From positions 1,718,501 to 1,782,500 of the forward strand of contig NZ_CP096563.1 in assembly GCF_023221595.1 (NCBI RefSeq): a stretch of 64,000 nt of DNA. Reading direction: 5' to 3'. Origin of the DNA: Rhodococcus qingshengii JCM 15477. GTDB taxonomy: Bacteria; Actinomycetota; Actinomycetes; Mycobacteriales; Mycobacteriaceae. The notes below the pieces were generated by a model. The model ran no database searches. It was not told the DNA's origin and saw only the letters and a program-made list of their open reading frames with translations. The position numbers were made by a program, and so were the translations under genes. Positions 1 to 64,000 of the stretch are shown one piece after another. Positions within the stretch are counted from its first letter, which is position 1, and the number at the start of each line of letters is the position of its first letter.

Positions 1-1324
1 CGTCTGCTTCGGGTTTCAATCCAGCGGGCCAGGACAGGAGAAAAGGAACACGGATCCCGCCGGCAAAGGATTGCCCTTTGTAGAACCGGAACGGGGTGTT
101 GGACGTCTGTCCCCATCCACGTGGATAGTGGACGCCCAATTCAGGTCCGCCGATGAGGGATTCGTCGTGGGGGACATCGCCCACCCAGTCCGGATCCTGA
201 ATATGCGCGAACTGTGCGAAGTAGCTTCGGGTCCCGTCCGAACCGCCCTCGGCGGTGCCGCCGTTGTCGGAGGTGAAGACGATGATCGTGTTGTCGAGCT
301 CGCCGAGTTCGTCCAGGGTGTCGACGATGCGTCCGACGCTCTGATCGATCGAGTCGACCATCGCCGCGTACACCTCCATGTAGCGGGCGAACCTGGACTG
401 CACTTCCGGCGTGAGTGAATCCCATTCGGGGACGTCGAAGCCGGGTTCGGAGTTTCGCGGTGCTTGCTGCGTACCTTCCGGAAAGAGGCCTTGCACGAGC
501 TGAGAGGCGAACCGCGACTCGCGGATTCGATCCCACCCTTCGTCGTAGCGGCCGCGGTATTTTTCCTGGTCGGCAGGCTTGGCCTGCAACGGTCCGTGCA
601 TGGCGACGTGTGCGAAGTAGAGGAAAAACGGCTTGTCCTGATCGTGGGCGCGGAGGTCCTTGATGTACCCGACCGCTTTGTCGGTCAGATCGTCGGTGAG
701 GTAGTAGCCCTCGGGGTACTCGTCCACGTCGACCACAGAATTGTCGGAGATCAGTTGATTGGGATAGTAGAAGGAGTTGAGGCCTTCGAGTGAGCCGTAG
801 TAACGATCGAAACCGCGCTGTGTCGGCCAGGAGTCACGACTTCGTCCCGGGGCCAGGTTGGCGTCGCGTACGAGGTGCCACTTGCCGACGGCATAGGTCG
901 CATAGCCCGCGCCGCGGAGGATTTCGGGGAGTGTCTGGACGTCGTCGGCCAATTCCAGACGCAGTCCGGGGTAGCCCGGATCGGCGTTGGCGACAAAACC
1001 GTACCCGGCGCGGTGCGGATTCAGGCCGGTGAGAAGAGCTGCGCGCGACGGCGAGCAGAGGGGCGTCGTGTGATAGTTGGTCATCCGAATGCCCTGCGCG
1101 GCAAGGCGGTCGAGGGTGGGAGTCTCGATCTCGGAGCCGAACGGCCCGATGTCGCTGTACCCCATGTCGTCGATCAGAACCACGACGATGTTGGGTGATC
1201 CGGGAATCGGGGTCGTGGAGGTGGGCCACGACGGAGTCGAATCGGCTGCGGTGCGGCCGATTCGACCCTCGAAGCCTTCGTATCCGCGGGCGTGCGGAGG
1301 AGGGGCGGAATCCGGTGAAGTCAT
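1..1324 (-). CDS. Arylsulfatase (type I, formylglycine), 3' end outside window
   Basis: Hydrolyses sulfate monoesters and releases inorganic sulfate. Translating the minus strand from the ATG at 1324 gives about 441 residues before the window edge, so the C-terminus is missing. Visible motifs are the N-terminal metal site LIDDMG (Asp52, Asp53), the C-S-P-S-R box with Cys90 that is oxidised to formylglycine in this family, GKWHL, and FTSDNGG further on. No signal peptide is visible, so the protein is probably cytosolic. The start overlaps the stop of the upstream dioxygenase gene by ATGA, which means one operon and coupled translation. Together the two enzymes look like a sulfate-ester scavenging pair for sulfur limitation. 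The substrate (aryl or alkyl ester) cannot be read from sequence. Confidence 0.93.
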
Positions 1325-2298
1325 GGGAGAGTCGAGGCGCCTTCGATGATCGAGTATTCGGAAGCGTCGCCGGCGATGCTGCGGCTTCGTTCCCCGTGGA
1401 TGTTGACCGGGATGTCGCCGGCAAGGGTGATGCGCTCCAGACGCCGGTACTGATCGTCGTAGTCGGCGATCGCGTAGTGCTGGGTGGCGCGGTTGTCCCA
1501 GATCGCGACGTCACCCGCTTCCCAGTTCCACCGCGTCGTGTACTCGAGCTTGATGGCGTGATCCTGCAAGAGCTTGAATACACCGTTCGACTGTTCGGTG
1601 CTCAACCCGACGAAGTTCTTGACAAAATGTCCGAGGACGAGCGTGCGTTCTCCGGTTTCGGGGTGGACCCGCACCACCGGGTGTTCCGTCTCGAAGTACG
1701 TGGACTGGAACTCCTCGCGGTAGGCGGCCGTGCGATCTTCGGTGAGCCGCTCGGCGCTGGTTGCCGCATAGTCGTAGACGTTCGTGTGGCGAGCCCAGAG
1801 GTTCTCCGCGAGCGCCTTGAGCGGATCCGGCAGTCCGTTGTAGGCGGCTACCCCTGACGCCCACGTCGTGGAACCGCCGTATTCGGGTAGTTGCACCGCG
1901 CGCAGGATCGAAGCCTTGGGGATGCGGTCGACGAAGGTGACGTCGGTGTGCCAGCTGTTGGCCTTGCCCAGGTCCGAGTCGATGGGCAGAACTTTTGCGC
2001 CGTGCGACTTCACGGTGGGGTGGGCAGTGGTCGGGGTACCCAGCAGCTGGGCGAACTCGTACTGCGAATCGTTGTCGAGGTGGTCTTGCCCGCGAAAGAA
2101 GATCACCTTGTGTTCGAGAAGTGCTTGCCGGATGAGGGAAATCGTCGCCGGGTCGAGATGCCCGCCGAGAGTGATTCCGTCGATTCGGGCGCCGATATGC
2201 GCGCCGAGGGTGGTGACAGTGCCGCGAGCGGCGTCAACGGCCGCTCCGTTCGTTGATGCCGAATTCGTGAGGGTCGGCTTGGCGAAAGCTGTAGACAT
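1321..2298 (-). CDS. TauD/AtsK-family Fe(II)/2-oxoglutarate dioxygenase
   Basis: Non-haem iron dioxygenase expected to cleave an alkyl sulfate ester or a sulfonate oxidatively, using 2-oxoglutarate and O2. The 325 residues match the usual family length. The iron triad is visible as His117-x-Asp119 (in NSWHTDVTF) and His274 (in RATQHYA), with Arg289 placed to bind 2-oxoglutarate. The ATG at 2298 was chosen over one 11 codons upstream because AAAGG lies 7 nt before it. The gene is first in an operon with the arylsulfatase (ATGA overlap). Pairing with a sulfatase favours an AtsK-like alkylsulfatase over taurine dioxygenase, but this is inference. Confidence 0.88.
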
Positions 2299-2389
2299 GG
2301 TGCACCTTTCGTGGGGAGTGTGCCCACCCAAACACGCGAGATTTCGCCCCGACAGGGTTGCGTTCAGTGTGATCGTTACCGCACCTGAT

Positions 2390-2417
2390 TTGTGAATCTC
2401 GGTGAAGCTGCTACTTT
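2390..2417 (+). promoter_or_regulatory. Candidate promoter of the polycysteine leader
   Basis: TTGTGA at 2390-2395 and TACTTT at 2412-2417 are spaced by 16 nt. The -10 element ends 7 nt before the ATG at 2425, so the transcript would begin at or next to the start codon and be leaderless. Confidence 0.45.
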
Positions 2418-2424
2418 TGGAGCC

Positions 2425-2538
2425 ATGTCGACCGACCAGCCTGCCGCTTTGCGGGTCACCTATGTGACCGCTGCGCTTGGTTCGCGTCTGCCTCTGGCGC
2501 GAGAGCTGTGTTGTCGCCGCCGTTCTTTCTGCAGCTAA
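2425..2538 (+). CDS. Polycysteine leader peptide (putative cysteine attenuator)
   Basis: A 37-codon reading frame ends in [11 protein letters not shown] and TAA, with three cysteines in its last nine residues, two of them adjacent. No Shine-Dalgarno precedes it, and a -10-like hexamer sits 7 nt upstream, so it is probably translated from a leaderless message. Short leaderless ORFs ending in cysteine clusters are known in mycobacteria as cysteine-responsive attenuators in front of sulfur genes. Annotated 'putative leader peptides' near actinobacterial sulfur genes look similar. Here it lies 102 nt upstream of the ROK regulator on the same strand and diverges from the sulfatase operon. Ribosome stalling at the Cys codons when charged Cys-tRNA is scarce would be the sensing step. 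Function is inferred; the ORF is directly visible. Confidence 0.7.
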
Positions 2539-2640
2539 TTTCTGCGCCTTTTCTGTCTATTTCTTCGTGTGACCAGTGGAAACGCTGATTTCTCGGTCGA
2601 CAGAGATATGCGCCTTCTCCTCCTTCTGCAAGGGACAGCC

Positions 2641-3912
2641 ATGTCGACACCCACAATCTCCGCCATTCCGAACATCCGATCGCGAACCGCGCTCTCGGGA
2701 ACCCGGACCCGTACCCAGATAGTTGCGCCCGAACTACGCATCGCCGACGGTCCGTCTGCGACTGTGTTGCGCATTGCTCGATCCCGTGGGCCGCTCTCAC
2801 GTGACACTGCGGCAAAGGCATCAGGGCTGAGCATCGCCACCGTGAACCGGCAGGTCACGAGCCTGCTGGACCTCGGGATCCTGCGCGAACGCGCGGACCT
2901 GACGGCCTCCGGAGCAATCGGGCGTCCGCGAGTTCCGTTCGAGGTCAACCACGAGCCTTATCTGACAGTCGGCATCCACATCGGTGCCGTCGTCACCAGC
3001 ATCATTGCCAGCGACATTCGAGGAAAGGTGCTCGGCGCCGTCGAGATTCCGACGCCTGCCACCAATTCTGCTGTCGCGCTTGCCACGATTGCGCGCTCGG
3101 CCAAATCCTTTGCCTCGCGGTGGCACAAGCGTCGTCCGCTTGCCGTCGGCGTGGCCATCGGCGGTCGCGTCGATTCAGCGACCGGAGTCGTCGATCACCC
3201 GCGTCTGGGATGGAAGGGCGCCAAGGTCGGGTCCATCATCGGAGCCGGCTTGGATCTCCCTGTATCGGTAGCCGCCCACGTCGAGGCGATGGCTGCGTCG
3301 GAACTTCTGCTCAGCACCGACCGTGCCGAAGCCCCGACGCCGGGCACTACCGGCCTGTACTTCTATGCTCGTGAAACTGCCGGTATCGCAATCACTTTCG
3401 AAGGGCGAGTACACACGCCGTCCAGCGGACCCGGTTCGATCGCGCACCTCCCCACCGGTTCGTCCGCACGGTGCACCTGCGGAGCCGTGGGTTGCCTTGA
3501 AGCGACGATCAGTGACCGCGCCGTAGTCGCGCAGGCTTTGTCTTCGGGCGCCGTGATCCAGGGCAGCGAGCGTGTCACGATCGCGGACGTCTACCGGGCC
3601 GCGTCGTCGGGTTCCATTCCGGCACACGAGCTTCTGGTTGATCGAGCACGCGTCCTCGGCCGGACAGTGGCGATGCTGCGTGACCTGTTCAACCCGGATC
3701 GGGTGATTCTGGGTGGTCAGGCATTTACCGACTATCCCGCCGGGGTGCCCCATGTCGCCGAGGCCTTCTCGACGGCATCCTCCTTGGAGCGTAAGGACAT
3801 TCGAATTACCGGTTTCGGCAATCGGGTTCAGGAATACGCTTCCACGGTCGTGTCACTGAGCTCACTGTTTGCTGATCCCGCTGCGGCTATGCGCCGCGCG
3901 TCGGCCGTCTGA
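2641..3912 (+). CDS. ROK-family transcriptional regulator
   Basis: 423-residue ROK (NagC/XylR-type) regulator. A winged-helix DNA-binding region occupies about residues 50-90 (SRDTAAKASGLSIATVNRQV), followed by the ROK sugar-kinase-like domain. That domain carries the zinc-binding C-x-C-G-x-x-G-C motif (Cys278, Cys280, Cys285). The ATG at 2641 was chosen because AAGGGA precedes it by 7 nt; an in-frame start 72 nt upstream lacks such a site. It stands downstream of the polycysteine leader and divergent from the dioxygenase-sulfatase operon, which makes it the likely local regulator. ROK proteins usually bind sugars; here a sulfated sugar or sulfur signal is possible but unproven. Confidence 0.88.
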   Translation: MSTPTISAIPNIRSRTALSGTRTRTQIVAPELRIADGPSATVLRIARSRGPLSRDTAAKASGLSIATVNRQVTSLLDLGILRERADLTASGAIGRPRVPFEVNHEPYLTVGIHIGAVVTSIIASDIRGKVLGAVEIPTPATNSAVALATIARSAKSFASRWHKRRPLAVGVAIGGRVDSATGVVDHPRLGWKGAKVGSIIGAGLDLPVSVAAHVEAMAASELLLSTDRAEAPTPGTTGLYFYARETAGIAITFEGRVHTPSSGPGSIAHLPTGSSARCTCGAVGCLEATISDRAVVAQALSSGAVIQGSERVTIADVYRAASSGSIPAHELLVDRARVLGRTVAMLRDLFNPDRVILGGQAFTDYPAGVPHVAEAFSTASSLERKDIRITGFGNRVQEYASTVVSLSSLFADPAAAMRRASAV

Positions 3913-3927
3913 CTGCGAAGAGGGTAG

Positions 3928-4287
3928 TCAGAGTTCCGGTCGATCCAAGACTCGCAACCAAGATCCGTCGGGCTGGCGGCGCGCGACCTGCGTGCGCCCG
4001 CCGGTTCCGTCGGATGGTTTGGTCGAGGTCATTGCCAGGTCGCCGCTGATCACCGTCGGTAGAGATTCCTCGACGGTGAATCTCGGTGCTGCGGCGAGCA
4101 TCTGAGAGATCACCTCGCGGATGGCTTGGCGGCCCACGGTGAGGGATCCGGGCGGGAAGGCCATCACCGCATCCTCCTCGTAGAGTGCGGCGACGGCGTC
4201 TGCGTCACCAGCGTTGGCGAACTGCACAAAAAGCTTCGCGATGTCTTCCGGGGTTCCGGCCTTCTGAACGTCATCTGTTGTTGTCAT
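3928..4287 (-). CDS. SnoaL-like / DUF4440-type small protein
   Basis: 119 residues with the NTF2-like cone fold pattern: an N-terminal helix pair (PEDIAKLFVQFANAGDADAV), then ALYEEDAVMAFPPG, the loop around GRQAIREVI, and C-terminal strands ending in DGSWLRVLDRPEL. Members are isomerases, hydrolases or simple binding proteins, and no catalytic residues can be assigned. GATGGAAG lies 3 nt before the ATG. It diverges from the LysR gene across 70 nt, so it is a plausible LysR target. It ends 15 nt from the ROK gene, convergently. Confidence 0.75.
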   Translation of the reverse strand: MTTTDDVQKAGTPEDIAKLFVQFANAGDADAVAALYEEDAVMAFPPGSLTVGRQAIREVISQMLAAAPRFTVEESLPTVISGDLAMTSTKPSDGTGGRTQVARRQPDGSWLRVLDRPEL

Positions 4288-4357
4288 GCTTCCATCGTTC
4301 TACCGCACCGGCGATAAGTCCAAGATCTAGTTTGTCTCGCAGCTAGAATCAACAGTT

Positions 4358-5227
4358 ATGGAACTTCGGCAGCTCGAATACTTTGTCACGGTAGTGGAGG
4401 AAGCCAACTTCACTCGCGCCGCCGAGCGGCTTCACGTAGCCCAACCGGGTGTGAGTGCGCAGGTCAAACGGCTGGAACGTGAGTTGGGGCAGGAATTGCT
4501 CGATCGTAGTGGTCGAACCGTTTGTCTGACCGACGCCGGGCGAGCTGTCCTCCCGCACGCCTACGCTGCACTCGCTTCCGTTCAGAGCACCCGCGACGCT
4601 GTCGATGCCTTGAACGGACTGGTTCGGGGTTCCGTTTCGGTCGGGATGGTTACCGCCTGCGCTTCCGCCGACCTCACAGATCTGCTCAGTCGGTTGCACA
4701 ACAAACACCCCGGACTGGACATTTCGCTGGCCGAGGACGATTCGCGCAGTTTGCTTGCCGGAGTGTTGGACGGAACCTTCGACATAGCCGTCATCGGGGT
4801 GGCGGGCAAGCTGCCGGAAGGGCTCGAATCGAGGGTGATCACCGACGAACGACTGGTGGCCGGAGTGGCGGCGGATCATCCGCTGGCCGAGGTGTCGTCT
4901 CTGCCGTTTGCCGAACTCGCGACGCAATCGGTCATCTGTCTGCCGGAGGGAACCGGCATCAGAACGTGTCTGGACTTCGCGTGCGCCGCAGCCGGCACCA
5001 AGCCGACGGTTGCGCTCGAGGCAAGCAACCTCGGCATCATCGTTTCATTGGCAGCGCAGGGGCTGGGAATGGCCGTGCTTCCGGAGTCGACAGTGGGGGA
5101 GTTGCATCGGATCGATCTCGAACCGGAAGCACGATCTCGGCTGGAATTGGTCTGGCGTTCGTCGGGCGGCAAGAATCCGGCGGCCTCTGCTCTCATCGAT
5201 CTTGCGAGAGCTGTTCCCGCCGAGTGA
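4358..5227 (+). CDS. LysR-family transcriptional regulator
   Basis: 289 residues, standard LysR length. The N-terminal winged helix is typical (MELRQLEYFVTVVEEANFTR, then AAERLHVAQPGVSAQVKRLE) and is followed by a two-lobed effector domain. There is no Shine-Dalgarno; TAGAAT at 4344-4349 is 8 nt before the ATG, so the mRNA is probably leaderless or nearly so. It diverges from the SnoaL-like gene and overlaps the tocopherol-cyclase-like gene tail-to-tail by 35 nt, which may produce antisense interference. Effector unknown. Confidence 0.9.
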   Translation: MELRQLEYFVTVVEEANFTRAAERLHVAQPGVSAQVKRLERELGQELLDRSGRTVCLTDAGRAVLPHAYAALASVQSTRDAVDALNGLVRGSVSVGMVTACASADLTDLLSRLHNKHPGLDISLAEDDSRSLLAGVLDGTFDIAVIGVAGKLPEGLESRVITDERLVAGVAADHPLAEVSSLPFAELATQSVICLPEGTGIRTCLDFACAAAGTKPTVALEASNLGIIVSLAAQGLGMAVLPESTVGELHRIDLEPEARSRLELVWRSSGGKNPAASALIDLARAVPAE

Positions 5228-6197
5228 GTTCGGCCTGCGCCCGATCCAATCCGCCGTGCTCGAGAGCGGCCAACCGTGACCTGTCCTTCCAGACGATGGT
5301 GCCGCGCCGGCGGACGATGACCGACATGGTTCCACCGAGATGCTCGAGCGCTCCTGGCACGTTTCGACGCTCGGCAGGTATCGGAACAGGAAGGATGTGT
5401 GCGTCGGCGATGGGCGCGGTCCCGTCGATGTCGACGCTCCACTTCCGGCTGTAGCCGCGAAGAGTCCAGCGATCGTCGGACACCGTCGTCTCCACCTGTG
5501 ACGTCAGCGGATTACCCAGCCGCAATACCGTTCCGTCCGGTAGCGCGGCAACGACGGCGGTGACTTCGGTGCGCAGAGGTCCGGCGCTGACCTGTCCGCC
5601 GGCAAACGCCACGCAGGCTCGAGGATCGGTGAACCCCTGTGCCTGTCCCCACCACCAGGATTCCGGGAATCCTCCCTTTCCCCAGTTCTTCTCGCCGTAC
5701 ACCTGCGCTCCGGTGAGATCCCAGCTCTGCCCGTCGATGACGGCGCTTCCCTCGACCCGGCCGCCGAGCAGCCACGGATGCCAGTACTGATTGAGTGCGG
5801 GAATTGATTGGAAGTAACTCGATCCCCCGAAGCGGCGGTGCGGCCAGAATCGCTGACTACTGATCCGCACGTCGAGATGACTGTCGCCGAAATCGACCTG
5901 GAGTCGATCGGCATTGCCGCGGAAAGCGTTGTCGGCGTAGGCCCCCAGGATACGGGGATCGGCCGATCCGCTCGGGTGCTCAGCAGTACGGAGGAATCCG
6001 CCTGGATGTGCCGCGAGACCGAGCGTCGACCAGTTGCCGCCGTCGGACTTGTTGATTCCGGCGAGCGCGATCACCACCCGCCCGCTGTCTGGCATCGTGA
6101 ATCGCCAGAAGTAACCCTCCATCGCAACGTCATGGGAGGCAAGCAGATTGCCGTACGGCAGGGTGGCACCCGAAGCGCGGTACGCGGGAAGCTTCAC
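5193..6197 (-). CDS. Tocopherol-cyclase-family protein
   Basis: 334 residues resembling the tocopherol cyclase family: an N-terminal lipocalin-like half with YFWRFTMPDSGRVV, then YWHPWLLGG, GAQVYGEKNWGKGGFP and the aromatic run SWWWGQAQGF. Plants and cyanobacteria use the family for chromanol ring closure; actinobacteria do not make tocopherol, so the substrate here is unknown. The start is GTG at 6197, overlapping the stop of the thioesterase gene (GTGA), so the two are co-translated. The 3' end overlaps the LysR gene. No transmembrane segment or signal peptide is evident. Confidence 0.75.
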   Translation of the reverse strand: MKLPAYRASGATLPYGNLLASHDVAMEGYFWRFTMPDSGRVVIALAGINKSDGGNWSTLGLAAHPGGFLRTAEHPSGSADPRILGAYADNAFRGNADRLQVDFGDSHLDVRISSQRFWPHRRFGGSSYFQSIPALNQYWHPWLLGGRVEGSAVIDGQSWDLTGAQVYGEKNWGKGGFPESWWWGQAQGFTDPRACVAFAGGQVSAGPLRTEVTAVVAALPDGTVLRLGNPLTSQVETTVSDDRWTLRGYSRKWSVDIDGTAPIADAHILPVPIPAERRNVPGALEHLGGTMSVIVRRRGTIVWKDRSRLAALEHGGLDRAQAELTRREQLSQDR

Positions 6198-6586
6198 GAT
6201 CCCAGTACTGCCTGTGATGCGGTGACCTGAGCGACGAGGCGGCCCTCGTCGTCGCGGATCTCGGTCACGACCGCGATGGTGCTGCGTCCCGCGTGCAATG
6301 GACGGGCAGTTGCGGTGACCGTGCCTTTACGAACCCCGCGGGTGAACACGGTCGACGAACTGGTGGTGGACGTACTTGCGCCGGGCGGCAGATTGAGGAA
6401 TGCACAGACGGCGCCGACGCTGTCTGCCAGCGTCATCAAGGCGCCGCCGTGCATTCCGTTGCCGGCGGTGGTGCGGTGGCTGTCCCAATCCAGATGGCCG
6501 ACAACCTGTTCGGGTGCCGCGCTGTCCAACTGAATTCCGGTGTGAACTGCAAAAGGCATGCTCGCGACAAGTTGTTCGAGGTCCAT
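6194..6586 (-). CDS. PaaI-family hotdog thioesterase
   Basis: 130 residues with a single hotdog fold. The family signature NGMHGGALMTLADS holds the usual active-site region; SSSTVFTRGVRKGTV and TVIAVVTEIRDDEGRLVA-like strands follow. It should hydrolyse acyl- or aryl-CoA thioesters. It is first in a two-gene operon with the tocopherol-cyclase-like gene through a GTGA overlap, suggesting that both act on one lipid or aromatic substrate. The substrate is not deducible. Confidence 0.82.
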   Translation of the reverse strand: MDLEQLVASMPFAVHTGIQLDSAAPEQVVGHLDWDSHRTTAGNGMHGGALMTLADSVGAVCAFLNLPPGASTSTTSSSTVFTRGVRKGTVTATARPLHAGRSTIAVVTEIRDDEGRLVAQVTASQAVLGS

Positions 6587-6650
6587 GCCTACCGATGTTA
6601 ACGAGCCGCCGAAACCTCCGTCGGGACTTCGGTTTATCGAGGGCGGTGAC

Positions 6651-7424
6651 TCACAGGGGCAGGGCGGTTTCCGACAGCCCTTCCGGCGCGTTGCGACGAC
6701 GGAACCACTCGGTGCCGAATGCCGCGGCGAGCTGCTCCGTCGGCATTTCGAGGAACGGGCCGAAATCGCCGACCTGCGTTGCGTGCGCGTACATGGCCGC
6801 GCGCTTGGACGAGATCACCGAACTGACATCGACCGCGGTGGTGAGTTGGTCAGCCGGAAGCCCGAACGATTCGATGTCCGGCGGCTGCGCCTCCTCGGTC
6901 CACTCGGGGTTGGCCTGCATCAGCATCTTCATGTGATCGCGGTTGGTGGACGCCTCGTAGACGAACGGCGTGCCCGCGAGTTCTGCAGCACGAACGCCGA
7001 CGTGGTGGACCTGGATGTGATCCGGGTGGCCGTATCCGCCGTTGGGGTCGTAGATGGTCAGGACATCGGCGTTCTCTTCACGAAGAACCTCGGCCAGACG
7101 CTCGGCGGCCTTCTCGACGTCGACGTTGCAGAACGCTTCCGGATTCTCGTTCTCGGGCGTACCCACCATCCCCGAATCCGGGTAGTGCAGGGACACGACG
7201 CGACTGGCACCCAACGCGTCGGTGGACGCCTCGAGCTCACGGCTGCGGCGCTGAGCCAACGTCTCGTATTCGTCCAACAGTCCGTCGGGGAATTCACCGA
7301 GAGCACCGTCGGTAGCGGTGACGACTACGACGCGGTGACCTGCGTCGGCGGCCATTCTCATCACGCCGCCCGTAGTGAAAACTTCGTCATCGGGATGGGC
7401 GTGGAAACACACCAGGACACTCAT
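6651..7424 (-). CDS. PIG-L family deacetylase
   Basis: 257 residues. The zinc-site motif HAHPDDE (His10, Asp12, Asp13) opens the protein and GGYGHPDHIQVH supplies the third ligand, as in GlcNAc-PI de-N-acetylases, MshB and Mca. This could be a mycothiol S-conjugate amidase-like or GlcNAc-type deacetylase; the lack of longer Mca signatures leaves this open. The ATG at 7424 was chosen because the family motif begins seven residues later; the frame continues upstream without other similarity. A TACGAT hexamer close upstream and no Shine-Dalgarno suggest a leaderless start. It diverges from the MFS gene. Confidence 0.85.
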   Translation of the reverse strand: MSVLVCFHAHPDDEVFTTGGVMRMAADAGHRVVVVTATDGALGEFPDGLLDEYETLAQRRSRELEASTDALGASRVVSLHYPDSGMVGTPENENPEAFCNVDVEKAAERLAEVLREENADVLTIYDPNGGYGHPDHIQVHHVGVRAAELAGTPFVYEASTNRDHMKMLMQANPEWTEEAQPPDIESFGLPADQLTTAVDVSSVISSKRAAMYAHATQVGDFGPFLEMPTEQLAAAFGTEWFRRRNAPEGLSETALPL

Positions 7425-7535
7425 TCGCGCAATCGTAAGGCAAGTTACCGACAGGTCAACCCGAGCGCACAGTGAAAACGATTTGTCGAGTCGGCCTCGG
7501 CTCTGTGAACCTTGTTCAGTGCACGAGAAGCTGAC

Positions 7536-8762
7536 ATGAGCGAATCCACCAACAAAGGCCTGCTGAGCGCCTACCGCGAGATATTCTCGGCCCCGGGGTC
7601 GGTCGCCTTCTCGGCCGCCGGATTTGTCGCAAGGCTGCCGATGGCGATGATCGGCATCGGAATCGTGACGATGATCTCGCAACTTCGTGGTGACTACGCG
7701 CTCGCCGGCGCGCTCGCCGCGGTTTTTGCGCTCTCGTCGGCGATCATCGCGCCCGCGGTCTCGCGTGCGGTCGACCGCTTCGGACAGCGAGCGGTCCTGC
7801 CGATTGCCGCAGCCGTGAGCGTCACCGCGATCGGGGCGCTCCTGCTCGCAGTCCGGATGGAAGCTCCCGACTGGCTGCTGTTCGTGCTGATTGTGCCTGG
7901 CGGCGCCACGCCGACGATCGGGGCGATGATTCGCGCCCGATGGGTCGCGATCTACGTCGGAAAACCTCAGATGCGCACCGCCTTCGCCTTCGAATCGGTG
8001 GTGGACGAGCTCTGCTTCGTGGCGGGCCCGGTCATCTCGGTAGGTCTGAGCATCGGGCTCTTCCCCGAGGCTGGACCACTGGCAGGGTTGATCCTGCTGG
8101 TCACCGGAACCCTGCTGCTGGTCATACAGCGCAGAACCGAACCGAAGGTGCATCCGCGTCGACCCGGCCGCGGACGATCGGTTCTCGGTAACCACGTGAT
8201 GTGGATCGTCATCGTGATCATGGTGATGCTCGGAACGATCTTCGGCGTCATCGACGTCGGCGCCATCGCGTTCACCAAGGAACAGAATTCGCCGGGGTCG
8301 GCGACGCTGGTCCTCGCGCTGTTCGCCGGCGGTTCGGGAATCGCGGGACTGATCTTCGGGTCGATGCACCCGGCGCGATCGCTGCGCGGGCAGTTGATGA
8401 TCGCGTCCTCGGCGGTCGCCGTTCTCAGCGTCCCGCTTCTGTTGGTCGGAAACGTGGCCGCACTTGCGGGTGCCTACGTGCTGGCGGGCGCGACCATCGC
8501 ACCGACGCTCATCATCGCGACAGCCCTGGTCGAACAGATCGTCCCGCCGGAAAAGCTCACCGAGGGAATGACCCTGACGGTTACCGGCCTCGGCGTCGGC
8601 GTGGCGCTCGGGTCTGCGCTGGCCGGACAGCTGATCGATCGCTACGGCGTCCCGTCGGCCTACATGCTCGCCGTCGGCGCCGCAGTCGCAGCCTCTATCG
8701 TGACGGCATGTCTATTCGTGAAGCCGTCAGCGTCGACGGCACGTCCATCGTCTATCGAGTAA
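7536..8762 (+). CDS. MFS transporter
   Basis: 408 residues with about 12 hydrophobic segments, arranged as two six-helix halves around a basic loop (RRTEPKVHPRRPGRGRS). The cytosolic 2-3 loop carries the MFS signature region VSRAVDRFGQRAVLP. It is probably an inner-membrane exporter. The ATG at 7536 follows GAGAAG; an upstream in-frame ATG at 7512 lacks a ribosome site. The last 55 nt overlap the start of the downstream hydrolase in another frame. Substrate unknown. Confidence 0.85.
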   Translation: MSESTNKGLLSAYREIFSAPGSVAFSAAGFVARLPMAMIGIGIVTMISQLRGDYALAGALAAVFALSSAIIAPAVSRAVDRFGQRAVLPIAAAVSVTAIGALLLAVRMEAPDWLLFVLIVPGGATPTIGAMIRARWVAIYVGKPQMRTAFAFESVVDELCFVAGPVISVGLSIGLFPEAGPLAGLILLVTGTLLLVIQRRTEPKVHPRRPGRGRSVLGNHVMWIVIVIMVMLGTIFGVIDVGAIAFTKEQNSPGSATLVLALFAGGSGIAGLIFGSMHPARSLRGQLMIASSAVAVLSVPLLLVGNVAALAGAYVLAGATIAPTLIIATALVEQIVPPEKLTEGMTLTVTGLGVGVALGSALAGQLIDRYGVPSAYMLAVGAAVAASIVTACLFVKPSASTARPSSIE

Positions 8763-9535
8763 CCGGAAATTCGGCGGGGACCCCGCTGGTGTTGCTGCAC
8801 GGCTGGGCTCAGTCCTCGCAGTGCTGGGGCGAGCAGGTCCTCGCGGACCTGGCTGCGGACTACCGCCTGATCGCTGTCGATCTGCGCGGCCACGGTTACT
8901 CCGATGCTCCCGAAACCGGATACGACGATTCCGCGAACTGGGCCGGCGACGTCGCGGCTGTTCTCGCGGCAGAAGGCGTCACCGAGAACGCGATCCTGCT
9001 CGGCTGGTCGTACGGCGGTCTGGTGATCTGCGATTACCTGGCAGCGCACGGCACCGGCGCGGTGGCGGGTGCGGTTCTGGTCGGGGCGATCACCAGCATC
9101 GGGCGCGGCGAAAAAGGTGGCAAGGTCGGCTCCGCGATGCGTAGCGCAGTTCCCGGCGCGATGTCCGAAGATCCCCGCGAGGCGATCCGTGCACTCGGCG
9201 CCTTCGGCAATGCTCTCACCGGCCCACCCGAGGGCAAGGGTGCAGCGTCGCAGGCCTTGTTCGGGTACAGCCTCTCGACGCGTCCGCGGGTGCGCGCAGC
9301 ACTGTTCAACCGTGCTGTCGGTCACGACGACTTGCTCCGCAACCTGGATATCCCCGTTCTCGTTCTGCACGGAACCGAGGACTCCGTCGTCGACGTGAGC
9401 GCAGGTAAGCACGCCGAGGAACTGATTCCCAAGTCCCAGGCGTCGTACTGGGAAGGCTGCAATCACGGCCCGTTCGTGGAGGATCCGACACGATTCGTGT
9501 CCGAAGTGCGAACCTTCATCTCGAGCCTCGGTTAG
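8708..9535 (+). CDS. Alpha/beta hydrolase
   Basis: 275 residues with a complete triad: nucleophile Ser101 in GWSYGG, Asp225 in HGTEDSVV and His253 in CNHGPF, plus the oxyanion region LLHGWAQSS. The start at 8708 lies inside the end of the MFS gene, giving an unusual 55-nt overlap. It is favoured because VSVDGTSIVYRVTG is the expected first strand pair of the fold. It is probably co-transcribed with the transporter. It could be an esterase, haloperoxidase-like or C-C hydrolase; no substrate cue. Confidence 0.85.
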   Translation: MSIREAVSVDGTSIVYRVTGNSAGTPLVLLHGWAQSSQCWGEQVLADLAADYRLIAVDLRGHGYSDAPETGYDDSANWAGDVAAVLAAEGVTENAILLGWSYGGLVICDYLAAHGTGAVAGAVLVGAITSIGRGEKGGKVGSAMRSAVPGAMSEDPREAIRALGAFGNALTGPPEGKGAASQALFGYSLSTRPRVRAALFNRAVGHDDLLRNLDIPVLVLHGTEDSVVDVSAGKHAEELIPKSQASYWEGCNHGPFVEDPTRFVSEVRTFISSLG

Positions 9536-9568
9536 AGTTCGCGCCCGGTGAGGGGGCAGTATGGAGTC

Positions 9569-10906
9569 GTGACGCCCATGCACATTTCGCGCCCTCGCCG
9601 GGTGGCCGTTCTCTCGGTCCACACCTCGCCATTGGCGCAACCCGGCACCGGTGACGCGGGTGGGATGAACGTCTACGTTCTGCAATCCGCCATTCAGCTC
9701 GCCAAACGTGGCGTCGAGGTGGAGATATTCACCCGCGCGACGTCCTCGGCCGACGCACCTGTGGTGGACGCCGCTCCCGGAGTGCGGGTTCGGAACATTG
9801 CTGCTGGTCCCTTCGAAGGGCTGGACAAGGCGGATCTGCCGACTCAACTGTGTGCCTTCGTCGCAGGAGTTCTGCGGGAGGAAGCGCGCCACGAGCCCGG
9901 GTACTACAGCCTGATTCACTCGCACTACTGGTTGTCCGGTCAGGTCGGCTGGCTGGCCCGCGACCGCTGGGGCGTGCCCCTCGTACACACCGCCCACACC
10001 CTCGCGGCGGTGAAGAATCTTTCGCTTGCCGAGGGAGACACCCCGGAGCCGGCAGCACGTCAGATCGGCGAGCAGCAAGTAGTCGCCGAGTCCGATCGCC
10101 TGGTCGCCAACACCACCGACGAAGCCAAGGCGCTGCACGAGTTGTACGGCGCAGATCCCACGCGTATCGACGTCGTGGCTCCCGGCGCCGATCTCACCCG
10201 CTACCGACCGGGCGATCGCGATTCCGCCCGCGCGTCGTTGGGGTTGGACCCGGGCGAGGTCGTCGTGACTTTCGTCGGCCGGATCCAACCTCTGAAAGCG
10301 CCGGACGTTCTGCTGCGTGCTGCCGCCGAAGTGATCAGCCGTCGCCCCGAGTTGCCGTTGCGCATCCTCGTCGTCGGCGGGCCGTCGGGAACTGGCCTCG
10401 CGCGGCCGGACGTGCTGATCGAACTGGCACGCTCACTCGGCATCACAGCGCAGGTGACGTTCTTGCCGCCGCAGGCTCCGGAGCGTCTCGCCGATGTCTA
10501 CCGTGCCTCGGATCTGGTTGCGGTGCCGAGCTATTCGGAGTCCTTCGGATTGGTCGCCATCGAAGCTCAAGCCTGCGGAACTCCCGTGATCGCCGCCGAC
10601 GTCGGCGGACTGGGAGTAGCCGTACGCAACGGGGAGACAGGCCTGCTGGTTCAAGGACACCGCACCGAAGACTGGGCCGGCGCCCTCGAATCCTTGGTGA
10701 CAGCACCGACGCGCTTGGCCGAACTCGCCGCGCAGGCACCGCGTCACGCCGAAAATTTCTCGTGGGAACACACCGCGGACGGTTTGCTCGAGAGCTATCG
10801 CAAAGCCGCAGTCAACTACAACAACGGAACCGGTCCCAGCGACTTCTCGCCCCGCCGTGCGCGGGGTCTGTGGCGTCTGCGCCGGACCGGGGGAGTGCGT
10901 ACATGA
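9569..10906 (+). CDS. mshA: D-inositol-3-phosphate glycosyltransferase MshA
   Basis: 445-residue GT4 glycosyltransferase, the first enzyme of mycothiol synthesis: it joins GlcNAc from UDP-GlcNAc to 1D-myo-inositol 3-phosphate. Visible are the N-terminal acceptor loop [37 protein letters not shown] and the nucleotide-sugar site [20 protein letters not shown]. Start choice is GTG at 9569 (AGGGGG upstream) or ATG at 9578. The downstream gene overlaps by ATGA, the same arrangement as the mycobacterial mshA-Rv0487 pair. The product supports the mycothiol redox buffer used in place of glutathione. Confidence 0.93.
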
Positions 10907-11400
10907 GCAGCATTTCGGACACCATCGAGCAGGCCCTCACCGAGCGTGAACTCGACTTCACCAGAAAAGACGACGCGCATTTCATCGTCGAACTTCCCGG
11001 TGAACACAAACTCAAGACGTCGACTCTGCTCACCGTCGGCAATCACGGTGTGCGGGTCGAGGCCTTCGTGTGCCGCAAGGTGGACGAGAACTTCGAAGGC
11101 GTCTACAAGTTCCTGCTCAAGCGCAACCGCCGTCTGTACGGGGTGGCGTACACACTCGACAAGGTCGGGGACATCTACCTGGTCGGCAAGATCGCGGAGC
11201 ATGCCGTGACCGGCGATGAACTCGACCGAGTGCTCGGTCAGGTTCTCGAAGCCGCCGACGGCGATTTCAACGTCATCCTCGAACTCGGCTTCTCCTCGTC
11301 CATCAAGCGTGAGTGGGCGTGGCGGGTGTCGCGAGGTGAGTCGCTGGCGAATCTCGAACCGTTCAAGCACCTCATCGAGGAAGAGCCCGCGCAGAGCTGA
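10903..11400 (+). CDS. YbjN domain-containing protein
   Basis: 165-residue soluble protein of the YbjN (type III secretion chaperone-like) family, matching the gene that follows mshA in mycobacteria (Rv0487). Features are [35 protein letters not shown] and the conserved C-terminal [26 protein letters not shown] lies just before the ATG, which overlaps the mshA stop. The function is not established; conserved linkage suggests a role related to mycothiol or stress. Confidence 0.85.
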
Positions 11401-11539
11401 TCGAGCGGGGTGAGACACATCGCGGATGTGTCACGTAAAGTGGCCTTTACTTGTGACTGTCGTCACGGAATAATACTGTTCCCGTGAGTCACAGTAAGTT
11501 GGTCACACCACCCCGCCGCGCAACTTTTCGAGGAGCACA
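11401..11539 (+). promoter_or_regulatory. Dyad-rich promoter region of the acyl-CoA synthetase
   Basis: 139 nt with three consecutive inverted repeats: GACACATC-GCG-GATGTGTC (11414-11432), GTAAAG-TGGC-CTTTAC (11435-11450) and TGTGA-CTGTCG-TCACG (11452-11467). The third resembles a CRP/GlxR site (TGTGA-N6-TCACA). TAATAC at 11471-11476 is a possible -10. The first dyad could also terminate the mshA operon, though no T-run follows. AGGAG at 11531 is the ribosome site of the next gene. Confidence 0.5.
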
Positions 11540-13141
11540 GTGAGCTTCAAGAGTCCGTTCCCCGACGTTGAAATCCCCAACCTCAGCGTCTACGACTTCC
11601 TGTTCGGAAACACCGACCCCGCAGACCTCGACAAGACGGCCTTCGTCGAGGGCAGTTCGGGCGCAGTCACCACATACGCTTCGCTGATCGCACAGATCAA
11701 CGGCGTTGCAGGCGCTCTCGCAGCGCGCGGACTCGCCGTCGGCGACGTGGTCGGGCTGCATTCGCCCAACGTCCCGGCCTTCGGTTCCGTCTTCCACGGC
11801 ATCCTTCGTGCCGGTGGCGTCGCGACCACGATCAACGCGCTCTACACCGCCGAGGACATCGCCAAGCAGCTCACCGATTCCAAGGCCAAGTTCCTCTTCA
11901 CCGTCTCGCCGCTCCTGCCGCAGGCAAAGGCCGCTGCTGATCAGGTCGGTATCCCCGCTGAGAACGTCTTCGTGCTCGACGGGGCCGAAGGCCACCTCTC
12001 GCTGCGAGATCTGCTCGGCGAGGGCGCAGCGGCGCCCGAGATCTCCTTCGACCCGGCCACCCAACTCGCGGTGCTGCCGTACTCCTCGGGCACCACCGGC
12101 CGACCCAAGGGGGTCATGCTCACCCATCGGAACCTCGTGGCCAACGTCTGCCAGATCATTCCGCGGATGGGCATCGAGACCGACGACAAGATTCTCGCGG
12201 TCCTGCCGTTCTTCCACATCTACGGCATGACTGTCCTGCTCAACGCTGCGCTCTACCGCCGCGCGAGCCTCATCACGATGCCGAAGTTCGATCTCGTCGA
12301 GTTCCTGCGGATCGTCGCCGAGCAGAAGTCGACGTACATCTTCGTCGCACCGCCCGTTGCCGTCGCGCTGGCCAAGCACCCGCTCGTCGACCAGTACGAC
12401 CTCTCGAGCGTGCACACCATCTTCTCCGGTGCGGCCCCGCTCGACGCGGCGCTCGGCAAGGCCGTCGCCGACCGGTTGAACTGCCACGTCCGCCAGGGCT
12501 ACGGCATGTCCGAGATGAGCCCGGTCTCGCACGCGATCCCGTTCGACCGCGACGACATCGCGCTCGACACCTGCGGTCCGACCATCGCCAACATGGAATG
12601 CAAGCTCGTCGACCCCGGAACGGGCGAAGAGGTCGCGTACCCGCCTCTCGGCTCGGACGGCGTCAGCGAGCCCGGCGAACTGTGGTGCAAGGGCCCGAAC
12701 ATCATGCTCGGCTACCTCGGCAACGACCAGGCCACCAAGGACACCCTCGACGACGACGGTTACCTGCACACCGGTGACATCGCGACCGTCGACGGCGACG
12801 GCGTCGTCAAGATCGTCGACCGCCTCAAGGAACTGATCAAGTACAAGGGCTACCAGGTTCCCCCGGCGGAACTCGAGGCCTTGCTGCTGACCCACCCGCA
12901 GATCGCCGACGCCGCAGTGATCGGCGTGCTCGACGCCGAGGGCGAAGAGGTTCCGAAGGCATTCGTGGTGCTCCAGGACGGCGCCGAGTTGACCGAAGCC
13001 GACGTGATCTCGTTCGTCGCCGAGCGCGTCTCGCCGCACAAGAAGGTTCGCCAGGTTTCGTTCATCAGCACCGTGCCGAAATCCGCGGCCGGAAAGATCC
13101 TCCGCAAGGATCTGCGAACTGCGGAAGTAGCCCCGAGCTGA
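11540..13141 (+). CDS. AMP-forming acyl-CoA synthetase (4-coumarate-CoA ligase type)
   Basis: 533-residue ANL-superfamily ligase that activates a carboxylic acid as acyl-AMP and then the CoA thioester. Motifs in order: the P-loop [13 protein letters not shown] near residue 180, [24 protein letters not shown], the TGD motif in [14 protein letters not shown], the hinge [17 protein letters not shown] and the catalytic lysine in [11 protein letters not shown]. The start is GTG at 11540, five bases after AGGAG. The overall pattern is like plant 4CL and actinobacterial FadD enzymes, so aromatic or medium-chain acids are likely substrates. It is transcribed from a dyad-rich promoter with a CRP-like site. 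Confidence 0.9.
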
Positions 13142-13196
13142 TTTCCGGACAGGGTTGATCAAGAAGGGTTCCGGTACTCGTGCCAGGATGAACGCC

Positions 13197-13943
13197 ATGA
13201 GTATCGGAACCCTGGTCCTGCTCCGCCACGGCGAGAGCGAATGGAATGCACTCAATCTGTTCACCGGCTGGGTGGACGTACACCTGACAGACAAGGGCAT
13301 GGCCGAGGGCAAGCGCGCCGGCGAACTGCTCGCCGAGCACAACCTGTTGCCCGACGTTCTCTACACGTCTCTGCTGCGCCGCGCGATCAGCACCGCAAAC
13401 CTCGCGCTCGACGCCGCCGATCGCCACTGGATCCCCGTGGTCCGCGACTGGCGCCTCAACGAGCGTCACTACGGCGCTCTGCAGGGCAAGAACAAGGCGC
13501 AGACCAAGGAAGAGTACGGAAACGAGCAGTTCATGCTCTGGCGTCGTAGCTACGACACCCCGCCGCCCGCCATCGAAGCCGGCAGCGAGTACAGCCAGGA
13601 CACCGATCCCCGGTACGCGAACCTCGACGAGGTTCCCTTGACCGAGTGCCTGCTCGACGTCGTCAAGCGTCTGATCCCGTACTGGGAGGACACCATCTCC
13701 CAGGAGCTGCTCGCCGGTCGGAACGTGCTGGTCACCGCGCACGGCAACTCGCTGCGTGCGTTGGTCAAGCACCTCGACGGCATCTCGGACGAGGACATCG
13801 CGGGCCTGAACATCCCGACCGGAATCCCGCTGCGTTACGACCTCGACGAGAACCTGAAGCCGCTCAATCCCGGCGGCACCTACCTGGATCCGGAGGCCGC
13901 AGCTGCCGGCGCCGCCGCGGTGGCGAATCAGGGCGGAAAGTAG
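13197..13943 (+). CDS. gpmA: 2,3-bisphosphoglycerate-dependent phosphoglycerate mutase
   Basis: 248-residue dPGM interconverting 3- and 2-phosphoglycerate in glycolysis. The phosphohistidine is His11 in [34 protein letters not shown] and [15 protein letters not shown] complete the site. The ATG at 13197 is preferred because AGGA ends 8 nt upstream. The order gpmA-senX3-regX3 matches M. tuberculosis gpm1 (Rv0489). A strong hairpin follows the stop. Confidence 0.95.
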
Positions 13944-13962
13944 CAACCCGATGATGTGCGTC

Positions 13963-13995
13963 GAGGCCCCCCGAACAGTGATTTCGGGGGGCCTC
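13963..13995 (+). terminator. Terminator hairpin after gpmA
   Basis: 13-bp perfect stem: GAGGCCCCCCGAA (13963-13975) pairs with TTCGGGGGGCCTC (13983-13995) around a 7-nt loop. No T-run follows, as is common in high-GC actinobacteria. It separates gpmA from senX3. Confidence 0.7.
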
Positions 13996-14105
13996 GGCCA
14001 ACAGCAGATGAACGACGAACCAACGCCGTCCACCTGGCGGATTACACGGGTGGGAACGTCCGAACCCGCCGTAACCGACTCTTCGCGCGAACGTACGATT
14101 GCGCC

Positions 14106-15341
14106 GTGAGTGTCGTGATTGCAGTGCTGCTGGTCGTGGTCGCCGGCTTGGTCGGCTACCTCGTCGGCGGGGTGCTGGTACCCAGGCTGTCGTCGCGCCA
14201 GAGTCAGCGCTCGGACGAACAGACCGGGCTCACGATGTCCCAGGTTCTCGACCTCATCGTGTTGGCTTCGGAAAGCGGTATCGCCGTCGTCGACGGTTTT
14301 CACGACGTCGTGCTCTTCAATCCTCGCGCCGAGGAACTCGGTCTCGTCAAGAATCGTCTGGTCGACGAGCGAGCTTGGCGGGCTGCTCAGGAAGTTCTGC
14401 GGACGGGTCAACCCGTCGAGGTCGATCTGACGGCGCAGACCGCTCAGCGGGGCCGCGACAAGATCGCGGTACGTGGCACGGCCCGGTTGCTCAGCAAGGA
14501 CGATCGCAACTTCGTGGTCCTGTTCGCCGACGACGATTCCGAGCAGGTCCGCATGGAGGCGACCCGACGCGATTTCGTCGCGAACGTCAGCCACGAACTC
14601 AAGACGCCGGTCGGTGCGATGAGCCTGCTCGCGGAGGCGCTGCTCGAGTCCGCTGACGACCCGGAATCGGTGCGCCACTTCGGCGAACGGGTGCTCGGTG
14701 AGTCGATTCGTCTGGGCAAGATGGTCACCGAGTTGATCGCACTCTCGCGTCTGCAAGGTGCCGAGAAGCTGCCGGATCTCGACGTGGTCGACGTCGACAC
14801 CGTGGTGTCCGAAGCACTGTCGAGGTCGAATCTGTCGGCCGAGGCCGCCGGGATCACGGTCACCACCGACCATCCGAGTGGGCTGGAAGTGCTCGGGGAT
14901 CAGACTCTCCTCGTCACGGCATTGTCCAACCTCATCGAGAACGCTATTGCGTACTCGCCCAAGGGTTCTCCGGTGTCCGTCAGTCGTTCGGTGCGCGGCG
15001 ACAATGTCGCGATCGCAGTCACCGACCGAGGAGAAGGCATCGCGAAAGCGGACCAGGAGCGAGTGTTCGAGAGATTCTTCCGCGTGGACAAGGCGCGGTC
15101 ACGGCAGACCGGTGGAACCGGTCTGGGGCTGGCGATCGTCAAACACGTCGCGGCCAATCACAACGGCTCCATCGAACTGTGGAGCAAACCGGGTACAGGG
15201 TCTACCTTCACGTTGCAGATACCGGCACACGTGGAGTCGGACGACGACATCGACTCTGACGACGCGGGAACCGCCGGTTCCACGCGGATCGGCAGACGAG
15301 AACAAGGCAGTAGAGAAAACGGCATGGAGGCCAAACGATGA
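14106..15341 (+). CDS. senX3: Sensor histidine kinase SenX3
   Basis: 411-residue membrane kinase of the phosphate-starvation system. It has one N-terminal transmembrane segment (about residues 3-24), a PAS-like domain (about 45-140), the H-box [10 protein letters not shown] with phospho-accepting His163, an N-box [11 protein letters not shown] and G-boxes DRGEGI and GGTGLGLAI. The acidic C-tail is a Rhodococcus-type extension. The start GTG at 14106 lacks a Shine-Dalgarno, while TACGAT at 14094-14099 sits 6 nt upstream, so the message is probably leaderless. The stop overlaps regX3 by ATGA; the intercistronic repeats known in M. tuberculosis are absent here. Confidence 0.95.
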
Positions 15342-16027
15342 CGAGTGTGCTGATCGTGGAGGACGAGGAGTCCTTGGCGGACCCGCTGGCGTTCCTGCTC
15401 CGCAAGGAGGGCTTCGAGACCACCATCGTCAACGACGGACCGTCGGCGTTGGCGGAATTCGATCGCTCCGGAGCGGACATCGTCCTGCTCGACCTCATGC
15501 TGCCCGGCATGAGTGGCACGGACGTCTGCAAGGCGCTGCGGTCGCGCTCCGGCGTTCCCGTCATCATGGTGACGGCGCGTGACAGTGAGATCGACAAGGT
15601 TGTCGGCCTGGAACTCGGTGCGGACGACTATGTGACCAAACCGTATTCGGCGCGCGAGCTGATCGCTCGCATCCGTGCGGTGCTGCGCCGCGGGGTGGAG
15701 AACGAGGCGGACCTCGCCTCCGACAACGGGGTGCTCGAGGCCGGACCGGTACGGATGGACGTCGAGCGCCACGTCGTGCAGGTCGCGGGTAACCCGGTGA
15801 CGTTGCCGCTCAAGGAGTTCGACCTCCTCGAGTACCTGCTCCGCAACTCCGGTCGGGTGCTGACCCGCGGACAGTTGATCGACCGCGTCTGGGGCGCCGA
15901 CTACGTCGGTGACACCAAAACCCTTGACGTACACGTGAAGCGGTTGCGTTCGAAGATCGAATCGGATCCGGCCAAGCCGGAACATCTGGTCACGGTCCGT
16001 GGGTTGGGTTACAAGCTCGAAGCGTGA
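15338..16027 (+). CDS. regX3: Response regulator RegX3
   Basis: 229-residue OmpR/PhoB-family regulator. The receiver domain has the acidic pocket VEDEE and phospho-accepting Asp52 in [10 protein letters not shown], with Thr and Lys at MVTARD and TKPYSARE. The C-terminal winged helix covers about residues 130-229. It is phosphorylated by SenX3 and controls phosphate-starvation and some respiration genes in mycobacteria. It is coupled to senX3 by an ATGA overlap and followed by a long palindromic terminator. Confidence 0.96.
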
Positions 16028-16069
16028 TCGAACCTCGTCGAGAAGAAATGTCGAGGAGGAAATGTCGAG

Positions 16070-16113
16070 AAGAATTCAGCCGCTCACACGATCGTGTGAG
16101 CGGCTGAATTCTT
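16070..16113 (+). terminator. Terminator: perfect 44-bp palindrome
   Basis: The sequence from 16070 to 16113 is its own reverse complement, centred on CACGATCGTG, and runs into TTTTT on the plus strand. It lies between regX3 and the convergent gene at 16129. Only two A residues flank it on the left, so it is best as a plus-strand terminator. Just upstream, a short element (GTCGAGRAGRAAT) recurs three times at about 16037-16075. Confidence 0.85.
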
Positions 16114-16128
16114 TTTGTTCAGGCTGAG

Positions 16129-16947
16129 TCAGCCCTGAGCTTTGTTCTGAGCGATCGTGGTCGCCGGATGGACTGCGATGAGGCCGAGGCCCGCGCGACG
16201 CCTGCAGAGGCGAGCCAGCTCGTCGTACGCGCGCTTTCCGAGAAGCTCCGTCAACTCGGGCCCGTAGGACTGCCAGACCTGCCGCTCCCCGACATGAGCG
16301 TCGGGGGAGCCGGAGCAGTACCAGGCGAGGTCGTCGCCGCCCTCACCCCAGCCTCGGCGGTCGTACTCGGTGATCGTGGTCTTGAGGATCTGGACGCCGT
16401 CCGGCCGGTCGACCCAGTCCTGGGTGCGGCGGATCGGTAGCTGCCAGCACACGTCCGGCTTCACCTCGAGCGGCTCGATGCCCTTCTTGAGCGCCATGGA
16501 ATGCAGAGCGCAGCCCTCGCCTCCGGCAAAACCCGGCCGGTTGAGGAAGATGCACGCTCCTTTGTAGCGGCGGGTGCGCAGCGCGGGCTCGTCCTCGAGG
16601 TCGTCTTCTTCGACGTAGCCCTTCTTGCCGAGACCCTTTTCCATGAACTGCCAGTCTTCGGCTGTGAGCATTTTCACTGACGCATCGAGCTTGTCCTGAT
16701 CTTCCTGATCGGAGAGGAAAGCGCCGTGCGAGCAGCAACCGTCGTCCGGGCGGTCTCCGATGATGCCCTGACACGCCGGCGTGCCGAACACGCAGGTCCA
16801 ATGCGAGAGCAACCACGTCATATCAGCGGAAATGAGGTGTTCGGAGTTATCCGGATCGACAAATTCGACCCATTCGCGCGGGAAATCGAGATCGACCTCG
16901 GGGCTCGGAGTCATCTTGTGGGACCGGTCTGGGTTACCTGCTGTCAC
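16129..16947 (-). CDS. Conserved actinobacterial cysteine-rich protein (Rv0495c-like)
   Basis: 272 residues with scattered conserved cysteines ([52 protein letters not shown]), a pattern suited to binding iron or zinc, similar in spirit to YkgJ-type cysteine-cluster proteins. It occupies the position of Rv0495c in M. tuberculosis, between regX3 and the Ppx gene, and is transcribed away from the latter. The start is GTG at 16947 or ATG at 16914; neither has a strong ribosome site. The function is unknown. Confidence 0.8.
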
Positions 16948-16980
16948 AAGGGCCGACCGTAGACCCAGTAACGTGGCGAT

Positions 16981-17931
16981 GTGCGACTAGGGGTACTCGA
17001 CGTCGGAAGCAATACCGTCCATCTATTGGTTGTGGACGCCCATCGGGGCGGCCACCCAACACCCATGAGCTCGACCAAGTCCACGTTGAGGCTGGCAGAA
17101 AACACTGACGACCGCGGCGATATCACCACGTCAGGAGCCGATCGGTTGGTCTCGACGGTTTCCGAATTCGCCGGTATCGCCAAGACGTCCGGGTGCGAGG
17201 AAATGATGGCTTTTGCCACTTCCGCGGTCCGTGACGCCAACAATTCCGAAGCCGTACTCGCCCGCGTCCGCGCCGAGACCGGAGTCAACCTCGAGGTTCT
17301 GTCCGGGGTCGACGAAGCCCGCTTGACCTTTCTGGCCGTGCGCCGCTGGTACGGCTGGAGCGCCGGACGCATCCTGAACCTGGACATCGGCGGCGGCTCG
17401 CTCGAACTCACCGCAGGTGGTGACGAGGATCCGGACGTCGCCTTCTCACTGCAACTCGGTGCCGGACGGTTGACGCGCGACTGGCTACAGGCTGATCCGC
17501 CGGGCAAGCGCCGGGTCGCTGTATTGCGCGACTGGCTGGACGCGGAGTTGGTCGGACCAGCCAAGGAACTGCGCGCCGCCGGCGACTGGGACCGCACGGT
17601 CGGGACTTCGAAGACCTTCCGATCGTTGGCTCGGCTCACCGGCGCGGCCCCTTCTGCCGCAGGCCCCCGGGCAAAACGGACCCTGACTTCCAGCGGACTC
17701 AGGCAACTCATAGCCTTCATATCCAGGATGACGGCAGCGGACCGTGCAGAATTGGAAGGAGTGAGCTCGGATCGGTCACAGCAGATTGTGGCCGGCGCGC
17801 TCATCGCAGAGGCAACCATGCGGGCGCTCGGAGTGGACGAACTGGAAATTTGTCCCTGGGCACTGCGTGAGGGTCTGATTCTGCGAAAGCTCGACACAGA
17901 AATGGGCGGTGAATTGGTGGTGAGTGCTTGA
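16981..17931 (+). CDS. Ppx/GppA-family phosphatase (Rv0496-like)
   Basis: 316-residue exopolyphosphatase/guanosine pentaphosphate phosphatase domain of the ASKHA fold. Phosphate loops are [11 protein letters not shown] at the N-terminus and [13 protein letters not shown] near residue 140, with [10 protein letters not shown] between them. This short form lacks the C-terminal HD domain of E. coli Ppx, as do the mycobacterial paralogues. It acts on polyphosphate or pppGpp, which fits its place beside the phosphate-responsive senX3-regX3 pair. Starts with GTG at 16981; its stop shares one base with the next ATG. Confidence 0.9.
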
Positions 17932-19064
17932 TGACCGAGGACAGTCAGCAGATTTCCGTAGCGGAACTGCTCAAGCGGAACGGTCAGAGCGTCGAATCCC
18001 GAGGTGGACGACGCCGGCGCGGCGTAGCCGGTGGCATCTCCGTCGCCGAACTGACGGGTGAGATCCCGATCGTTCGCCAGTCGGGATCGCGCGCGGCCGC
18101 CGAGCCCGAGTCCGACGAACCAGCAGCCCAGCCTGAAGCCGCTGCGCCGGAAACCGCTGCGCCGGAGAACTCTGCACCTTCAGCGCCGGCCGAGGCTGTC
18201 GCGGAAACCGCCAAGTCAGTCGAACCGGCACCGAAGGTTCCCGCCGATCGCACCGCAGCCTTCGCCGTCTCGTTCGACGACGACGATGACGATGACGAGC
18301 CGCAGGCACCCAAGGGTGAGTCGAAGCCGGTTGCTGCGCCGCCGGTCACCACTCCGAAGCCGACTTCCACACGTTCGCCGGGACAGACCTCGAAGTCCTC
18401 GCCCGGGCAGTGGGTGAGCCGGGCACCGCTCAACTCCTCGTCACCGACGCAGGTAACGCAGGAACCAGCCCTGCTGTCGGGTCAGACCCTGGCGGGCGAC
18501 CTGATGCGTCAGGAGCGCGCCGCAACGCAGTCGCCGTCGTTGCGTCCGCCGATCCTGCCGCCGCGTGTCCCCACTCCCGTCGCCAAGGCACCTGCACAGA
18601 CCGCTCCCGCTCCGGCCGCGCCGGAAGAGAGCACCGAACTGATCGACAAGATTGCAGACGCGGATGCCGGCGAGGCCGAATCCACCGCCGTGGTCGATCT
18701 GGTCAAGGCGCCGGCTGTCGATGACGGTGCAAAAAAGACCAGTGCCGCCGCGGAGTCCGATGTCGAAGCCGAACCGGCAGCGGAAGAGGCAGGCGAGCGT
18801 AACTCGATCCGTGAATGGGCAGTGCTTGCCGGTCAGGTGGTTGTTGCACTGATCGTCGGCGGCGCGATGTTCAAGGGCTTCGAGAAGCTGTGGGACATGC
18901 TGCCGTGGGTGGCGTTGGTGCTCGCGCTGATCGTGATCGTCGGCCTGGTTGCTGTCGTGCGGGTTCTGCGGAAGACGGACGACATCACGAGTTTCGTGAT
19001 CGCGGTGGTCGTCGGCATGATCGTGACGCTCGGTCCACTGGCGTTCTTGTTGACCTCGGGTTGA
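17931..19064 (+). CDS. Ala/Pro-rich membrane protein (Rv0497-like)
   Basis: 377 residues. The N-terminus (SVAELLKRNG, then GGISVAELTGEIPIV) carries two short repeats of an SVAELL-like motif. A long low-complexity Ala/Pro/Glu region follows, with an aspartate run (DDDDDDDE) around residue 120. Three or so transmembrane segments fill the last 100 residues (VLAGQVVVALIVGGAMF, LPWVALVLALIVIVGLV, FVIAVVVGMIVTLGPLAFLL). The large N-terminal part is probably cytosolic. Position and architecture match Rv0497. No function is assigned. TGATG overlap with the Ppx gene indicates coupling. Confidence 0.82.
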   Translation: MTEDSQQISVAELLKRNGQSVESRGGRRRRGVAGGISVAELTGEIPIVRQSGSRAAAEPESDEPAAQPEAAAPETAAPENSAPSAPAEAVAETAKSVEPAPKVPADRTAAFAVSFDDDDDDDEPQAPKGESKPVAAPPVTTPKPTSTRSPGQTSKSSPGQWVSRAPLNSSSPTQVTQEPALLSGQTLAGDLMRQERAATQSPSLRPPILPPRVPTPVAKAPAQTAPAPAAPEESTELIDKIADADAGEAESTAVVDLVKAPAVDDGAKKTSAAAESDVEAEPAAEEAGERNSIREWAVLAGQVVVALIVGGAMFKGFEKLWDMLPWVALVLALIVIVGLVAVVRVLRKTDDITSFVIAVVVGMIVTLGPLAFLLTSG

Positions 19065-19071
19065 TCGGACG

Positions 19072-19956
19072 ATGATCGGGGGATCGCAGCGCATGATTCG
19101 TCGGCCGATAGCCGTCGGCCTGTCGACGGCTTCGGTATATCCGGAGAACACGGAAGCAGCATTTCGCTACGCCGCTGATCTCGGATACGACGGTGTCGAA
19201 CTGATGGTGTGGGCCGAATCCGTGAGTCAGGACATCGGTGCTGTTGCCGCCCTCGTTCGCAAGTACGCCATTCCGGTGCAGGCGGTGCATGCGCCGTGTC
19301 TGCTGATTTCGCAGCGCGTGTGGGGTTCCGATCCGGTCGAGAAGCTCGAGCGTTCGGTGCGCACCGCCGAAACCTTGGGAGCGACGACGGTGGTCGTCCA
19401 CCCGCCGTTCCGGTGGCAGCGCAAGTACGCCGAAGGCTTCGCGGAACAGGTTGTCGAACTCGAATCGAAGAGCAGCGTCGTTGTGGCGGTGGAGAACATG
19501 TTCCCCATGCGCGCCGACAGCTTCTTCGGCGGCAAGGACAAGTCCGCGGAGCGTCTGCGTAAACGTGGCGGTCCAGGGGCAGCGTTGTCCGCGTTCAGTC
19601 CGTCGTACGACCCGACCGATTCCGATCATGCTCACTACACACTCGACCTGTCGCACACCGCGACGGCGGGCATGGATGCCCTGGAGTTGGCCTCCCGTAT
19701 GGGCAAGGGGCTCGAGCACCTGCACCTGGCCGACGGTCGCGGGGCGTCGATGGACGAGCACCTGATTCCGGGGCATGGCTCACAGCCGTGCGCGGAGTTG
19801 TGTCAGCAATTGGCTGCGAGCGAATTCAGCGGCCAGGCAGTCATCGAGATCAACACACAGAACGCGCGCACCCGGCGGGAGCGGTCGTCGATGCTGGCGC
19901 AGGCGCTCGCGTTTGCACGCGAGCACCTGGCACGCTCAGCGGTGGCCGGCAAGTAG
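19072..19956 (+). CDS. Sugar phosphate isomerase/epimerase (AP-endonuclease-2 fold)
   Basis: 294-residue TIM-barrel protein of the xylose-isomerase-like family. Metal-ligand stretches are YDGVELMVW, VQAVHAPC, VVVHPPFRW, VVAVENMF, YTLDLSHTAT, LEHLHLADG and QAVIEINTQ. It corresponds to Rv0498. The start may be ATG 19072 or ATG 19093 (MIRRPIAVGLS). It is the last gene of the Ppx-started operon and overlaps the convergent acyltransferase gene by 21 nt. Substrate unknown. Confidence 0.83.
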   Translation: MIGGSQRMIRRPIAVGLSTASVYPENTEAAFRYAADLGYDGVELMVWAESVSQDIGAVAALVRKYAIPVQAVHAPCLLISQRVWGSDPVEKLERSVRTAETLGATTVVVHPPFRWQRKYAEGFAEQVVELESKSSVVVAVENMFPMRADSFFGGKDKSAERLRKRGGPGAALSAFSPSYDPTDSDHAHYTLDLSHTATAGMDALELASRMGKGLEHLHLADGRGASMDEHLIPGHGSQPCAELCQQLAASEFSGQAVIEINTQNARTRRERSSMLAQALAFAREHLARSAVAGK

Positions 19957-21369
19957 CGCAGCTTCGAACTGCGCGCGCACCTTCTCGACGTGTGCGTCGA
20001 GGTCTTTGGTCTCCCAGCCTTCGGTCGAGATGGGATCGAGCACCGAGACATAGACCGGGCCTGGATGGGCGACAAGCGAATTGCGCCACATCCGTTCACC
20101 CGCGTTGTGAATCACCACGGGCACGATCGGCACACCGGCTTGGATCGCCAAGTGGAATCCACCCTTCTTGAAAGGGCCCAGACGTGGCGTCGGAGAACGG
20201 GTGCCCTCCGGAGCTATGACTATCGAGACACCATTCTTCAGCTTGTCGACTGCCGGTTGCAGTGCAGCCTTCGCCTTCGTGGTGTCGGTGCGGTCGATGT
20301 AGGCGACGTCGAGCAGTGCACCGACGGGCATGAACCGCGGATCGCTTGCCGCTTCCTTCTTCGCGACGCCGGTCACGTCACGCTTGATCACGGTGCCCAG
20401 GACCAACATGTCCAGGGAACTCTGATGGTTGAACATGAACACCGCCGGGCGGTGATCCCACACGTTGTGCTCGCCGTCGATCTCGACGTCGATGCCCAGC
20501 AGTGAGAGCGAGATGTCGGGGCCGTACGTGCCGACCAGGTTCGCACCCAGTTGACGGTTCCCGGTGACAATGCCTGCCGACGCACCGAGGGCGGCGGTGG
20601 CAGCAAGCGCGCCCATGGCCGTCGCCGTTCGGATCGTGGAGATCGGTGTTGCGCCTCGTTGCGGTTTACGCAGGCTGACCGAAGGCCAGTGATTGCGCAA
20701 CGCGATCTTGGCCAGACCACGATCGGGATTCAACGCGACAGGTCGACCGACGGCCTCGAGCATGAAGACGTCTTCGACACCGTTGGAGTACGCAAACGCG
20801 TTCTTCAGATCGGCGCCCATCTTCTCGGCATAGCCTGCAAGGGCATTGGCCTTGGCCGGCCCCCACAGTGCGGGCGAAGACAGTTCGCCGGTGAGCATGC
20901 CGTCGACGACTTCGGGTTCGGTGCACAGCACGTCTTCGATGTCGAGATCTTCGGCGACGTACTTGGCCTGGAACGGAGTCGCCGACGTAGCCATCACGAT
21001 CGTGTGGCCGGCTCGCCGGTGTGCCGCCAGTAGCCCGCGGGCTTCCGGGTAGATCATCGCGGCGATTTCCTGCTTGAACAGCCGTCGGCCCCAGTCGTTC
21101 AGTTCCTCGACGGTACGGCCGCCCAAGGCTCGAACGCCGATGTCCATGAGTGCTCCGACGTCAGCACCGCGGAATTGGGTGTCGATCGCGGCACCGGTGG
21201 TGCGCAAGAGTTCGCCGACGCTGATATCCAAGCGTCGCAGGCGGTCTCGGTACACAACGCTGGCCGAGTACCCGCTGATCAAGGTGCCGTCGAGGTCGAA
21301 GGCGGCGATCGTTCCGGGCCCGGGCGGGGCGGCTTCGATGGCGGAGTGCAGACGCTCGAGTCCGGTCAC
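19936..21369 (-). CDS. HAD-IB hydrolase / lysophosphatidic acid acyltransferase fusion
   Basis: 477-residue fusion. Residues 20-220 form an HAD-IB phosphatase domain (nucleophile Asp25 in DLDGT, ATSATPF, and SNGVEDVFML for the acidic pair). After a hydrophobic segment at about 246-270, residues 290-477 form a PlsC acyltransferase with NHQSSLD (His315, Asp320) and APEGTRS (near 387-392). It should acylate 1-acyl-glycerol-3-phosphate to phosphatidate; the HAD half could in principle dephosphorylate a lipid intermediate. The start GTG at 21369 overlaps the plsB stop (GTGA). The order WS/DGAT-PlsB-HAD/PlsC matches M. tuberculosis Rv2484c-Rv2482c-Rv2483c-type content. Confidence 0.9.
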   Translation of the reverse strand: MTGLERLHSAIEAAPPGPGTIAAFDLDGTLISGYSASVVYRDRLRRLDISVGELLRTTGAAIDTQFRGADVGALMDIGVRALGGRTVEELNDWGRRLFKQEIAAMIYPEARGLLAAHRRAGHTIVMATSATPFQAKYVAEDLDIEDVLCTEPEVVDGMLTGELSSPALWGPAKANALAGYAEKMGADLKNAFAYSNGVEDVFMLEAVGRPVALNPDRGLAKIALRNHWPSVSLRKPQRGATPISTIRTATAMGALAATAALGASAGIVTGNRQLGANLVGTYGPDISLSLLGIDVEIDGEHNVWDHRPAVFMFNHQSSLDMLVLGTVIKRDVTGVAKKEAASDPRFMPVGALLDVAYIDRTDTTKAKAALQPAVDKLKNGVSIVIAPEGTRSPTPRLGPFKKGGFHLAIQAGVPIVPVVIHNAGERMWRNSLVAHPGPVYVSVLDPISTEGWETKDLDAHVEKVRAQFEAALLAGHR

Positions 21370-23702
21370 AGTCCTACTTCCTCGTTCGCGGCGGGCGCTC
21401 GGTTTGCTTCTGGAATGGTCACTACCGCAGCGGCGTCCGGTACCGGCATCGCCACCTGATCGAGTCGTGCATGCGCGAGTGCGCGAAGGTGACGCAGGCG
21501 CTCGACCTGAACCTTGATCTCGGCAGCGAATGCCAGGCGCCGGGCCCGGACTCCGTCGTCGTCGACTTCGATCAAGTTACGGTTGCGCGCCAAATTCAGT
21601 GCGGTGGCGAACAACTCACCGGAGACGGATTCGTTGCTGGCGATCTGCTGCCGCAGTCGACGCTGATGTGCGACGTCGATGCAGTTGCTGATGAACGACT
21701 TTTCGTCGAACGATGTCGAAATCGGCGCGAGCACAAGCTGATCGGCGACAACCTGGTACGCCTCGAGGAACGGTTGGAGCACGCGGTGCGCGAGGTACGG
21801 GCGAACCGTCTCGATCATGTGCTCGGTTCGTTTGTCGTCGGCCATGACGGTTTCCCACTCGGGGTCGATCAGCGTCAGCTCGGTCCGCATCTCCTGCTCG
21901 AACGTGTCCCGGTCACTGAAGAAGAACTCGAATTTCAACAAATCTCGGATGCGCTTGGCCTCTGCCCACCCGTCCCCGATGGGGTCCTCGAACCGCTCTT
22001 CGACGGCTGCCTGAAGTACGAGTTCGGTGATGGCACGCACGACAAGAAAGTGAATCGTGTTGTTGCGGTAGAAGGCAGCGACAAGATGCTGGTCCTTGCC
22101 GAGGTAGAAGACCTGCTCGCCGCCCCGATCGAAGCGCTCGAGCACCCCGGAATCGACGTGTGTCTGCAATGCCTTCTCGATGACACGCGGATCGGACAGT
22201 TCGACGTCGCCGGCGATCGGAAGATTTCGCGCGGTGATGTAGCCGAACAGCGGCGTGAGAATCGCGGTGAGTTCACGAACTGTCAACGCCCGGTCTTCGA
22301 TTCCGAGGAACGCCAACATCGCCAGTGAAGACACGGTCACCGGGGTGACCTCGTTGATGCGGTGACACACCTCGATGCCGGCCTTCTGAATGGCGAGGCG
22401 CTGATCGGTTTCCTGGCTGAGTGCGTCCGCGAGTGAGAGCGGCCGGCCGATGGTCACGTGCGCGACACCGTTGCGTTTTCCCTGGGCGCGTACGTAACCC
22501 ACCATCCAGCGCAGGCCTTCCGGTGTCTTCTCGGCGCCGAGCGCCTCGGCAGCCATGGCCCCGACCTCGTAGAGTTGGTCGTAGCTCAGCGCAACCGGGA
22601 CGAGGTACACGTCGGACGCTCCGCTGACCTGAAATGCCTTGGTCAGGTAGGTCAGGAGACCGAAGCGCGGCGGGCGTAGTTTCCCGGTACGTCCGCGTCC
22701 ACCTTCGATGTACCACTCCAGATTGAAGCGCTTGGTCAGCAGATAGCGCATGTACTCGTGCATCGACCACTTGTAGACCTCGTCGTTGCCGATGCTTCGA
22801 CGAATGAAGACGGTGCCGCTGCGCTTGAGGATCGAGCCCATGGGCCAGAAACTGATGTTGAGGCCGCCCATGACGTGATTGAGCGGCAAGCCGTTCGCGA
22901 TCAACGCCGGACGCAGGACGAGGGGATCGAGGTACGAACGGTGACTGGGGAGGAAGACCAGTGAGTGTTCCTTGTTCAGCTCACGGAGTTCCTCGAAGCG
23001 GCTCGTGTCCACGTCCAGCTTGTAGGCGCGAGCGAAGTAGCGGCCCAGGCGATCCCACACCGCGATGGCTTGGCGACTCTGGGTGGCAACCATTTCTTCG
23101 AGAGCTTCACGTGCGCGGCGATCGACTTCGGCGACGGCGATGTTCAACCGGTCGGCCAAAGCCATGACCTCGGTGGCGAATCGGCGGGTGTCGGTGATCT
23201 CGTCGACGACGAACCGTGACACCTTGTACTGGCCACCCAGTAGGCCCAATTCGGCTCGTTCGAGTGCCAGAGCGGCCTGCCGTCGGATGAACTCCGGTAG
23301 CGAACCGCCACCGCTCTTTTCGAGGCGACGCTCGAGATCGCTCAGTGGTGCGGGTTCACCTTCGATGACCTGGCACCGAGAGGGGTCGGTGCGCAGGGTT
23401 CTGCGTTGTGCACCGCGTCCGGGGTGGAGAGGATCGCGTGGTGCCAGCGCATCACGTAGTCGCACCGCGACGTTGTGCTTGGTATGGGTGTCCGGAATCC
23501 ACACCACGCGAAGCGGTGCGAGCATCGGGTCGTCGGTCCGTGCCGCCAGTTCTGCCAGGGTCTTGTCGGTGATGTTGACGGTGACCGGCCGAGTTTCGGA
23601 TGAGCTTGCCTTGTCGGCAAGCCACTTTCGCAGCACGCCGGCTTCGGCCTCTGTCATGGTTTCGGTGAGGTACACGCGCGGGTTGGTCGTGTTCTCGCTC
23701 AT
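21366..23702 (-). CDS. plsB: Glycerol-3-phosphate 1-O-acyltransferase PlsB
   Basis: 778-residue PlsB, close to the E. coli length of about 800. It transfers an acyl group to sn-glycerol 3-phosphate, the first step of glycerolipid synthesis. Block I is PSHRSYLDPL, followed by GGLNISFWPMG, the FIRRS block, the IEGGRGRTGKLR block and VPVALSYDQLYE. It is probably membrane-associated. It sits between a WS/DGAT gene (3-nt gap upstream) and the PlsC fusion (GTGA overlap), so the three are one transcript leading from glycerol phosphate to triacylglycerol. Confidence 0.95.
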   Translation of the reverse strand: MSENTTNPRVYLTETMTEAEAGVLRKWLADKASSSETRPVTVNITDKTLAELAARTDDPMLAPLRVVWIPDTHTKHNVAVRLRDALAPRDPLHPGRGAQRRTLRTDPSRCQVIEGEPAPLSDLERRLEKSGGGSLPEFIRRQAALALERAELGLLGGQYKVSRFVVDEITDTRRFATEVMALADRLNIAVAEVDRRAREALEEMVATQSRQAIAVWDRLGRYFARAYKLDVDTSRFEELRELNKEHSLVFLPSHRSYLDPLVLRPALIANGLPLNHVMGGLNISFWPMGSILKRSGTVFIRRSIGNDEVYKWSMHEYMRYLLTKRFNLEWYIEGGRGRTGKLRPPRFGLLTYLTKAFQVSGASDVYLVPVALSYDQLYEVGAMAAEALGAEKTPEGLRWMVGYVRAQGKRNGVAHVTIGRPLSLADALSQETDQRLAIQKAGIEVCHRINEVTPVTVSSLAMLAFLGIEDRALTVRELTAILTPLFGYITARNLPIAGDVELSDPRVIEKALQTHVDSGVLERFDRGGEQVFYLGKDQHLVAAFYRNNTIHFLVVRAITELVLQAAVEERFEDPIGDGWAEAKRIRDLLKFEFFFSDRDTFEQEMRTELTLIDPEWETVMADDKRTEHMIETVRPYLAHRVLQPFLEAYQVVADQLVLAPISTSFDEKSFISNCIDVAHQRRLRQQIASNESVSGELFATALNLARNRNLIEVDDDGVRARRLAFAAEIKVQVERLRHLRALAHARLDQVAMPVPDAAAVVTIPEANRAPAANEEVGL

Positions 23703-23705
23703 GAC

Positions 23706-25172
23706 TCACGCACCTTCCGTTGTGACTCCGAGAGCGACGATCTCGTCCAGGCTCTCCTGCAAGCACTGCATCAGCAGCGCGGGTTTTGTGATCGCAGCGG
23801 TGTCGAGATTGATTCCGATACAGCACACCCCGACGTGGGAGACCAGTGTCGCCATTGCCGCGCAACCGGGCGCCGGGCCGAACGGGAACATCCGCTCGAT
23901 CTTCGCTCCGGCGAGATAGACCGGTACCGGTACGCCGGCGACGTTGCTGGCCTGCAGGTCCAGTCCTGTCGACTGGGACAGATACCAGTTCGCGAGTAGA
24001 TAGTTCGGCAGGCGAGCGAGGATCGGGGCGGCGACGTCGATAGCGTCCAACGCCGGTTCCTCACGCAGACTCAGAACGATCTCTCGCACCTGCCTGATGC
24101 GTTTGGCCGGATCCGTTTCGGAGACCGGGCCGTTGAAGCGAACGGCTGCAAACCGGTTGCCGCCGTTGGCGTCTGCGCCCGTACGCATGCTGATCGGCAT
24201 ACCCATCGGAATGCTGTCGACGGATTGTCCGAAGGCTTCGTGGTAGCGATGGAAGCCGCCGAGCAAAGCGGCGACGTACGCGTCGTTGAGTGAGCCGCCG
24301 GCAGCTTTTGCTCCGGCCTTGAGCTCGGGAACACCCACTTCGAGAGTTCCGAACCACCGTCCGAGACCACGATCGTGGAGCAGAGGGGAACCGGAACGAG
24401 CTGGGGGAGTGACGATCTTGCGGAGTGAATTGGCGTAACCGAGGACCTCGGAAGCTGTCGTGATCGGACTCGAGATTGCCGTGGTCGCAACATTGGTGGC
24501 ACCGCGGACCAGCTTGGCGATACGCGAGGGCGCACGCCGGATCTCGCTGACGACCTCCTCGCCGAAGGCGCCCACCGATGACAGATGCTCAGGAGCAGGC
24601 GGTGTGCGGTCGGGCTTGTTCGGAGTGGGGTCCGGGCGTCTGCTGTGCAGGAGCGTCATCATCTGGATGCCGCCCATGCCGTCGGTGATGGAGTGGTGAG
24701 TCTTGACCACGAACACGGCGCGACCGTCGTCGAGACCTTCGATGAGCAGCGCGCTCCACGGCGGTCGAGCCTTGTCGAATGGTTCCGTCGCAAGGTGACG
24801 ACACATGCGCAGTGCGTGATCGAAGTCCGCCGGTGCAGGTAAGCGGACGCGTCGTAGGTGGTAGCCGATGTCGAACTCGGGATCGACGGACCACACCGGA
24901 TTGCCCAGCTGCATTGCCGGTTCCACTGCTCGCATACGAATACGCGGAACCACGTGCGATGCCCACTCGACTGCGTCGAGAAGTCGATCCCAGTCCGGGG
25001 CACGATCGAGAACCTCCACCGCAACGATCGGTGAGCGCAGTTGCGGCTGCGCCTCTTCCATCCGCCACATTCCAGTCTCGAAGTCGGACATCGTGCGGTT
25101 CGCCCCCCAGGCGACCGCGGAAAGGTCGACGTCGACCGCGCTAGGAGGAACAAATGGATTGCTGTTGGCCAT
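23706..25172 (-). CDS. Wax ester synthase/diacylglycerol acyltransferase (WS/DGAT)
   Basis: 488-residue WS/DGAT enzyme making triacylglycerol or wax ester from acyl-CoA. The active-site motif HHSITDG (His159, His160, Asp164, Gly165) is intact; NDAYVAALLGGFHRY and SNVAGVPVPVYLAG match the other conserved blocks. It is first of the glycerolipid operon with plsB and the PlsC fusion. No strong Shine-Dalgarno precedes the ATG at 25172. Rhodococci carry many atf paralogues; linkage to plsB/plsC makes this one a likely partner for de novo TAG storage. Confidence 0.93.
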   Translation of the reverse strand: MANSNPFVPPSAVDVDLSAVAWGANRTMSDFETGMWRMEEAQPQLRSPIVAVEVLDRAPDWDRLLDAVEWASHVVPRIRMRAVEPAMQLGNPVWSVDPEFDIGYHLRRVRLPAPADFDHALRMCRHLATEPFDKARPPWSALLIEGLDDGRAVFVVKTHHSITDGMGGIQMMTLLHSRRPDPTPNKPDRTPPAPEHLSSVGAFGEEVVSEIRRAPSRIAKLVRGATNVATTAISSPITTASEVLGYANSLRKIVTPPARSGSPLLHDRGLGRWFGTLEVGVPELKAGAKAAGGSLNDAYVAALLGGFHRYHEAFGQSVDSIPMGMPISMRTGADANGGNRFAAVRFNGPVSETDPAKRIRQVREIVLSLREEPALDAIDVAAPILARLPNYLLANWYLSQSTGLDLQASNVAGVPVPVYLAGAKIERMFPFGPAPGCAAMATLVSHVGVCCIGINLDTAAITKPALLMQCLQESLDEIVALGVTTEGA

Positions 25173-25327
25173 ACGTCAAGAACTCCCTCGGTCTGCGGAT
25201 CCACCCCGCGCATCTCTGCTTCTAAGTGTGGACCCGCGACCGTGGGCGCGTCCCGGTTTCGGTGTCAGCCGACAGGTGTGACGTTCGTCAGTTAAGGGCT
25301 AATCGGACATGCCGGGAAGTTCAGTGC

Positions 25328-25951
25328 TCAAGAAGTGACGCCGACGGCTTTCAGGGCTATCTCGCGGTAGAGAACACTGACTTCGCGCGGAGTCTGCGGT
25401 CCGTCGAGTCGATACCAGAGGACGACGGACTGACACATTCCCAGTAGCGCACGGCCCGTTCCGGTGATGTCCGGGACCGTGAACTCACCGCTCTCGACGC
25501 CTGCCGTCAGTACGTCGACGAGTAGGTTCTCGAGCTTCTTTCGCTTGGCGGCGTAGCTCTTTCGTTCCGCGTCCTCGAGGTATCGCAGTTCGGAATCGAG
25601 GAAGGCTATGTCGGAGCGACTGGTCATGTGCAGAACACACGCCTCGACGAGATTGCCGAACTGTGCCGTCGGCGACGGTCCGGCAGCGTCGACCGCAGCG
25701 CTCGCGCGTGCGGTGACGTTCTCGATGCCCGGTTCCATCAGCGCGACGAGGATGCCCTGTTTGTTGCCGTGGTGGTAATACAGCGTCGGCACGGTGACAC
25801 CGGCACGTTTTGCGATGTCACGAACCGACGCTCCGTGGTAACCGAGTTCGTGGAACACCTCGAGTGCGGCGGTGAGCAGGGGAGTCAGCGTCAGTGGTTC
25901 CACGATGCGCCACTGTTCGTCGGGCTGAGCCTCCGACTGCAAATCCGTCAT
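25328..25951 (-). CDS. TetR-family regulator
   Basis: 207 residues. The TetR HTH lies at about residues 30-70 (EVFHELGYHGASVRDIAKRA, then GVTVPTLYYHHGNKQGILVAL), followed by an alpha-helical ligand domain. It is transcribed in the same direction as the glycerolipid operon, 155 nt upstream of it, and diverges from the MerR-thioesterase operon. Plausible targets are the lipid operon and itself; an acyl-CoA ligand is a guess. Confidence 0.88.
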   Translation of the reverse strand: MTDLQSEAQPDEQWRIVEPLTLTPLLTAALEVFHELGYHGASVRDIAKRAGVTVPTLYYHHGNKQGILVALMEPGIENVTARASAAVDAAGPSPTAQFGNLVEACVLHMTSRSDIAFLDSELRYLEDAERKSYAAKRKKLENLLVDVLTAGVESGEFTVPDITGTGRALLGMCQSVVLWYRLDGPQTPREVSVLYREIALKAVGVTS

Positions 25952-26050
25952 TCCGCCTGTTCGCTCCGTTCGGAAATTTCTGGTGGTGTGCGCAAAGAAG
26001 GTTCAACCCTAGCGCAAGGCGTGTCCTCCTTACCGATGCTCGGCCCCCAT

Positions 26051-26069
26051 TGGATAGCATCACTATCCA
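26051..26069 (+). promoter_or_regulatory. Candidate MerR operator
   Basis: TGGATAG-CATCA-CTATCCA, a perfect 7-bp inverted repeat with a 5-nt spacer. It begins inside a TTGGAT -35-like element (26050-26055) and ends just before a TAATGG -10-like element (26071-26076). Operators between -35 and -10 are the hallmark of MerR regulation. It lies 33 nt upstream of the MerR start. Confidence 0.6.
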
Positions 26070-26101
26070 GTAATGGGTCGAGCGAGTTGGACGGAGGAGC
26101 G

Positions 26102-26740
26102 GTGAAGGTTTCCGAACTGGCCGCACAGTCCGGCGTTGCACTGGCCACTATCAAGTACTACCTCCGTGAAGGTCTGCTGATGCCGGGTGAGCCGACCAGC
26201 GCAACGGGAGCGAGGTACGGCGAACAGCACGTCCGGCGACTCGCGTTGATCAGGGCCCTGGCCGGGGCGGGACTCGCGATTCCACGGATTCGCGCGGTGC
26301 TCGAACTGGTGGACACTGACGAGCGATCCGAATTCGAGACTTTCGGCCGCGCAATCGCGCAACTACCCCCGTACGTCGAACCTGAACCGGATCCAGAGTT
26401 CCCCAGAGCTCGCAAGGTTCTGGAGTTTCTCGGTCAGGTTTTCGAGCCGAGGTACGTGGCGGTCGCGCACCTCGAGCGGGCACTGATCGGCCTCGAGGAT
26501 GCAGGACTGAGTCTCTCGGACGAGCGCCTGCGCGCCTACGGCGACCACATCCGAGGGATTGCCGAAGTGGAAATCGAGCTGATGCCTACCAGTTCGACCG
26601 AGGACGGCATTCGCTATGCGGTCCTCGGAACCGCCATGTACGAACCCGTCCTGACAGCTTTGCGACGCCTGGCGCACCAAGATTTGGCCGCACGACATTT
26701 CCCGCAACACCGAGAAAGCACCGAACAGGAAAATCGATGA
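26102..26740 (+). CDS. MerR-family regulator
   Basis: 212 residues. The N-terminal MerR winged helix is clear (KVSELAAQSGVALATIKYYL, then REGLLMPGEPTSATGARYG), with a long effector region lacking the conserved metal-binding cysteines, so it probably senses an organic ligand. GTG at 26102 is chosen because GGAGGAG precedes it; the reading frame is open far upstream without similarity. The stop overlaps the thioesterase ATG (ATGA), so the regulator and enzyme form an operon, probably controlled by the 19-bp palindrome upstream. Confidence 0.88.
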   Translation: MKVSELAAQSGVALATIKYYLREGLLMPGEPTSATGARYGEQHVRRLALIRALAGAGLAIPRIRAVLELVDTDERSEFETFGRAIAQLPPYVEPEPDPEFPRARKVLEFLGQVFEPRYVAVAHLERALIGLEDAGLSLSDERLRAYGDHIRGIAEVEIELMPTSSTEDGIRYAVLGTAMYEPVLTALRRLAHQDLAARHFPQHRESTEQENR

Positions 26741-27582
26741 GCACCAGTCCCTTTCAAGATCTCAATCGCCTCACCTCGCTCGGCGACGGGCGATACACCG
26801 CAACGATCGATTCGATCTGGACCATCGGGCCGAAAGTGCACGGCGGTTCCATGATGGCTGTGTGCGCCGCGGCCGCGCGTCGATGTCTGCGAGACGGCGC
26901 AGGTGAGAACGACTCGCTTCTGAAGATGCAGCCACTCGCGGTGAGCGCCAACTATCTGTCAGCCCCAGATCCGGGTGAAGTCGAACTGGAGGTGATCGTC
27001 CGAAAGCAGGGACGCCAGGTCGCGTTGTTCGACGTCGAGTTGAGCCAGGCGGGCCGCAGCGCTGTTCGCGCGGCGGTCACGCTCGGATTCCCCGATGACG
27101 GCGACCCCACCTTCGTCACGGCCTCGTCGATCGACGACATGTCACCGGAACCGCCGGAGAGTGCGGTGGCAGTCATCGGCGATCACCCGATGGCGCAGGT
27201 CGTGCATGTCGGTCAGGGTTGCGACATGCGAATCGACACCACCTCGGCGCACTTCCTGACCGGCAGCCAAGGCGAGGCCGAGGTCAGGATGTGGGTCCGT
27301 CCTCGACCCGAGGACGAAAACGACCTCGACACCGCTGTGCTGTTCGCGATCATGGCGGGTGACATCAGCGCGCCGGTGACGATGAACCGCGGCCTGTTCG
27401 GGTGGGCGCCGACCGTGCAGTTGACGACGTACCTGCGCCGCCTGCCGACGCCGGGATGGCTTCGCGTGCGGGCGAGCTCGGATGTTCTGGGCAGCACGTG
27501 GTTCGAAGAGGATCATGCTGTTCTCGATTCGACGGGCGCAGTCGTCGTCCAGAGTCGTCAATTGGCGATGATGCCCCGCTAG
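26737..27582 (+). CDS. Acyl-CoA thioesterase (double hotdog, TesB-like)
   Basis: 281 residues with two hotdog repeats: an N-terminal half around VHGGSMMAVCAAAARRCL and a C-terminal half around LFAIMAGDISAPVTM, then WAPTVQLTTYLRRLPTPGWL and SRQLAMMPR. It would hydrolyse acyl-CoA to free acid. It is translationally coupled to the MerR gene. With the adjacent TetR and the WS/DGAT operon it places acyl-CoA turnover and storage under neighbouring regulators. Confidence 0.82.
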   Translation: MSTSPFQDLNRLTSLGDGRYTATIDSIWTIGPKVHGGSMMAVCAAAARRCLRDGAGENDSLLKMQPLAVSANYLSAPDPGEVELEVIVRKQGRQVALFDVELSQAGRSAVRAAVTLGFPDDGDPTFVTASSIDDMSPEPPESAVAVIGDHPMAQVVHVGQGCDMRIDTTSAHFLTGSQGEAEVRMWVRPRPEDENDLDTAVLFAIMAGDISAPVTMNRGLFGWAPTVQLTTYLRRLPTPGWLRVRASSDVLGSTWFEEDHAVLDSTGAVVVQSRQLAMMPR

Positions 27583-27616
27583 GGTCGATCGCTGCGGTCG
27601 TGGCAGGCTGTTCGCC

Positions 27617-28432
27617 ATGACAAGAATTGCGATTATCGGTGGCGGCAAGATCGGCGAGGCGCTGATCTCCGGGCTGTTGCAGGCCGGCCACGCCATCAAG
27701 GATCTGGTCGTCGCCGAGCAATATCAGCCTCGCGCAGACGAATTGATCGCCGAATACTCCATCCGCGTCAGCACGGTCGCCGATGCCGCCGAGGGTGCGG
27801 ACGTCATCGTCATCGCGGTGAAGCCGAACGACGTCGAGTCAGCGCTCACGGCGTTGACGAAGGTCGATCTGGACGGCGACCTCGAACAATTGATCGTTTC
27901 CCTTGCGGCGGGAATCCCCACGGGATTCTTCGAAACGCGTCTGCCCGCAGGGTTCCCGGTCATCCGCGTCATGCCGAACACCCCCATGTTGGTCGGGGAG
28001 GGCGTGAGCGTGCTCTCGCCCGGACGGCACGTCAAGGCCGAGCATCTCGAGCTCGTACGCGGCATCCTCGGCAGCGTCGGCAAGGTGGTCACGGTTCCCG
28101 AATCGCAGATCGACGCGGTCACGGCTGTCTCCGGTTCCGGCCCGGCCTACTTCTTTCTGGTCGCCGAAGCGATGATCGACGCGGGAGTCGGTCTCGGCCT
28201 GACGCGCCCGGTCGCTACCGAATTGGTGGTGCAGACGATGGTCGGTTCCGCAGCGATGCTCGATCGCACCGGCGACAGCGCGACGGATCTTCGCGCCGCG
28301 GTGACGTCACCGGGCGGAACGACGGCTGCGGCACTGCGTCAGCTCGAAGCGGGCGGCCTGCGGACGGCGTTCTTCGATGCCTTGGATGCCGCCAAGTCGC
28401 GCTCGGCCGCGATGGGTGCAGCTGCGGATTAG
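27617..28432 (+). CDS. proC: Pyrroline-5-carboxylate reductase
   Basis: 271 residues. Reduces 1-pyrroline-5-carboxylate to proline with NAD(P)H. The Rossmann motif IGGGKIGEALISGLL opens the protein; VRVMPNTPMLVGEG and the signature region AVSGSGPAYFF, then DLRAAVTSPGGTTAAAL, are complete. Corresponds to Rv0500. Begins 34 nt after the thioesterase gene. Confidence 0.95.
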   Translation: MTRIAIIGGGKIGEALISGLLQAGHAIKDLVVAEQYQPRADELIAEYSIRVSTVADAAEGADVIVIAVKPNDVESALTALTKVDLDGDLEQLIVSLAAGIPTGFFETRLPAGFPVIRVMPNTPMLVGEGVSVLSPGRHVKAEHLELVRGILGSVGKVVTVPESQIDAVTAVSGSGPAYFFLVAEAMIDAGVGLGLTRPVATELVVQTMVGSAAMLDRTGDSATDLRAAVTSPGGTTAAALRQLEAGGLRTAFFDALDAAKSRSAAMGAAAD

Positions 28433-28558
28433 TCGTCCGTTTAGCCACACCCGTCGCTTTAACCCCACCAGTGCAGCTAAGCTCGACTTAGTACGTACGT
28501 GTCTGTTCCGCCGGAGGGGAAGCCGGCGGCGCGAGTCGTGCTGGAGGTATGTGGATTA

Positions 28559-28795
28559 ATGGTGTCTGCAAACAAGCCGTCCATGGGTTCGTCCCACGAC
28601 GGAAAGCCGGCAGTGGCCGGCACGCAATTCCTCACTGTTGCTGAGGTAGCAACTTTGATGAGGGTGTCGAAAATGACTGTGTACCGGTTGGTACACAGTG
28701 GCGAATTGCCTGCTGTACGAGTGGGCCGTTCGTTCCGTGTACATGCGAAGGCAGTACACGATTACCTCGAAACCTCGTACTTCGATGCCGGCTGA
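28559..28795 (+). CDS. BldC-type helix-turn-helix protein (excisionase family)
   Basis: 78 residues. The C-terminal 55 form a MerR/excisionase-type HTH (FLTVAEVATLMRVSKMTVYR, then LVHSGELPAVRVGRSFRVH) ending in DYLETSYFDAG. It matches the gene between proC and the bS22 gene in mycobacteria (Rv0500A) and resembles the Streptomyces developmental regulator BldC. GGAGG lies about 12 nt before ATG 28559; GTG 28562 is an alternative. Likely a small DNA-binding regulator. Confidence 0.88.
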   Translation: MVSANKPSMGSSHDGKPAVAGTQFLTVAEVATLMRVSKMTVYRLVHSGELPAVRVGRSFRVHAKAVHDYLETSYFDAG

Positions 28796-28818
28796 CCAGC
28801 CGGTTCGAAGAGGATGAC

Positions 28819-28981
28819 CTCGGCGTGAGCCGAGTCGCGGGCACAGCGGTTGCTGTGCCGGAGGCTCGGTTTATGCCGAGTGACTCCACACCGGTACGAT
28901 GAGTCACTGTCGTACCAGCAAGCTGGTGTCGTAAGGCGCTGAGCTAGTTAAAACGAGGGCCAGGCGCCAATTGCTTGGCGC
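28819..28981 (+). ncRNA. Candidate structured RNA: serial hairpins before the bS22 gene
   Basis: Hairpins read by eye: CTCGGC-GTGA-GCCGAG (28819-28834, GNRA loop); GGCACAGC-GGTT-GCTGTGCC (28840-28859); CTCGG-N6-CCGAG (28865-28880); GGTACGA-N10-TCGTACC (28893-28916); ACCAG-CAAG-CTGGT (28914-28927, overlapping the previous stem); GCGCCAA-TTGC-TTGGCGC (28964-28981). In addition AGTGACTC (28879-28886) is complementary to GAGTCACT (28901-28908) in the fourth loop, giving an alternative fold. It could be a 5' leader of the bS22 gene, the 3' end of the BldC-like transcript, or a separate RNA. No family was recognised. Confidence 0.4.
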
Positions 28982-29039
28982 AGGCGTACGTGACCGGCGT
29001 GCGCAGGAACGCTAGAGAAGAACGTGAGGGACACCCGCT

Positions 29040-29141
29040 ATGGGTTCAGTGATCAAGAAGCGTCGCAAGCGCATGTCGAAGAAGAAGCACCGCAAGCTGC
29101 TTCGTCGTACCCGAGTACAGCGCAGGAAACTCGGTAAATAA
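29040..29141 (+). CDS. 30S ribosomal protein bS22 (AURKAIP1/COX24 domain)
   Basis: 33 residues, extremely basic: [19 protein letters not shown] followed by [14 protein letters not shown]. This matches the actinobacterial small-subunit protein bS22 (Rv0500B position), found in mycobacterial ribosome structures. GTGAGGGA lies about 10 nt upstream of the ATG. It is preceded by a hairpin-rich region and followed by a very strong terminator, so it is probably a separate short transcript or the end of one. Easily missed because of its size. Confidence 0.93.
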
Positions 29142-29150
29142 GCAGTACCT

Positions 29151-29190
29151 GTTGATGCCCGCCACCCCTTCCGGGGTGGCGGGCATCAAC
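29151..29190 (+). terminator. Strong terminator after the bS22 gene
   Basis: 18-bp perfect stem (29151-29168 with 29173-29190) closed by a TTCC loop, built from GTTGATGCCCGCCACCCC and its complement. Only ATATTC follows, not a T-run. Confidence 0.85.
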
Positions 29191-29358
29191 ATATTCGGGG
29201 GGAAGCGATGTGTGCCACGTCTCATTGGCTGGGCGGTTTGTCTTGAATGGCCGAAATTTGGGTAGTCAGCGCGGGACCCCCTCTGCCCGTAAAGTGGGGG
29301 AAAATCGCGGGAGGGACGCTTCGGCAGAGCGCGTTTCTACTGGATATGGGGGTACTTG

Positions 29359-30492
29359 GTGGTTGAAGGTGACAACACTTCAGGGGGCACGACGCCTCGC
29401 GTCGTACTGGTGACCGGGGCGAGCAGATTTCTCGGCGGCTACCTGGTGACCAGGCTTGCGCAGAATCCGTCGATCGAGCGTGTCATCGCCGTCGACGCCG
29501 TCAGTCCGAGCAAGGACATGATGCGCAGAATGGGCCGCGCGGAATTCGTGCGAGCAGACATCCGCAATCCGCTGATCGGCAAAGTGATCCGAAACGCCGA
29601 GGTCGACACCGTCGTGCACGCGTCGACGCTTCAGAAAGCCCCCAAAGCCGGCAGCCGCGCCGCGATGAAGGACATGAACGTCATCGGCGCCATGCAACTG
29701 TTCGCGGTCTGCCAGAAAGCGCCGACGGTTCGCAAGGTGATCCTGCGCTCGGCTTCGGTCGTCTACGGGTGCAGTGCCAAGGATCCCGCTCAGTTCACCG
29801 AAGAAATGAGTGCGCGCCGCCGGCCGCCGGGCGGATATGCCCGCGACAGCCTCGAGATCGAGGGATACCTCCGTGGAATGGGGCGTCGGCGCCCGGACAT
29901 CTCGGTCGGGATTCTGCGGTTGGCGCCGTTGATCGGACCTCAGCTGACTGCAACCGTCGGGCACTACGTCACCGCCCCACTCGTGCCCACCATCGTCGGG
30001 CGCAACGCGCGCCTGCAATTGCTCCACGTCGAGGATGCCCTCGCGGCGCTGGAGAAGGCGACCATCGGACACGCTTCGGGTACGTACAACATCGCCGGCG
30101 ACGGAGTGGTCATGATGTCGCAGGCGATCCGCCGGGCAGGCAGGGTGGAAGTTCCCATGCCGCTCGCTCTGTTCCGCAGCGTCGGGAGCGCGTTGGTGGG
30201 GTCGTCCATGAGGCTGTACACCGACGAGCAACTCGAGTACTTCCGGTTCGGCTGCGGACTCGACACCACTCGCATGCGCAGCGAGCTGGGGTTCGAGCCG
30301 CGATGGACCACCATGCAAGCACTCGACGATTTCATGCGTGCGATGCAGACGCGCCGGATCATCAAGTCCGAGTGGATCGATCGGGCGGAGAATGCGTTGA
30401 CCACCATTCTCGGCGGTGACGCCGCCGCGGCGGCAACAAGTGCAGATGTGATGCACATGCCGCTGTCGGGACGAAGTGCGGTGAAGGGGTGA
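29359..30492 (+). CDS. NAD-dependent epimerase/dehydratase (Rv0501-like)
   Basis: 377-residue extended SDR. The NAD motif is VTGASRFLGGYLV; KVILRSASVVYG and the YARDSLEIEGYLR stretch stand where the active-site Ser and Tyr-x3-Lys region belongs, but the lysine of YxxxK is not obvious (Y-A-R-D), so catalysis may differ. Annotated galE2 in M. tuberculosis by similarity only. The start is GTG 29359 (TTG 29356 is possible) after a GGGGG run. The stop overlaps the acyltransferase start by GTGA. The 168 nt upstream of it contain no other gene I can support. Confidence 0.85.
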   Translation: MVEGDNTSGGTTPRVVLVTGASRFLGGYLVTRLAQNPSIERVIAVDAVSPSKDMMRRMGRAEFVRADIRNPLIGKVIRNAEVDTVVHASTLQKAPKAGSRAAMKDMNVIGAMQLFAVCQKAPTVRKVILRSASVVYGCSAKDPAQFTEEMSARRRPPGGYARDSLEIEGYLRGMGRRRPDISVGILRLAPLIGPQLTATVGHYVTAPLVPTIVGRNARLQLLHVEDALAALEKATIGHASGTYNIAGDGVVMMSQAIRRAGRVEVPMPLALFRSVGSALVGSSMRLYTDEQLEYFRFGCGLDTTRMRSELGFEPRWTTMQALDDFMRAMQTRRIIKSEWIDRAENALTTILGGDAAAAATSADVMHMPLSGRSAVKG

Positions 30493-31526
30493 CTGACGTG
30501 GCGAAGGTAATTCCCCTGCGGCCCAGCGCAACTCACACCGGAAAGTCGGCAACTTCCCGTTCGCGTGAGTCCGTCACCGGTGCAGAGCGTGACATCCGTG
30601 AACAAAGTGAGCGCCGGCATCCGTCCGGAGTGTCCTCGGCGGCCGACCACGGCGGTGAGAGCACGTTCGTCGATTCGGCCAGGTCGGCGATCGTCGACCA
30701 GATCGCCTCGGCAGCAGAATTCTTCCGACGTCGGGTGTCCGGCGACTACGAGGTCGACGAGTTCGGGTTCGACCCGCATTTCGCGGACAACGTCGTCATG
30801 CCGATGTTGCGCCCGTTGTTCGAGAAGTGGTTTCGCGTCGAGGTCAGTGGGATCGAGAACATTCCCCTCACCGGGGGAGCGCTTGTGGTCGCCAACCACG
30901 CCGGTGTGATCCCGATCGACGGACTGATGACGTCGGTTGCCGTGCACGATCACCATCCAGCGCATCGTCCACTGCGAATGTTGGCTGCGGACATGGCATT
31001 CGAGATGCCAGTGGTGGGTGGACTGGCGCGCAAAGCCGGTCATACGTTGGCCTGCAACCCCGACGCCGAGCGTCTGCTCAACGACGGTGAAGTCGCGGCC
31101 GTGTTCCCGGAAGGATTCAAGGGCATCGGGAAACCGTTCAGTGAGCGGTACAAGTTGCAGCGGTTCGGGCGCGGTGGCTTCGTGTCGGCCGCAATGCGAA
31201 CCGGTGTTCCGATCATTCCGTGCTCGATCGTGGGTTCGGAGGAGATCTATCCCAAAATCGGTGATCTCACCACACTCGCACGCGTTCTCGGTCTTCCGTA
31301 TTTCCCGGTGACACCGCTGTTTCCGCACTTCGGGCCGCTCGGCCTGGTTCCGTTGCCGTCGAAGTGGTACATCGAGTTCGGAAAGCCCATCGTCACCGAC
31401 ACCTTCGAGAGCGGTGCCGCCGACGATCCGATGGTCCTGTTCGAGGTCACGGACCACGTCCGGGAAACCATTCAGCAGACGCTGTATCGACTGTTGGCCA
31501 AGCGCCGCAACGTCTTTCTCGGCTGA
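30489..31526 (+). CDS. PlsC-family lysophospholipid acyltransferase (Rv0502-like)
   Basis: 345 residues. A basic, Ser-rich N-terminus of about 60 residues precedes the acyltransferase domain, which has NHAGVIPIDG as block I, AFEMPVVGGLARKAG, FPEGFKGIGKPFSERYKL and VPIIPCSIVGSEEIYP. This spacing (H-x6-D) is typical of the Rv0502 subgroup. It acylates a glycerophospholipid at the membrane. GTGA overlap with the epimerase gene suggests the two act together, as their conserved pairing in mycobacteria also suggests. Confidence 0.88.
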   Translation: MTDVAKVIPLRPSATHTGKSATSRSRESVTGAERDIREQSERRHPSGVSSAADHGGESTFVDSARSAIVDQIASAAEFFRRRVSGDYEVDEFGFDPHFADNVVMPMLRPLFEKWFRVEVSGIENIPLTGGALVVANHAGVIPIDGLMTSVAVHDHHPAHRPLRMLAADMAFEMPVVGGLARKAGHTLACNPDAERLLNDGEVAAVFPEGFKGIGKPFSERYKLQRFGRGGFVSAAMRTGVPIIPCSIVGSEEIYPKIGDLTTLARVLGLPYFPVTPLFPHFGPLGLVPLPSKWYIEFGKPIVTDTFESGAADDPMVLFEVTDHVRETIQQTLYRLLAKRRNVFLG

Positions 31527-31561
31527 GTTCGGTCCGGATCGCTGCTCGATCCGGACCGAAC
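31527..31561. terminator. Bidirectional terminator
   Basis: 14-bp perfect stem: GTTCGGTCCGGATC (31527-31540) pairs with GATCCGGACCGAAC (31548-31561) around GCTGCTC. It lies exactly between two convergent genes. Confidence 0.75.
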
Positions 31562-31565
31562 CCGC

Positions 31566-32567
31566 TCAGGCGTTCTGTTCTTTGCGCCTGGCGAGAATTG
31601 CCGCGAGCGCCCCGCCGACCGCTCCGAGCACCAGCGCCGTCGGTACGCCGATCTTGGCGGCCTTTCGTCCGGTGCGGAAATCGCGAACTTCCCACCCGCG
31701 GTTCTTCGCGAGTTCACGAAGATCTGCGTCGGGATTGATCGCCACCGGTGTCCCCACCAACGAGAGCATCGGAACGTCGTTGTGGCTGTCGGAGTAGGCG
31801 GAACAGCGCTTGAGATTGAGTCCTTCACGCACCGCCAACGTCCGTACGGCGTGCGCCTTGCCCATGCCGTGCAGGATGTCGCCGACGAGTCGGCCGGTGA
31901 AGACGCCGTCCTCACTCTCGGCGACAGTGCCCAAGGCGCCGGTCAATCCCAGTTTCTCGGCGATGACCTGAGCCAGTTCGACCGGAGTTGCCGTCACCAA
32001 CCACACCTGTTGTCCGGCGTCGAGGTGCATCTGGGCCAACGCCCTCGTGCCTGGCCAGATCTTGTCGGCGATGACCTCGTCGTAGATCTCCTCGCCGAGG
32101 CGGGCGAGTTCGGCGGTGGATCGACCGGCCACGAAGGACAGTGCTTTCTCGCGGCCTTCGGCGACGTCGTCACTACTTTCTCGGCCGGTGACTCGGAACT
32201 TGATCTGCTTCCACGCGAAATCCACCAGATCCGAGGTCTTGAGATACTTTCGTGCAGCGAGACCACGGGCGAAGTGGATGATCGACGCACCCTGCACCAT
32301 GGTGTTGTCGACGTCGAAGAATGCGGCGGCCGTGAGGTCGCGCGGAACGGCCGGGGGCTCTTCGCCGGTTTCCGGTTCTGTGGGGTTGGCAGCTTCGTGC
32401 AATGCCAGAGCTGCGTCAGCGCTCGCCTCGCCGGCGAGATTGGCTCGAACTTCCGACTCACTCGGGCCCAGCGGATTCTTCACATGGCGACGTCCGGGGA
32501 GAATGACCCCGGCAAGCCCTGATCCGAATCCGGAGCCGTTCGGTAGTGATCGCGCAGGCACCCGCAC
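31566..32567 (-). CDS. HAD-IB family hydrolase (SerB1-like)
   Basis: 333 residues. After a divergent N-terminus of about 75 residues, the HAD domain shows [11 protein letters not shown] (nucleophile Asp), [10 protein letters not shown] and [13 protein letters not shown]-terminal hydrophobic helix ([20 protein letters not shown]) followed by RRKEQ could anchor it to the membrane. It corresponds to Rv0505c (serB1), but phosphoserine specificity is not evident and a lipid or sugar phosphate is equally likely. The start is uncertain: GTG 32567, or GTG near 32483 in front of [10 protein letters not shown]. Confidence 0.82.
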
Positions 32568-32761
32568 CTCCCGTGTTGCATTCTCGAGCAGAGAACTCTT
32601 CGAGTCAGCCTATCCTCCGCGATGAGGCCCGATGGGTTGGATGGTGACCTTCCCTGTGGTGTGTGACGTTCCTCTCCGCCGATTTGGCACCGAGTGGGGC
32701 TCCGGAGGCACACTCGACCGATCAAGTAGATGGCGTCCCCGTAGAAGAAAGGTATGCGTCG

Positions 32762-33022
32762 ATGACTGCAGCTACGCATGAAGTGACCCTGTTGACACGC
32801 GCAGGATGCGCGTCCTGCGTCGGCGCGGCGGAGGTCCTGCGACGGGTCTGTTCCGAGTTCGAGCTGGAATTGACGTGCATCGACGTGGACGAAGCTGCCG
32901 CGACGGATCCAGAGCTGAGAGCGGAGTACGGAGACAGATTGCCCGTCATTCTTCTCGACGGACGCGAGCACGGTTACTGGGAAGTCGACGAGGAGCGCCT
33001 TCGTGACGATTTACGCAAGTAA
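32762..33022 (+). CDS. Glutaredoxin-like thiol-disulfide protein (Rv0508-like)
   Basis: 86 residues with a thioredoxin fold core. The N-terminal active site is TRAGCASC (Cys16, Cys19), and the cis-proline region is RLPVILLDG. The last segment HGYWEVDEERLRDDL completes the fold. ATG 32762 is preferred, with AAAGG 8 nt upstream. In a mycothiol organism it may be a mycoredoxin-like or DUF836-type reductase. It precedes rex-hemA as in mycobacteria. Confidence 0.85.
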   Translation: MTAATHEVTLLTRAGCASCVGAAEVLRRVCSEFELELTCIDVDEAAATDPELRAEYGDRLPVILLDGREHGYWEVDEERLRDDLRK

Positions 33023-33092
33023 GGCAACCCTCAAAGTTGTCCGCGGAGCCGCTTTGCAGGTGAACGGCACATCGAACCCGTCTCGAGCAACT

Positions 33093-33110
33093 TTGTGCAT
33101 GGGTTCACAA
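33093..33110 (+). promoter_or_regulatory. Rex operator upstream of rex-hem operon
   Basis: TTGTGCATGGGTTCACAA matches the Rex consensus TTGTGAANNNNTTCACAA at all but one of the conserved positions. It lies 80 nt before the chosen rex start. It implies autoregulation and NADH/NAD+ control of the heme operon. Confidence 0.75.
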
Positions 33111-33189
33111 GCGGTTACCGTGGTGTGAACATTCCCCCGGAGCATCGTGGAGGTCGACAGTCGTGTCGACCGGACGAGGAGCCAGCGAC

Positions 33190-34050
33190 GTGACCGAACC
33201 GCACCAGACGCATGAGCCTGTGGCTCAGCGCGTCACCGGCGCTGCGGGCTCTTCCGTCACCGACGCTTCCAGCGCCTCGGTTACCGACCCGATCGCTCAG
33301 GATCGCGTCATCCCCCAGGCTACGGTGACGCGCTTGGCCGCATACCTGCGGGTCCTCGGAGTGATGTCCGACCGGGGTACCTCCATCGTCTCGAGCGAGG
33401 AACTCGCGCAGGCGTCCGGTGTCGGATCAGCGAAGTTGCGTAAGGATCTGTCGTTCCTCGGACCCAACGGTGTCCGTGGCGTCGGGTACGACGTCAACAG
33501 GCTCCGCATCCGCATCGAGCGTGCACTCGGACTCGATCGTGGACACAAGGTCGTTCTCGTCGGAGTCGGAAACCTCGGCAAGGCGCTGGTCGGCTACGGC
33601 GGATTCAGCCGCCGCGGTTTCGAGATGGTCGGACTCTTCGACAGTGACGCAGATCGAATCGGAAGCAGAGTCGGGGATCTCGTCGTGCGCAGCACCGAGG
33701 AACTGACCGTCGCCTGCCGTGAACTGAATGCGACCATCGGCGTCATCTCCACACCGGACGAGGCAGCTCAGGGCGTGTGCGACCAGTTCGTCAGCGCCGG
33801 GCTGCGCTGCATCATGAGTTTTTCGCCGATCGCCCTCGACGTTCCCGATCACGTGGAACTGCGACGTGTAGATCTAGCCGTCGAGATGCAGGTTCTCTCC
33901 TTCAACAGTGCGCGCAATGCCGATCAGGCATCCAGCGCGCCGCGAGTACGAGTGGCTCACGCCGCATCCGCTTCGTCAGTCCCATCCACCAGTTCACCCG
34001 CTCCGGTCGGAGCAGGTTCGACAAGAAACGGATCAGTGATCGCGCCGTGA
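33190..34050 (+). CDS. rex: Redox-sensing transcriptional repressor Rex
   Basis: 286 residues. An N-terminal extension rich in Ser/Thr/Ala precedes the winged helix ([19 protein letters not shown] and [16 protein letters not shown]), which is followed by the Rossmann NADH-sensing domain with [15 protein letters not shown] and the C-terminal swapped helix. The C-tail is low complexity. GTG 33190 has AGGAG 9 nt upstream; GTG 33163 would add nine residues. Rex leaves DNA when NADH rises. GTGA overlap with hemA, so it regulates its own operon. Confidence 0.94.
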
Positions 34051-35408
34051 GTGTTCTGCTTGTCGGGGTCTCGCATCGAACCGCGCCCGTCCCGGTGCTC
34101 GAGCGAGTAGCTGTCACCGACACCGATCGTCCGAAGCTGATCGACAAGCTTCTGGCGTCTTCGCACATCTCCGAAGCGATGATCGTCTCCACCTGTAACC
34201 GGGTGGAGGTCTACGCGGTGGTGGACGCGTTCCACGGTGCACTCACCGAGGTCGGTGAAATCCTGGCCGACCATTCAGGTCTCGACCTGACAGCGCTGCA
34301 CGCTCACGCGTACGTCCGCTACAGCGAAGCAGCCGTCGAGCACCTCTTCGCGGTGGCCAGCGGCCTCGATTCCATGGTGATCGGCGAACAGCAGATCCTC
34401 GGCCAGATCCGTTCGGCCTACGCATCTTCGGATGCGCAGCAGGCCGCCGGACGCGTCGTCCACGAACTGGCTCAGCAGGCACTGCGCGTCGGCAAGCGAG
34501 TGCATTCCGAAACCGGAATCGACTCCGCCGGAGCATCAGTCGTGTCCGTGGCTCTCGATCGTGCAGCGGGCATCATCGGTGAGGGCGGCCTGGTCGGCCG
34601 CACTGCCGTGGTTGTCGGTGCAGGCTCGATGGGCGGTCTGTCGGTTGCGCATCTCACCCGCGCCGGAATCGCACGCATCGTCGTCGTCAACCGGACACAG
34701 GAACGCGCCGAGCACCTGGCAGAGACGGCACGCTCCAACGGCGTCGACGCCGACGGTGTTGCCTTCGATCAGCTTTCGGCCGCGATGGCGCAGGCAGATG
34801 TCATGGTCACCTGTACCGGCGCGGTCGGGGCAGTGGTCACCCTGGCGGATGTGCACCGCGCACTCGCCGAGCCCGATCGCGACAACACCAAGCACCTCGT
34901 CATCTGCGACCTCGGGCTGCCGCGCGACATCGATCCCGCCGTCGCCGGCCTGCCGGGTGTGACCGTTCTCGACATGGAGACGCTGCAGCGTGATCCAGCG
35001 GCGGGCGCAGCCGCCTCCGACGCAGATGCCGCACGCACCATCGTCGCCGGCGAGCTTGCGACCTACCTTGCCGGACAGCGCCTCGCCGAGGTCACTCCGA
35101 CCGTGACGGCTTTGCGTCAGCGCGCCGCCGACGTCGTCGAAGCCGAACTGATGCGACTCGATTCGCGTCTGCCCGGCCTGGACGATCCGCAGCGCGACGA
35201 GGTTGCACGCACCGTGCGACGCGTCGTGGACAAGCTGCTCCACGCCCCGACCGTGCGCGTCAAGCAACTGGCGTCGGCCCCCGGCGGCGACTCCTACGCA
35301 GCAGCGCTGCGCGAACTCTTCGAACTCAGCCCCGGATCTCCCGCGGCCGTGGCCACACCCACCGATCTGGTGGACGGCGACCGCACTGGAAGGGACCTGC
35401 AGGCATGA
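34047..35408 (+). CDS. hemA: Glutamyl-tRNA reductase
   Basis: 453 residues. Reduces glutamyl-tRNA to glutamate-1-semialdehyde, the committed step of C5 tetrapyrrole synthesis. The N-terminal motif [16 protein letters not shown], the catalytic cysteine in [31 protein letters not shown] and the NADPH motif [10 protein letters not shown] are present, with a C-terminal dimerisation domain. Begins with GTG at 34047 overlapping the rex stop; ends with ATGA overlapping hemC. Confidence 0.96.
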
Positions 35409-36379
35409 GCGTCACCACCCCTCGATCGGGGAGCCCGCTGCGGATCGGCACTCGCGGAAGTCTTCTCGCGACCACGCAAGCCGGTACCGTGCGCGATGCC
35501 CTCATTGCGGCCGGACATCCCGCCGAGTTGGTCATCATCAAGACCAAGGGCGACCAGTCCACCGATCCCGTCCAGAAGATCGGCGTCGGAGTGTTCACGG
35601 CAGAGCTTCGAGAAGCCTTGCTGGACAACCGCGTCGACGTTGCGGTGCATTCCTACAAGGACTTACCGACCGCGCAGGACCCGCGTTTCGTCATCGCGGC
35701 GATTCCGCCACGCGAAGATCCGCGTGACGCGCTGGTCGCCCGTGACGGTCTGGTCCTCGGGGAGCTTCCGGCCGGTTCCAAGGTGGGAACCTCCGCGCCG
35801 CGCCGTGTTTCGCAGCTGAAGGCACTCGGTCTCGGCCTCGACATCGTGCCGTTGCGGGGCAACCTGCAGCGCCGTCTCGGCAAAGTCGAATCCGGTGAAC
35901 TCGACGCCGTGATCCTCGCTCGCGCCGGCCTGTCTCGTATCGGTCTGCTCGATCTCATCACCGAGAACATCGAGCCCGTGCAGATGCTCCCCGCTCCGGC
36001 GCAGGGTGCTCTGGCCGTCGAATGCCTTTCTGCCAATGCGGAATTGGCGGCGATCCTCGCCGAGCACGACGACGCGGGTACCCGGGCGGCAGTTACGGCC
36101 GAGCGCGCCCTGCTCGCCGAGTTGGAAGCCGGCTGCACCGCTCCGGTGGGAGCGATCGCGGAGATCGTCGAATCCCTCGACGACGACGGCAGAATCTTCG
36201 ACGAACTGTCGGTACGCGGCTGCGCAGCCGCCATCGACGGTTCGGACGTCATCCGTACCGGCGCCGTGGGTGCGCCGGACAAGGCCGAGGAACTCGGCCG
36301 AGCGGTAGCGCGCGAGTTACTCGAACTCGGCGCCCGCGAGTTGATGAACGTGACTACAGGCGAGGCAGCCGATGTTTGA
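35405..36379 (+). CDS. hemC: Hydroxymethylbilane synthase
   Basis: 324 residues. Polymerises four porphobilinogen units to hydroxymethylbilane. Conserved [32 protein letters not shown] and [11 protein letters not shown] are present, and the dipyrromethane-cofactor cysteine is in [10 protein letters not shown]. Coupled to hemA by an ATGA overlap, 60 nt before the next gene. Confidence 0.96.
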
Positions 36380-36439
36380 CGCCCCACTTTGCACTTGCAC
36401 CAAGTTCCCATTTCGATACAGCGCACTGGAGAATCACCG

Positions 36440-38002
36440 ATGACCCGAGTCCGAAAGAACACTCCCGGACGGATCCTGTTCGTGGGATCGGGACCGGGCG
36501 ACCCCGCCCTGCTCACCGTTCGCGCACGTGACGTCCTCACCGGCGCCGCAATGGCATTCACCGATCCGGATGTCGACAAGGGCGTCGTCGCACTCGTCGG
36601 GATCGACATGGGCCGCGACGAGGAGACCGGCGAGCTGATCGCGGACGTGCGTCCGGCACTCGGCGAGCCTGCCGAGGTTGCAAAGACATTGGTGCACGAG
36701 GCCAAGAACGGTCACGACGTCGTGCGTTTGGTCTCCGGCGACCCGCTGACCACGGATTCCGTGATCGCAGAGGTCACCGCAGTCGCCCGCACGCAGGTTC
36801 AGTTCGAGGTTCTCCCGGGTCTGCCTTCCGGTTCGGCTGTGCCGAGCTACGCCGGCATGGCGCTCGGCTCGGGTCACACCGAGGCCGACGTTCGCGGTGA
36901 AGTCGACTGGGCTGCTCTGGCCGCTGCACCGGGACCGCTTGTCCTGCACGCGACGTCCGGACATCTCGCCGAGACCGCCAGCGCGCTGGTCGAGAACGGC
37001 TTGGCCCCGCAGACGCCTGCTGCGATCACCGTCCGCGGTACCACTCGTCAGCAGCGAACCGTCGAGGCAACTCTCGCGACGCTCAACGAAGCCGGATCCG
37101 AACTGGTGGGCTCGCTCATCGTCACCGTCGGCAAGGTTGTCGCGCAGCGCAACAAGATGTCGTGGTGGGAATCGCGCGCTCTGTACGGCTGGACCGTCCT
37201 CGTGCCGCGCACCAAGGATCAGGCCGGCGAGATGAGCGACCGTCTGGTCACTCACGGAGCGATCCCGATCGAGGTTCCGACCATCGCCGTCGAGCCGCCT
37301 CGCAGCCCGGCTCAGATGGAGCGTTCGGTCAAGGGACTCGTCGACGGTCGCTACCAGTGGGTCGTCTTCACTTCCACCAATGCTGTTCGCGCAGTGTGGG
37401 AGAAGTTCGAAGAGTTCGGCCTCGACGCTCGCGCCTTCTCCGGTGTGAAGATCGCCTGCATCGGTGAAGCAACCGCAGCCAAGGTGCGCTCGTTCGGCAT
37501 CAACCCCGAGCTGATCCCGACCGGTGAGCAGTCCAGCGAAGGCCTGTTGGCCGAATTCGCCCCGTACGACGACGTTTTCGATCCGGTCAACCGGGTTCTG
37601 TTGCCGCGGGCGGACATTGCGACCGAAACCCTCGCAGAGGGCCTGCGCGAACGCGGTTGGGAGATCGACGACGTCACCGCCTACCGCACCGTCCGGGCAG
37701 CGCCGCCGCCGGCCGAGACCCGCGAGATGATCAAGACCGGTGGATTCGACGCCGTCTGCTTCACCTCGTCCTCGACCGTGCGCAACCTCGTCGGCATCGC
37801 CGGCAAGCCGCACGCCCGCACGTTGGTCGCGTGCATCGGCCCGAAGACGGCCGAAACCGCTATCGAGTTCGGTCTGCGCGTCGACGTGCAGCCCGAGACC
37901 TCGCAGGTGGGACCGCTGGTGGAGGCTCTCGCCGAGCATGCTGCTCGTCTGCGCGCCGAAGGTGCTTTGCCGCCCCCGCGCAAGAAGTCTCGAAGGCGCT
38001 AG
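36440..38002 (+). CDS. hemD: Uroporphyrinogen-III synthase with degenerate methyltransferase domain
   Basis: 520-residue two-domain protein. Residues about 10-245 resemble SUMT/CobA (FVGSGPGDPALLTVRARDVL), but the canonical GGDPFVFGRGGEE segment is replaced by SGDPLTTDSVIAEV. Residues about 255-505 are the HemD domain (VLVPRTKDQAGEMSDRL, FTSTNAVRAVWEKF, CFTSSSTVRNL, CIGPKTAETA), which cyclises hydroxymethylbilane to uroporphyrinogen III. ATG 36440 has GGAG about 9 nt upstream. The methyltransferase half has probably lost siroheme chemistry; the same fusion stands at this position in mycobacteria (Rv0511). Confidence 0.92.
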   Translation: MTRVRKNTPGRILFVGSGPGDPALLTVRARDVLTGAAMAFTDPDVDKGVVALVGIDMGRDEETGELIADVRPALGEPAEVAKTLVHEAKNGHDVVRLVSGDPLTTDSVIAEVTAVARTQVQFEVLPGLPSGSAVPSYAGMALGSGHTEADVRGEVDWAALAAAPGPLVLHATSGHLAETASALVENGLAPQTPAAITVRGTTRQQRTVEATLATLNEAGSELVGSLIVTVGKVVAQRNKMSWWESRALYGWTVLVPRTKDQAGEMSDRLVTHGAIPIEVPTIAVEPPRSPAQMERSVKGLVDGRYQWVVFTSTNAVRAVWEKFEEFGLDARAFSGVKIACIGEATAAKVRSFGINPELIPTGEQSSEGLLAEFAPYDDVFDPVNRVLLPRADIATETLAEGLRERGWEIDDVTAYRTVRAAPPPAETREMIKTGGFDAVCFTSSSTVRNLVGIAGKPHARTLVACIGPKTAETAIEFGLRVDVQPETSQVGPLVEALAEHAARLRAEGALPPPRKKSRRR

Positions 38003-38009
38003 CGCATCC

Positions 38010-38049
38010 GTGAGGGGTTGAGGAGTCTGTGGACTCCTCAACCGCTCAC
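38010..38049 (+). terminator. Hairpin between hemD and hemB
   Basis: GGTTGAGGAGTC (38016-38027) pairs with GACTCCTCAACC (38032-38043) around TGTG, extended by GTGAG/CTCAC past one mismatch. There is no T-run and hemB follows 28 nt later, so it may be a partial terminator, attenuator or processing site that sets hemB levels. Confidence 0.5.
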
Positions 38050-38077
38050 AGGTTCCGACGAAGGAGGGCTACTTCTC

Positions 38078-39052
38078 GTGTTTCCCACTCATCGCCCTCG
38101 CCGGCTCCGGCGCACTCCTGCGCTCCGGCGACTCGTGGCAGAGACCTCGCTCGAACCCCGGCACCTCGTTTTGCCGATGTTCGTCGCCGACGGCATCGAC
38201 GCACCGCGTGAGATCAGTTCCATGCCAGGCGTTTTCCAGCACACCCTCGATTCGCTGCGGTCCGCAGCAGTGGAAGCGGTGGAAGCCGGCGTCGGTGGCC
38301 TGATGCTCTTCGGTGTTCCGAAGGCGGAGGACAAGGATCCCCAGGGGTCCGGTGCCTCCGATCCCGACGGAATCCTCAATGTCGGATTGCGCGCTCTGGC
38401 AGACGAACTCGGCGATTCGACGGTCATCATGGCAGATACCTGCCTCGACGAGTTCACCGATCACGGCCACTGCGGCGTGTTGACTGCCGGCGGCGCTGTC
38501 GACAACGACGCGACCTTGATCCGATACGTCGAAATGGCTCTCGCGCAAGCTGAATCGGGTGCGCACCTGCTCGGACCCAGCGGCATGATGGACGGTCAGG
38601 TGGCTGCGATCCGTGGTGCACTCGATGCTTCGGGGTATGTCGATGTCGGCCAGCTCGCCTATGCCGCGAAATATGCGTCAGCGTTCTACGGGCCGTTCCG
38701 TGAAGCCGTCGGATCCTCACTGCAAGGCGACCGTCGTACGTATCAGCAGGACGGCGCCAATCGCCGCGAGTCGATGCGCGAGGTAGACCTCGACGTCGCC
38801 GAGGGCGCCGACATGGTGATGGTCAAGCCTGCAATGTCATACCTGGACATTCTGCGTGAGACCGCCGACCGGTCCCCGGTTCCGGTCGCTGCGTACCAGA
38901 TCTCGGGGGAGTACTCGATGATCACCGCGGCCGCGCAGAACGGGTGGATCGATCGGGACGCGGCGATTCTCGAATCGCTCATCGGCATTCGCCGCGCCGG
39001 TGCCGACGTGGTCCTCACGTACTGGGCGTCGGAAGTTGCCGGATGGCTGTGA
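38078..39052 (+). CDS. hemB: Delta-aminolevulinic acid dehydratase (porphobilinogen synthase)
   Basis: 324 residues. Condenses two 5-aminolevulinate molecules to porphobilinogen. Conserved [20 protein letters not shown], the metal region [40 protein letters not shown] and the Schiff-base lysine in [11 protein letters not shown]. The metal segment keeps two of the three zinc cysteines, with Asp at the middle one, a hybrid between Zn and Mg types. GTG 38078 follows AAGGAGGG. Likely read through from hemD past a hairpin. Confidence 0.95.
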
Positions 39053-39101
39053 CGGAGTCACGCATGGTGGCTGCGCCGGTATCGACCGATACGCTGGTGT
39101 C

Positions 39102-39764
39102 ATGACCGAGCAGTGGCCGCCGTCGCGCCAGGAACCGCCCCGCCGGGAACCTCCCTACGAGAACCAGCCGTTCGAGAATCAGCCGTACCGCGAACTCGGA
39201 CCGATGCCGACGGGTCAGATCCCGGGATACGGCCCCGGTTACAACGGATACCCGGGACCTGCGCCGAAACCCGAGCCGCCGACGGACGTCGTGACTGCGA
39301 TTCAGTTGTGGTGGGCTGTGACGGCGCTGGGGTTGGTCCAGGGCGGCGCGATGATCTGGATGCTGCTCGGGCAGAAGTCGATGTTCGTCGACGAGATGCT
39401 CAGAAATCAGGCAGCTGTCGACGCCGGTCTGACGCGTTCCGACGTGGAGGGCATGTTCCCACTGGTCATCGTGTTCTCTGCGGTTTTGGTCGTGATCGTC
39501 ACCGCGGTGTTCCTTCTGTTCGTGCGCGCGATGAGTCGCGGCAAGAACTGGGCTCGAATGTTGCTGACGTTCTGTGGCGTCTTCATGCTGGTCTCCGCGA
39601 TCCCGGTGATCTTCGGGCTCGGCGGCGACGGCGGCGCGGCCACTCTGCTGTTCGGCGGAGCGGAAATCCTGCAGGCAGTTGCTGCTGTCGGGGCGATCGT
39701 GATGATGCACCGAAAAGAGTCCAATCCGTACTTTCTTCGTTTCCCCCCGGCGGGGAACCGGTAG
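39102..39764 (+). CDS. Pro-rich N-terminal, multi-pass membrane protein (Rv0513/0514 region)
   Basis: 220 residues. A hydrophilic N-terminus of about 60 residues, rich in Pro/Tyr/Gly (EPPYENQPFENQPYRELGPM), precedes four transmembrane segments (AVTALGLVQGGAMIWMLL; LVIVFSAVLVVIVTAVFLLF; MLLTFCGVFMLVSAIPVIFG; LFGGAEILQAVAAVGAIVMM). The motif SRGKNWARMLLT between helices 2 and 3 is typical of small actinobacterial membrane proteins. Function unknown. It follows hemB as small membrane genes do in mycobacteria. ATG at 39102 has no Shine-Dalgarno. Confidence 0.8.
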   Translation: MTEQWPPSRQEPPRREPPYENQPFENQPYRELGPMPTGQIPGYGPGYNGYPGPAPKPEPPTDVVTAIQLWWAVTALGLVQGGAMIWMLLGQKSMFVDEMLRNQAAVDAGLTRSDVEGMFPLVIVFSAVLVVIVTAVFLLFVRAMSRGKNWARMLLTFCGVFMLVSAIPVIFGLGGDGGAATLLFGGAEILQAVAAVGAIVMMHRKESNPYFLRFPPAGNR

Positions 39765-39821
39765 GTAGCTCGGGGTACTGTGAAACGGGTCACTGAAGTA
39801 GTAGGGGAGAGGTCGGACGCG

Positions 39822-39977
39822 ATGAGTTCTCAGGAAGCCCTGCGTACGGAAAGCACCCACGACGCGCCACTGCGCCAACGTGGTTCACGCACCGAAGTGA
39901 TCTTGTTCGCGATCCTCGGAGCCTCTGTTCTGGTGACACTCCTGATGCTCATGATTCCGGGCATCGTCAGCGGATAG
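39822..39977 (+). CDS. Small single-pass membrane protein
   Basis: 51 residues: a polar N-terminus (SSQEALRTESTHDAPLRQRG) followed by one transmembrane helix (EVILFAILGASVLVTLLMLM) ending in PGIVSG. The ATG at 39822 has GGGGAGAGG upstream and is preferred over an in-frame start at 39780. No homologue is recognised. Sits in a run of four small membrane genes after hemB. Confidence 0.65.
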   Translation: MSSQEALRTESTHDAPLRQRGSRTEVILFAILGASVLVTLLMLMIPGIVSG

Positions 39978-39992
39978 CGCACACTTGAACCC

Positions 39993-40430
39993 GTGAGTAT
40001 CTCTACGAAGGTCAGGCGCCCGACGGCTGTCGAGGCAGCATTCTGGCTGTGGATCGCCAGCGCGTTCCTGCTCATACTCTTCGGCCTGATCAATGTCACC
40101 AGCGCTTCGTATTCGTTGCGTGAGCAGTTCACCGATCAAGGCGTTTCTGCCGGAAACATCGACATCTACGTCACCTTCGTGCGGGTGTCAGGGCTGGTTC
40201 TGCTGTTGACCGGCCTCGCGATCGGCGGCCTCGCCGGTCCCACTCGCGCCGGACGGGCGCTGTGCCGACGGATCCTGGTCATCGTGTCCGGAGTGTTCGC
40301 GGTGCTGCAGATCGCGCTGGTCGTGGCCGGGATCAGTACCGTGCTCGCGCTGGTTGTTCCCGTCATGCTGATCTGTGCCTGCGTCGCGATCTACCGCGAC
40401 ACCACCCGAAGTTGGTTTGCCCGTGGCTGA
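39993..40430 (+). CDS. Four-helix membrane protein
   Basis: 145 residues with four hydrophobic segments (AAFWLWIASAFLLILFGLIN; VRVSGLVLLLTGLAIGGLAG; LVIVSGVFAVLQIALVVAGI; VLALVVPVMLICACVAIY). The start is GTG at 39993. Its last 8 nt overlap the next gene. The topology resembles its neighbour at 39102, and the two may be diverged relatives. Function unknown. Confidence 0.75.
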   Translation: MSISTKVRRPTAVEAAFWLWIASAFLLILFGLINVTSASYSLREQFTDQGVSAGNIDIYVTFVRVSGLVLLLTGLAIGGLAGPTRAGRALCRRILVIVSGVFAVLQIALVVAGISTVLALVVPVMLICACVAIYRDTTRSWFARG

Positions 40431-40938
40431 TCGCGCGCCGGAAATCGGCCCGGACGTTCTGTACTACGAACCGGGTTCTCGGTGGTGGGCCATCGCGTTC
40501 GGTCCGATCTTCTGCCTGATCGCCTTGGTCATCGAACTGTTCACGGGCCCGGTGGTGCATTGGTTCGGTCTGGCGATGTTCGCCGTGATCCTCACCGGAT
40601 TGGTCTACGTGCAGGTGATCGCAGCACGGCGGCACGCGAGCGTACTTCTGACCGCGACCACGTTGCGTCAGGGAACCGAAGAGGTGCCGATCACCGAGAT
40701 CGCCGAGGTGTTCCCGGAGTCCGACGACGCTGCCTACGAGGACGAAATGGAACCGTGGGAAACGGCACGCGCGCTCGGTGAGCTGTCCGGAGTGCCCAGG
40801 CGTCGGCACGGTATCGGCTTACGTTTGACCACCGGGGGATTGGTGCGGGCGTGGGCAAAGGACGATCAGGCACTGCGCGAGGCGTTGAGTCAGGTCGTTG
40901 TGGTTGGTGTCGAACCGGACGGGTCTGCCGATGACTGA
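40423..40938 (+). CDS. Membrane protein with PH-like domain (DUF3093-like)
   Basis: 171 residues. Two transmembrane helices (WWAIAFGPIFCLIALVIELF and WFGLAMFAVILTGLVYVQV) are followed by a soluble part with LTATTLRQGTEEVPITEIAEV and RLTTGGLVRAWAKDDQALRE. The strand pattern suits a bacterial PH-type domain as in DUF3093 proteins; this assignment is tentative. Starts at GTG 40423 inside the end of the preceding gene and overlaps the next by 8 nt, so the three are one operon. Confidence 0.72.
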   Translation: MADRAPEIGPDVLYYEPGSRWWAIAFGPIFCLIALVIELFTGPVVHWFGLAMFAVILTGLVYVQVIAARRHASVLLTATTLRQGTEEVPITEIAEVFPESDDAAYEDEMEPWETARALGELSGVPRRRHGIGLRLTTGGLVRAWAKDDQALREALSQVVVVGVEPDGSADD

Positions 40939-41203
40939 GCCACAGCCATCCCCGCGTGTCGACGTGAAGACGTGGATCGGTGTACTCGGTATCGTCGCCG
41001 CAACGATTCTGGCGGTCGTGTGCTGGCGAGCGGGTACGACGACGTCCGACTTCGGACCGATACTGGAGGGCGCTCCACCGTTCGAGAGCACGCACTACGA
41101 CGGTCTCTGGATCTCGGGCGCCGGGTTGTCGATTCTGGTTGCGGGGCTGATGGCCATCGATGTCGTGCGCCGCGTCCGGGTGGGCTTCGTCGCATCGCAG
41201 TAG
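40931..41203 (+). CDS. Small two-helix membrane protein
   Basis: 90 residues with two transmembrane segments (WIGVLGIVAATILAVVCW and GLWISGAGLSILVAGLMAID) and an extracytoplasmic loop of about 30 residues. The ATG at 40931 overlaps the preceding stop by 8 nt. Unknown function; last of the small membrane gene string. Confidence 0.72.
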   Translation: MTEPQPSPRVDVKTWIGVLGIVAATILAVVCWRAGTTTSDFGPILEGAPPFESTHYDGLWISGAGLSILVAGLMAIDVVRRVRVGFVASQ

Positions 41204-41208
41204 CCCTC

Positions 41209-41228
41209 ATACGGGTAGGGGGTATAGT
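41209..41228 (+). promoter_or_regulatory. CsoR-gene promoter and candidate operator
   Basis: ATACGGGTAGGGGGTAT (41209-41225) has ATAC/GTAT ends around a G-rich centre, the style of CsoR-family operators, and overlaps a TATAGT -10 element (41223-41228). The ATG at 41235 is 7 nt after the -10, so the message would be leaderless. Confidence 0.5.
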
Positions 41229-41234
41229 TGCGGT

Positions 41235-41516
41235 ATGAGTAGTTACAGCCCCGAGCAGGACGATCTGCTCAAGCGCCTTCGTCGTATCGAAGGTCAGGTA
41301 GCCGGAATTTCACGCATGGTCGCAGACGACCGGTACTGCATCGACGTGCTCACCCAGGTATCCGCCGCGACGAGCGCGTTGCAGTCCGTGTCCCTGAAGC
41401 TTCTCGACGCCCACCTTGCGGGTTGCGTCGTCGAAGCTGCCAAGCAGGGTGGTCCGGAAGCGGACGTCAAGATCAAGGAAGCTCAGGCGGCCATCGCTCG
41501 CCTCGTTCGTTCGTAA
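41235..41516 (+). CDS. CsoR/RcnR-family metal-sensing repressor
   Basis: 93-residue all-helical DUF156 protein. It keeps the full Cu(I) ligand set of CsoR: Cys35 (DRYCIDVL), His60 and Cys64 (DAHLAGCV). It should release DNA on binding Cu(I), although persulfide sensors of the same family share two of these cysteines. No copper exporter or metallochaperone is adjacent; the closest candidates are the small membrane genes upstream. Probably autoregulated through the G-rich dyad at its promoter. Confidence 0.9.
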   Translation: MSSYSPEQDDLLKRLRRIEGQVAGISRMVADDRYCIDVLTQVSAATSALQSVSLKLLDAHLAGCVVEAAKQGGPEADVKIKEAQAAIARLVRS

Positions 41517-41528
41517 GGTGTCGGTCCG

Positions 41529-42140
41529 TCACTCCGTGATGGACCGCGCGAGCGCCCGGGCGGAGAAGCTCACGAAGTACTCGGGTGTGACTTCTTTGGC
41601 GATGTTGATGACGATGGTGTCCGACAGGCCTTTGAGTCCGGAGAGCACGAGATGGATCAACGCGGGGTCGTCGATCAACCGGCTCCCTTCGGCTGCAGCA
41701 GATTCGGTGAGCGCTCGAATCAATGCCGAGTTGTAGACCGCTACGGATGCGTGAAGTTCCCGCATGCTTTCTCGGTCGGACCCGGCCATGCCTTCGATGT
41801 CGCGCCAAGTCGTGGTGAGTCGACCCACCCGTGCCCAGTGCCGAGCAAACTCGGAAATCATGGACTCGAGTAAGGCGCTCAGTCCCTGCTCGCGGGGGAG
41901 CGAGTTCACGAAGTCCGCCATTTCCAGCTGACTTTCGCTGAGGAGGGCGGCGAAGATGTCCTGCTTGTCGACGAAGTACTGGTAGATCAGGCCAGTGCTG
42001 GTGCCGGCTCGTTTGGCGACAGCGCGGATCGTGAGCGCGGAGTAGCCTCCTTCGTCCAGAAGCGAGATCGCCGCGTCGAGAGTTCGGCGTCGACGCACTT
42101 CGGCGTCGCCGTAGATCGACTTGCTGCTGGTACTGCTCAT
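41529..42140 (-). CDS. TetR-family regulator of the PAPS/sulfation operon
   Basis: 203 residues. The HTH lies at about 18-62 (TLDAAISLLDEGGYSALTIR, then AVAKRAGTSTGLIYQYFVDK). The ligand domain is helical and contains no obvious metal or redox motif. It diverges from cysQ-cysD-cysNC across 254 nt that carry three palindromes on a GAAC-N3-GTTC core, its probable operators. This makes it the best candidate regulator of the sulfation cluster. Ligand unknown. Confidence 0.88.
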   Translation of the reverse strand: MSSTSSKSIYGDAEVRRRRTLDAAISLLDEGGYSALTIRAVAKRAGTSTGLIYQYFVDKQDIFAALLSESQLEMADFVNSLPREQGLSALLESMISEFARHWARVGRLTTTWRDIEGMAGSDRESMRELHASVAVYNSALIRALTESAAAEGSRLIDDPALIHLVLSGLKGLSDTIVINIAKEVTPEYFVSFSARALARSITE

Positions 42141-42183
42141 TTGATCACCGTAGTCGCGGTGGTCGGCATCCTCAATTCACATC

Positions 42184-42276
42184 GAACACTGTTCGTTGTC
42201 GAGCGCCGTCCAGAATTCGATGTGACTCAGATCATAGAATGAACATTGTTCGAAATAGAATGAACATCGTTCATTC
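42184..42276. promoter_or_regulatory. Three related palindromes between TetR gene and cysQ
   Basis: GAACACTGTTC (42184-42194), GAACATTGTTC (42241-42251) and GAATGAACATCGTTCATTC (42258-42276, 8-bp arms). All share GAAC-N3-GTTC. The last two are 17 nt apart centre to centre odd ends, close enough for cooperative binding by TetR dimers. Position in a divergent promoter region supports control of both genes. Confidence 0.65.
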
Positions 42277-42394
42277 TGGTGTTACGGTATGGCGCAGACC
42301 ACATCGAGGCCAGTGCAAAGTGCTGGACACTCTGCGGTCGGCCTGACCTTTCTTCCCGTATCGATCGGGAGATCTACACAGTTGTGGAGTACCT

Positions 42395-43141
42395 ATGACA
42401 CGCACTAACGATGAACGCGCGGCGATCGACATCGCCGCTGCGGCTGGAGAACTTCTGCTCGACCATCGGAAATCCCTCGGCGAAAACGACGGTGATGTCG
42501 CGACTTTCAAGAACGCGGCCGATCGGCTCAGTCACGAATTCATCGTCGCCGAACTTGCCCGACGCTTTCCTGCGGATGCAGTGCTGTCGGAGGAAGGGGC
42601 TGACGACCTCGCGAGGCTGGCTGCGGATCGGGTGTGGATCGTCGACCCTCTCGACGGCACCCGTGAGTACGGCGAGGCCGGACGACCGGACTGGGCCGTT
42701 CATGTTGCACTGACCGAAAACGGTGTCCTCACAACCGGTGCGGTCGCAATGCCTGCCCTTGGCGTCACCTATTCGAGCAGCGATGATCGAACCGAACGGG
42801 ATGCCGCGACGCCGGTTCGAGTCGTCGTATCGCGGACGCGTCGTCCGGAACCGGTCATGCGCATGGCCGACTCGATGGGCGCGGAGTTGATCGAAATGGG
42901 ATCCGCCGGAGCCAAAGCAATGGCGGTCGTCTCGGGTGAGGCAGACATCTATGCACATGCGGGCGGACAGTACGAGTGGGATTCGGCGGCGCCCGTTGCT
43001 GTCGCACGTGCTGCGGGACTGCATGTTTCGCGTATCGATGGCAGCGAACTGCGCTACAACCAGGAAAACCCGTGGTTGCCGGATCTGCTGATCTGCCGAC
43101 CCGAACTCGCCCCGAAAGCACTGGAGGAACTGGGCCGATGA
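42395..43141 (+). CDS. cysQ: 3'(2'),5'-bisphosphate nucleotidase CysQ
   Basis: 248-residue member of the inositol monophosphatase superfamily. Metal motifs are SEEGADD and [10 protein letters not shown], with [16 protein letters not shown] at the C-terminus. It dephosphorylates 3'-phosphoadenosine 5'-phosphate (PAP), the product left after sulfotransferase action, to AMP. TGGAG precedes the ATG at 42395. It is first in an operon with cysD (ATGA overlap) and cysNC; being made with PAPS synthesis and a sulfotransferase, its natural job here is PAP removal. Confidence 0.9.
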
Positions 43142-44043
43142 CCGCGACACTGACGCACCTCGAACGACTCGAAGCCGAGAGCATTCACATCATGCGTGAA
43201 GCTGTTGCCCAGAGCGAGAACCCGGTGATGTTGTACTCGGTGGGCAAGGACTCCGCCGTGATGCTGCATCTGGCGCGCAAGGCCTTCTATCCGTCGAAGC
43301 TGCCGTTTCCGCTTCTGCACGTCGATACCACGTGGAAGTTCCGTGAAATGTACAAACTTCGTGACAGTACCGCTGCTGCAGGCGATCTCGATCTGATCGT
43401 CCACACCAACCCGGACTGCGTGAAGCAGGGGATCAACCCGTTCACTCACGGCAGCGCTGTCCATACCGATATGTGGAAGACCGAAGGCCTCAAACAAGCC
43501 CTCGATCACTACAAGTTCGACGCTGCATTCGGCGGCGCCCGACGTGACGAAGAAAAATCCCGCGCCAAGGAACGCATCTTCTCGATCCGATCAGCTGCGC
43601 ACCGTTGGGATCCCAAGCAGCAGCGACCGGAACTGTGGCGGATGTACAACGTCCGCAAAGCGCCGGGCGAGAGCCTGCGCGTCTTCCCTCTCTCGAACTG
43701 GACCGAGCTGGATGTGTGGGAATACATACGCCAGGAAGAGATTCCGATCGTTCCGCTGTATTTTGCCGACAAGCGGCCCGTCGTCGAGCGGGACGGTGCG
43801 CTGATCATGGTCGACGACGACCGGATGCCGTTGCTGCCGGGAGAGACTCCGGAACTCAAGAGCGTTCGTTTCCGCACCCTCGGCTGCTACCCGCTGACCG
43901 GAGCCGTCGAATCGACCGCAACGAGCCTGACCGAGATCATCTCGGAAATGTTGCTCACCACCACTTCCGAACGCCAGGGACGGGTCATCGACCACGACTC
44001 CAGCGCGTCGATGGAGAAGAAGAAGCAAGAGGGGTACTTCTGA
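43138..44043 (+). CDS. cysD: Sulfate adenylyltransferase subunit 2
   Basis: 301 residues. Adenylylates sulfate to APS together with CysN. The PP-loop is YSVGKDS (Ser34-Ser39); [29 protein letters not shown] and [15 protein letters not shown] are conserved. The C-terminal tail [10 protein letters not shown] is the standard CysD ending. Overlaps cysQ by ATGA and cysNC by TGATG. Confidence 0.96.
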
Positions 44044-45944
44044 TGACTGTTTCCTCGGATCTGATCGCTGACGACATCGAGGCGTACCTCGAACGTCATG
44101 CGAACAAGAGCATGCTGCGATTCATCACCTGCGGCAGCGTCGACGACGGCAAGAGCACCTTGATCGGCCGTCTGCTCTACGAATCGAAACTCGTCTTCGA
44201 CGACCAGTTGACGGCGCTCGAAGCCGATTCGCGCAAGAGCGGAACCCAGGGGGAGGGGCTCGATTTCGCGCTCCTGGTCGACGGCCTCGCCGCCGAACGT
44301 GAGCAGGGCATCACGATCGACGTCGCCTACCGCTACTTCACGACCGAGCGACGCAAGTTCGTCGTCGCCGATACTCCGGGGCACGAGCAGTACACCCGAA
44401 ACATGGTGACGGGCGCGTCGACCGCCGATCTTGCTGTGATCCTTGTCGATTCCCGCAAGGGGATACTGACTCAGACCCGCCGGCACTCGTATCTGGTGTC
44501 GTTGCTGGGGATCAAGCACGTGGTGCTTGCCGTGAACAAACTCGACCTCGTCGACTACTCGCAAGAGGTCTTCGATGCCATTACCGCGGATTACGCAGAG
44601 TTCGCTCACGAGATCGGTCTGGACGGGTTCGTCGCCATCCCGATGTCGGCATACATGGGTGACAATCTCACCGAGCGCAGTGCGAATACCCCGTGGTACT
44701 CCGGACCAAGCCTGATCGAGCATCTCGAAAGCGTGGACATCGACGATGCTGCCGCCGCGGCTCCGTTCCGGATGCCGGTGCAGTGGGTCAACCGGCCGGA
44801 CCTCGACTTCCGCGGATTCTCCGGCCAGATCGTTTCAGGCACCGTATCTCCCGGAGATCCCATCCGCGTGCTCCCCAGTGGAAAGACGTCCACAGTCGAG
44901 CGCATCGTGACCATGGGTGGCGACCTCGACGTTGCCGGTGCGGGCCGCTCGGTCACCATCACGCTCGCCGACGAGATCGACATCAGTCGCGGTGATGTGC
45001 TGTCCATCGGCGACAATCCGCCGGCCGTAGCCGATCAGTTCGAGGCCTGCATCGTCTGGATGGGTGAGGCTCCCATGCTGCCCGAACGGCCGTTCCTGTG
45101 CCAGATCGGTACCGTCACAGTCAATGCGCGCATCACCAAACCGAAACACAAGATCAACGTCAACACTCTCGAGAAGACCGCAACGACTACTCTCGCGCTC
45201 AACGAAATCGGTGTGTGCAACCTCAGTTTCGATCGACCGGTCCCGTTCGACCCGTACGTCGGCAACCGTGACACCGGTAGCTTCATCCTCATCGACCGCC
45301 TTACCAACGGCACTGTCGGTGCGGGCATGATCACGCACTCGCTGCGTCGATCGGACAACATTCACTGGCAATCCGTCGACGTCGACGAGGCCGCGCACAC
45401 CAGGCTCAAGGGACACCAACCCGCAGTTCTGTGGTTCACCGGTCTCTCCGGTTCGGGAAAGTCGACCATCGCGAACGATGTCGAGCGTCAACTGCACGCA
45501 CTCGGCGCGCACACCTACCTCCTCGACGGAGACAACGTCCGTCACGGGCTGAATCGAGACCTCGGATTCACCGAAGCCGACCGCGTCGAGAACATCCGTC
45601 GCGTCACCGAGGTCACCCGACTGATGGCGGACGCCGGTCTGATCGTGCTCGCGTCCTTCATTTCACCGTTCGAGGCCGAGCGTCATGCCGCCCGTGAATT
45701 GATCGGCGACGAACAGTTCGTCGAAATCTTCGTCGACACCGCTCTTGCCGTCGCAGAGGAGCGAGATCCCAAGGGTCTGTACAAGAAGGCTCGACGGGGC
45801 GAGTTGGTGAACTTCACCGGAATCGATTCGCCGTACGAACCGCCGCAGAACCCTGACATTCACGTCGACACCAGTGTCACGACGACCGAGGACGCTGCGA
45901 TCGCGATCGTCGACCATCTCCGCGCCCGCGGAACCATTTCTTGA
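44043..45944 (+). CDS. cysNC: Bifunctional sulfate adenylyltransferase subunit 1/APS kinase
   Basis: 633-residue fusion. Residues 1-440 are the CysN GTPase, with GSVDDGKST (31-39), DTPGHEQY and NKLD; GTP hydrolysis drives APS formation with CysD. Residues 450-633 are APS kinase (CysC), with the Walker [10 protein letters not shown] starting at Gly467, and [10 protein letters not shown]. The product is PAPS, the sulfate donor for sulfotransferases. Ends 24 nt before the SnoaL-like pseudogene. No APS or PAPS reductase gene is nearby. Confidence 0.96.
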
Positions 45945-45968
45945 TCCGCCTGAACACGAGGAGCATCC

Positions 45969-46327
45969 ATGCCTGACAGGGCTGAAATAGTTTCTGCCGT
46001 AGAAGATTACGTCAAGTGTCTCGGACGTCACGACGTCGACGGACTGGTTGCGCTGTTTGCGCTCGACGCAGTTCAACACGAACCGCTGGGGTCCAGACCT
46101 ACCGCGGAATCGACGAGATTCGCGAATTCGATACCGCGAACGCGCAGGTCGATTTCACAGTCAGCCTGCTCGGTCCGATTTCGGTGACGGGAAAGTACGC
46201 AGCCATGCAGCTTCGGGTGCAGCGCGCCGGTATCCCTGACTTCGCTGCCACCGATGTGTTCGAGTTCGACGAGAACGGCAAGATCATCTCCCTGAGTGTT
46301 GTTCTCGATCCGCAGGCGCTGTGCTGA
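45969..46327 (+). pseudogene. SnoaL/NTF2-like protein, frameshifted
   Basis: The first frame gives MPDRAEIVSAVEDYVKCLGR and then HDVDGLVALFALDAVQHEPLG, a typical NTF2-like N-terminus. The continuation (VQTYRGIDEIREFDTANA, then strands up to SVVLDPQALC) lies in another frame. The two join if one G is added to the GGGG run at 46088-46091, giving EPLGVQTYRGIDEI. It would then be a 119-residue nuclear-transport-factor-2-like protein, a fold used by ketosteroid isomerase and polyketide cyclases. Either a recent null mutation or a homopolymer sequencing error. Its end overlaps the SDR start by 7 nt, as in an intact operon. Confidence 0.75.
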
Positions 46328-47112
46328 CCCATCAGGGCCTGCTGGCAGGCAAGGTTGTCGTCGTCTCGGGAGTGGGCCCGGCGCTGGGTCGTTCGATTGC
46401 GCTGCAGAGTGCGGCGGCCGGAGCGAAGGTTGTTCTGGCTGCCCGCACACCCGAGCGCTTGGAATCGGTGGCAAGGGAGATTCGAGACCGCGGCGGAATC
46501 GCGTTGGCCGTACCGACAAACCTCACCGACGTCGATTCGATCGCTTCGTTGGCGGAGACAACTGTCGCTGAGTTCGGTGCGGTGCATTGCTTGGTGAACA
46601 ACGCATTTGTTCAACCCGCGCAGGTCCCGCTCCTGGACGCCGACGTGGTGTCCATCCAGTCGGGCATCGACATCAACTTGCTCGCGGCGTTGAACGTCAC
46701 CAGAGAATTTGCTCCGGCATTGATCGAGTCGCACGGGTCCGTCGTGATGGTCACGTCCATGGTGTTGCGCAACCAGCTTCCCGGGTTCGGGGCCTACCGC
46801 ATCATGAAATCCGGGCTCCTGGCAATGGCACGCAGTTTGTCGATCGATCTCGGTCCCAAGGGCGTTCGAGTCAATTCGGTTGCTCCCGGCTATATCTGGG
46901 CGGACTCGGTCAAGAACATGTTCGAGAAGAAGGCGGCGGCGGCAGGAGTCGACCCCAAGGTGATCTACGACGAGATCGCAGCGGGCGCCGATCTGCGCCG
47001 ATTGCCGGAGCCAGATGACATCGCAAACGCTGTCGTCTTCCTCCTGTCCGATTCAGCGAGGGCCATCACAGGGCAATGTCTCGACGTCAACTGCGGTCAC
47101 ACGCACCACTGA
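46321..47112 (+). CDS. Short-chain dehydrogenase/reductase
   Basis: 263 residues. The cofactor loop is SGVGPALGRS, the LVNNAF motif stands in place of NNAG, and the catalytic residues are Ser146, Tyr159 and Lys163 (AYRIMK). It oxidises or reduces a hydroxyl/keto group with NAD(P). The C-terminus QCLDVNCGHTHH is characteristic of the classical family. Starts with GTG overlapping the SnoaL-like gene, 22 nt before the sulfotransferase gene. It probably prepares or modifies the hydroxyl that is sulfated. Confidence 0.9.
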   Translation: MLTHQGLLAGKVVVVSGVGPALGRSIALQSAAAGAKVVLAARTPERLESVAREIRDRGGIALAVPTNLTDVDSIASLAETTVAEFGAVHCLVNNAFVQPAQVPLLDADVVSIQSGIDINLLAALNVTREFAPALIESHGSVVMVTSMVLRNQLPGFGAYRIMKSGLLAMARSLSIDLGPKGVRVNSVAPGYIWADSVKNMFEKKAAAAGVDPKVIYDEIAAGADLRRLPEPDDIANAVVFLLSDSARAITGQCLDVNCGHTHH

Positions 47113-47134
47113 TCAACTCATACAAGGACTAGCC

Positions 47135-48280
47135 ATGACACAGGATTACGACGGCATCGGTTCCATCGATGACCTGCACCAGGCTGCGCGCGAGGCGGCC
47201 GGGTACGAAAACTTCGGCAGCGAAAGCTATCTCGAAGGACTTCGAGTTCTCCTCGAGTCGTTCCAGAACGAGGCCGACCTCACTCCTCACGGCAAGGTGA
47301 TCGCTCGCAAGATGATCGTCGGAGCGCTCGCGGGTCGCCTGACCAGTGAGGCCGGATTCGCGAAATATCCAGAGCACGTAGATGTTCCGATCGAACGCCC
47401 GATCTTCGTGGTCGGGTTGACCCGCACCGGCAGCACCGCGCTGCACCGCTTGCTCGGTGCCGACCCAGCGCATCAGGGCGCCGAGATGTGGCTCGCCGAG
47501 ACGCCGCAGCCGCGCCCCGAGCGCGACACGTGGTCGGAGAACGAAGATTACGTTCGCTCCGACGCCTTCTACCGTGCTCGCCAGCGTAACGAGGCAGACC
47601 TGATGAAGGTTCATTTCATGGGGGCGGAGGAGGTCGAGGAATGCTGGCGGCTGCTGCAGCAGACGATGCTCTCGACCGCGTTCGAGACGGTGGCGTACGT
47701 GCCGAGTTACACCCGGTGGCTGGCGGAGCAGGACTGGACCGAAACATATGCGCGGCACAAGAAGAACCTGCAGTTGATCGGGCTGCACGACCAGGACAGA
47801 CGGTGGGTGCTCAAAAGCCCGAGCCATGTCTTCGCGATCGACGAGATCATGTCGGTCTATCCGGATGCACTGTTCGTTCGGACCTTCCGGGACCCGTTGA
47901 CATCGATGGCGTCCACCTTCAGCCTCGTAGAGCAGGGCGGACACGACATGTCGAGGGCCTTCGATCGTCCGGCCATCGGGCGCACGCAACTGGAGTTGTG
48001 GGCGCGAGGGAATGCGAACTTCAACAATGCCCGTAGCCGTTACAACCCCGATCAGTTCATCGACGTCGACTACAAGGACTTCATCGCCGATGCGGTCGGC
48101 ACCGTCGAGAAGATCTATGCACAGTTCGCCCTGCCCTTCACAGACGACGCCCGCGCCGCGGTGGAGGCGTCGCATCAGGCCAGCCTTGCCGAGCACCGTC
48201 GTCCGTCGCATCGCTATTCGCTCGAGGATTTCGGCGTGAGCGCTGCCGACGTCGAAGCGAAGTTCGCCACCACACCCTGA
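47135..48280 (+). CDS. PAPS-dependent sulfotransferase
   Basis: 381 residues of the Sulfotransfer_3 type. The 5'-phosphosulfate loop is FVVGLTRTGSTALHRLLGAD (Arg97-Thr101). The 3'-phosphate site is the FVRTFRDPLTSMAS region, and WVLKSPSHVFAIDEIM lies between them. It transfers the sulfuryl group from PAPS to a hydroxyl acceptor, leaving PAP. The N-terminal 85 residues are a helical cap common in actinobacterial relatives. It follows PAPS synthesis, SnoaL and SDR genes in the same orientation, and ends at a 22-bp hairpin. Acceptor unknown; a steroid, polyketide or lipid alcohol would fit the SnoaL/SDR company. Confidence 0.9.
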   Translation: MTQDYDGIGSIDDLHQAAREAAGYENFGSESYLEGLRVLLESFQNEADLTPHGKVIARKMIVGALAGRLTSEAGFAKYPEHVDVPIERPIFVVGLTRTGSTALHRLLGADPAHQGAEMWLAETPQPRPERDTWSENEDYVRSDAFYRARQRNEADLMKVHFMGAEEVEECWRLLQQTMLSTAFETVAYVPSYTRWLAEQDWTETYARHKKNLQLIGLHDQDRRWVLKSPSHVFAIDEIMSVYPDALFVRTFRDPLTSMASTFSLVEQGGHDMSRAFDRPAIGRTQLELWARGNANFNNARSRYNPDQFIDVDYKDFIADAVGTVEKIYAQFALPFTDDARAAVEASHQASLAEHRRPSHRYSLEDFGVSAADVEAKFATTP

Positions 48281-48289
48281 AGCCCTCCG

Positions 48290-48339
48290 GCCCTGTGCGC
48301 CTTTTTGGTAGTGCCGACTACCAAAAAGGCGCACAGGGC
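48290..48339. terminator. Long 22-bp hairpin after the sulfotransferase gene
   Basis: A perfect inverted repeat, 48290-48311 with 48318-48339, around TGCCGA. The arms include CGCCTTTTTGGTAG / CTACCAAAAAGGCG. It lies 10 nt after the sulfotransferase stop and 30 nt before the next ATG, so it either separates two transcripts or attenuates read-through. The T-run is inside the stem, not after it. Confidence 0.6.
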
Positions 48340-48368
48340 GAAGCCCTAACCGAAACAAGGAGATTCAC

Positions 48369-49430
48369 ATGAATGCTGTTTGGGAAAAGTTCTGCGCAGA
48401 TCTGCTCGAGGTCGGAAAGGTCCTGGAAGACGAGATCGTCCCTCAGGATCCGCTGACTCAAGCCGAGGGCGTCCGCTACCTGAGTCGGTTGCTTCGGTAC
48501 GGCACGATCAACTGTGTCGAGTACACCGATCCGCGGTGGCCGCAGTTCTCGTCGGCTCCGAACCCGAACATGATGACGAAGATCGGTGCCGACAACCCGG
48601 ACAACGTCTACATGCGCGCCAACATCTCCGGTAAGTACAACTACCGGATCATCGGCACCCGAGGCACCGTCCCGCTGATCACCTTCGGCTCGCGCGTAAA
48701 TCGGTACCACATCGACGGCACCATGCTGCAGACCGGCGATCTGCATATCCACGACCTCGAGGTCGACGAGAACGGCCGTTTCGAGTTCATCGCGAGCGTC
48801 GACAAGCCCGATGAGGGCGCTTGGCTGCCTTTGGCGCCCGACAGCAACCTCATCTCCGTTCGGCAAACTCACCAGGATCGGCGCAACGAGGTCATCGGTG
48901 ATCTGACCATCGAATGCCTGAACCCGGACGGGGAGTTCGTCCCGTTGACTCCGGAAGAGATCGGCGAGCGCCTCACCAAGTCCGTCGGGATCGTGAAGGG
49001 GATGGCGGAGACCTTCCTGGAATGGTCGCGCAAATTCCAGCCGCACACCAACGAGATCTTCGACTGGGGACAGGACTACTTCCAGGACGCCGGCGGCGAT
49101 CCGACGATCTTCTACTTCCACGGTTACTGGAAGCTCGCCGAAGACGAGGCGTGGGTCATCGAGACCGAGGTTCCGAACTGCGAGTACTTCAACTTCGTGC
49201 TGCAGAACTTCTGGGTCGAGTCCCTCGACTACAACCGCACGAACATCTACATCAACAATCACACCGCGAAGCTCAACGACGACGGCACCATGACAATCGT
49301 CGTGGCGGCGAAGGATCCGGGTTATGGCAACTGGATCGACACCGATTCGCATGCCGAGGGGACATGGGCGCTGCGCTGGATCAAGGCGGACTCGCACCCG
49401 ATCCCGACGTCGAAGGTAGTCAAGATCTGA
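48369..49430 (+). CDS. DUF1214 domain-containing protein
   Basis: 353 residues. The C-terminal 120 or so form DUF1214 (FYFHGYWKLAEDEAWVIE, NCEYFNFVLQNFW, DPGYGNWIDTDSHAEGTWAL); the N-terminal part is a family-specific region (EGVRYLSRLLRYG, YRIIGTRGTVPLITFG). No signal peptide or catalytic motif is recognised. Genes of this class are often found beside sulfotransferase or SDR genes in actinobacteria, from memory. AAGGAG lies 6 nt before the ATG. Role in the island unknown. Confidence 0.82.
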   Translation: MNAVWEKFCADLLEVGKVLEDEIVPQDPLTQAEGVRYLSRLLRYGTINCVEYTDPRWPQFSSAPNPNMMTKIGADNPDNVYMRANISGKYNYRIIGTRGTVPLITFGSRVNRYHIDGTMLQTGDLHIHDLEVDENGRFEFIASVDKPDEGAWLPLAPDSNLISVRQTHQDRRNEVIGDLTIECLNPDGEFVPLTPEEIGERLTKSVGIVKGMAETFLEWSRKFQPHTNEIFDWGQDYFQDAGGDPTIFYFHGYWKLAEDEAWVIETEVPNCEYFNFVLQNFWVESLDYNRTNIYINNHTAKLNDDGTMTIVVAAKDPGYGNWIDTDSHAEGTWALRWIKADSHPIPTSKVVKI

Positions 49431-49454
49431 CACGCTGACGGAGATTGGGAACGT

Positions 49455-51113
49455 ATGTACACCAGGAAGATTAGGTTCGGCCCTCGCTTTGTCGCGCTCG
49501 GGCTTGCCGGTGCATTGATGTTGGCCGGCTGCGCGTCGAGCAGTGGGGACAACTCGGGATCGGCTTCACCGAGCAGTAGTGGCGCAGCTGGTTTTGTGGG
49601 CGCCCCAGATGTGGGGGAGCGGATCGACGGCGGTGTTCTCACCTTCGGGTCCTATTCGTTCCCTTCCTCGTTGGACCCCACGAGAACGCAAGCCGCCGGT
49701 TCGACCGGCGGAACCGAAATGGCCGCGATTTACGACACGCTGGTACGCAGCGACTCCACAAACGGGAGCTTCGTGCCACAACTCGCGAAGACACTGTCGA
49801 ACAACAGCGACTTCACCTCGTACACCGTCACTTTGGCTGACGGCCTCACCTTCAGCGACGGAAGTCCGCTCGACGCGGAAGCGGTGAAGTGGAGTATCGA
49901 TCGATTCGTGGCAGGCAAGGGTGATGTATCGCAGACCTGGCTCAACATCGTGGATCGGATCGAGACGCCCGACGCCACCACAGTCGAATTCGTGCTCGAG
50001 CGGCCCTGGCGTCAATTCCCGGCGCTGTTGTCGCTCGGGCCCGGAATGATCGTTGCGCGAAGTTCAGGGGGAGAGGCAGGGTCGGTTTCAGGAACCGGGG
50101 AGAGAGCGTTCACACCGATCGGGGCGGGTCCGTTCACCTTGGCCAAGTTCGCCCCGCACGAAGAACTGGTACTCGCCGCACGCACGGATTATCAGGGCGG
50201 TAAACCTCCACTGGACACAGTGCGGTTTGTTCCCACGTCGGGTGCGCAGTCTCAGTACGAATCGTTGAAGAGCGGCCAGATCGACATGACGTACATCCTC
50301 CGCGACGAGGCCGTGATCGAACAAGCTCTCGACGACGGATACTCGGGTTACCTCAGTCCGACCGGACAGAACGGGATTGGCACGATCAACAACCGTGAGG
50401 GCAAGCCCGGGGCCGATGTTCGCGTCCGTCAGGCGATCGCCTACGGGGTGGATCCGGCGGCGGTCAATACCCGGGCGAACAACGGATTGGGCACCGCCAG
50501 TTCCGAACTGGTCCCGCAGACGTCACGTTGGTACAACAACACAGCAGGCATTCCGTTCGATCAGGTGAAGGCAAAGGCGCTGCTCGATCAAGCGAAGTCC
50601 GACGGGTACGACGGGAAACTCCGCTACCTCACCACCTCGGAGCCGAGCCAACAGGCGACGGCACTGACGGTTCAGGCGTCGCTGAACGCGATCGGTTTCG
50701 ACGTCACCATCGACTACGCGACCGATGTGACCGATCTGGTTCGACGGGTATACAAGGACCACGATTTCGACATGACCAGAGGTGGCGCTCCGGTCGGAGA
50801 AGAAGCGCCGTACCTCAATTTGTACAACAGTATGGCCAGTGATTCGAAGAACAACCCGTCCGGCTTCGCGGACCCGGAGATGGACGCGATGATCACAGCT
50901 GTGCAGACGGCATCGACGGACGATGCTGTCCGTGAGGCGATCAGCAAGGTGCAGGAGTACGCCAACGCGACTGTGCCTTACGTGATCTGGGGGCCGGCGT
51001 CGGTGTTGACCGCATGGGACGGCAATGTTCACGGCGTCGTACGCAACATCACCGACATCATGTTCTTGGGCGGCGCTTGGATCTCGCCCAACGGCGAAAC
51101 GGTGGAACGATGA
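49455..51113 (+). CDS. Family 5 ABC substrate-binding lipoprotein (peptide/nickel type)
   Basis: 552 residues. A lipoprotein signal peptide ends in LMLAGC (Cys26), followed by a Ser/Gly-rich linker and an SBP_bac_5 domain (DGLTFSDGSPLDAEAVKWSI, PFTLAKFAPHEELVLAA, RQAIAYGVDP, PYVIWGPASVL). It should be anchored outside the membrane and bind an oligopeptide or other bulky solute. No permease or ATPase genes accompany it, so it must share a transporter encoded elsewhere. Its stop overlaps the LLM gene (ATGA). Confidence 0.9.
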   Translation: MYTRKIRFGPRFVALGLAGALMLAGCASSSGDNSGSASPSSSGAAGFVGAPDVGERIDGGVLTFGSYSFPSSLDPTRTQAAGSTGGTEMAAIYDTLVRSDSTNGSFVPQLAKTLSNNSDFTSYTVTLADGLTFSDGSPLDAEAVKWSIDRFVAGKGDVSQTWLNIVDRIETPDATTVEFVLERPWRQFPALLSLGPGMIVARSSGGEAGSVSGTGERAFTPIGAGPFTLAKFAPHEELVLAARTDYQGGKPPLDTVRFVPTSGAQSQYESLKSGQIDMTYILRDEAVIEQALDDGYSGYLSPTGQNGIGTINNREGKPGADVRVRQAIAYGVDPAAVNTRANNGLGTASSELVPQTSRWYNNTAGIPFDQVKAKALLDQAKSDGYDGKLRYLTTSEPSQQATALTVQASLNAIGFDVTIDYATDVTDLVRRVYKDHDFDMTRGGAPVGEEAPYLNLYNSMASDSKNNPSGFADPEMDAMITAVQTASTDDAVREAISKVQEYANATVPYVIWGPASVLTAWDGNVHGVVRNITDIMFLGGAWISPNGETVER

Positions 51114-51985
51114 AGTGGTCCTTGGCCGGTGCGATGATCGACGCCCTGGAACTGTGCGAGTTGGCGCAGGTCGCCGAAGAGGTGGGGTTCGACGGAATCG
51201 CGATGCCGGATTCCGTGTTCTATCCGGAGCAGGTGTCGGCGCCGTACCCGTACACTGCTGACGGGAAGCGGATGTGGGCGCCCGAGACGCCGATGCCTGA
51301 TCCGTTCATTGCCATGGCGGCGATGGCGGCCGTCACATCGCGAATTCAGTTCTACACCAACGTGTTCAAACTTCCACTGCGCGATCCGCTGTTGGTAGCC
51401 AAGCAGGTCGCGACCATGGCCGTGATGTCGCGAAACCGCGTCGCTCTCGGCGTCGGTTTGTCCTGGATTCCCGAGGAATTCACCTTCACCGGTACCGAGA
51501 TGCGCACCCGCGGCGCGCGTACCGACGAAGCCATCGAGATCATCAAGGCGGTGTGTGCGGGACGTGGGCCGGAATGGGTCGAATACCACGGCAAGCACTA
51601 CGATTTCGACGCTCTGATGATCAGTCCTGCTCCGGAGATTCCGGTTCCGATCTACATCGGTGGGCACAGCGAACCGGGGTTGCGTCGTGCAGCCAGGCTG
51701 GCTGACGGTTGGATGTCGGTGAACACGACCAAAGCCGAATTAGCCTGCGCCATCGATCGTCTCACGGAATTGCGGGTCGAGTACGGTCGTGCCGATGTTC
51801 CTTTCGGCGTCAACGTCTCGCCGACGGATGTTCGTGATCTGGACGGATATCGCGAACTCGAGACTCTCGGAGTCACGGAAATCAGAGTTTTGCCCTGGTA
51901 TCACTACGGAGTTGACGCCGGTGATCGTCAGGGACGACTCGACTCCGTTCGGCGGTTTGCCGAGGAGGTCATCGCTCAGTACTGA
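51110..51985 (+). CDS. LLM-class F420/FMN-dependent oxidoreductase
   Basis: 291-residue luciferase-like TIM barrel. Typical stretches are EEVGFDGIAMPDS, VFKLPLRDPLLVAKQVATM, RVALGVGLSWIPEEF, RGARTDEAIEIIKAVC and PVPIYIGGHSEPGLRRAA. Many rhodococcal members use F420 and act on steroid or polyketide-like compounds. Translationally coupled to the substrate-binding protein and probably the last gene of the sulfation-island transcript. Convergent 10-nt overlap with the TetR gene. Confidence 0.87.
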   Translation: MKWSLAGAMIDALELCELAQVAEEVGFDGIAMPDSVFYPEQVSAPYPYTADGKRMWAPETPMPDPFIAMAAMAAVTSRIQFYTNVFKLPLRDPLLVAKQVATMAVMSRNRVALGVGLSWIPEEFTFTGTEMRTRGARTDEAIEIIKAVCAGRGPEWVEYHGKHYDFDALMISPAPEIPVPIYIGGHSEPGLRRAARLADGWMSVNTTKAELACAIDRLTELRVEYGRADVPFGVNVSPTDVRDLDGYRELETLGVTEIRVLPWYHYGVDAGDRQGRLDSVRRFAEEVIAQY

Positions 51986-52536
51986 TCGATCAGCGTCTGC
52001 ATCGCCCGGCCGTAGAGTTTTGCCAACTCGTCGCGATCTGCGGACTGGGGGATACTTTCGTCGCTGAGGACGCTCAACAGCCCGGACACCTGGGCGGAGA
52101 CCAGGAGTGCGCGGGTGTACGCGTCTTCGCCGTCTAGACGAGCGGCGAGATTGGTGGCGAATACTCCGGTCATGTCTCGGAGTCGCTCCCGGATGCGTGG
52201 ACTGTCCGATGCTCGCATGAGCGCTGTGTACACCGACAGCATCCGGGCGTCGGCCTTGCCCAGGACGAAGGCGGCGATTCGCTCACCGAGGGTGTCGAGT
52301 GGGCCGTCGAACTGGCCTTCGAAGTAGTCCGCAACCGGCGTGGTTTCCAGGAACAGTGCTTCTTTGGACCCGAAATGCCGGATGACCAGGGCCGGATCGA
52401 TTCCGGCAACTTTGGCGATGGCGCGAACTGACGTGCCGCCGAACCCGTGCTCGCCGAACAGTTGGAACGCCGCCGCGCGAATCGCCTCGGATGTCGAGGG
52501 TTGCTCCTGCTCTGGCGTGTGCCTCGTGGGTGTCAC
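51976..52536 (-). CDS. TetR-family regulator
   Basis: 186 residues. The HTH lies at about residues 15-60 (AIRAAAFQLFGEHGFGGTSV, then RAIAKVAGIDPALVIRHFGS), with the C-terminal domain of the TetR_C_17/PsrA-like kind (LSVLSDESIPQSADRDELAK). The GTG at 52536 is the start. It diverges from a membrane protein gene across a region holding three copies of GTCAAC-N3-GTTGAC, so it is almost certainly its own repressor and that of the neighbour. Confidence 0.9.
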   Translation of the reverse strand: MTPTRHTPEQEQPSTSEAIRAAAFQLFGEHGFGGTSVRAIAKVAGIDPALVIRHFGSKEALFLETTPVADYFEGQFDGPLDTLGERIAAFVLGKADARMLSVYTALMRASDSPRIRERLRDMTGVFATNLAARLDGEDAYTRALLVSAQVSGLLSVLSDESIPQSADRDELAKLYGRAMQTLIDQY

Positions 52537-52571
52537 GACATCGACCTCTGTGCTCGCTCGCCGACCGCGTT

Positions 52572-52634
52572 GTCAACGGCGTTGACTATAACGTGTCAAC
52601 GGTGTTGACTGTTGAGTCTGTCAACGGTGTTGAC
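52572..52634. promoter_or_regulatory. Triple TetR operator GTCAAC-N3-GTTGAC
   Basis: Three 15-bp inverted repeats: GTCAACGGCGTTGAC (52572-52586), GTCAACGGTGTTGAC (52595-52609) and GTCAACGGTGTTGAC (52620-52634). Start-to-start spacing is 23 and 25 bp, about two helical turns, suiting stacked dimers on one face. Confidence 0.85.
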
Positions 52635-52667
52635 AGCTAGATGCGGTTAGTGAAGAGAGCGTGGAAT

Positions 52668-53684
52668 ATGACAGATACCGACGTCCGAGTACCCAGCGAA
52701 GAAGTTGTCGATCCGCCGACCAATTGGAAGATGGTGGGCAGTGGACTCGCATTTCCGTTGTTCTTCGTCATCATGTTCTGCCTGTGCTACGTCAGCGCCT
52801 TCCATTCGCCGACGCCGAATCAGGCACCGATCGTGGTGGTCGGGTCGCCGTCCGTCACGGCCCCGCTGATCGACGGAATCCAGGCTTCGTCGGGTGACAA
52901 GTTCGACATCGTTGCCACAGCCAACGCCGCCGACGCACTCTCTCGGATCGACAACCGCGATGCGATCGGCGCCATCGAGATCGGTGACGCCGTGACCGCA
53001 CATATCGCCACCGGCGCGGGCGCCTCGACGGTTTCCGTGGTGAGCAGCTTGGCGCATTCGGTTGCGGAGCAGACGGGGCAGCAGGTCACGGTGATCGACT
53101 CGGCGCCTGTCACGGCGCGCGACTCCTCGACTGTCGGACTCTTCTACTTCCTGATCGTCTGCACCCTCGGTGGCTACCTGACCATCACGGTGCTCAGTCA
53201 GGTTGCGCCGAGAATGCGGTTGCGAGAGCAGTATTCGATCCTGGCCGGTGCGGCGATACTCACCCCGCTCATAGCCTTCGGCATCACCAGCATCTTCATG
53301 CACGCCTTCGGGGCGTCATTCGGCCAGATCCTGCAACTGCTGGGAATCTCGATGGTTTACACGTTCACCGTCGGTGCGGTGAGCATTCTGCTCAATCGAC
53401 TGCTCGGCCAAGCCGCGATCTTCGCGGTGCTGACGGTGCTCGTTTTCATCAACTTCCCGAGTTCGGGTGGTGCCATTCCGGTGTCGTTCCTGCCGGGATT
53501 TTGGCAGCACATCCATTCGTTCTGGCTCGGATCGGCAGCCATGGAGCCCATCCGCTCCGTCATCTACTTCAGTGGCAACGGCGCCGGACCGCACCTGCTC
53601 GTTCTGGGGATCTGGCTGGTCGCGGCACTCGGCCTGACCGGACTGCTCGCCTCTCGCCAGTCGAAAAAGGCAGCAGCGCACTGA
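52668..53684 (+). CDS. ABC-2/DUF3533-like membrane protein
   Basis: 338 residues. One N-terminal helix (LAFPLFFVIMFCLCYVSAF), an extracytoplasmic domain of about 100 residues (VVVGSPSVTAPLIDGIQ to VIDSAPV), then five helices. This layout matches ABC-2-type permeases and DUF3533/YhgE-like proteins used in efflux or envelope export. No partner ATPase is present. ATG 52668 is chosen since an upstream ATG at 52641 would abut the operator; the ribosome site is weak. Expression is probably repressed by the divergent TetR until a toxic or lipid-like ligand appears. Confidence 0.75.
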   Translation: MTDTDVRVPSEEVVDPPTNWKMVGSGLAFPLFFVIMFCLCYVSAFHSPTPNQAPIVVVGSPSVTAPLIDGIQASSGDKFDIVATANAADALSRIDNRDAIGAIEIGDAVTAHIATGAGASTVSVVSSLAHSVAEQTGQQVTVIDSAPVTARDSSTVGLFYFLIVCTLGGYLTITVLSQVAPRMRLREQYSILAGAAILTPLIAFGITSIFMHAFGASFGQILQLLGISMVYTFTVGAVSILLNRLLGQAAIFAVLTVLVFINFPSSGGAIPVSFLPGFWQHIHSFWLGSAAMEPIRSVIYFSGNGAGPHLLVLGIWLVAALGLTGLLASRQSKKAAAH

Positions 53685-53688
53685 GTGT

Positions 53689-53716
53689 GGTGGGGCCGGC
53701 GATTGCCGACCCCACC
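53689..53716. terminator. Bidirectional terminator
   Basis: GGTGGGGCCGGC (53689-53700) pairs with GCCGACCCCACC (53705-53716) around GATT with one internal mismatch, between convergent genes. Confidence 0.6.
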
Positions 53717-53724
53717 CGAACCCT

Positions 53725-55656
53725 TTACTTCAGCCGTACCGCGTCGGTGCCCGGTCCGTCGAGCATCGCGGACCCTAGCAGGATGTCCGGAATGCCGAAC
53801 CCGTCGATCAGTGTCTCGACGTGGGGGCGCAGGGTGCGGCAACGCTCGTTGATTCCGCGCGTCACGGCCTTCGAACGCTCCACCGACAGATGCCGGTGCT
53901 CCATGAACCAGGCCTTGTCCTCTTCGATCACGGACAGTGCGTAGAGATCGCACACCTCGCCGAAGAGTTCCTTCGCGGTCTCGTCCTCACACGAGTCGAT
54001 GCCGGCGACGAATGCTTCCAAGATGACGCGCTCGATGTGCGCCTGAGCGGCTTTGAGTACGTGGTCCTGCACGAAGTTGAACGCGTCGAACGGGTTCTCC
54101 TCGCGCTTCTGCGCTGCCTGCAATCGCCTTGCCGCAGTGGCGAGTAGGTACTCTTCGCGGTCTTCGAACATCTTCATCTGGGTGCCGCGATTGAAGAGGC
54201 TGCCGTCCTCTTCGTTGTCCTGGCGAGTGTCGACGATCGTCTGCAGGATCTGCTGCGCTGCCGTGCGTTTCTTGACCACGTCGGAGACCGTCGTAGCGGC
54301 GAAGCGCATCCAGTCGACAGGGCTCATGCCGCGGACTTCGTCGGCGTAGGAGGTGAGGAGTTCTTTTGCGACCAACTGCGTCAGAACGTGGTTGTCACCC
54401 TCGAACGTGGTGAAGACGTCGGTGTCCGCCTTGAGTGCGGTGAGGCGGTTCTCGGCGAGATAGCCTGCGCCGCCGCAGGCTTCGCGTGCCTCCTGGATGG
54501 CCCGAGTGGCATGCCAGGTGTTGGCGGCCTTGAGTCCGGCGGCGCGACCTTCGAGTTCGCGCTGCTCCTGCGGATCCGGGTCGTCGCTGCTCTGGATGTC
54601 GTGCATCGCGGCGACGAGTTCGTTCTGTGCGAACTGCAGAGCGTACGAGCGGGCGATCAACGGCAGCAGGCGCTTCTGGTGGACGAGGTAGTCCATGATC
54701 AGGACTTCGTCGTCACTCTTCGGAGCACTGAACTGCCTGCGCTGCAGGGCGTATCGACCGGCGATGGCCAATCCGACGCGGGCGGCCGCTGCCGCGGAAC
54801 CACCGACGGTGACACGTCCACGAACCAGTGTGCCGACCATCGTGAAGAAACGACGGTTCGGGTTCTCGATCGCCGAGCTGTACGTGCCGTCCTCGGCGAC
54901 GTCGGCGTAACGGTTGAGTAGATTCTCACGCGGGATGCGGACCTGGTCGAAGACGATGCGGCCGTTGTCGACTCCGGGCAGTCCACCCTTGAGCCCGCAG
55001 TCGGACGTCGTGACGCCGGGGAGGTCGTTGCCGGCGTCGTCACGAATCGGCACGACAAAGCAGTGGACGCCCTGACTTTCGCCTCCGGTGATCAGCTGTG
55101 CGAACACCGCTGCGACGGTGGCGTGCTGGGCAGCGCCGCCGATGTAGTCCTTGCGAGAGGACGGAGTGGGGGAGTTGACGACGAACTCGCCCGTTTCGAC
55201 GTCGTAGGTCGCCGTGGTTTCGAGTTCCTGGACGTCGCTGCCGTGACCGGTCTCGGTCATCGCAAAGCAACCGAGCAGGTCCAGATCGATCAGCGGCTTG
55301 ACGTACGCCTGGTGGTGACGCTCGGTGCCGAGGTTTTCGATGGCGCCGCCGAACAGACCCCACTGGACGCCGGCCTTGACCATCAGTGAGAGGTCGGACA
55401 TCGCGAGCATCTCGATGCTGGTGACGGCGCCACCCGCGTCGCCCGTTCCGCCGTGAGAGACCGCGAAACCGTTTGCGGCGTACCCGAGATCGGCGAGGAC
55501 CCGCATCTGTTCGAGAGCCTTGGAGCGCGCAATGGCGGTGTTGGGTGTGTAGTGCGGAGCAAAACGTTCGTCGTTCAATTCGCCGCGAACGCGCTCACGC
55601 ACCTCCCGCCAGCGTCCGTCGAGTGTTGTCCTGAGGTGGTCCGCTGTGGTGGCCAT
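53725..55656 (-). CDS. Acyl-CoA dehydrogenase/oxidase (ACOX-like)
   Basis: 643 residues, longer than ordinary acyl-CoA dehydrogenases (about 380-400) and close to acyl-CoA oxidases. FAMTETGHGSDVQELET is the FAD-binding segment, VDNGRIVFDQVRIPRENLLN and RGRVTVGGSAAAAARVG follow, and EACGGAGYLAENRL and TTFEGDNHVLTQLVAKELL stand near the catalytic base region. It should introduce a trans-2 double bond into acyl-CoA. The ATG at 55656 was chosen because similarity begins soon after; the frame is open upstream. Alone on its strand here. Confidence 0.88.
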   Translation of the reverse strand: MATTADHLRTTLDGRWREVRERVRGELNDERFAPHYTPNTAIARSKALEQMRVLADLGYAANGFAVSHGGTGDAGGAVTSIEMLAMSDLSLMVKAGVQWGLFGGAIENLGTERHHQAYVKPLIDLDLLGCFAMTETGHGSDVQELETTATYDVETGEFVVNSPTPSSRKDYIGGAAQHATVAAVFAQLITGGESQGVHCFVVPIRDDAGNDLPGVTTSDCGLKGGLPGVDNGRIVFDQVRIPRENLLNRYADVAEDGTYSSAIENPNRRFFTMVGTLVRGRVTVGGSAAAAARVGLAIAGRYALQRRQFSAPKSDDEVLIMDYLVHQKRLLPLIARSYALQFAQNELVAAMHDIQSSDDPDPQEQRELEGRAAGLKAANTWHATRAIQEAREACGGAGYLAENRLTALKADTDVFTTFEGDNHVLTQLVAKELLTSYADEVRGMSPVDWMRFAATTVSDVVKKRTAAQQILQTIVDTRQDNEEDGSLFNRGTQMKMFEDREEYLLATAARRLQAAQKREENPFDAFNFVQDHVLKAAQAHIERVILEAFVAGIDSCEDETAKELFGEVCDLYALSVIEEDKAWFMEHRHLSVERSKAVTRGINERCRTLRPHVETLIDGFGIPDILLGSAMLDGPGTDAVRLK

Positions 55657-55715
55657 GGAACCGACGATAGCGCGTAGCGCACCGCGGGCAACCCGGTTCG
55701 ATCCCAACCTCACAT

Positions 55716-56063
55716 TCAGCAGGAGCCCGCGGCACCCGCTTCGATTCCTTGGCGGAAGAGTTCCTTCTCGCTCTCGGACATAGCCTGGTACGAAGGGTCG
55801 TTCTCGACGATCTTCAGGAAGTCGGCGCCCGCCGTCTGGGTCGACGTGTCGCCGCTCTGAACACGCTGCTGAACGTAGACGGACACCGCCGAACACCCGC
55901 CGAGAAACGCGGGGTCGGTGCTCGTCGCCGCGGTGGTTCGAGCCGAGTCGGTGGCACTCGGCGGCGACGAAACTGTCGCCTTGTCGTCGTTCGAAGCGTC
56001 CGAACCACACGATGTGAGAAGAATCGCAGCCGAGACCATCAGCGTCGTCAACAGTCGCTTCAT
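55716..56063 (-). CDS. Small secreted lipoprotein
   Basis: 115 residues. Lipoprotein signal peptide [19 protein letters not shown] with Cys19 as the lipidated residue, a Ser/Thr/Asp linker, then a short domain with two cysteines ([14 protein letters not shown] and the C-terminal AAGSC) that may form a disulfide. Function unknown. Divergent from hemL across 110 nt. Confidence 0.82.
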
Positions 56064-56173
56064 GCCCGGAATCGTCTCACGCGGGGCCCGGTTCGACCGG
56101 AAAACTCGCCTCGAGCACCGAAGTCCTACACCCTGTCGTTGTCAGATTCGACAGAACTGGGACACTGGAAGCC

Positions 56174-57499
56174 GTGACTGTGTCTTCCGGTGATCCCGAC
56201 GTGCATGCAACGAACTCCGCTCGGCTCTTCGAACGTGCCGGCAACGTGATTCCGGGTGGCGTCAACTCGCCCGTCCGCGCGTTCGGTTCGGTCGGCGGAA
56301 CACCGCGATTCATTCGCGAAGCATCCGGCTACACCCTCACCGATGTCGACGGAAACAACTACGTCGACCTGGTGTCGTCCTGGGGTCCGATGATTCTCGG
56401 GCACGCTCACCCGGCAGTCGTCGAAGCCGTTCGCGAAGCAGCCCTCGGAGGTCTCTCCTTCGGTGCGCCGACCGAAGGCGAAGTTGCCCTCGCCGAGGAA
56501 ATCGTCGCCCGCGTCGCGCCCGTGGAAAAGGTTCGCCTGGTCAACTCCGGAACCGAAGCCACGATGAGCGCAGTCCGCCTCGCCCGCGGATTCACCGGGC
56601 GGACCAAGATCGTCAAGTTCTCCGGTTGCTACCACGGCCACGTCGACGCCCTTCTCGCCGACGCCGGATCCGGCCTCGCGACGTTCGGGCTGCCGACCTC
56701 TCCCGGCGTGACCGGCGCTCAAGCAGAAGACACCATCGTCGTGCGCTACAACGATCTCGACGCGGTGGCCGCGGCGTTCGAGGCCAATCCCGGGGCCATC
56801 GCGTGTGTCATCACCGAAGCTGCCGCCGGAAACATGGGCGCCGTCGCACCGCTTCCCGGTTTCAACGAGGGTCTGCGTCGTCTCACCCGTGAGCACGGCG
56901 CACTCCTGATCATGGACGAGGTGATGACCGGATTCCGCGTCAGTGCCTCGGGTTGGTACGGCATCGACAACGTCGCAGGCGACCTCTACACCTTCGGCAA
57001 GGTCATGAGCGGCGGCCTGCCCGCCGCAGCATTCGGCGGCCGCGCCGACATCATGGGCCACCTCGCACCGGACGGTCCCGTCTACCAGGCAGGCACCCTC
57101 TCGGGTAACCCCGTAGCCGTCGCCGCCGGACTCGCGAGCCTGCGCGCCGCCGACGCCGAGGTGTACGCCAAGCTCGGCCGGAACGCGACCGCCCTCGGCG
57201 ACCTCATGACCCAAGCACTCACCGCCGAAGGCGTCGAACACCGAGTGCAGTACGCAGGCACCTTGGTGAGCGTGTTCTTCACCGAGAACACGGTGACCAA
57301 CTACGACGAAGCCAAAGCCGCGCAGACCTGGCGATTCCCCGCCTTCTTCCACGCACTGCTCTCCCGCGGCGTGTACCCGCCGCCGAGCGCGTTCGAAGCG
57401 TGGTTCGTCTCCGCAGCACTCGACGATCGAGCCTTCTCGATCATCGCCGACGCCATGCCTCACGCAGCCAAGGCCGCAGCTGCTGCCGTCAAGCCCTGA
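56174..57499 (+). CDS. hemL: Glutamate-1-semialdehyde 2,1-aminomutase
   Basis: 441-residue PLP enzyme making 5-aminolevulinate from glutamate-1-semialdehyde. [48 protein letters not shown] and the Schiff-base lysine Lys276 in [17 protein letters not shown] are intact. GTG start at 56174. Heads the operon that continues with a phosphatase and the cytochrome c maturation genes, joining heme supply to heme attachment, as in Rv0524-Rv0529. Confidence 0.96.
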
Positions 57500-57565
57500 C
57501 CAGTTCCCATTCCAGAACACCCGCACGCTTCCGACATCCATCATCTTCAGCGAGGACCCTCGACT

Positions 57566-58225
57566 GTGACCGACGCCGATCACCCCGACCACACGTCCAC
57601 CCGCACCATCGTCCACGTCCTGCGCCACGGCGAAGTACACAACCCGCGCGGGATCCTCTACGGACGGCTCCCGGGCTTCCGGTTGTCGGTGGCGGGCGAA
57701 GCTCAGGCTCGTGCGGTCGCGTCGGTGCTCGCCGATCACGACATCACCCACGTGGTCGCGTCGCCGCTGCAGCGGGCGCAAGAGACCGCGACTCCGATCG
57801 CCGAGGCACACAAGCTCGACATCGTCACGGACGAAAACCTGATCGAGGCAGGCAACGAGTTCGAGGGTCTCAAGGTTGCCGTCGGGGACGGTGCGCTCTC
57901 GCGTCCGCGTCACTGGTGGAAACTGCGTGACCCGTTCACCCCGTCCTGGGGCGAGCCCTACCTGCAGATCGCGCATCGCATGCTCGCAGCCGTCAATGCC
58001 GCACGCGTCGCGGCAGTCGGACACGAAGCCGTCGTCGTCAGCCATCAGCTTCCGGTCTGGACTCTGCGTCGATTCCTGCAGGGTGAGCGTCTGTGGCACG
58101 ATCCCCGTCACCGTCAGTGTGGACTGGCGTCGTTGACGTCACTGGTCTACGAAGGCGACACCCTGGTCGACATCGTCTACTCCGAACCTGCCGGCGCCTC
58201 CGACCCGAGAGTGACAGGAGCATGA
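57566..58225 (+). CDS. Histidine phosphatase family protein (Rv0525-like)
   Basis: 219 residues. The phosphohistidine motif is LRHGEVHNPRGILYGR, with VASPLQRAQETATPIAEA and AVVVSHQLPVWTLRR carrying the second histidine. Related to phosphoglycerate mutase-like phosphatases; substrate unknown. Start GTG 57566. Overlaps the TlpA-like gene by ATGA, so it is part of the hemL-ccs operon. Confidence 0.88.
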   Translation: MTDADHPDHTSTRTIVHVLRHGEVHNPRGILYGRLPGFRLSVAGEAQARAVASVLADHDITHVVASPLQRAQETATPIAEAHKLDIVTDENLIEAGNEFEGLKVAVGDGALSRPRHWWKLRDPFTPSWGEPYLQIAHRMLAAVNAARVAAVGHEAVVVSHQLPVWTLRRFLQGERLWHDPRHRQCGLASLTSLVYEGDTLVDIVYSEPAGASDPRVTGA

Positions 58226-58827
58226 TTTCGCGCCGCATCGCCGCAGCATTCGCAGCCGCTGCGTCGGCGATGCTTCTTCTCTCGTCCTGCGCGACCGGCG
58301 ACGACGCCGTCGCACAGGGCGGAACTTTCGACTTCGTCTCACCGGGCGGACAAACCAAGATCTTCTACGATCCGCCGTCCGACCGAGGCACCATCGGCAA
58401 GCTCTCCGGGCCCGATCTGATGAACGAAGGTCAGAAGGTCGGTGTCGAGGACTTCGAGGGCAAGGTCGTCGTCCTCAACGTCTGGGGTCAGTGGTGCGGA
58501 CCGTGCCGCGCCGAAGCCGACGACCTGGAACAGGTCTACGAGCAGACCAAGGATTCGGGCGTGCAGTTCCTCGGCATCAACGTCCGCGACGACACCAAGA
58601 ACAAAGCGCAGGACTTCGTGGTCGACAACAAGGTCTCGTACCCGTCGATCTACGACCCGTCGATGCGTTCGCTGATCGCCCTCGGTGACGGCTACCCCAC
58701 GTCGGTCATTCCGACGACGATCGTCCTGGACCGCCAGCATCGCGTCGCCGCGGTGTTCCTCCAAGAACTTCTCGCCGAGGATTTGCTGCCCGTCGTCCAG
58801 CGAGTAGCTCAGGAAGACGCGCAGTAA
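58222..58827 (+). CDS. TlpA/ResA-like thioredoxin lipoprotein
   Basis: 201 residues. Lipoprotein signal with lipobox LLSSC (Cys23). A thioredoxin fold follows with active site WCGPC (Cys92, Cys95) in [17 protein letters not shown] and the cis-Pro region [11 protein letters not shown]. It would reduce apocytochrome c cysteines outside the membrane, receiving electrons from CcdA, whose gene is 3 nt downstream. Corresponds to Rv0526. Confidence 0.93.
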
Positions 58828-58829
58828 AG

Positions 58830-59678
58830 ATGACAACCACGACCACTACGCTGCTGGCCGGCAGCGACACATTGAGTGCCGGTGTGGGCGAAGCGTTTCA
58901 GAACGCGGCGTCGTCCGGTCCGCTTCTGCTCGCCCTCGGCGCCTGTGTGCTCGCCGGTCTGGTGTCGTTCGCTTCACCGTGCGTCGTGCCGCTCGTTCCC
59001 GGCTACCTGTCCTACCTGGCCGGCGTCGTCGGTGCCGACGCTCCCGCGATCACCGCCGAAGAGGCGAAGACGCGGACGATCACCCGGAGCAGTCGACTGA
59101 GGGTGGCCGGTGCGGCCGGACTGTTCGTCGCGGGCTTCACCGTTGTGTTCGTCCTCGCGACCGCGTCGGTATTCGGCGTGATCTCCACGCTGCTCGTCAA
59201 CCGCGAGGTCCTGATGCGAGTGGGCGGTGTCGTCACCATCGCAATGGGTCTCGTCTTCATCGGGCTGATTCCGGCGCTGCAGAAGGACGTTCGTTTCGAA
59301 CCGCGTCGCGTGTCGTCACTGGTGGGTGCGCCGCTGCTCGGGGGAGTGTTCGCTCTGGGCTGGACGCCGTGCCTCGGTCCGACATTGGCAGGCGTGATGT
59401 CCGTAGCGGCGGGAACCGACGGGATGACCGCCGCGCGTGGTGTCACGTTGATCGTCGCGTACTGCATCGGACTCGGCCTGCCGTTCATCATCTTGGCGCT
59501 GGGATCGGCGCGCGCGCTGACCGGCGTCGGCTGGTTGCGTCGTAATGCACGCACCATTCAAATTTTCGGCGGAATCATGTTGGTGGCAGTGGGAATCGCC
59601 CTCGTCACCGGCGCGTGGGACCAGTTCGTCGGCTGGGTTCGCGACGCATTTATCTCGGAGGTGACGCTGCCGATATGA
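58830..59678 (+). CDS. ccdA: Cytochrome c biogenesis protein CcdA
   Basis: 282-residue membrane protein with six or so helices. Redox cysteines are in [20 protein letters not shown] (helix 1) and [12 protein letters not shown] (helix 4), the signature pair of CcdA. It passes reducing power from the cytosol to the TlpA-like lipoprotein. ATGA overlap with resB. Confidence 0.94.
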
Positions 59679-61339
59679 CAGCTGACGACAATAACGACCA
59701 CCCGAAACCCGTGCTGCCGAAGCAGTCGGTGATCGGTCGAGTCGTTGCACTCGGGCGCAACACCTGGCGCGGGCTCACCTCGATGCGGACCGCGCTGGTA
59801 CTGCTGTTCCTCCTCGCGCTCGCTGCGATCCCCGGCGCCCTGCTGCCACAGCGAACCCTCAACGAGGGCAAGGTCACCGACTACATCGCCGCGCGTCCGA
59901 CGCTCGGTCCGTGGATGGACCGCCTCGAATTGTTCGACGTGTTCAGCAGTTTCTGGTTCACCGCGATCTACGCACTGCTCTTCATCTCGCTGGTCGGCTG
60001 CATCCTGCCGCGTTGCGTGGAGCACGCGAAGGCGCTGCGCACCCGTCCGGTGAATGCGCCGCGCAATCTTGCTCGCCTGCCGCACCACACCAAGAGCGTC
60101 GTGGACGGCGAGACTCCCGACGAACTTGCTGCCCGGGTGTCGAAAGAACTGCGCGGGTGGCGCGTCGAAACGCGTCGCGGCGATTCGAAATCACGACGCG
60201 AAGGCGAGATCACCATCTCGGCGGAGAAGGGATACCTCCGCGAGTTCGGCAACCTCGTGTTCCACCTCTCGCTGGTCGGATTGTTGATCGCGATCGCCGC
60301 GGGCAAGTTGTTCGGCTACGAGGGCAATCGCATCGTCATCGCCAACGACGGCCCCGGGTTCTGCACGACCTCGCCGGCAGTGTTCGACTCCTTCGTCGCC
60401 GGTCTGAGCCTCGACGGCACCGGCATGACCCCGCTGTGTGTACGTGTGAAGAATTTCCAGGCCGACTACCTCGAGACCGGTCAGGCCGAGATGTTCACCT
60501 CGGACATCTCGTACCAGGCAGGCGACGACCTCGAGTCCGATACCTGGCGGGACACGACCATCCAGGTGAACCACCCGCTGCGGATCGCCGGCGATCGTGT
60601 GTACCTGCAGGGACACGGATATGCGCCGACGTTCACCGTCACGTTCCCGAACGGTGAGACCCGCACCGAGACGCTCCAGTGGCGTCCGGACGACGCCACG
60701 ACGTTCCTGAGCAGTGGCGCGATGCGCTTCGACCCGCCGGGCGGCATGTATCCCGATGCGGACGAGCGTCGGAAGAATCAGATTGCCATCGAAGGATTGT
60801 TCGCGCCCACCGCGCTGTTCCACGGCAACCTGCTGTCGTCGAGTTACCCGGCGATGAACGATCCGGCAGTCGCCATCGACATCTACAAGGGCGACACCGG
60901 ACTCGATACCGGTAACCCGCAATCGCTGTTCGAACTCAACACCGAACTGATCAATCAGGGCCGACTGGTCAAGCAGGATCGAGTCAATCTGTTTCCGGGG
61001 GAGAGCGCGACGCTTGCCGACGGAACCCAGGTGCGATTCGATGGTGCCGTCGACTTCGTGAACCTGCAGGTCTCCCACGATCCCGCTCAGGTGTGGGTGT
61101 TGGTTTCGGCGTTGACCATGATGGCGGGCCTACTCGTCTCGCTCGTGATCAAGCGTCGCCGCGTCTGGGCACGTATCTATCCAGATGACGAACGACGTAC
61201 TGTAGTAGAACTTGGTGGGCTTGCCCGCACCGACCACGCAGGCTGGGGCGACGAGTTCGACCGCCTCGCCGACCGCTTGCTGAAAAGCAATCCGACCACC
61301 GCGGTGAACCAACCGCACGCGCAGGAGAACGCCCGATGA
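59675..61339 (+). CDS. resB: Cytochrome c biogenesis protein ResB
   Basis: 554 residues. Transmembrane segments near residues 38-58 ([19 protein letters not shown]), 90-110 and 195-215 ([21 protein letters not shown]), a large extracytoplasmic domain, and a final helix ([20 protein letters not shown]). With CcsB it forms the system II heme export and cytochrome c synthase complex. ATGA overlaps on both sides. Confidence 0.93.
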
Positions 61340-62298
61340 CAACGAACGAGACACTCGCGCAGTACAGCGACTGGGCCTTCAAGTCCGCCTTCACCGTGCT
61401 CGTGCTGGCGTTTGTGCTGCTCATCGTGCAGTACGCGTCGGCCAGAGCAAAGGCGGTTCAGGACAAGGAACTGGTCTCCGCCGGCGGTGTCGACGCATCC
61501 GTGCCTGGCAGGGTCGCGGAGACTCCGAGCAAGTCGCTCTCGGAACGATTCGGCGGAATGGGCCGAGCTGTCCTGGTCGTCGGAACGGTGCTGATCATCG
61601 CGTCGATCGTGCTCCGCGGATTTGCGACGGAACGATTCCCGCTCGGCAACATGTACGAATTCGTGGCGATGGCGTGTGCGGCGTCGTTGCTGGTCGGGCA
61701 CGTCCTGTTGATCAAGCCGGCGTACCGTCCGATGTGGGTCTTCTTGCTGGTGCCGGTTCTGATCTTGATGTTCCTCGCCGGCACGGTCCTTTACGCCGAC
61801 GCGGCTCCCGTGGTTCCGGCGCTGCGCTCGTACTGGCTTCCGATTCACGTGACGATCGTCAGCGTCGGTTCCGGAATCTTCATGATCGGCGGTATCGCGA
61901 GCCTTCTGTTCCTGCTGCGACTGAAGTTCCCGCCCGGTGACGAAGGCACGAGCATCGGTGGCCGGATCGCAGAGCGACTGCCGGATGCCCAGACTCTCGA
62001 CCGCTTGGCGTACAAGAGCACGATCATCGCGTTTCCGCTGTTCGGCGCCGGCGTCATCCTCGGTGCCATCTGGGCGGAAGCTGCGTGGGGACGCTTCTGG
62101 GGTTGGGATCCGAAGGAGACGATGTCCTTCATCGCCTGGGTGATCTACGCGGCCTACCTGCATGCGAGGGCAACGTCCGGGTGGCGCGAGACGAAGGCCG
62201 CCTGGATCAACATCGCCGGTTTTGTTGCGATGCTGTTCAATCTCTTCATCATCAACATGGTCGTCTCCGGCTTGCACTCCTACGCGGGACTCACCTGA
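61336..62298 (+). CDS. ccsB: Cytochrome c synthase subunit CcsB (CcsA family)
   Basis: 320-residue multi-pass protein. The heme-handling WWD domain is AAWGRFWGWDPKETMSFIAW, flanked by the conserved histidines HVTIVSVGSG and YLHAR. It presents heme to apocytochrome c together with ResB. Naming of CcsA/CcsB varies; this is the WWD-containing subunit equivalent to Rv0529. Last gene of the hemL-ccs operon. Confidence 0.94.
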   Translation: MTTNETLAQYSDWAFKSAFTVLVLAFVLLIVQYASARAKAVQDKELVSAGGVDASVPGRVAETPSKSLSERFGGMGRAVLVVGTVLIIASIVLRGFATERFPLGNMYEFVAMACAASLLVGHVLLIKPAYRPMWVFLLVPVLILMFLAGTVLYADAAPVVPALRSYWLPIHVTIVSVGSGIFMIGGIASLLFLLRLKFPPGDEGTSIGGRIAERLPDAQTLDRLAYKSTIIAFPLFGAGVILGAIWAEAAWGRFWGWDPKETMSFIAWVIYAAYLHARATSGWRETKAAWINIAGFVAMLFNLFIINMVVSGLHSYAGLT

Positions 62299-62441
62299 TC
62301 CTCTCGAGGTACCGTGGGTGGCTGCCGACCGGTCTGTAGGTATTACCGGTAGGTACGTCAGGGGCGGGCAACAGTTACGATGCAGCTTGGCGAATTACTA
62401 GCTGTCTGGTAGCTGTGGGATCGACGAGGGGGAGCGGCGAG

Positions 62442-64000
62442 ATGGCCGACAAGATTGAAGACGCCGGAGCAGGATTGTGGGAGCCGGTGCGCCCTGCCGA
62501 GCCGACGCGGCCCGAGCCGCGCGCATCCGCGCCCGAGCCGTCATCGGACTCGGTTCCCAGCGACGTTCGTAGTCTCTTCGTGGCCCCGGTCGACTCCGGG
62601 CCGCTCCAGCAAGTCGCCGGCCAGGCGCCCGGTGCACCCGCCGCTCCGCCGACGACGACCCCAGCGGCTCCGCTACCAGGTCCCAAGACTCCGGTCATCC
62701 AGTATCCGGCAGCGCAGCCAGGCCCGATCAACGGTCAGTTCTCGACCTCGCCTGCGATGCCGATGCAGACCTACGAACCTACGAATCGTGGAGGGTCGCT
62801 TCCGGATTCACGAACTGGCGTTCCGCAGCCTGTTCAGAATTCGCAGCCTGTTCGGAACCTGCAGCCTGTCCAGAATTCGCAGCCCGGCCCGACGGCGCAT
62901 TCATCCGCGAGACCGCTCCAGCAACCGCAGGCACCTTTTTCGCCCGGCGTCCATCCGCCCAATCCCGCGATTCGGCAGTTCGGTCATCCCGGCGCTGCGC
63001 CGGTGCAGAACGGCCACGCCCTCCAGAATGGTCAGGCCGTGCCGATGGCCCCGCCGACGGCGCCACCTACTCGCGCTCCGATGCCGCAGACCGGACTCAC
63101 CTCGGCTCCGGACAGTCGCTTCGAGTCCGCTCTCCCGATGACTGCGCAAGATCTCTCGGCTGCGCTCCTCGTCAAGCGGCCTGTCCGGCCTGCCCCGGTG
63201 GGCGGCTGGCGCAAGGCGCTGTACACGTTGTCCGGCCGATCGGTGAACCTCGGAAACGGTGCAAAAGAGCAGCACCTCGTCGAGTTGACGCGCCAGATCA
63301 ACCAGCCGCTGCAGGGCTGCTACAAGGTTGCGGTGCTCAGTCTCAAAGGCGGCGTCGGAAAGACCACGACCACAGCGACACTGGGGTCGATGTTCGGCTC
63401 GATCCGCGGCGATCGCGTCGTCGCTGTCGATGCAAACCCCGACCGGGGAACGCTGAGCCAGAAGATCCCGCTCGAAACTCCGGCAACAGTGCGAAACCTG
63501 CTGCGCGACGAGAACAGCATCGAGAAGTACAGCGACGTCCGTGGCTACACATCGCAAAATCGACACCGGCTCGAAGTGCTTGCCTCCGACAGCGATCCAG
63601 CAGTTTCAGAGGCCTTCAGCGGTGGGGACTACACGCGCACGGTCGACATGCTCGAGAAGTTCTACAGCATAGTTCTGACCGACTGCGGCACCGGATTGAT
63701 GCACTCGGCGATGCAGGCCATTCTCGAAGGTGCAGATTCGTTGATCGTCGTCAGTTCCGGTTCCGTCGACGGTGCACGTAGCGCCTCCGCAACACTTGAT
63801 TGGCTCGACGCTCACGGTTACAGCAGGCTGGTCGCCACGTCCGTAGCTGTCATCAACGCGGTACGGCCTCGCTCGGGCAAGGTTGATCTGCCGCGGGTCG
63901 TCGAGCACTTCGAGCAGCGCTGTCGAGCGGTGAAACTGATTCCGTTCGATCCGCATTTGGAAGAGGGCGCCGAAATCGATCTGGACCGGCTGCGTCCAGG
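62442..64000 (+). CDS. MinD/ParA-like ATPase with disordered N-terminus, 3' end outside window
   Basis: About 519 residues are visible before the right edge. The first 230 are Pro/Gln/Ala-rich and probably disordered, including imperfect repeats of QPVQNSQPVRN. The ATPase domain begins near residue 300: VAVLSLKGGVGKTTTTATLG (deviant Walker A), VVAVDANPDRGTLSQK, then VLTDCGTGLMHSAMQ and VVSSGSVDGARSA. ATG 62442 follows GAGGGGGA. Matches Rv0530 by position. Proteins of this shape include ESX-associated EspI-like ATPases; membrane-associated regulatory roles are possible. Confidence 0.87.
   Translation, partial: MADKIEDAGAGLWEPVRPAEPTRPEPRASAPEPSSDSVPSDVRSLFVAPVDSGPLQQVAGQAPGAPAAPPTTTPAAPLPGPKTPVIQYPAAQPGPINGQFSTSPAMPMQTYEPTNRGGSLPDSRTGVPQPVQNSQPVRNLQPVQNSQPGPTAHSSARPLQQPQAPFSPGVHPPNPAIRQFGHPGAAPVQNGHALQNGQAVPMAPPTAPPTRAPMPQTGLTSAPDSRFESALPMTAQDLSAALLVKRPVRPAPVGGWRKALYTLSGRSVNLGNGAKEQHLVELTRQINQPLQGCYKVAVLSLKGGVGKTTTTATLGSMFGSIRGDRVVAVDANPDRGTLSQKIPLETPATVRNLLRDENSIEKYSDVRGYTSQNRHRLEVLASDSDPAVSEAFSGGDYTRTVDMLEKFYSIVLTDCGTGLMHSAMQAILEGADSLIVVSSGSVDGARSASATLDWLDAHGYSRLVATSVAVINAVRPRSGKVDLPRVVEHFEQRCRAVKLIPFDPHLEEGAEIDLDRLRP

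What the first reader, a model, noticed from the sequence alone, without database searches (positions are those of the whole stretch)
41529..48280. A self-contained, TetR-controlled PAPS-generating sulfation cluster
CysD and CysNC make PAPS, the sulfotransferase uses it, and CysQ removes the PAP produced, all in one orientation behind a divergent TetR gene with palindromic operators. No CysH/CysI/Cys reductase gene is in the cluster, so assimilation is not its obvious purpose. SDR and SnoaL-fold genes next to the sulfotransferase suggest the acceptor is an alcohol on a steroid-, polyketide- or lipid-like molecule. I know of mycobacterial sulfolipid and sulfated-menaquinone sulfotransferases, but not of this gene combination as a described system. 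The product would be a new sulfated metabolite.
Basis: partly seen in the sequence, partly recalled or inferred. Interest (0 to 1): 0.78.

Follow-up and report, generated by a model that had tools for sequence, protein, structure and literature searches.

The report
Self-supplied sulfation operon, likely steroid-linked
A soil Rhodococcus carries a switchable set of genes that probably makes its own activated sulfate and attaches it to an unknown alcohol; relatives of the set sit under or beside the controls of steroid breakdown, which hints at an overlooked sulfation step there.

Summary
A TetR gene faces cysQ-cysD-cysNC-SnoaL-SDR-sulfotransferase (ST) across three operator-like palindromes. 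The set runs on past 48,280 into DUF1214, a binding protein and an F420-type oxidoreductase. The SnoaL frame is broken here but intact in 10 of 10 relatives. It is not the cysteine pathway: a separate cysH-cysD-cysN set exists, and all three APS kinases of the genome lie beside a sulfotransferase gene.

The set ("type A", 9 of 28 genomes of the genus) is a paralogue of a core module ("type B", 26 of 28): DUF1214-SDR-ST, the Rv3531c-Rv3530c-Rv3529c triad, usually facing cysD-cysNC. A box for KstR, the cholesterol regulator, precedes the type B triad in 57 of 70 loci and cysD in 30 of 64. In Williamsia and Gordonia the triad follows hsaA-hsaC-hsaB. The window itself has no KstR box. Type A is chimeric: ST and SDR resemble type B; CysD, CysNC and DUF1214 resemble Proteobacteria, which carry similar clusters.

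Best reading: an inducible sulfation step on a steroid-like alcohol under breakdown. Substrate, purpose and DUF1214's role are inferred. New variant of a known kind; ST with PAPS genes is known from Bacteroides.

The parts
41529..42140 (-). TetR-family regulator, divergent
   Evidence: PF00440 E 2.5e-16; TetR in the same place in 10 of 10 type A loci
42184..42272 (.). Three operator-like palindromes GAACAnYGTTC (42184, 42241, 42262)
   Evidence: 0 of 100 shuffles reach the count; two or three sites in 10 of 10 relatives
42260..42288 (+). Possible promoter overlapping the last palindrome (A/T-TGAAC, 17 nt, TA box)
   Evidence: one such match in the gap in the window and 10 of 10 relatives, loose pattern, no control run; the stricter sigma-70 scan found none
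42395..43141 (+). CysQ-like PAP phosphatase
   Evidence: PF00459; below the TIGR01331 cut-off; best solved relative 5djf
43138..44043 (+). CysD, ATP sulfurylase small subunit
   Evidence: NF009214 550 bits over cut-off 413
44043..45944 (+). CysNC, ATP sulfurylase GTPase subunit fused to APS kinase
   Evidence: NF004035 1052 bits over cut-off 715; PF01583 E 7e-68
45969..46327 (+). SnoaL-like gene, reading frame broken in this window
   Evidence: intact in 10 of 10 relatives; L025 copy SnoaL_2 E 1.4e-11
46321..47112 (+). Short-chain dehydrogenase/reductase (PRK07890 subfamily)
   Evidence: NF005909 352 bits over cut-off 258
47135..48280 (+). Sulfotransferase, Sulfotransfer_3 family, Stf1 relative
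   Evidence: PF13469 E 2e-53; 2zq5 E 2.7e-119
48290..48339 (.). Perfect 23-bp inverted repeat, a dispersed repeat of this genome
   Evidence: z -8.15; 41 arm matches in the genome with up to 3 mismatches
48369..49430 (+). DUF1214-family protein, partner of the sulfotransferase
   Evidence: PF06742 28.5 bits over cut-off 25; 6ans E 6.7e-88; 10 of 10 type A loci
49455..51113 (+). Solute-binding protein, family 5, lipoprotein-like start
   Evidence: PF00496; 6 of 10 type A loci
51110..51985 (+). LLM class F420-type oxidoreductase
   Evidence: TIGR03619 209 bits over cut-off 167; 9 of 10 type A loci

Best explanation
The window holds an inducible sulfation operon. When an unknown ligand lifts the TetR repressor from its paired palindromes, CysD and CysNC turn sulfate into PAPS. 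The sulfotransferase moves the sulfate onto a hydroxyl of a hydrophobic, steroid-like alcohol that the SDR (with the SnoaL and LLM enzymes) prepares or processes, and CysQ clears the PAP left over. DUF1214 is a frequent partner of the transferase and probably handles the same compound. The module is a second, separately assembled copy of a core KstR-linked module and most likely serves breakdown or handling of such a compound, not cysteine synthesis. Shown by sequence: gene content and order, palindromes, the parallel modules, KstR boxes at type B, mixed ancestry. Inferred: PAPS flow, substrate class, breakdown purpose, one transcript, role of DUF1214.
For: Separate cysH-cysD-cysN set with APS-reductase signatures in CysH (signatures from PMC8557817). 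Only three APS kinases in the genome, each in a cysNC beside a sulfotransferase gene. CysD and CysNC within 10 kb of the ST in 74 of 80 related loci, DUF1214 in 80, SDR in 79. KstR box before the type B triad in 57 of 70 loci and a strict one before cysD in 30 of 64, against about 0.5% of control windows; both boxes in the own-genome copy L009; KstR gene present; hsaA, hsaC and hsaB directly before the triad in L054. PAPS genes of type A are of another lineage than those of type B, so the pairing looks to have arisen at least twice. A similar run of CysD-CysNC-CysQ-ST-DUF1214 follows meta-cleavage genes in Novosphingobium. DUF1214-ST pairing: 20 of 31, chance mean 0.11.
Against: The window cluster has no KstR box, so its steroid link is by kinship only. 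No substrate, ligand or transcript is known. Six of 80 loci have the triad without cysD and cysNC within the stored flank, and among 12 ST-bearing genomes of the phylum sample an APS kinase lies near a DUF1214-ST pair only in the window's own genome and G077. 11 of 31 DUF1214 relatives have no ST within 3 kb, and DUF1214 occurs in acyl-CoA clusters without an ST. The PMC6429209 table marks the Mtb triad genes among those not proven essential for cholesterol use, as far as the passages show. The hairpin after the ST might end the transcript. The SnoaL gene may be dead in this strain.
Confidence: 0.5

Rival explanations
1. Biosynthesis: the operon makes a sulfated lipid, polyketide or terpenoid for the cell surface or for export.
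For: Own PAPS supply and own TetR fit a specialised product. Solo sulfotransferases of mycobacteria make sulfolipids (Stf0, cited in PMC3141025, passages). MFS genes lie beside two type A clusters (L023, L026; read from sequence starts, not tested).
Against: No PKS, NRPS, acyltransferase or glycosyltransferase among the genes scanned in 35405-53684. Type B relatives lie in the KstR regulon and beside hsa genes; proteobacterial relatives lie beside breakdown genes.
Confidence: 0.25
2. Sulfo-activation: sulfation turns a poor leaving group into a good one, DUF1214 (or SnoaL) then eliminates sulfate to give an alkene or rearranged product, and the sulfate is activated again by the co-transcribed genes. 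A hidden step of steroid or terpenoid breakdown.
For: DUF1214-ST pairing in breakdown contexts; PAPS genes under the same control as the ST would be needed if every substrate molecule is sulfated. Sulfotransferase-driven elimination is known in curacin and olefin biosynthesis (recalled); the window ST is 31% identical to a Planktothrix stretch annotated as type I PKS.
Against: DUF1214 also occurs without an ST; its fold relatives are uncharacterised; no sulfated intermediate of cholesterol breakdown is known to me (recalled).
Confidence: 0.13
3. Detoxification or storage: the sulfate conjugate is a way to hold or expel excess hydroxylated steroid, phenol or drug, as in animal phase II metabolism.
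For: TetR control by ligand; a sulfatase gene (PF00884, E 1.6e-51) beside the cluster in L025 could reverse it.
Against: The sulfatase neighbour was seen in one of the ten type A loci (the flanks of the others were not all scanned against Pfam); no exporter gene belongs to the conserved set.
Confidence: 0.09
4. A spare sulfate-assimilation operon for cysteine, with the sulfotransferase beside it by accident.
For: CysD and CysN also feed assimilation in many bacteria (known pathway).
Against: A cysH-cysD-cysN set lies elsewhere, its CysH has APS-reductase signatures so PAPS is not needed, and the cys-ST linkage holds in 74 of 80 loci.
Confidence: 0.03

Closest known systems
Mycobacterial KstR-regulon triad Rv3531c-Rv3530c-Rv3529c (Stf1)
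   Same: DUF1214, SDR and PF13469 sulfotransferase together; the solved relative of both STs is 2zq5 (its identity as Stf1 is recalled). A KstR site with positive binding is listed before Rv3531c (PMC1995591, passages).
   Different: The window set is a paralogous clade (402 against 537 bits for the type B ST), has cysQ-cysD-cysNC in the same run, a TetR with its own palindromes and no KstR box.
Type B module of Rhodococcus and Nocardia (L009 and others)
   Same: DUF1214, SDR, ST, CysD, CysNC, CysQ and a SnoaL-fold gene in one place
   Different: Two divergent operons with an IclR gene and KstR boxes instead of one run with a TetR; CysD 47%, CysNC 50%, DUF1214 27% identical
Bacteroides BT_0416 cholesterol sulfotransferase with PAPS genes Bt_0411-0415
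   Same: A PAPS-dependent sulfotransferase next to its PAPS genes (PMC9417993, passages)
   Different: No DUF1214, SDR, KstR or TetR link mentioned in the passages seen; sequence relation to the window ST was not tested
R. qingshengii CysN2CD2-Stf0 cluster (L010 here)
   Same: CysD and CysNC beside a sulfotransferase, apart from the cysH set (PMC8557817, passages)
   Different: Stf0 family (PF09037), no DUF1214 or SDR; induced by sulfur source in that paper
Proteobacterial clusters: Paraburkholderia sprentiae L107, Novosphingobium sp. KACC 22771 L111
   Same: CysD, CysNC, CysQ, ST and DUF1214 in one run on one strand
   Different: ST only 29-35% identical; other gene order; ADH and VOC genes, or meta-cleavage genes, in place of the SDR-SnoaL pair

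Membership tests
PAPS-dependent sulfotransferase, Sulfotransfer_3 (PF13469) | Family profile over its cut-off | tested here: met
   182 bits over cut-off 27
PAPS-dependent sulfotransferase, Sulfotransfer_3 (PF13469) | Conserved PAPS-contacting residues (5' loop R97, G99, T101; 3' site R252, S260; roles recalled) | tested here: met
   Invariant in 18 of 18 aligned STs. A stricter written-out 5' loop motif fits 56 of 80, the 3' motif 74 of 80
PAPS-dependent sulfotransferase, Sulfotransfer_3 (PF13469) | Sulfuryl transfer from PAPS | not testable with these tools
   needs an assay
KstR-regulon triad (Rv3531c-Rv3530c-Rv3529c type) | DUF1214, SDR and ST of these families together | tested here: met
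KstR-regulon triad (Rv3531c-Rv3530c-Rv3529c type) | KstR box before the operon | tested here: not met
   0 matches of TNNAACNNGTTNNA in the window and 0 in 10 of 10 type A relatives between TetR and DUF1214; so the window set is filed as a paralogue, not a member
Sulfotransferase with its own PAPS operon (Bacteroides BT_0416 kind) | PAPS genes adjacent to the ST | tested here: met
Sulfotransferase with its own PAPS operon (Bacteroides BT_0416 kind) | Steroid as acceptor | not testable with these tools
   inferred from relatives only
Assimilatory sulfate reduction operon | cysH and sulfite reductase with cysD/cysN | tested here: not met
   none found in the cluster; cysH lies at C1:3970091

The most novel reading that the evidence does not exclude
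Actinobacteria and Proteobacteria share an unrecognised sulfo-activation step in steroid and related ring breakdown: a hydroxyl is sulfated with PAPS from a co-controlled gene set, and DUF1214 founds a new class of enzymes that eliminate or otherwise spend the sulfate ester. The KstR-linked triad, whose role is open, would be this step, and the window carries a second, TetR-run version rebuilt with proteobacterial parts.
Probability: 0.13. Interest if true: 0.88.

Novelty: new variant of a known kind. Interest (0 to 1): 0.58.

Why it matters
The DUF1214-SDR-Stf1 triad is placed among mycobacterial cholesterol genes (a KstR site before Rv3531c, PMC1995591) without a metabolic function in the papers my searches listed. 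Its Rhodococcus and Nocardia relatives prove here to be tied to a PAPS-making operon that also carries KstR boxes, so the steroid regulator appears to call up activated sulfate. That makes a sulfated intermediate or conjugate in steroid metabolism directly testable in harmless Rhodococcus, where each module can be deleted on its own. It also gives DUF1214, whose nearest solved structures here are uncharacterised, a functional partner.

Tried and rejected
Assimilation operon: rejected, because a separate cysH set exists and all three APS kinases are tied to sulfotransferase genes.

A regulon of the TetR elsewhere: WWYGAACAYYGTTCRWW gave one exact site and three one-mismatch sites outside the cluster. 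Their genes, seen only as translated starts, were not scanned, and no regulon is drawn from them.

TetR as a KstR relative: only the DNA-binding part matches, and BetI scores higher; no solved relative at 1e-8. Not used as evidence.

The 23-bp hairpin after the ST as an operon terminator: it is a dispersed repeat (41 arm matches), seen in that gap in 1 of 10 type A relatives (L020), and no T-run follows it. Not used as an operon end.

DUF1214 as always tied to sulfation: rejected (20 of 31; none in L113). PAPS genes as always tied to the pair: rejected. Among the 12 ST-bearing genomes of the phylum sample an APS kinase lies near a pair only in the own genome and G077; different contigs leave G129, G118 and G052 open.

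Sphingomonas L108 as a DUF1214 carrier: the protein before its ST shows no similarity to the window's DUF1214.

Literature: ten searches. In the rows listed (20 of 44, 20 of 89 and 15 of 26) no title or abstract describes the KstR-PAPS-triad link or the window's set. That holds for this library and these terms only.

Limits: the 80 loci are the best of 258 matches to a two-sequence query, weighted to Rhodococcus and Nocardia, and many are close kin, so counts are not independent. The KstR pattern is recalled, and fits sites printed in PMC1995591. In the control, draws within 2 kb of DUF1214 were skipped but stayed in the denominator, so the printed 0.46% is slightly low. The 13 type B loci without a box before DUF1214 are L030, L031, L039, L042, L047, L049, L054, L057, L060, L061, L062, L092 and L094; five of them (L047, L054, L057, L060, L061) have KstR-like boxes 2.9-3.1 kb upstream, in L054 between the kshA-like gene and hsaA. 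The name kshA is recalled; NCBIfam gave that protein no match at 1e-30.
Full report
WHAT IS THERE. The window is G000:C1:1718501-1782500 of a 7.5-Mb genome. Its nearest named relatives among the loci found are Rhodococcus erythropolis NBRC 15567 and Rhodococcus sp. P-2. From 41529: TetR on the minus strand, a 254-nt gap with three GAACAnYGTTC palindromes, then cysQ, cysD, cysNC, a SnoaL-like gene, SDR, sulfotransferase (ST), DUF1214, a family-5 binding protein and a TIGR03619 F420-type oxidoreductase, all on the plus strand. Junctions are overlaps or gaps of 22-24 nt except ST-DUF1214 (88 nt). A scan of 42000-52700 found no sigma-70-like site at all, so it neither supports an internal promoter nor shows the expected upstream one. 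The SnoaL frame is broken in this window; an intact frame stands in 10 of 10 type A relatives, so either the gene has recently decayed or the sequence has an error.

NOT CYSTEINE SYNTHESIS. PF01507 has seven matches in the genome: four cysD, one cysH and two on contig C6 that I did not identify (roles read). The assimilatory set is L008: cysH, cysD and cysN, preceded by a 590-aa gene in the place of the sulfite reductase that PMC8557817 describes in R. qingshengii (not tested here). Its CysH holds the APS-reductase signatures listed in that paper, and its CysN lacks an APS kinase. APS kinase (PF01583) occurs exactly three times in the genome: in the window, in L009 beside the only other PF13469 sulfotransferase, and in L010 beside an Stf0-family sulfotransferase (PF09037). 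So every APS kinase found in this genome is placed for sulfation.

A PARALOGOUS CORE MODULE. A scan of the species genomes with the two STs gave 258 matches, of which the best 80 were kept. Ten (L020-L029) have the window's layout, 'type A': TetR, CysD, CysNC, SDR, ST and DUF1214 in 10 of 10, CysQ in 9, LLM in 9, binding protein in 6. The other 70 ('type B') have DUF1214 and ST, 69 of them with the SDR, and usually an IclR gene with cysD-cysNC running divergently. Over all 80: DUF1214 80, SDR 79, CysD 74, CysNC 74, IclR 61, CysQ 47. L049, L061, L088, L092, L094 and L099 lack CysD and CysNC; L053 lacks a detected SDR. Within the genus, type B occurs in 26 and type A in 9 of 28 genomes. The type B ST is closer to 2zq5 (537 bits) than the window ST is (402 bits). 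That 2zq5 is Stf1 is recalled; that Rv3529c is the sulfotransferase Stf1 is said in PMC8882603 (passage).

LINK TO STEROIDS. PMC1995591 (passages) lists a KstR site between Rv3531c and Rv3532 with binding scored positive. PMC6429209 (table passages) lists Rv3529c, Rv3530c and Rv3531c among cholesterol genes. In type B loci the box TnnAACnnGTTnnA lies within 350 nt before DUF1214 in 57 of 70, against about 0.5% of control windows from the same loci, and before cysD in 30 of 64 with CysD. Another 22 of the 64 carry a weaker box there (TAGAACnnGTT with a degenerate end), which I did not count. The own-genome copy L009 has both boxes, and the genome encodes a KstR over the NCBIfam cut-off (338 against 280 bits). 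In L054 (Williamsia) hsaA, hsaC and hsaB, all over their cut-offs, directly precede DUF1214-SDR-ST, with 24 nt between hsaB and DUF1214. L057 and L060 (Williamsia), L061 (Gordonia) and L047 share these gene families nearby. L047 is labelled Kitasatospora but its genes match Williamsia almost one for one and may be a contaminant. The mycobacterial loci L088 and L099 have an acetaldehyde dehydrogenase and an aldolase of the same families nearby. The type A unit has no KstR box, so for the window the steroid link is by kinship only.

A CHIMERA. Against the genome's own type B, the window proteins are CysQ 55, CysD 47, CysNC 50, SDR 51, ST 53 and DUF1214 27% identical; against Novosphingobium L111 they are 53, 74, 68, 32, 29 and 46%. 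A tree of 27 CysNC rows puts type A with Paraburkholderia, Sphingomonas and Paracoccus (100/100) and apart from type B; it is rooted at the midpoint and warns of long branches (the Stf0-linked row). In a tree of 29 STs, A and B form one group (97/96) against two distant proteobacterial rows, with L030 and L031 of type B weakly next to A. So PAPS genes look to have been joined to this ST family at least twice. Five type A loci share flanking genes, no such flank was listed for the other five, and one is in Actinocorallia, so the unit has probably moved between hosts.

BEYOND ACTINOBACTERIA. Paraburkholderia sprentiae L107 has ADH-DUF1214-ST-VOC-CysQ-CysD-CysNC (its DUF1214 is 28% identical to type B, E 3e-36). 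Novosphingobium L111 has CysD-CysNC-CysQ-ST-DUF1214 downstream of acetaldehyde dehydrogenase and 4-hydroxy-2-oxovalerate aldolase (over cut-offs), a BphD/HsaD-like hydrolase (below cut-offs) and an FAD enzyme with weak ketosteroid-dehydrogenase matches. Sphingomonas L108 has ST, SDR and PAPS genes but no DUF1214 found. Sphingobium L113 has DUF1214 among acyl-CoA genes without an ST in the stretch shown. These were picked from plasmid hits, not drawn at random.

DUF1214. In 149 genomes drawn across the phylum there were 31 DUF1214 relatives and 35 STs at E 1e-20; 20 of the 31 lie within 3 kb of an ST on the same strand, chance mean 0.11. A few genomes with many copies weigh heavily in this count. 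Of the 12 genomes with an ST, an APS kinase lies close to such a pair in the window's own genome and in G077 only, so a dedicated PAPS supply is a special feature of the A and B modules, not of every pair. The model (39 rows, pLDDT 84.7, pTM 0.73) matches 6ans and, more weakly, 2p3y, 3vb9 and 3u07, all uncharacterised by title.

HOW IT MOST LIKELY WORKS. The TetR leaves its paired sites, the last of which overlaps a possible promoter. CysD and CysNC make PAPS, the ST sulfates an alcohol, and CysQ destroys PAP, which inhibits at least one mycobacterial sulfotransferase (PMC3141025, passages). SDR and SnoaL shape the substrate or product, and DUF1214 works on the same compound. The purpose is put on the breakdown side because of the KstR boxes, the hsa neighbourhood and the Novosphingobium neighbours; a secreted product remains possible. 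Its own control of PAPS supply would free sulfation from the control of cysteine synthesis (inference).

NOVELTY. The kind (a sulfotransferase with its own PAPS genes) is known: BT_0416 with Bt_0411 to Bt_0415 (PMC9417993, passages) and CysN2CD2-Stf0 (PMC8557817, passages). The combination with DUF1214 and SDR, the KstR boxes on both triad and PAPS genes, and the TetR chimera were not in the title or abstract of any paper that ten searches listed.

Noticed in passing
window 48290-48339; 41 arm matches across G000: A perfect 23-bp inverted repeat between ST and DUF1214 is one copy of a dispersed palindromic repeat (6 exact and 35 near arm matches in the genome, none for the reversed control), present at this spot in R. 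erythropolis L020 but in none of nine other type A loci.
   Followed up: partly
G065 and G123 (same family as the window's host): These genomes carry 8 and 7 STs and 9 and 6 DUF1214 relatives, with 7 of 9 and 5 of 6 DUF1214 paired with an ST, yet one APS kinase each: an expansion of ST-DUF1214 pairs fed by one PAPS source.
   Followed up: partly
L047: A contig labelled Kitasatospora arboriphila is nearly gene-for-gene the same as Williamsia muralis L054; perhaps contamination or a wrong label.
   Followed up: no
G000:C6:73049-73618 and C6:87635-88207: Two more PAPS_reduct-family proteins lie 14 kb apart on a small contig; not identified.
   Followed up: no
L010 (G000:C1:140000-158000): A third PAPS set: cysD-cysNC beside an Stf0-family sulfotransferase and a sulfatase, matching the CysN2CD2-Stf0 cluster of R. 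qingshengii in PMC8557817.
   Followed up: partly
L106: A type B module (cysNC, cysD, regulator, weak DUF1214, SDR, ST) lies on a 224-kb plasmid of Tsukamurella tyrosinosolvens.
   Followed up: partly
L009:4546-5700(-): The type B CysQ frame is 384 aa; its last 137 residues have no Pfam match, so it may be a fusion to an unknown domain.
   Followed up: no
L026:13318-14403: Speluncibacter jeojiensis has a second DUF1214 gene (60% identical to the window's) just downstream of the cluster.
   Followed up: no
L025:2098-4425: A large sulfatase gene (PF00884) lies beside the TetR gene in Rhodococcus spelaei; it might reverse the sulfation.
   Followed up: partly
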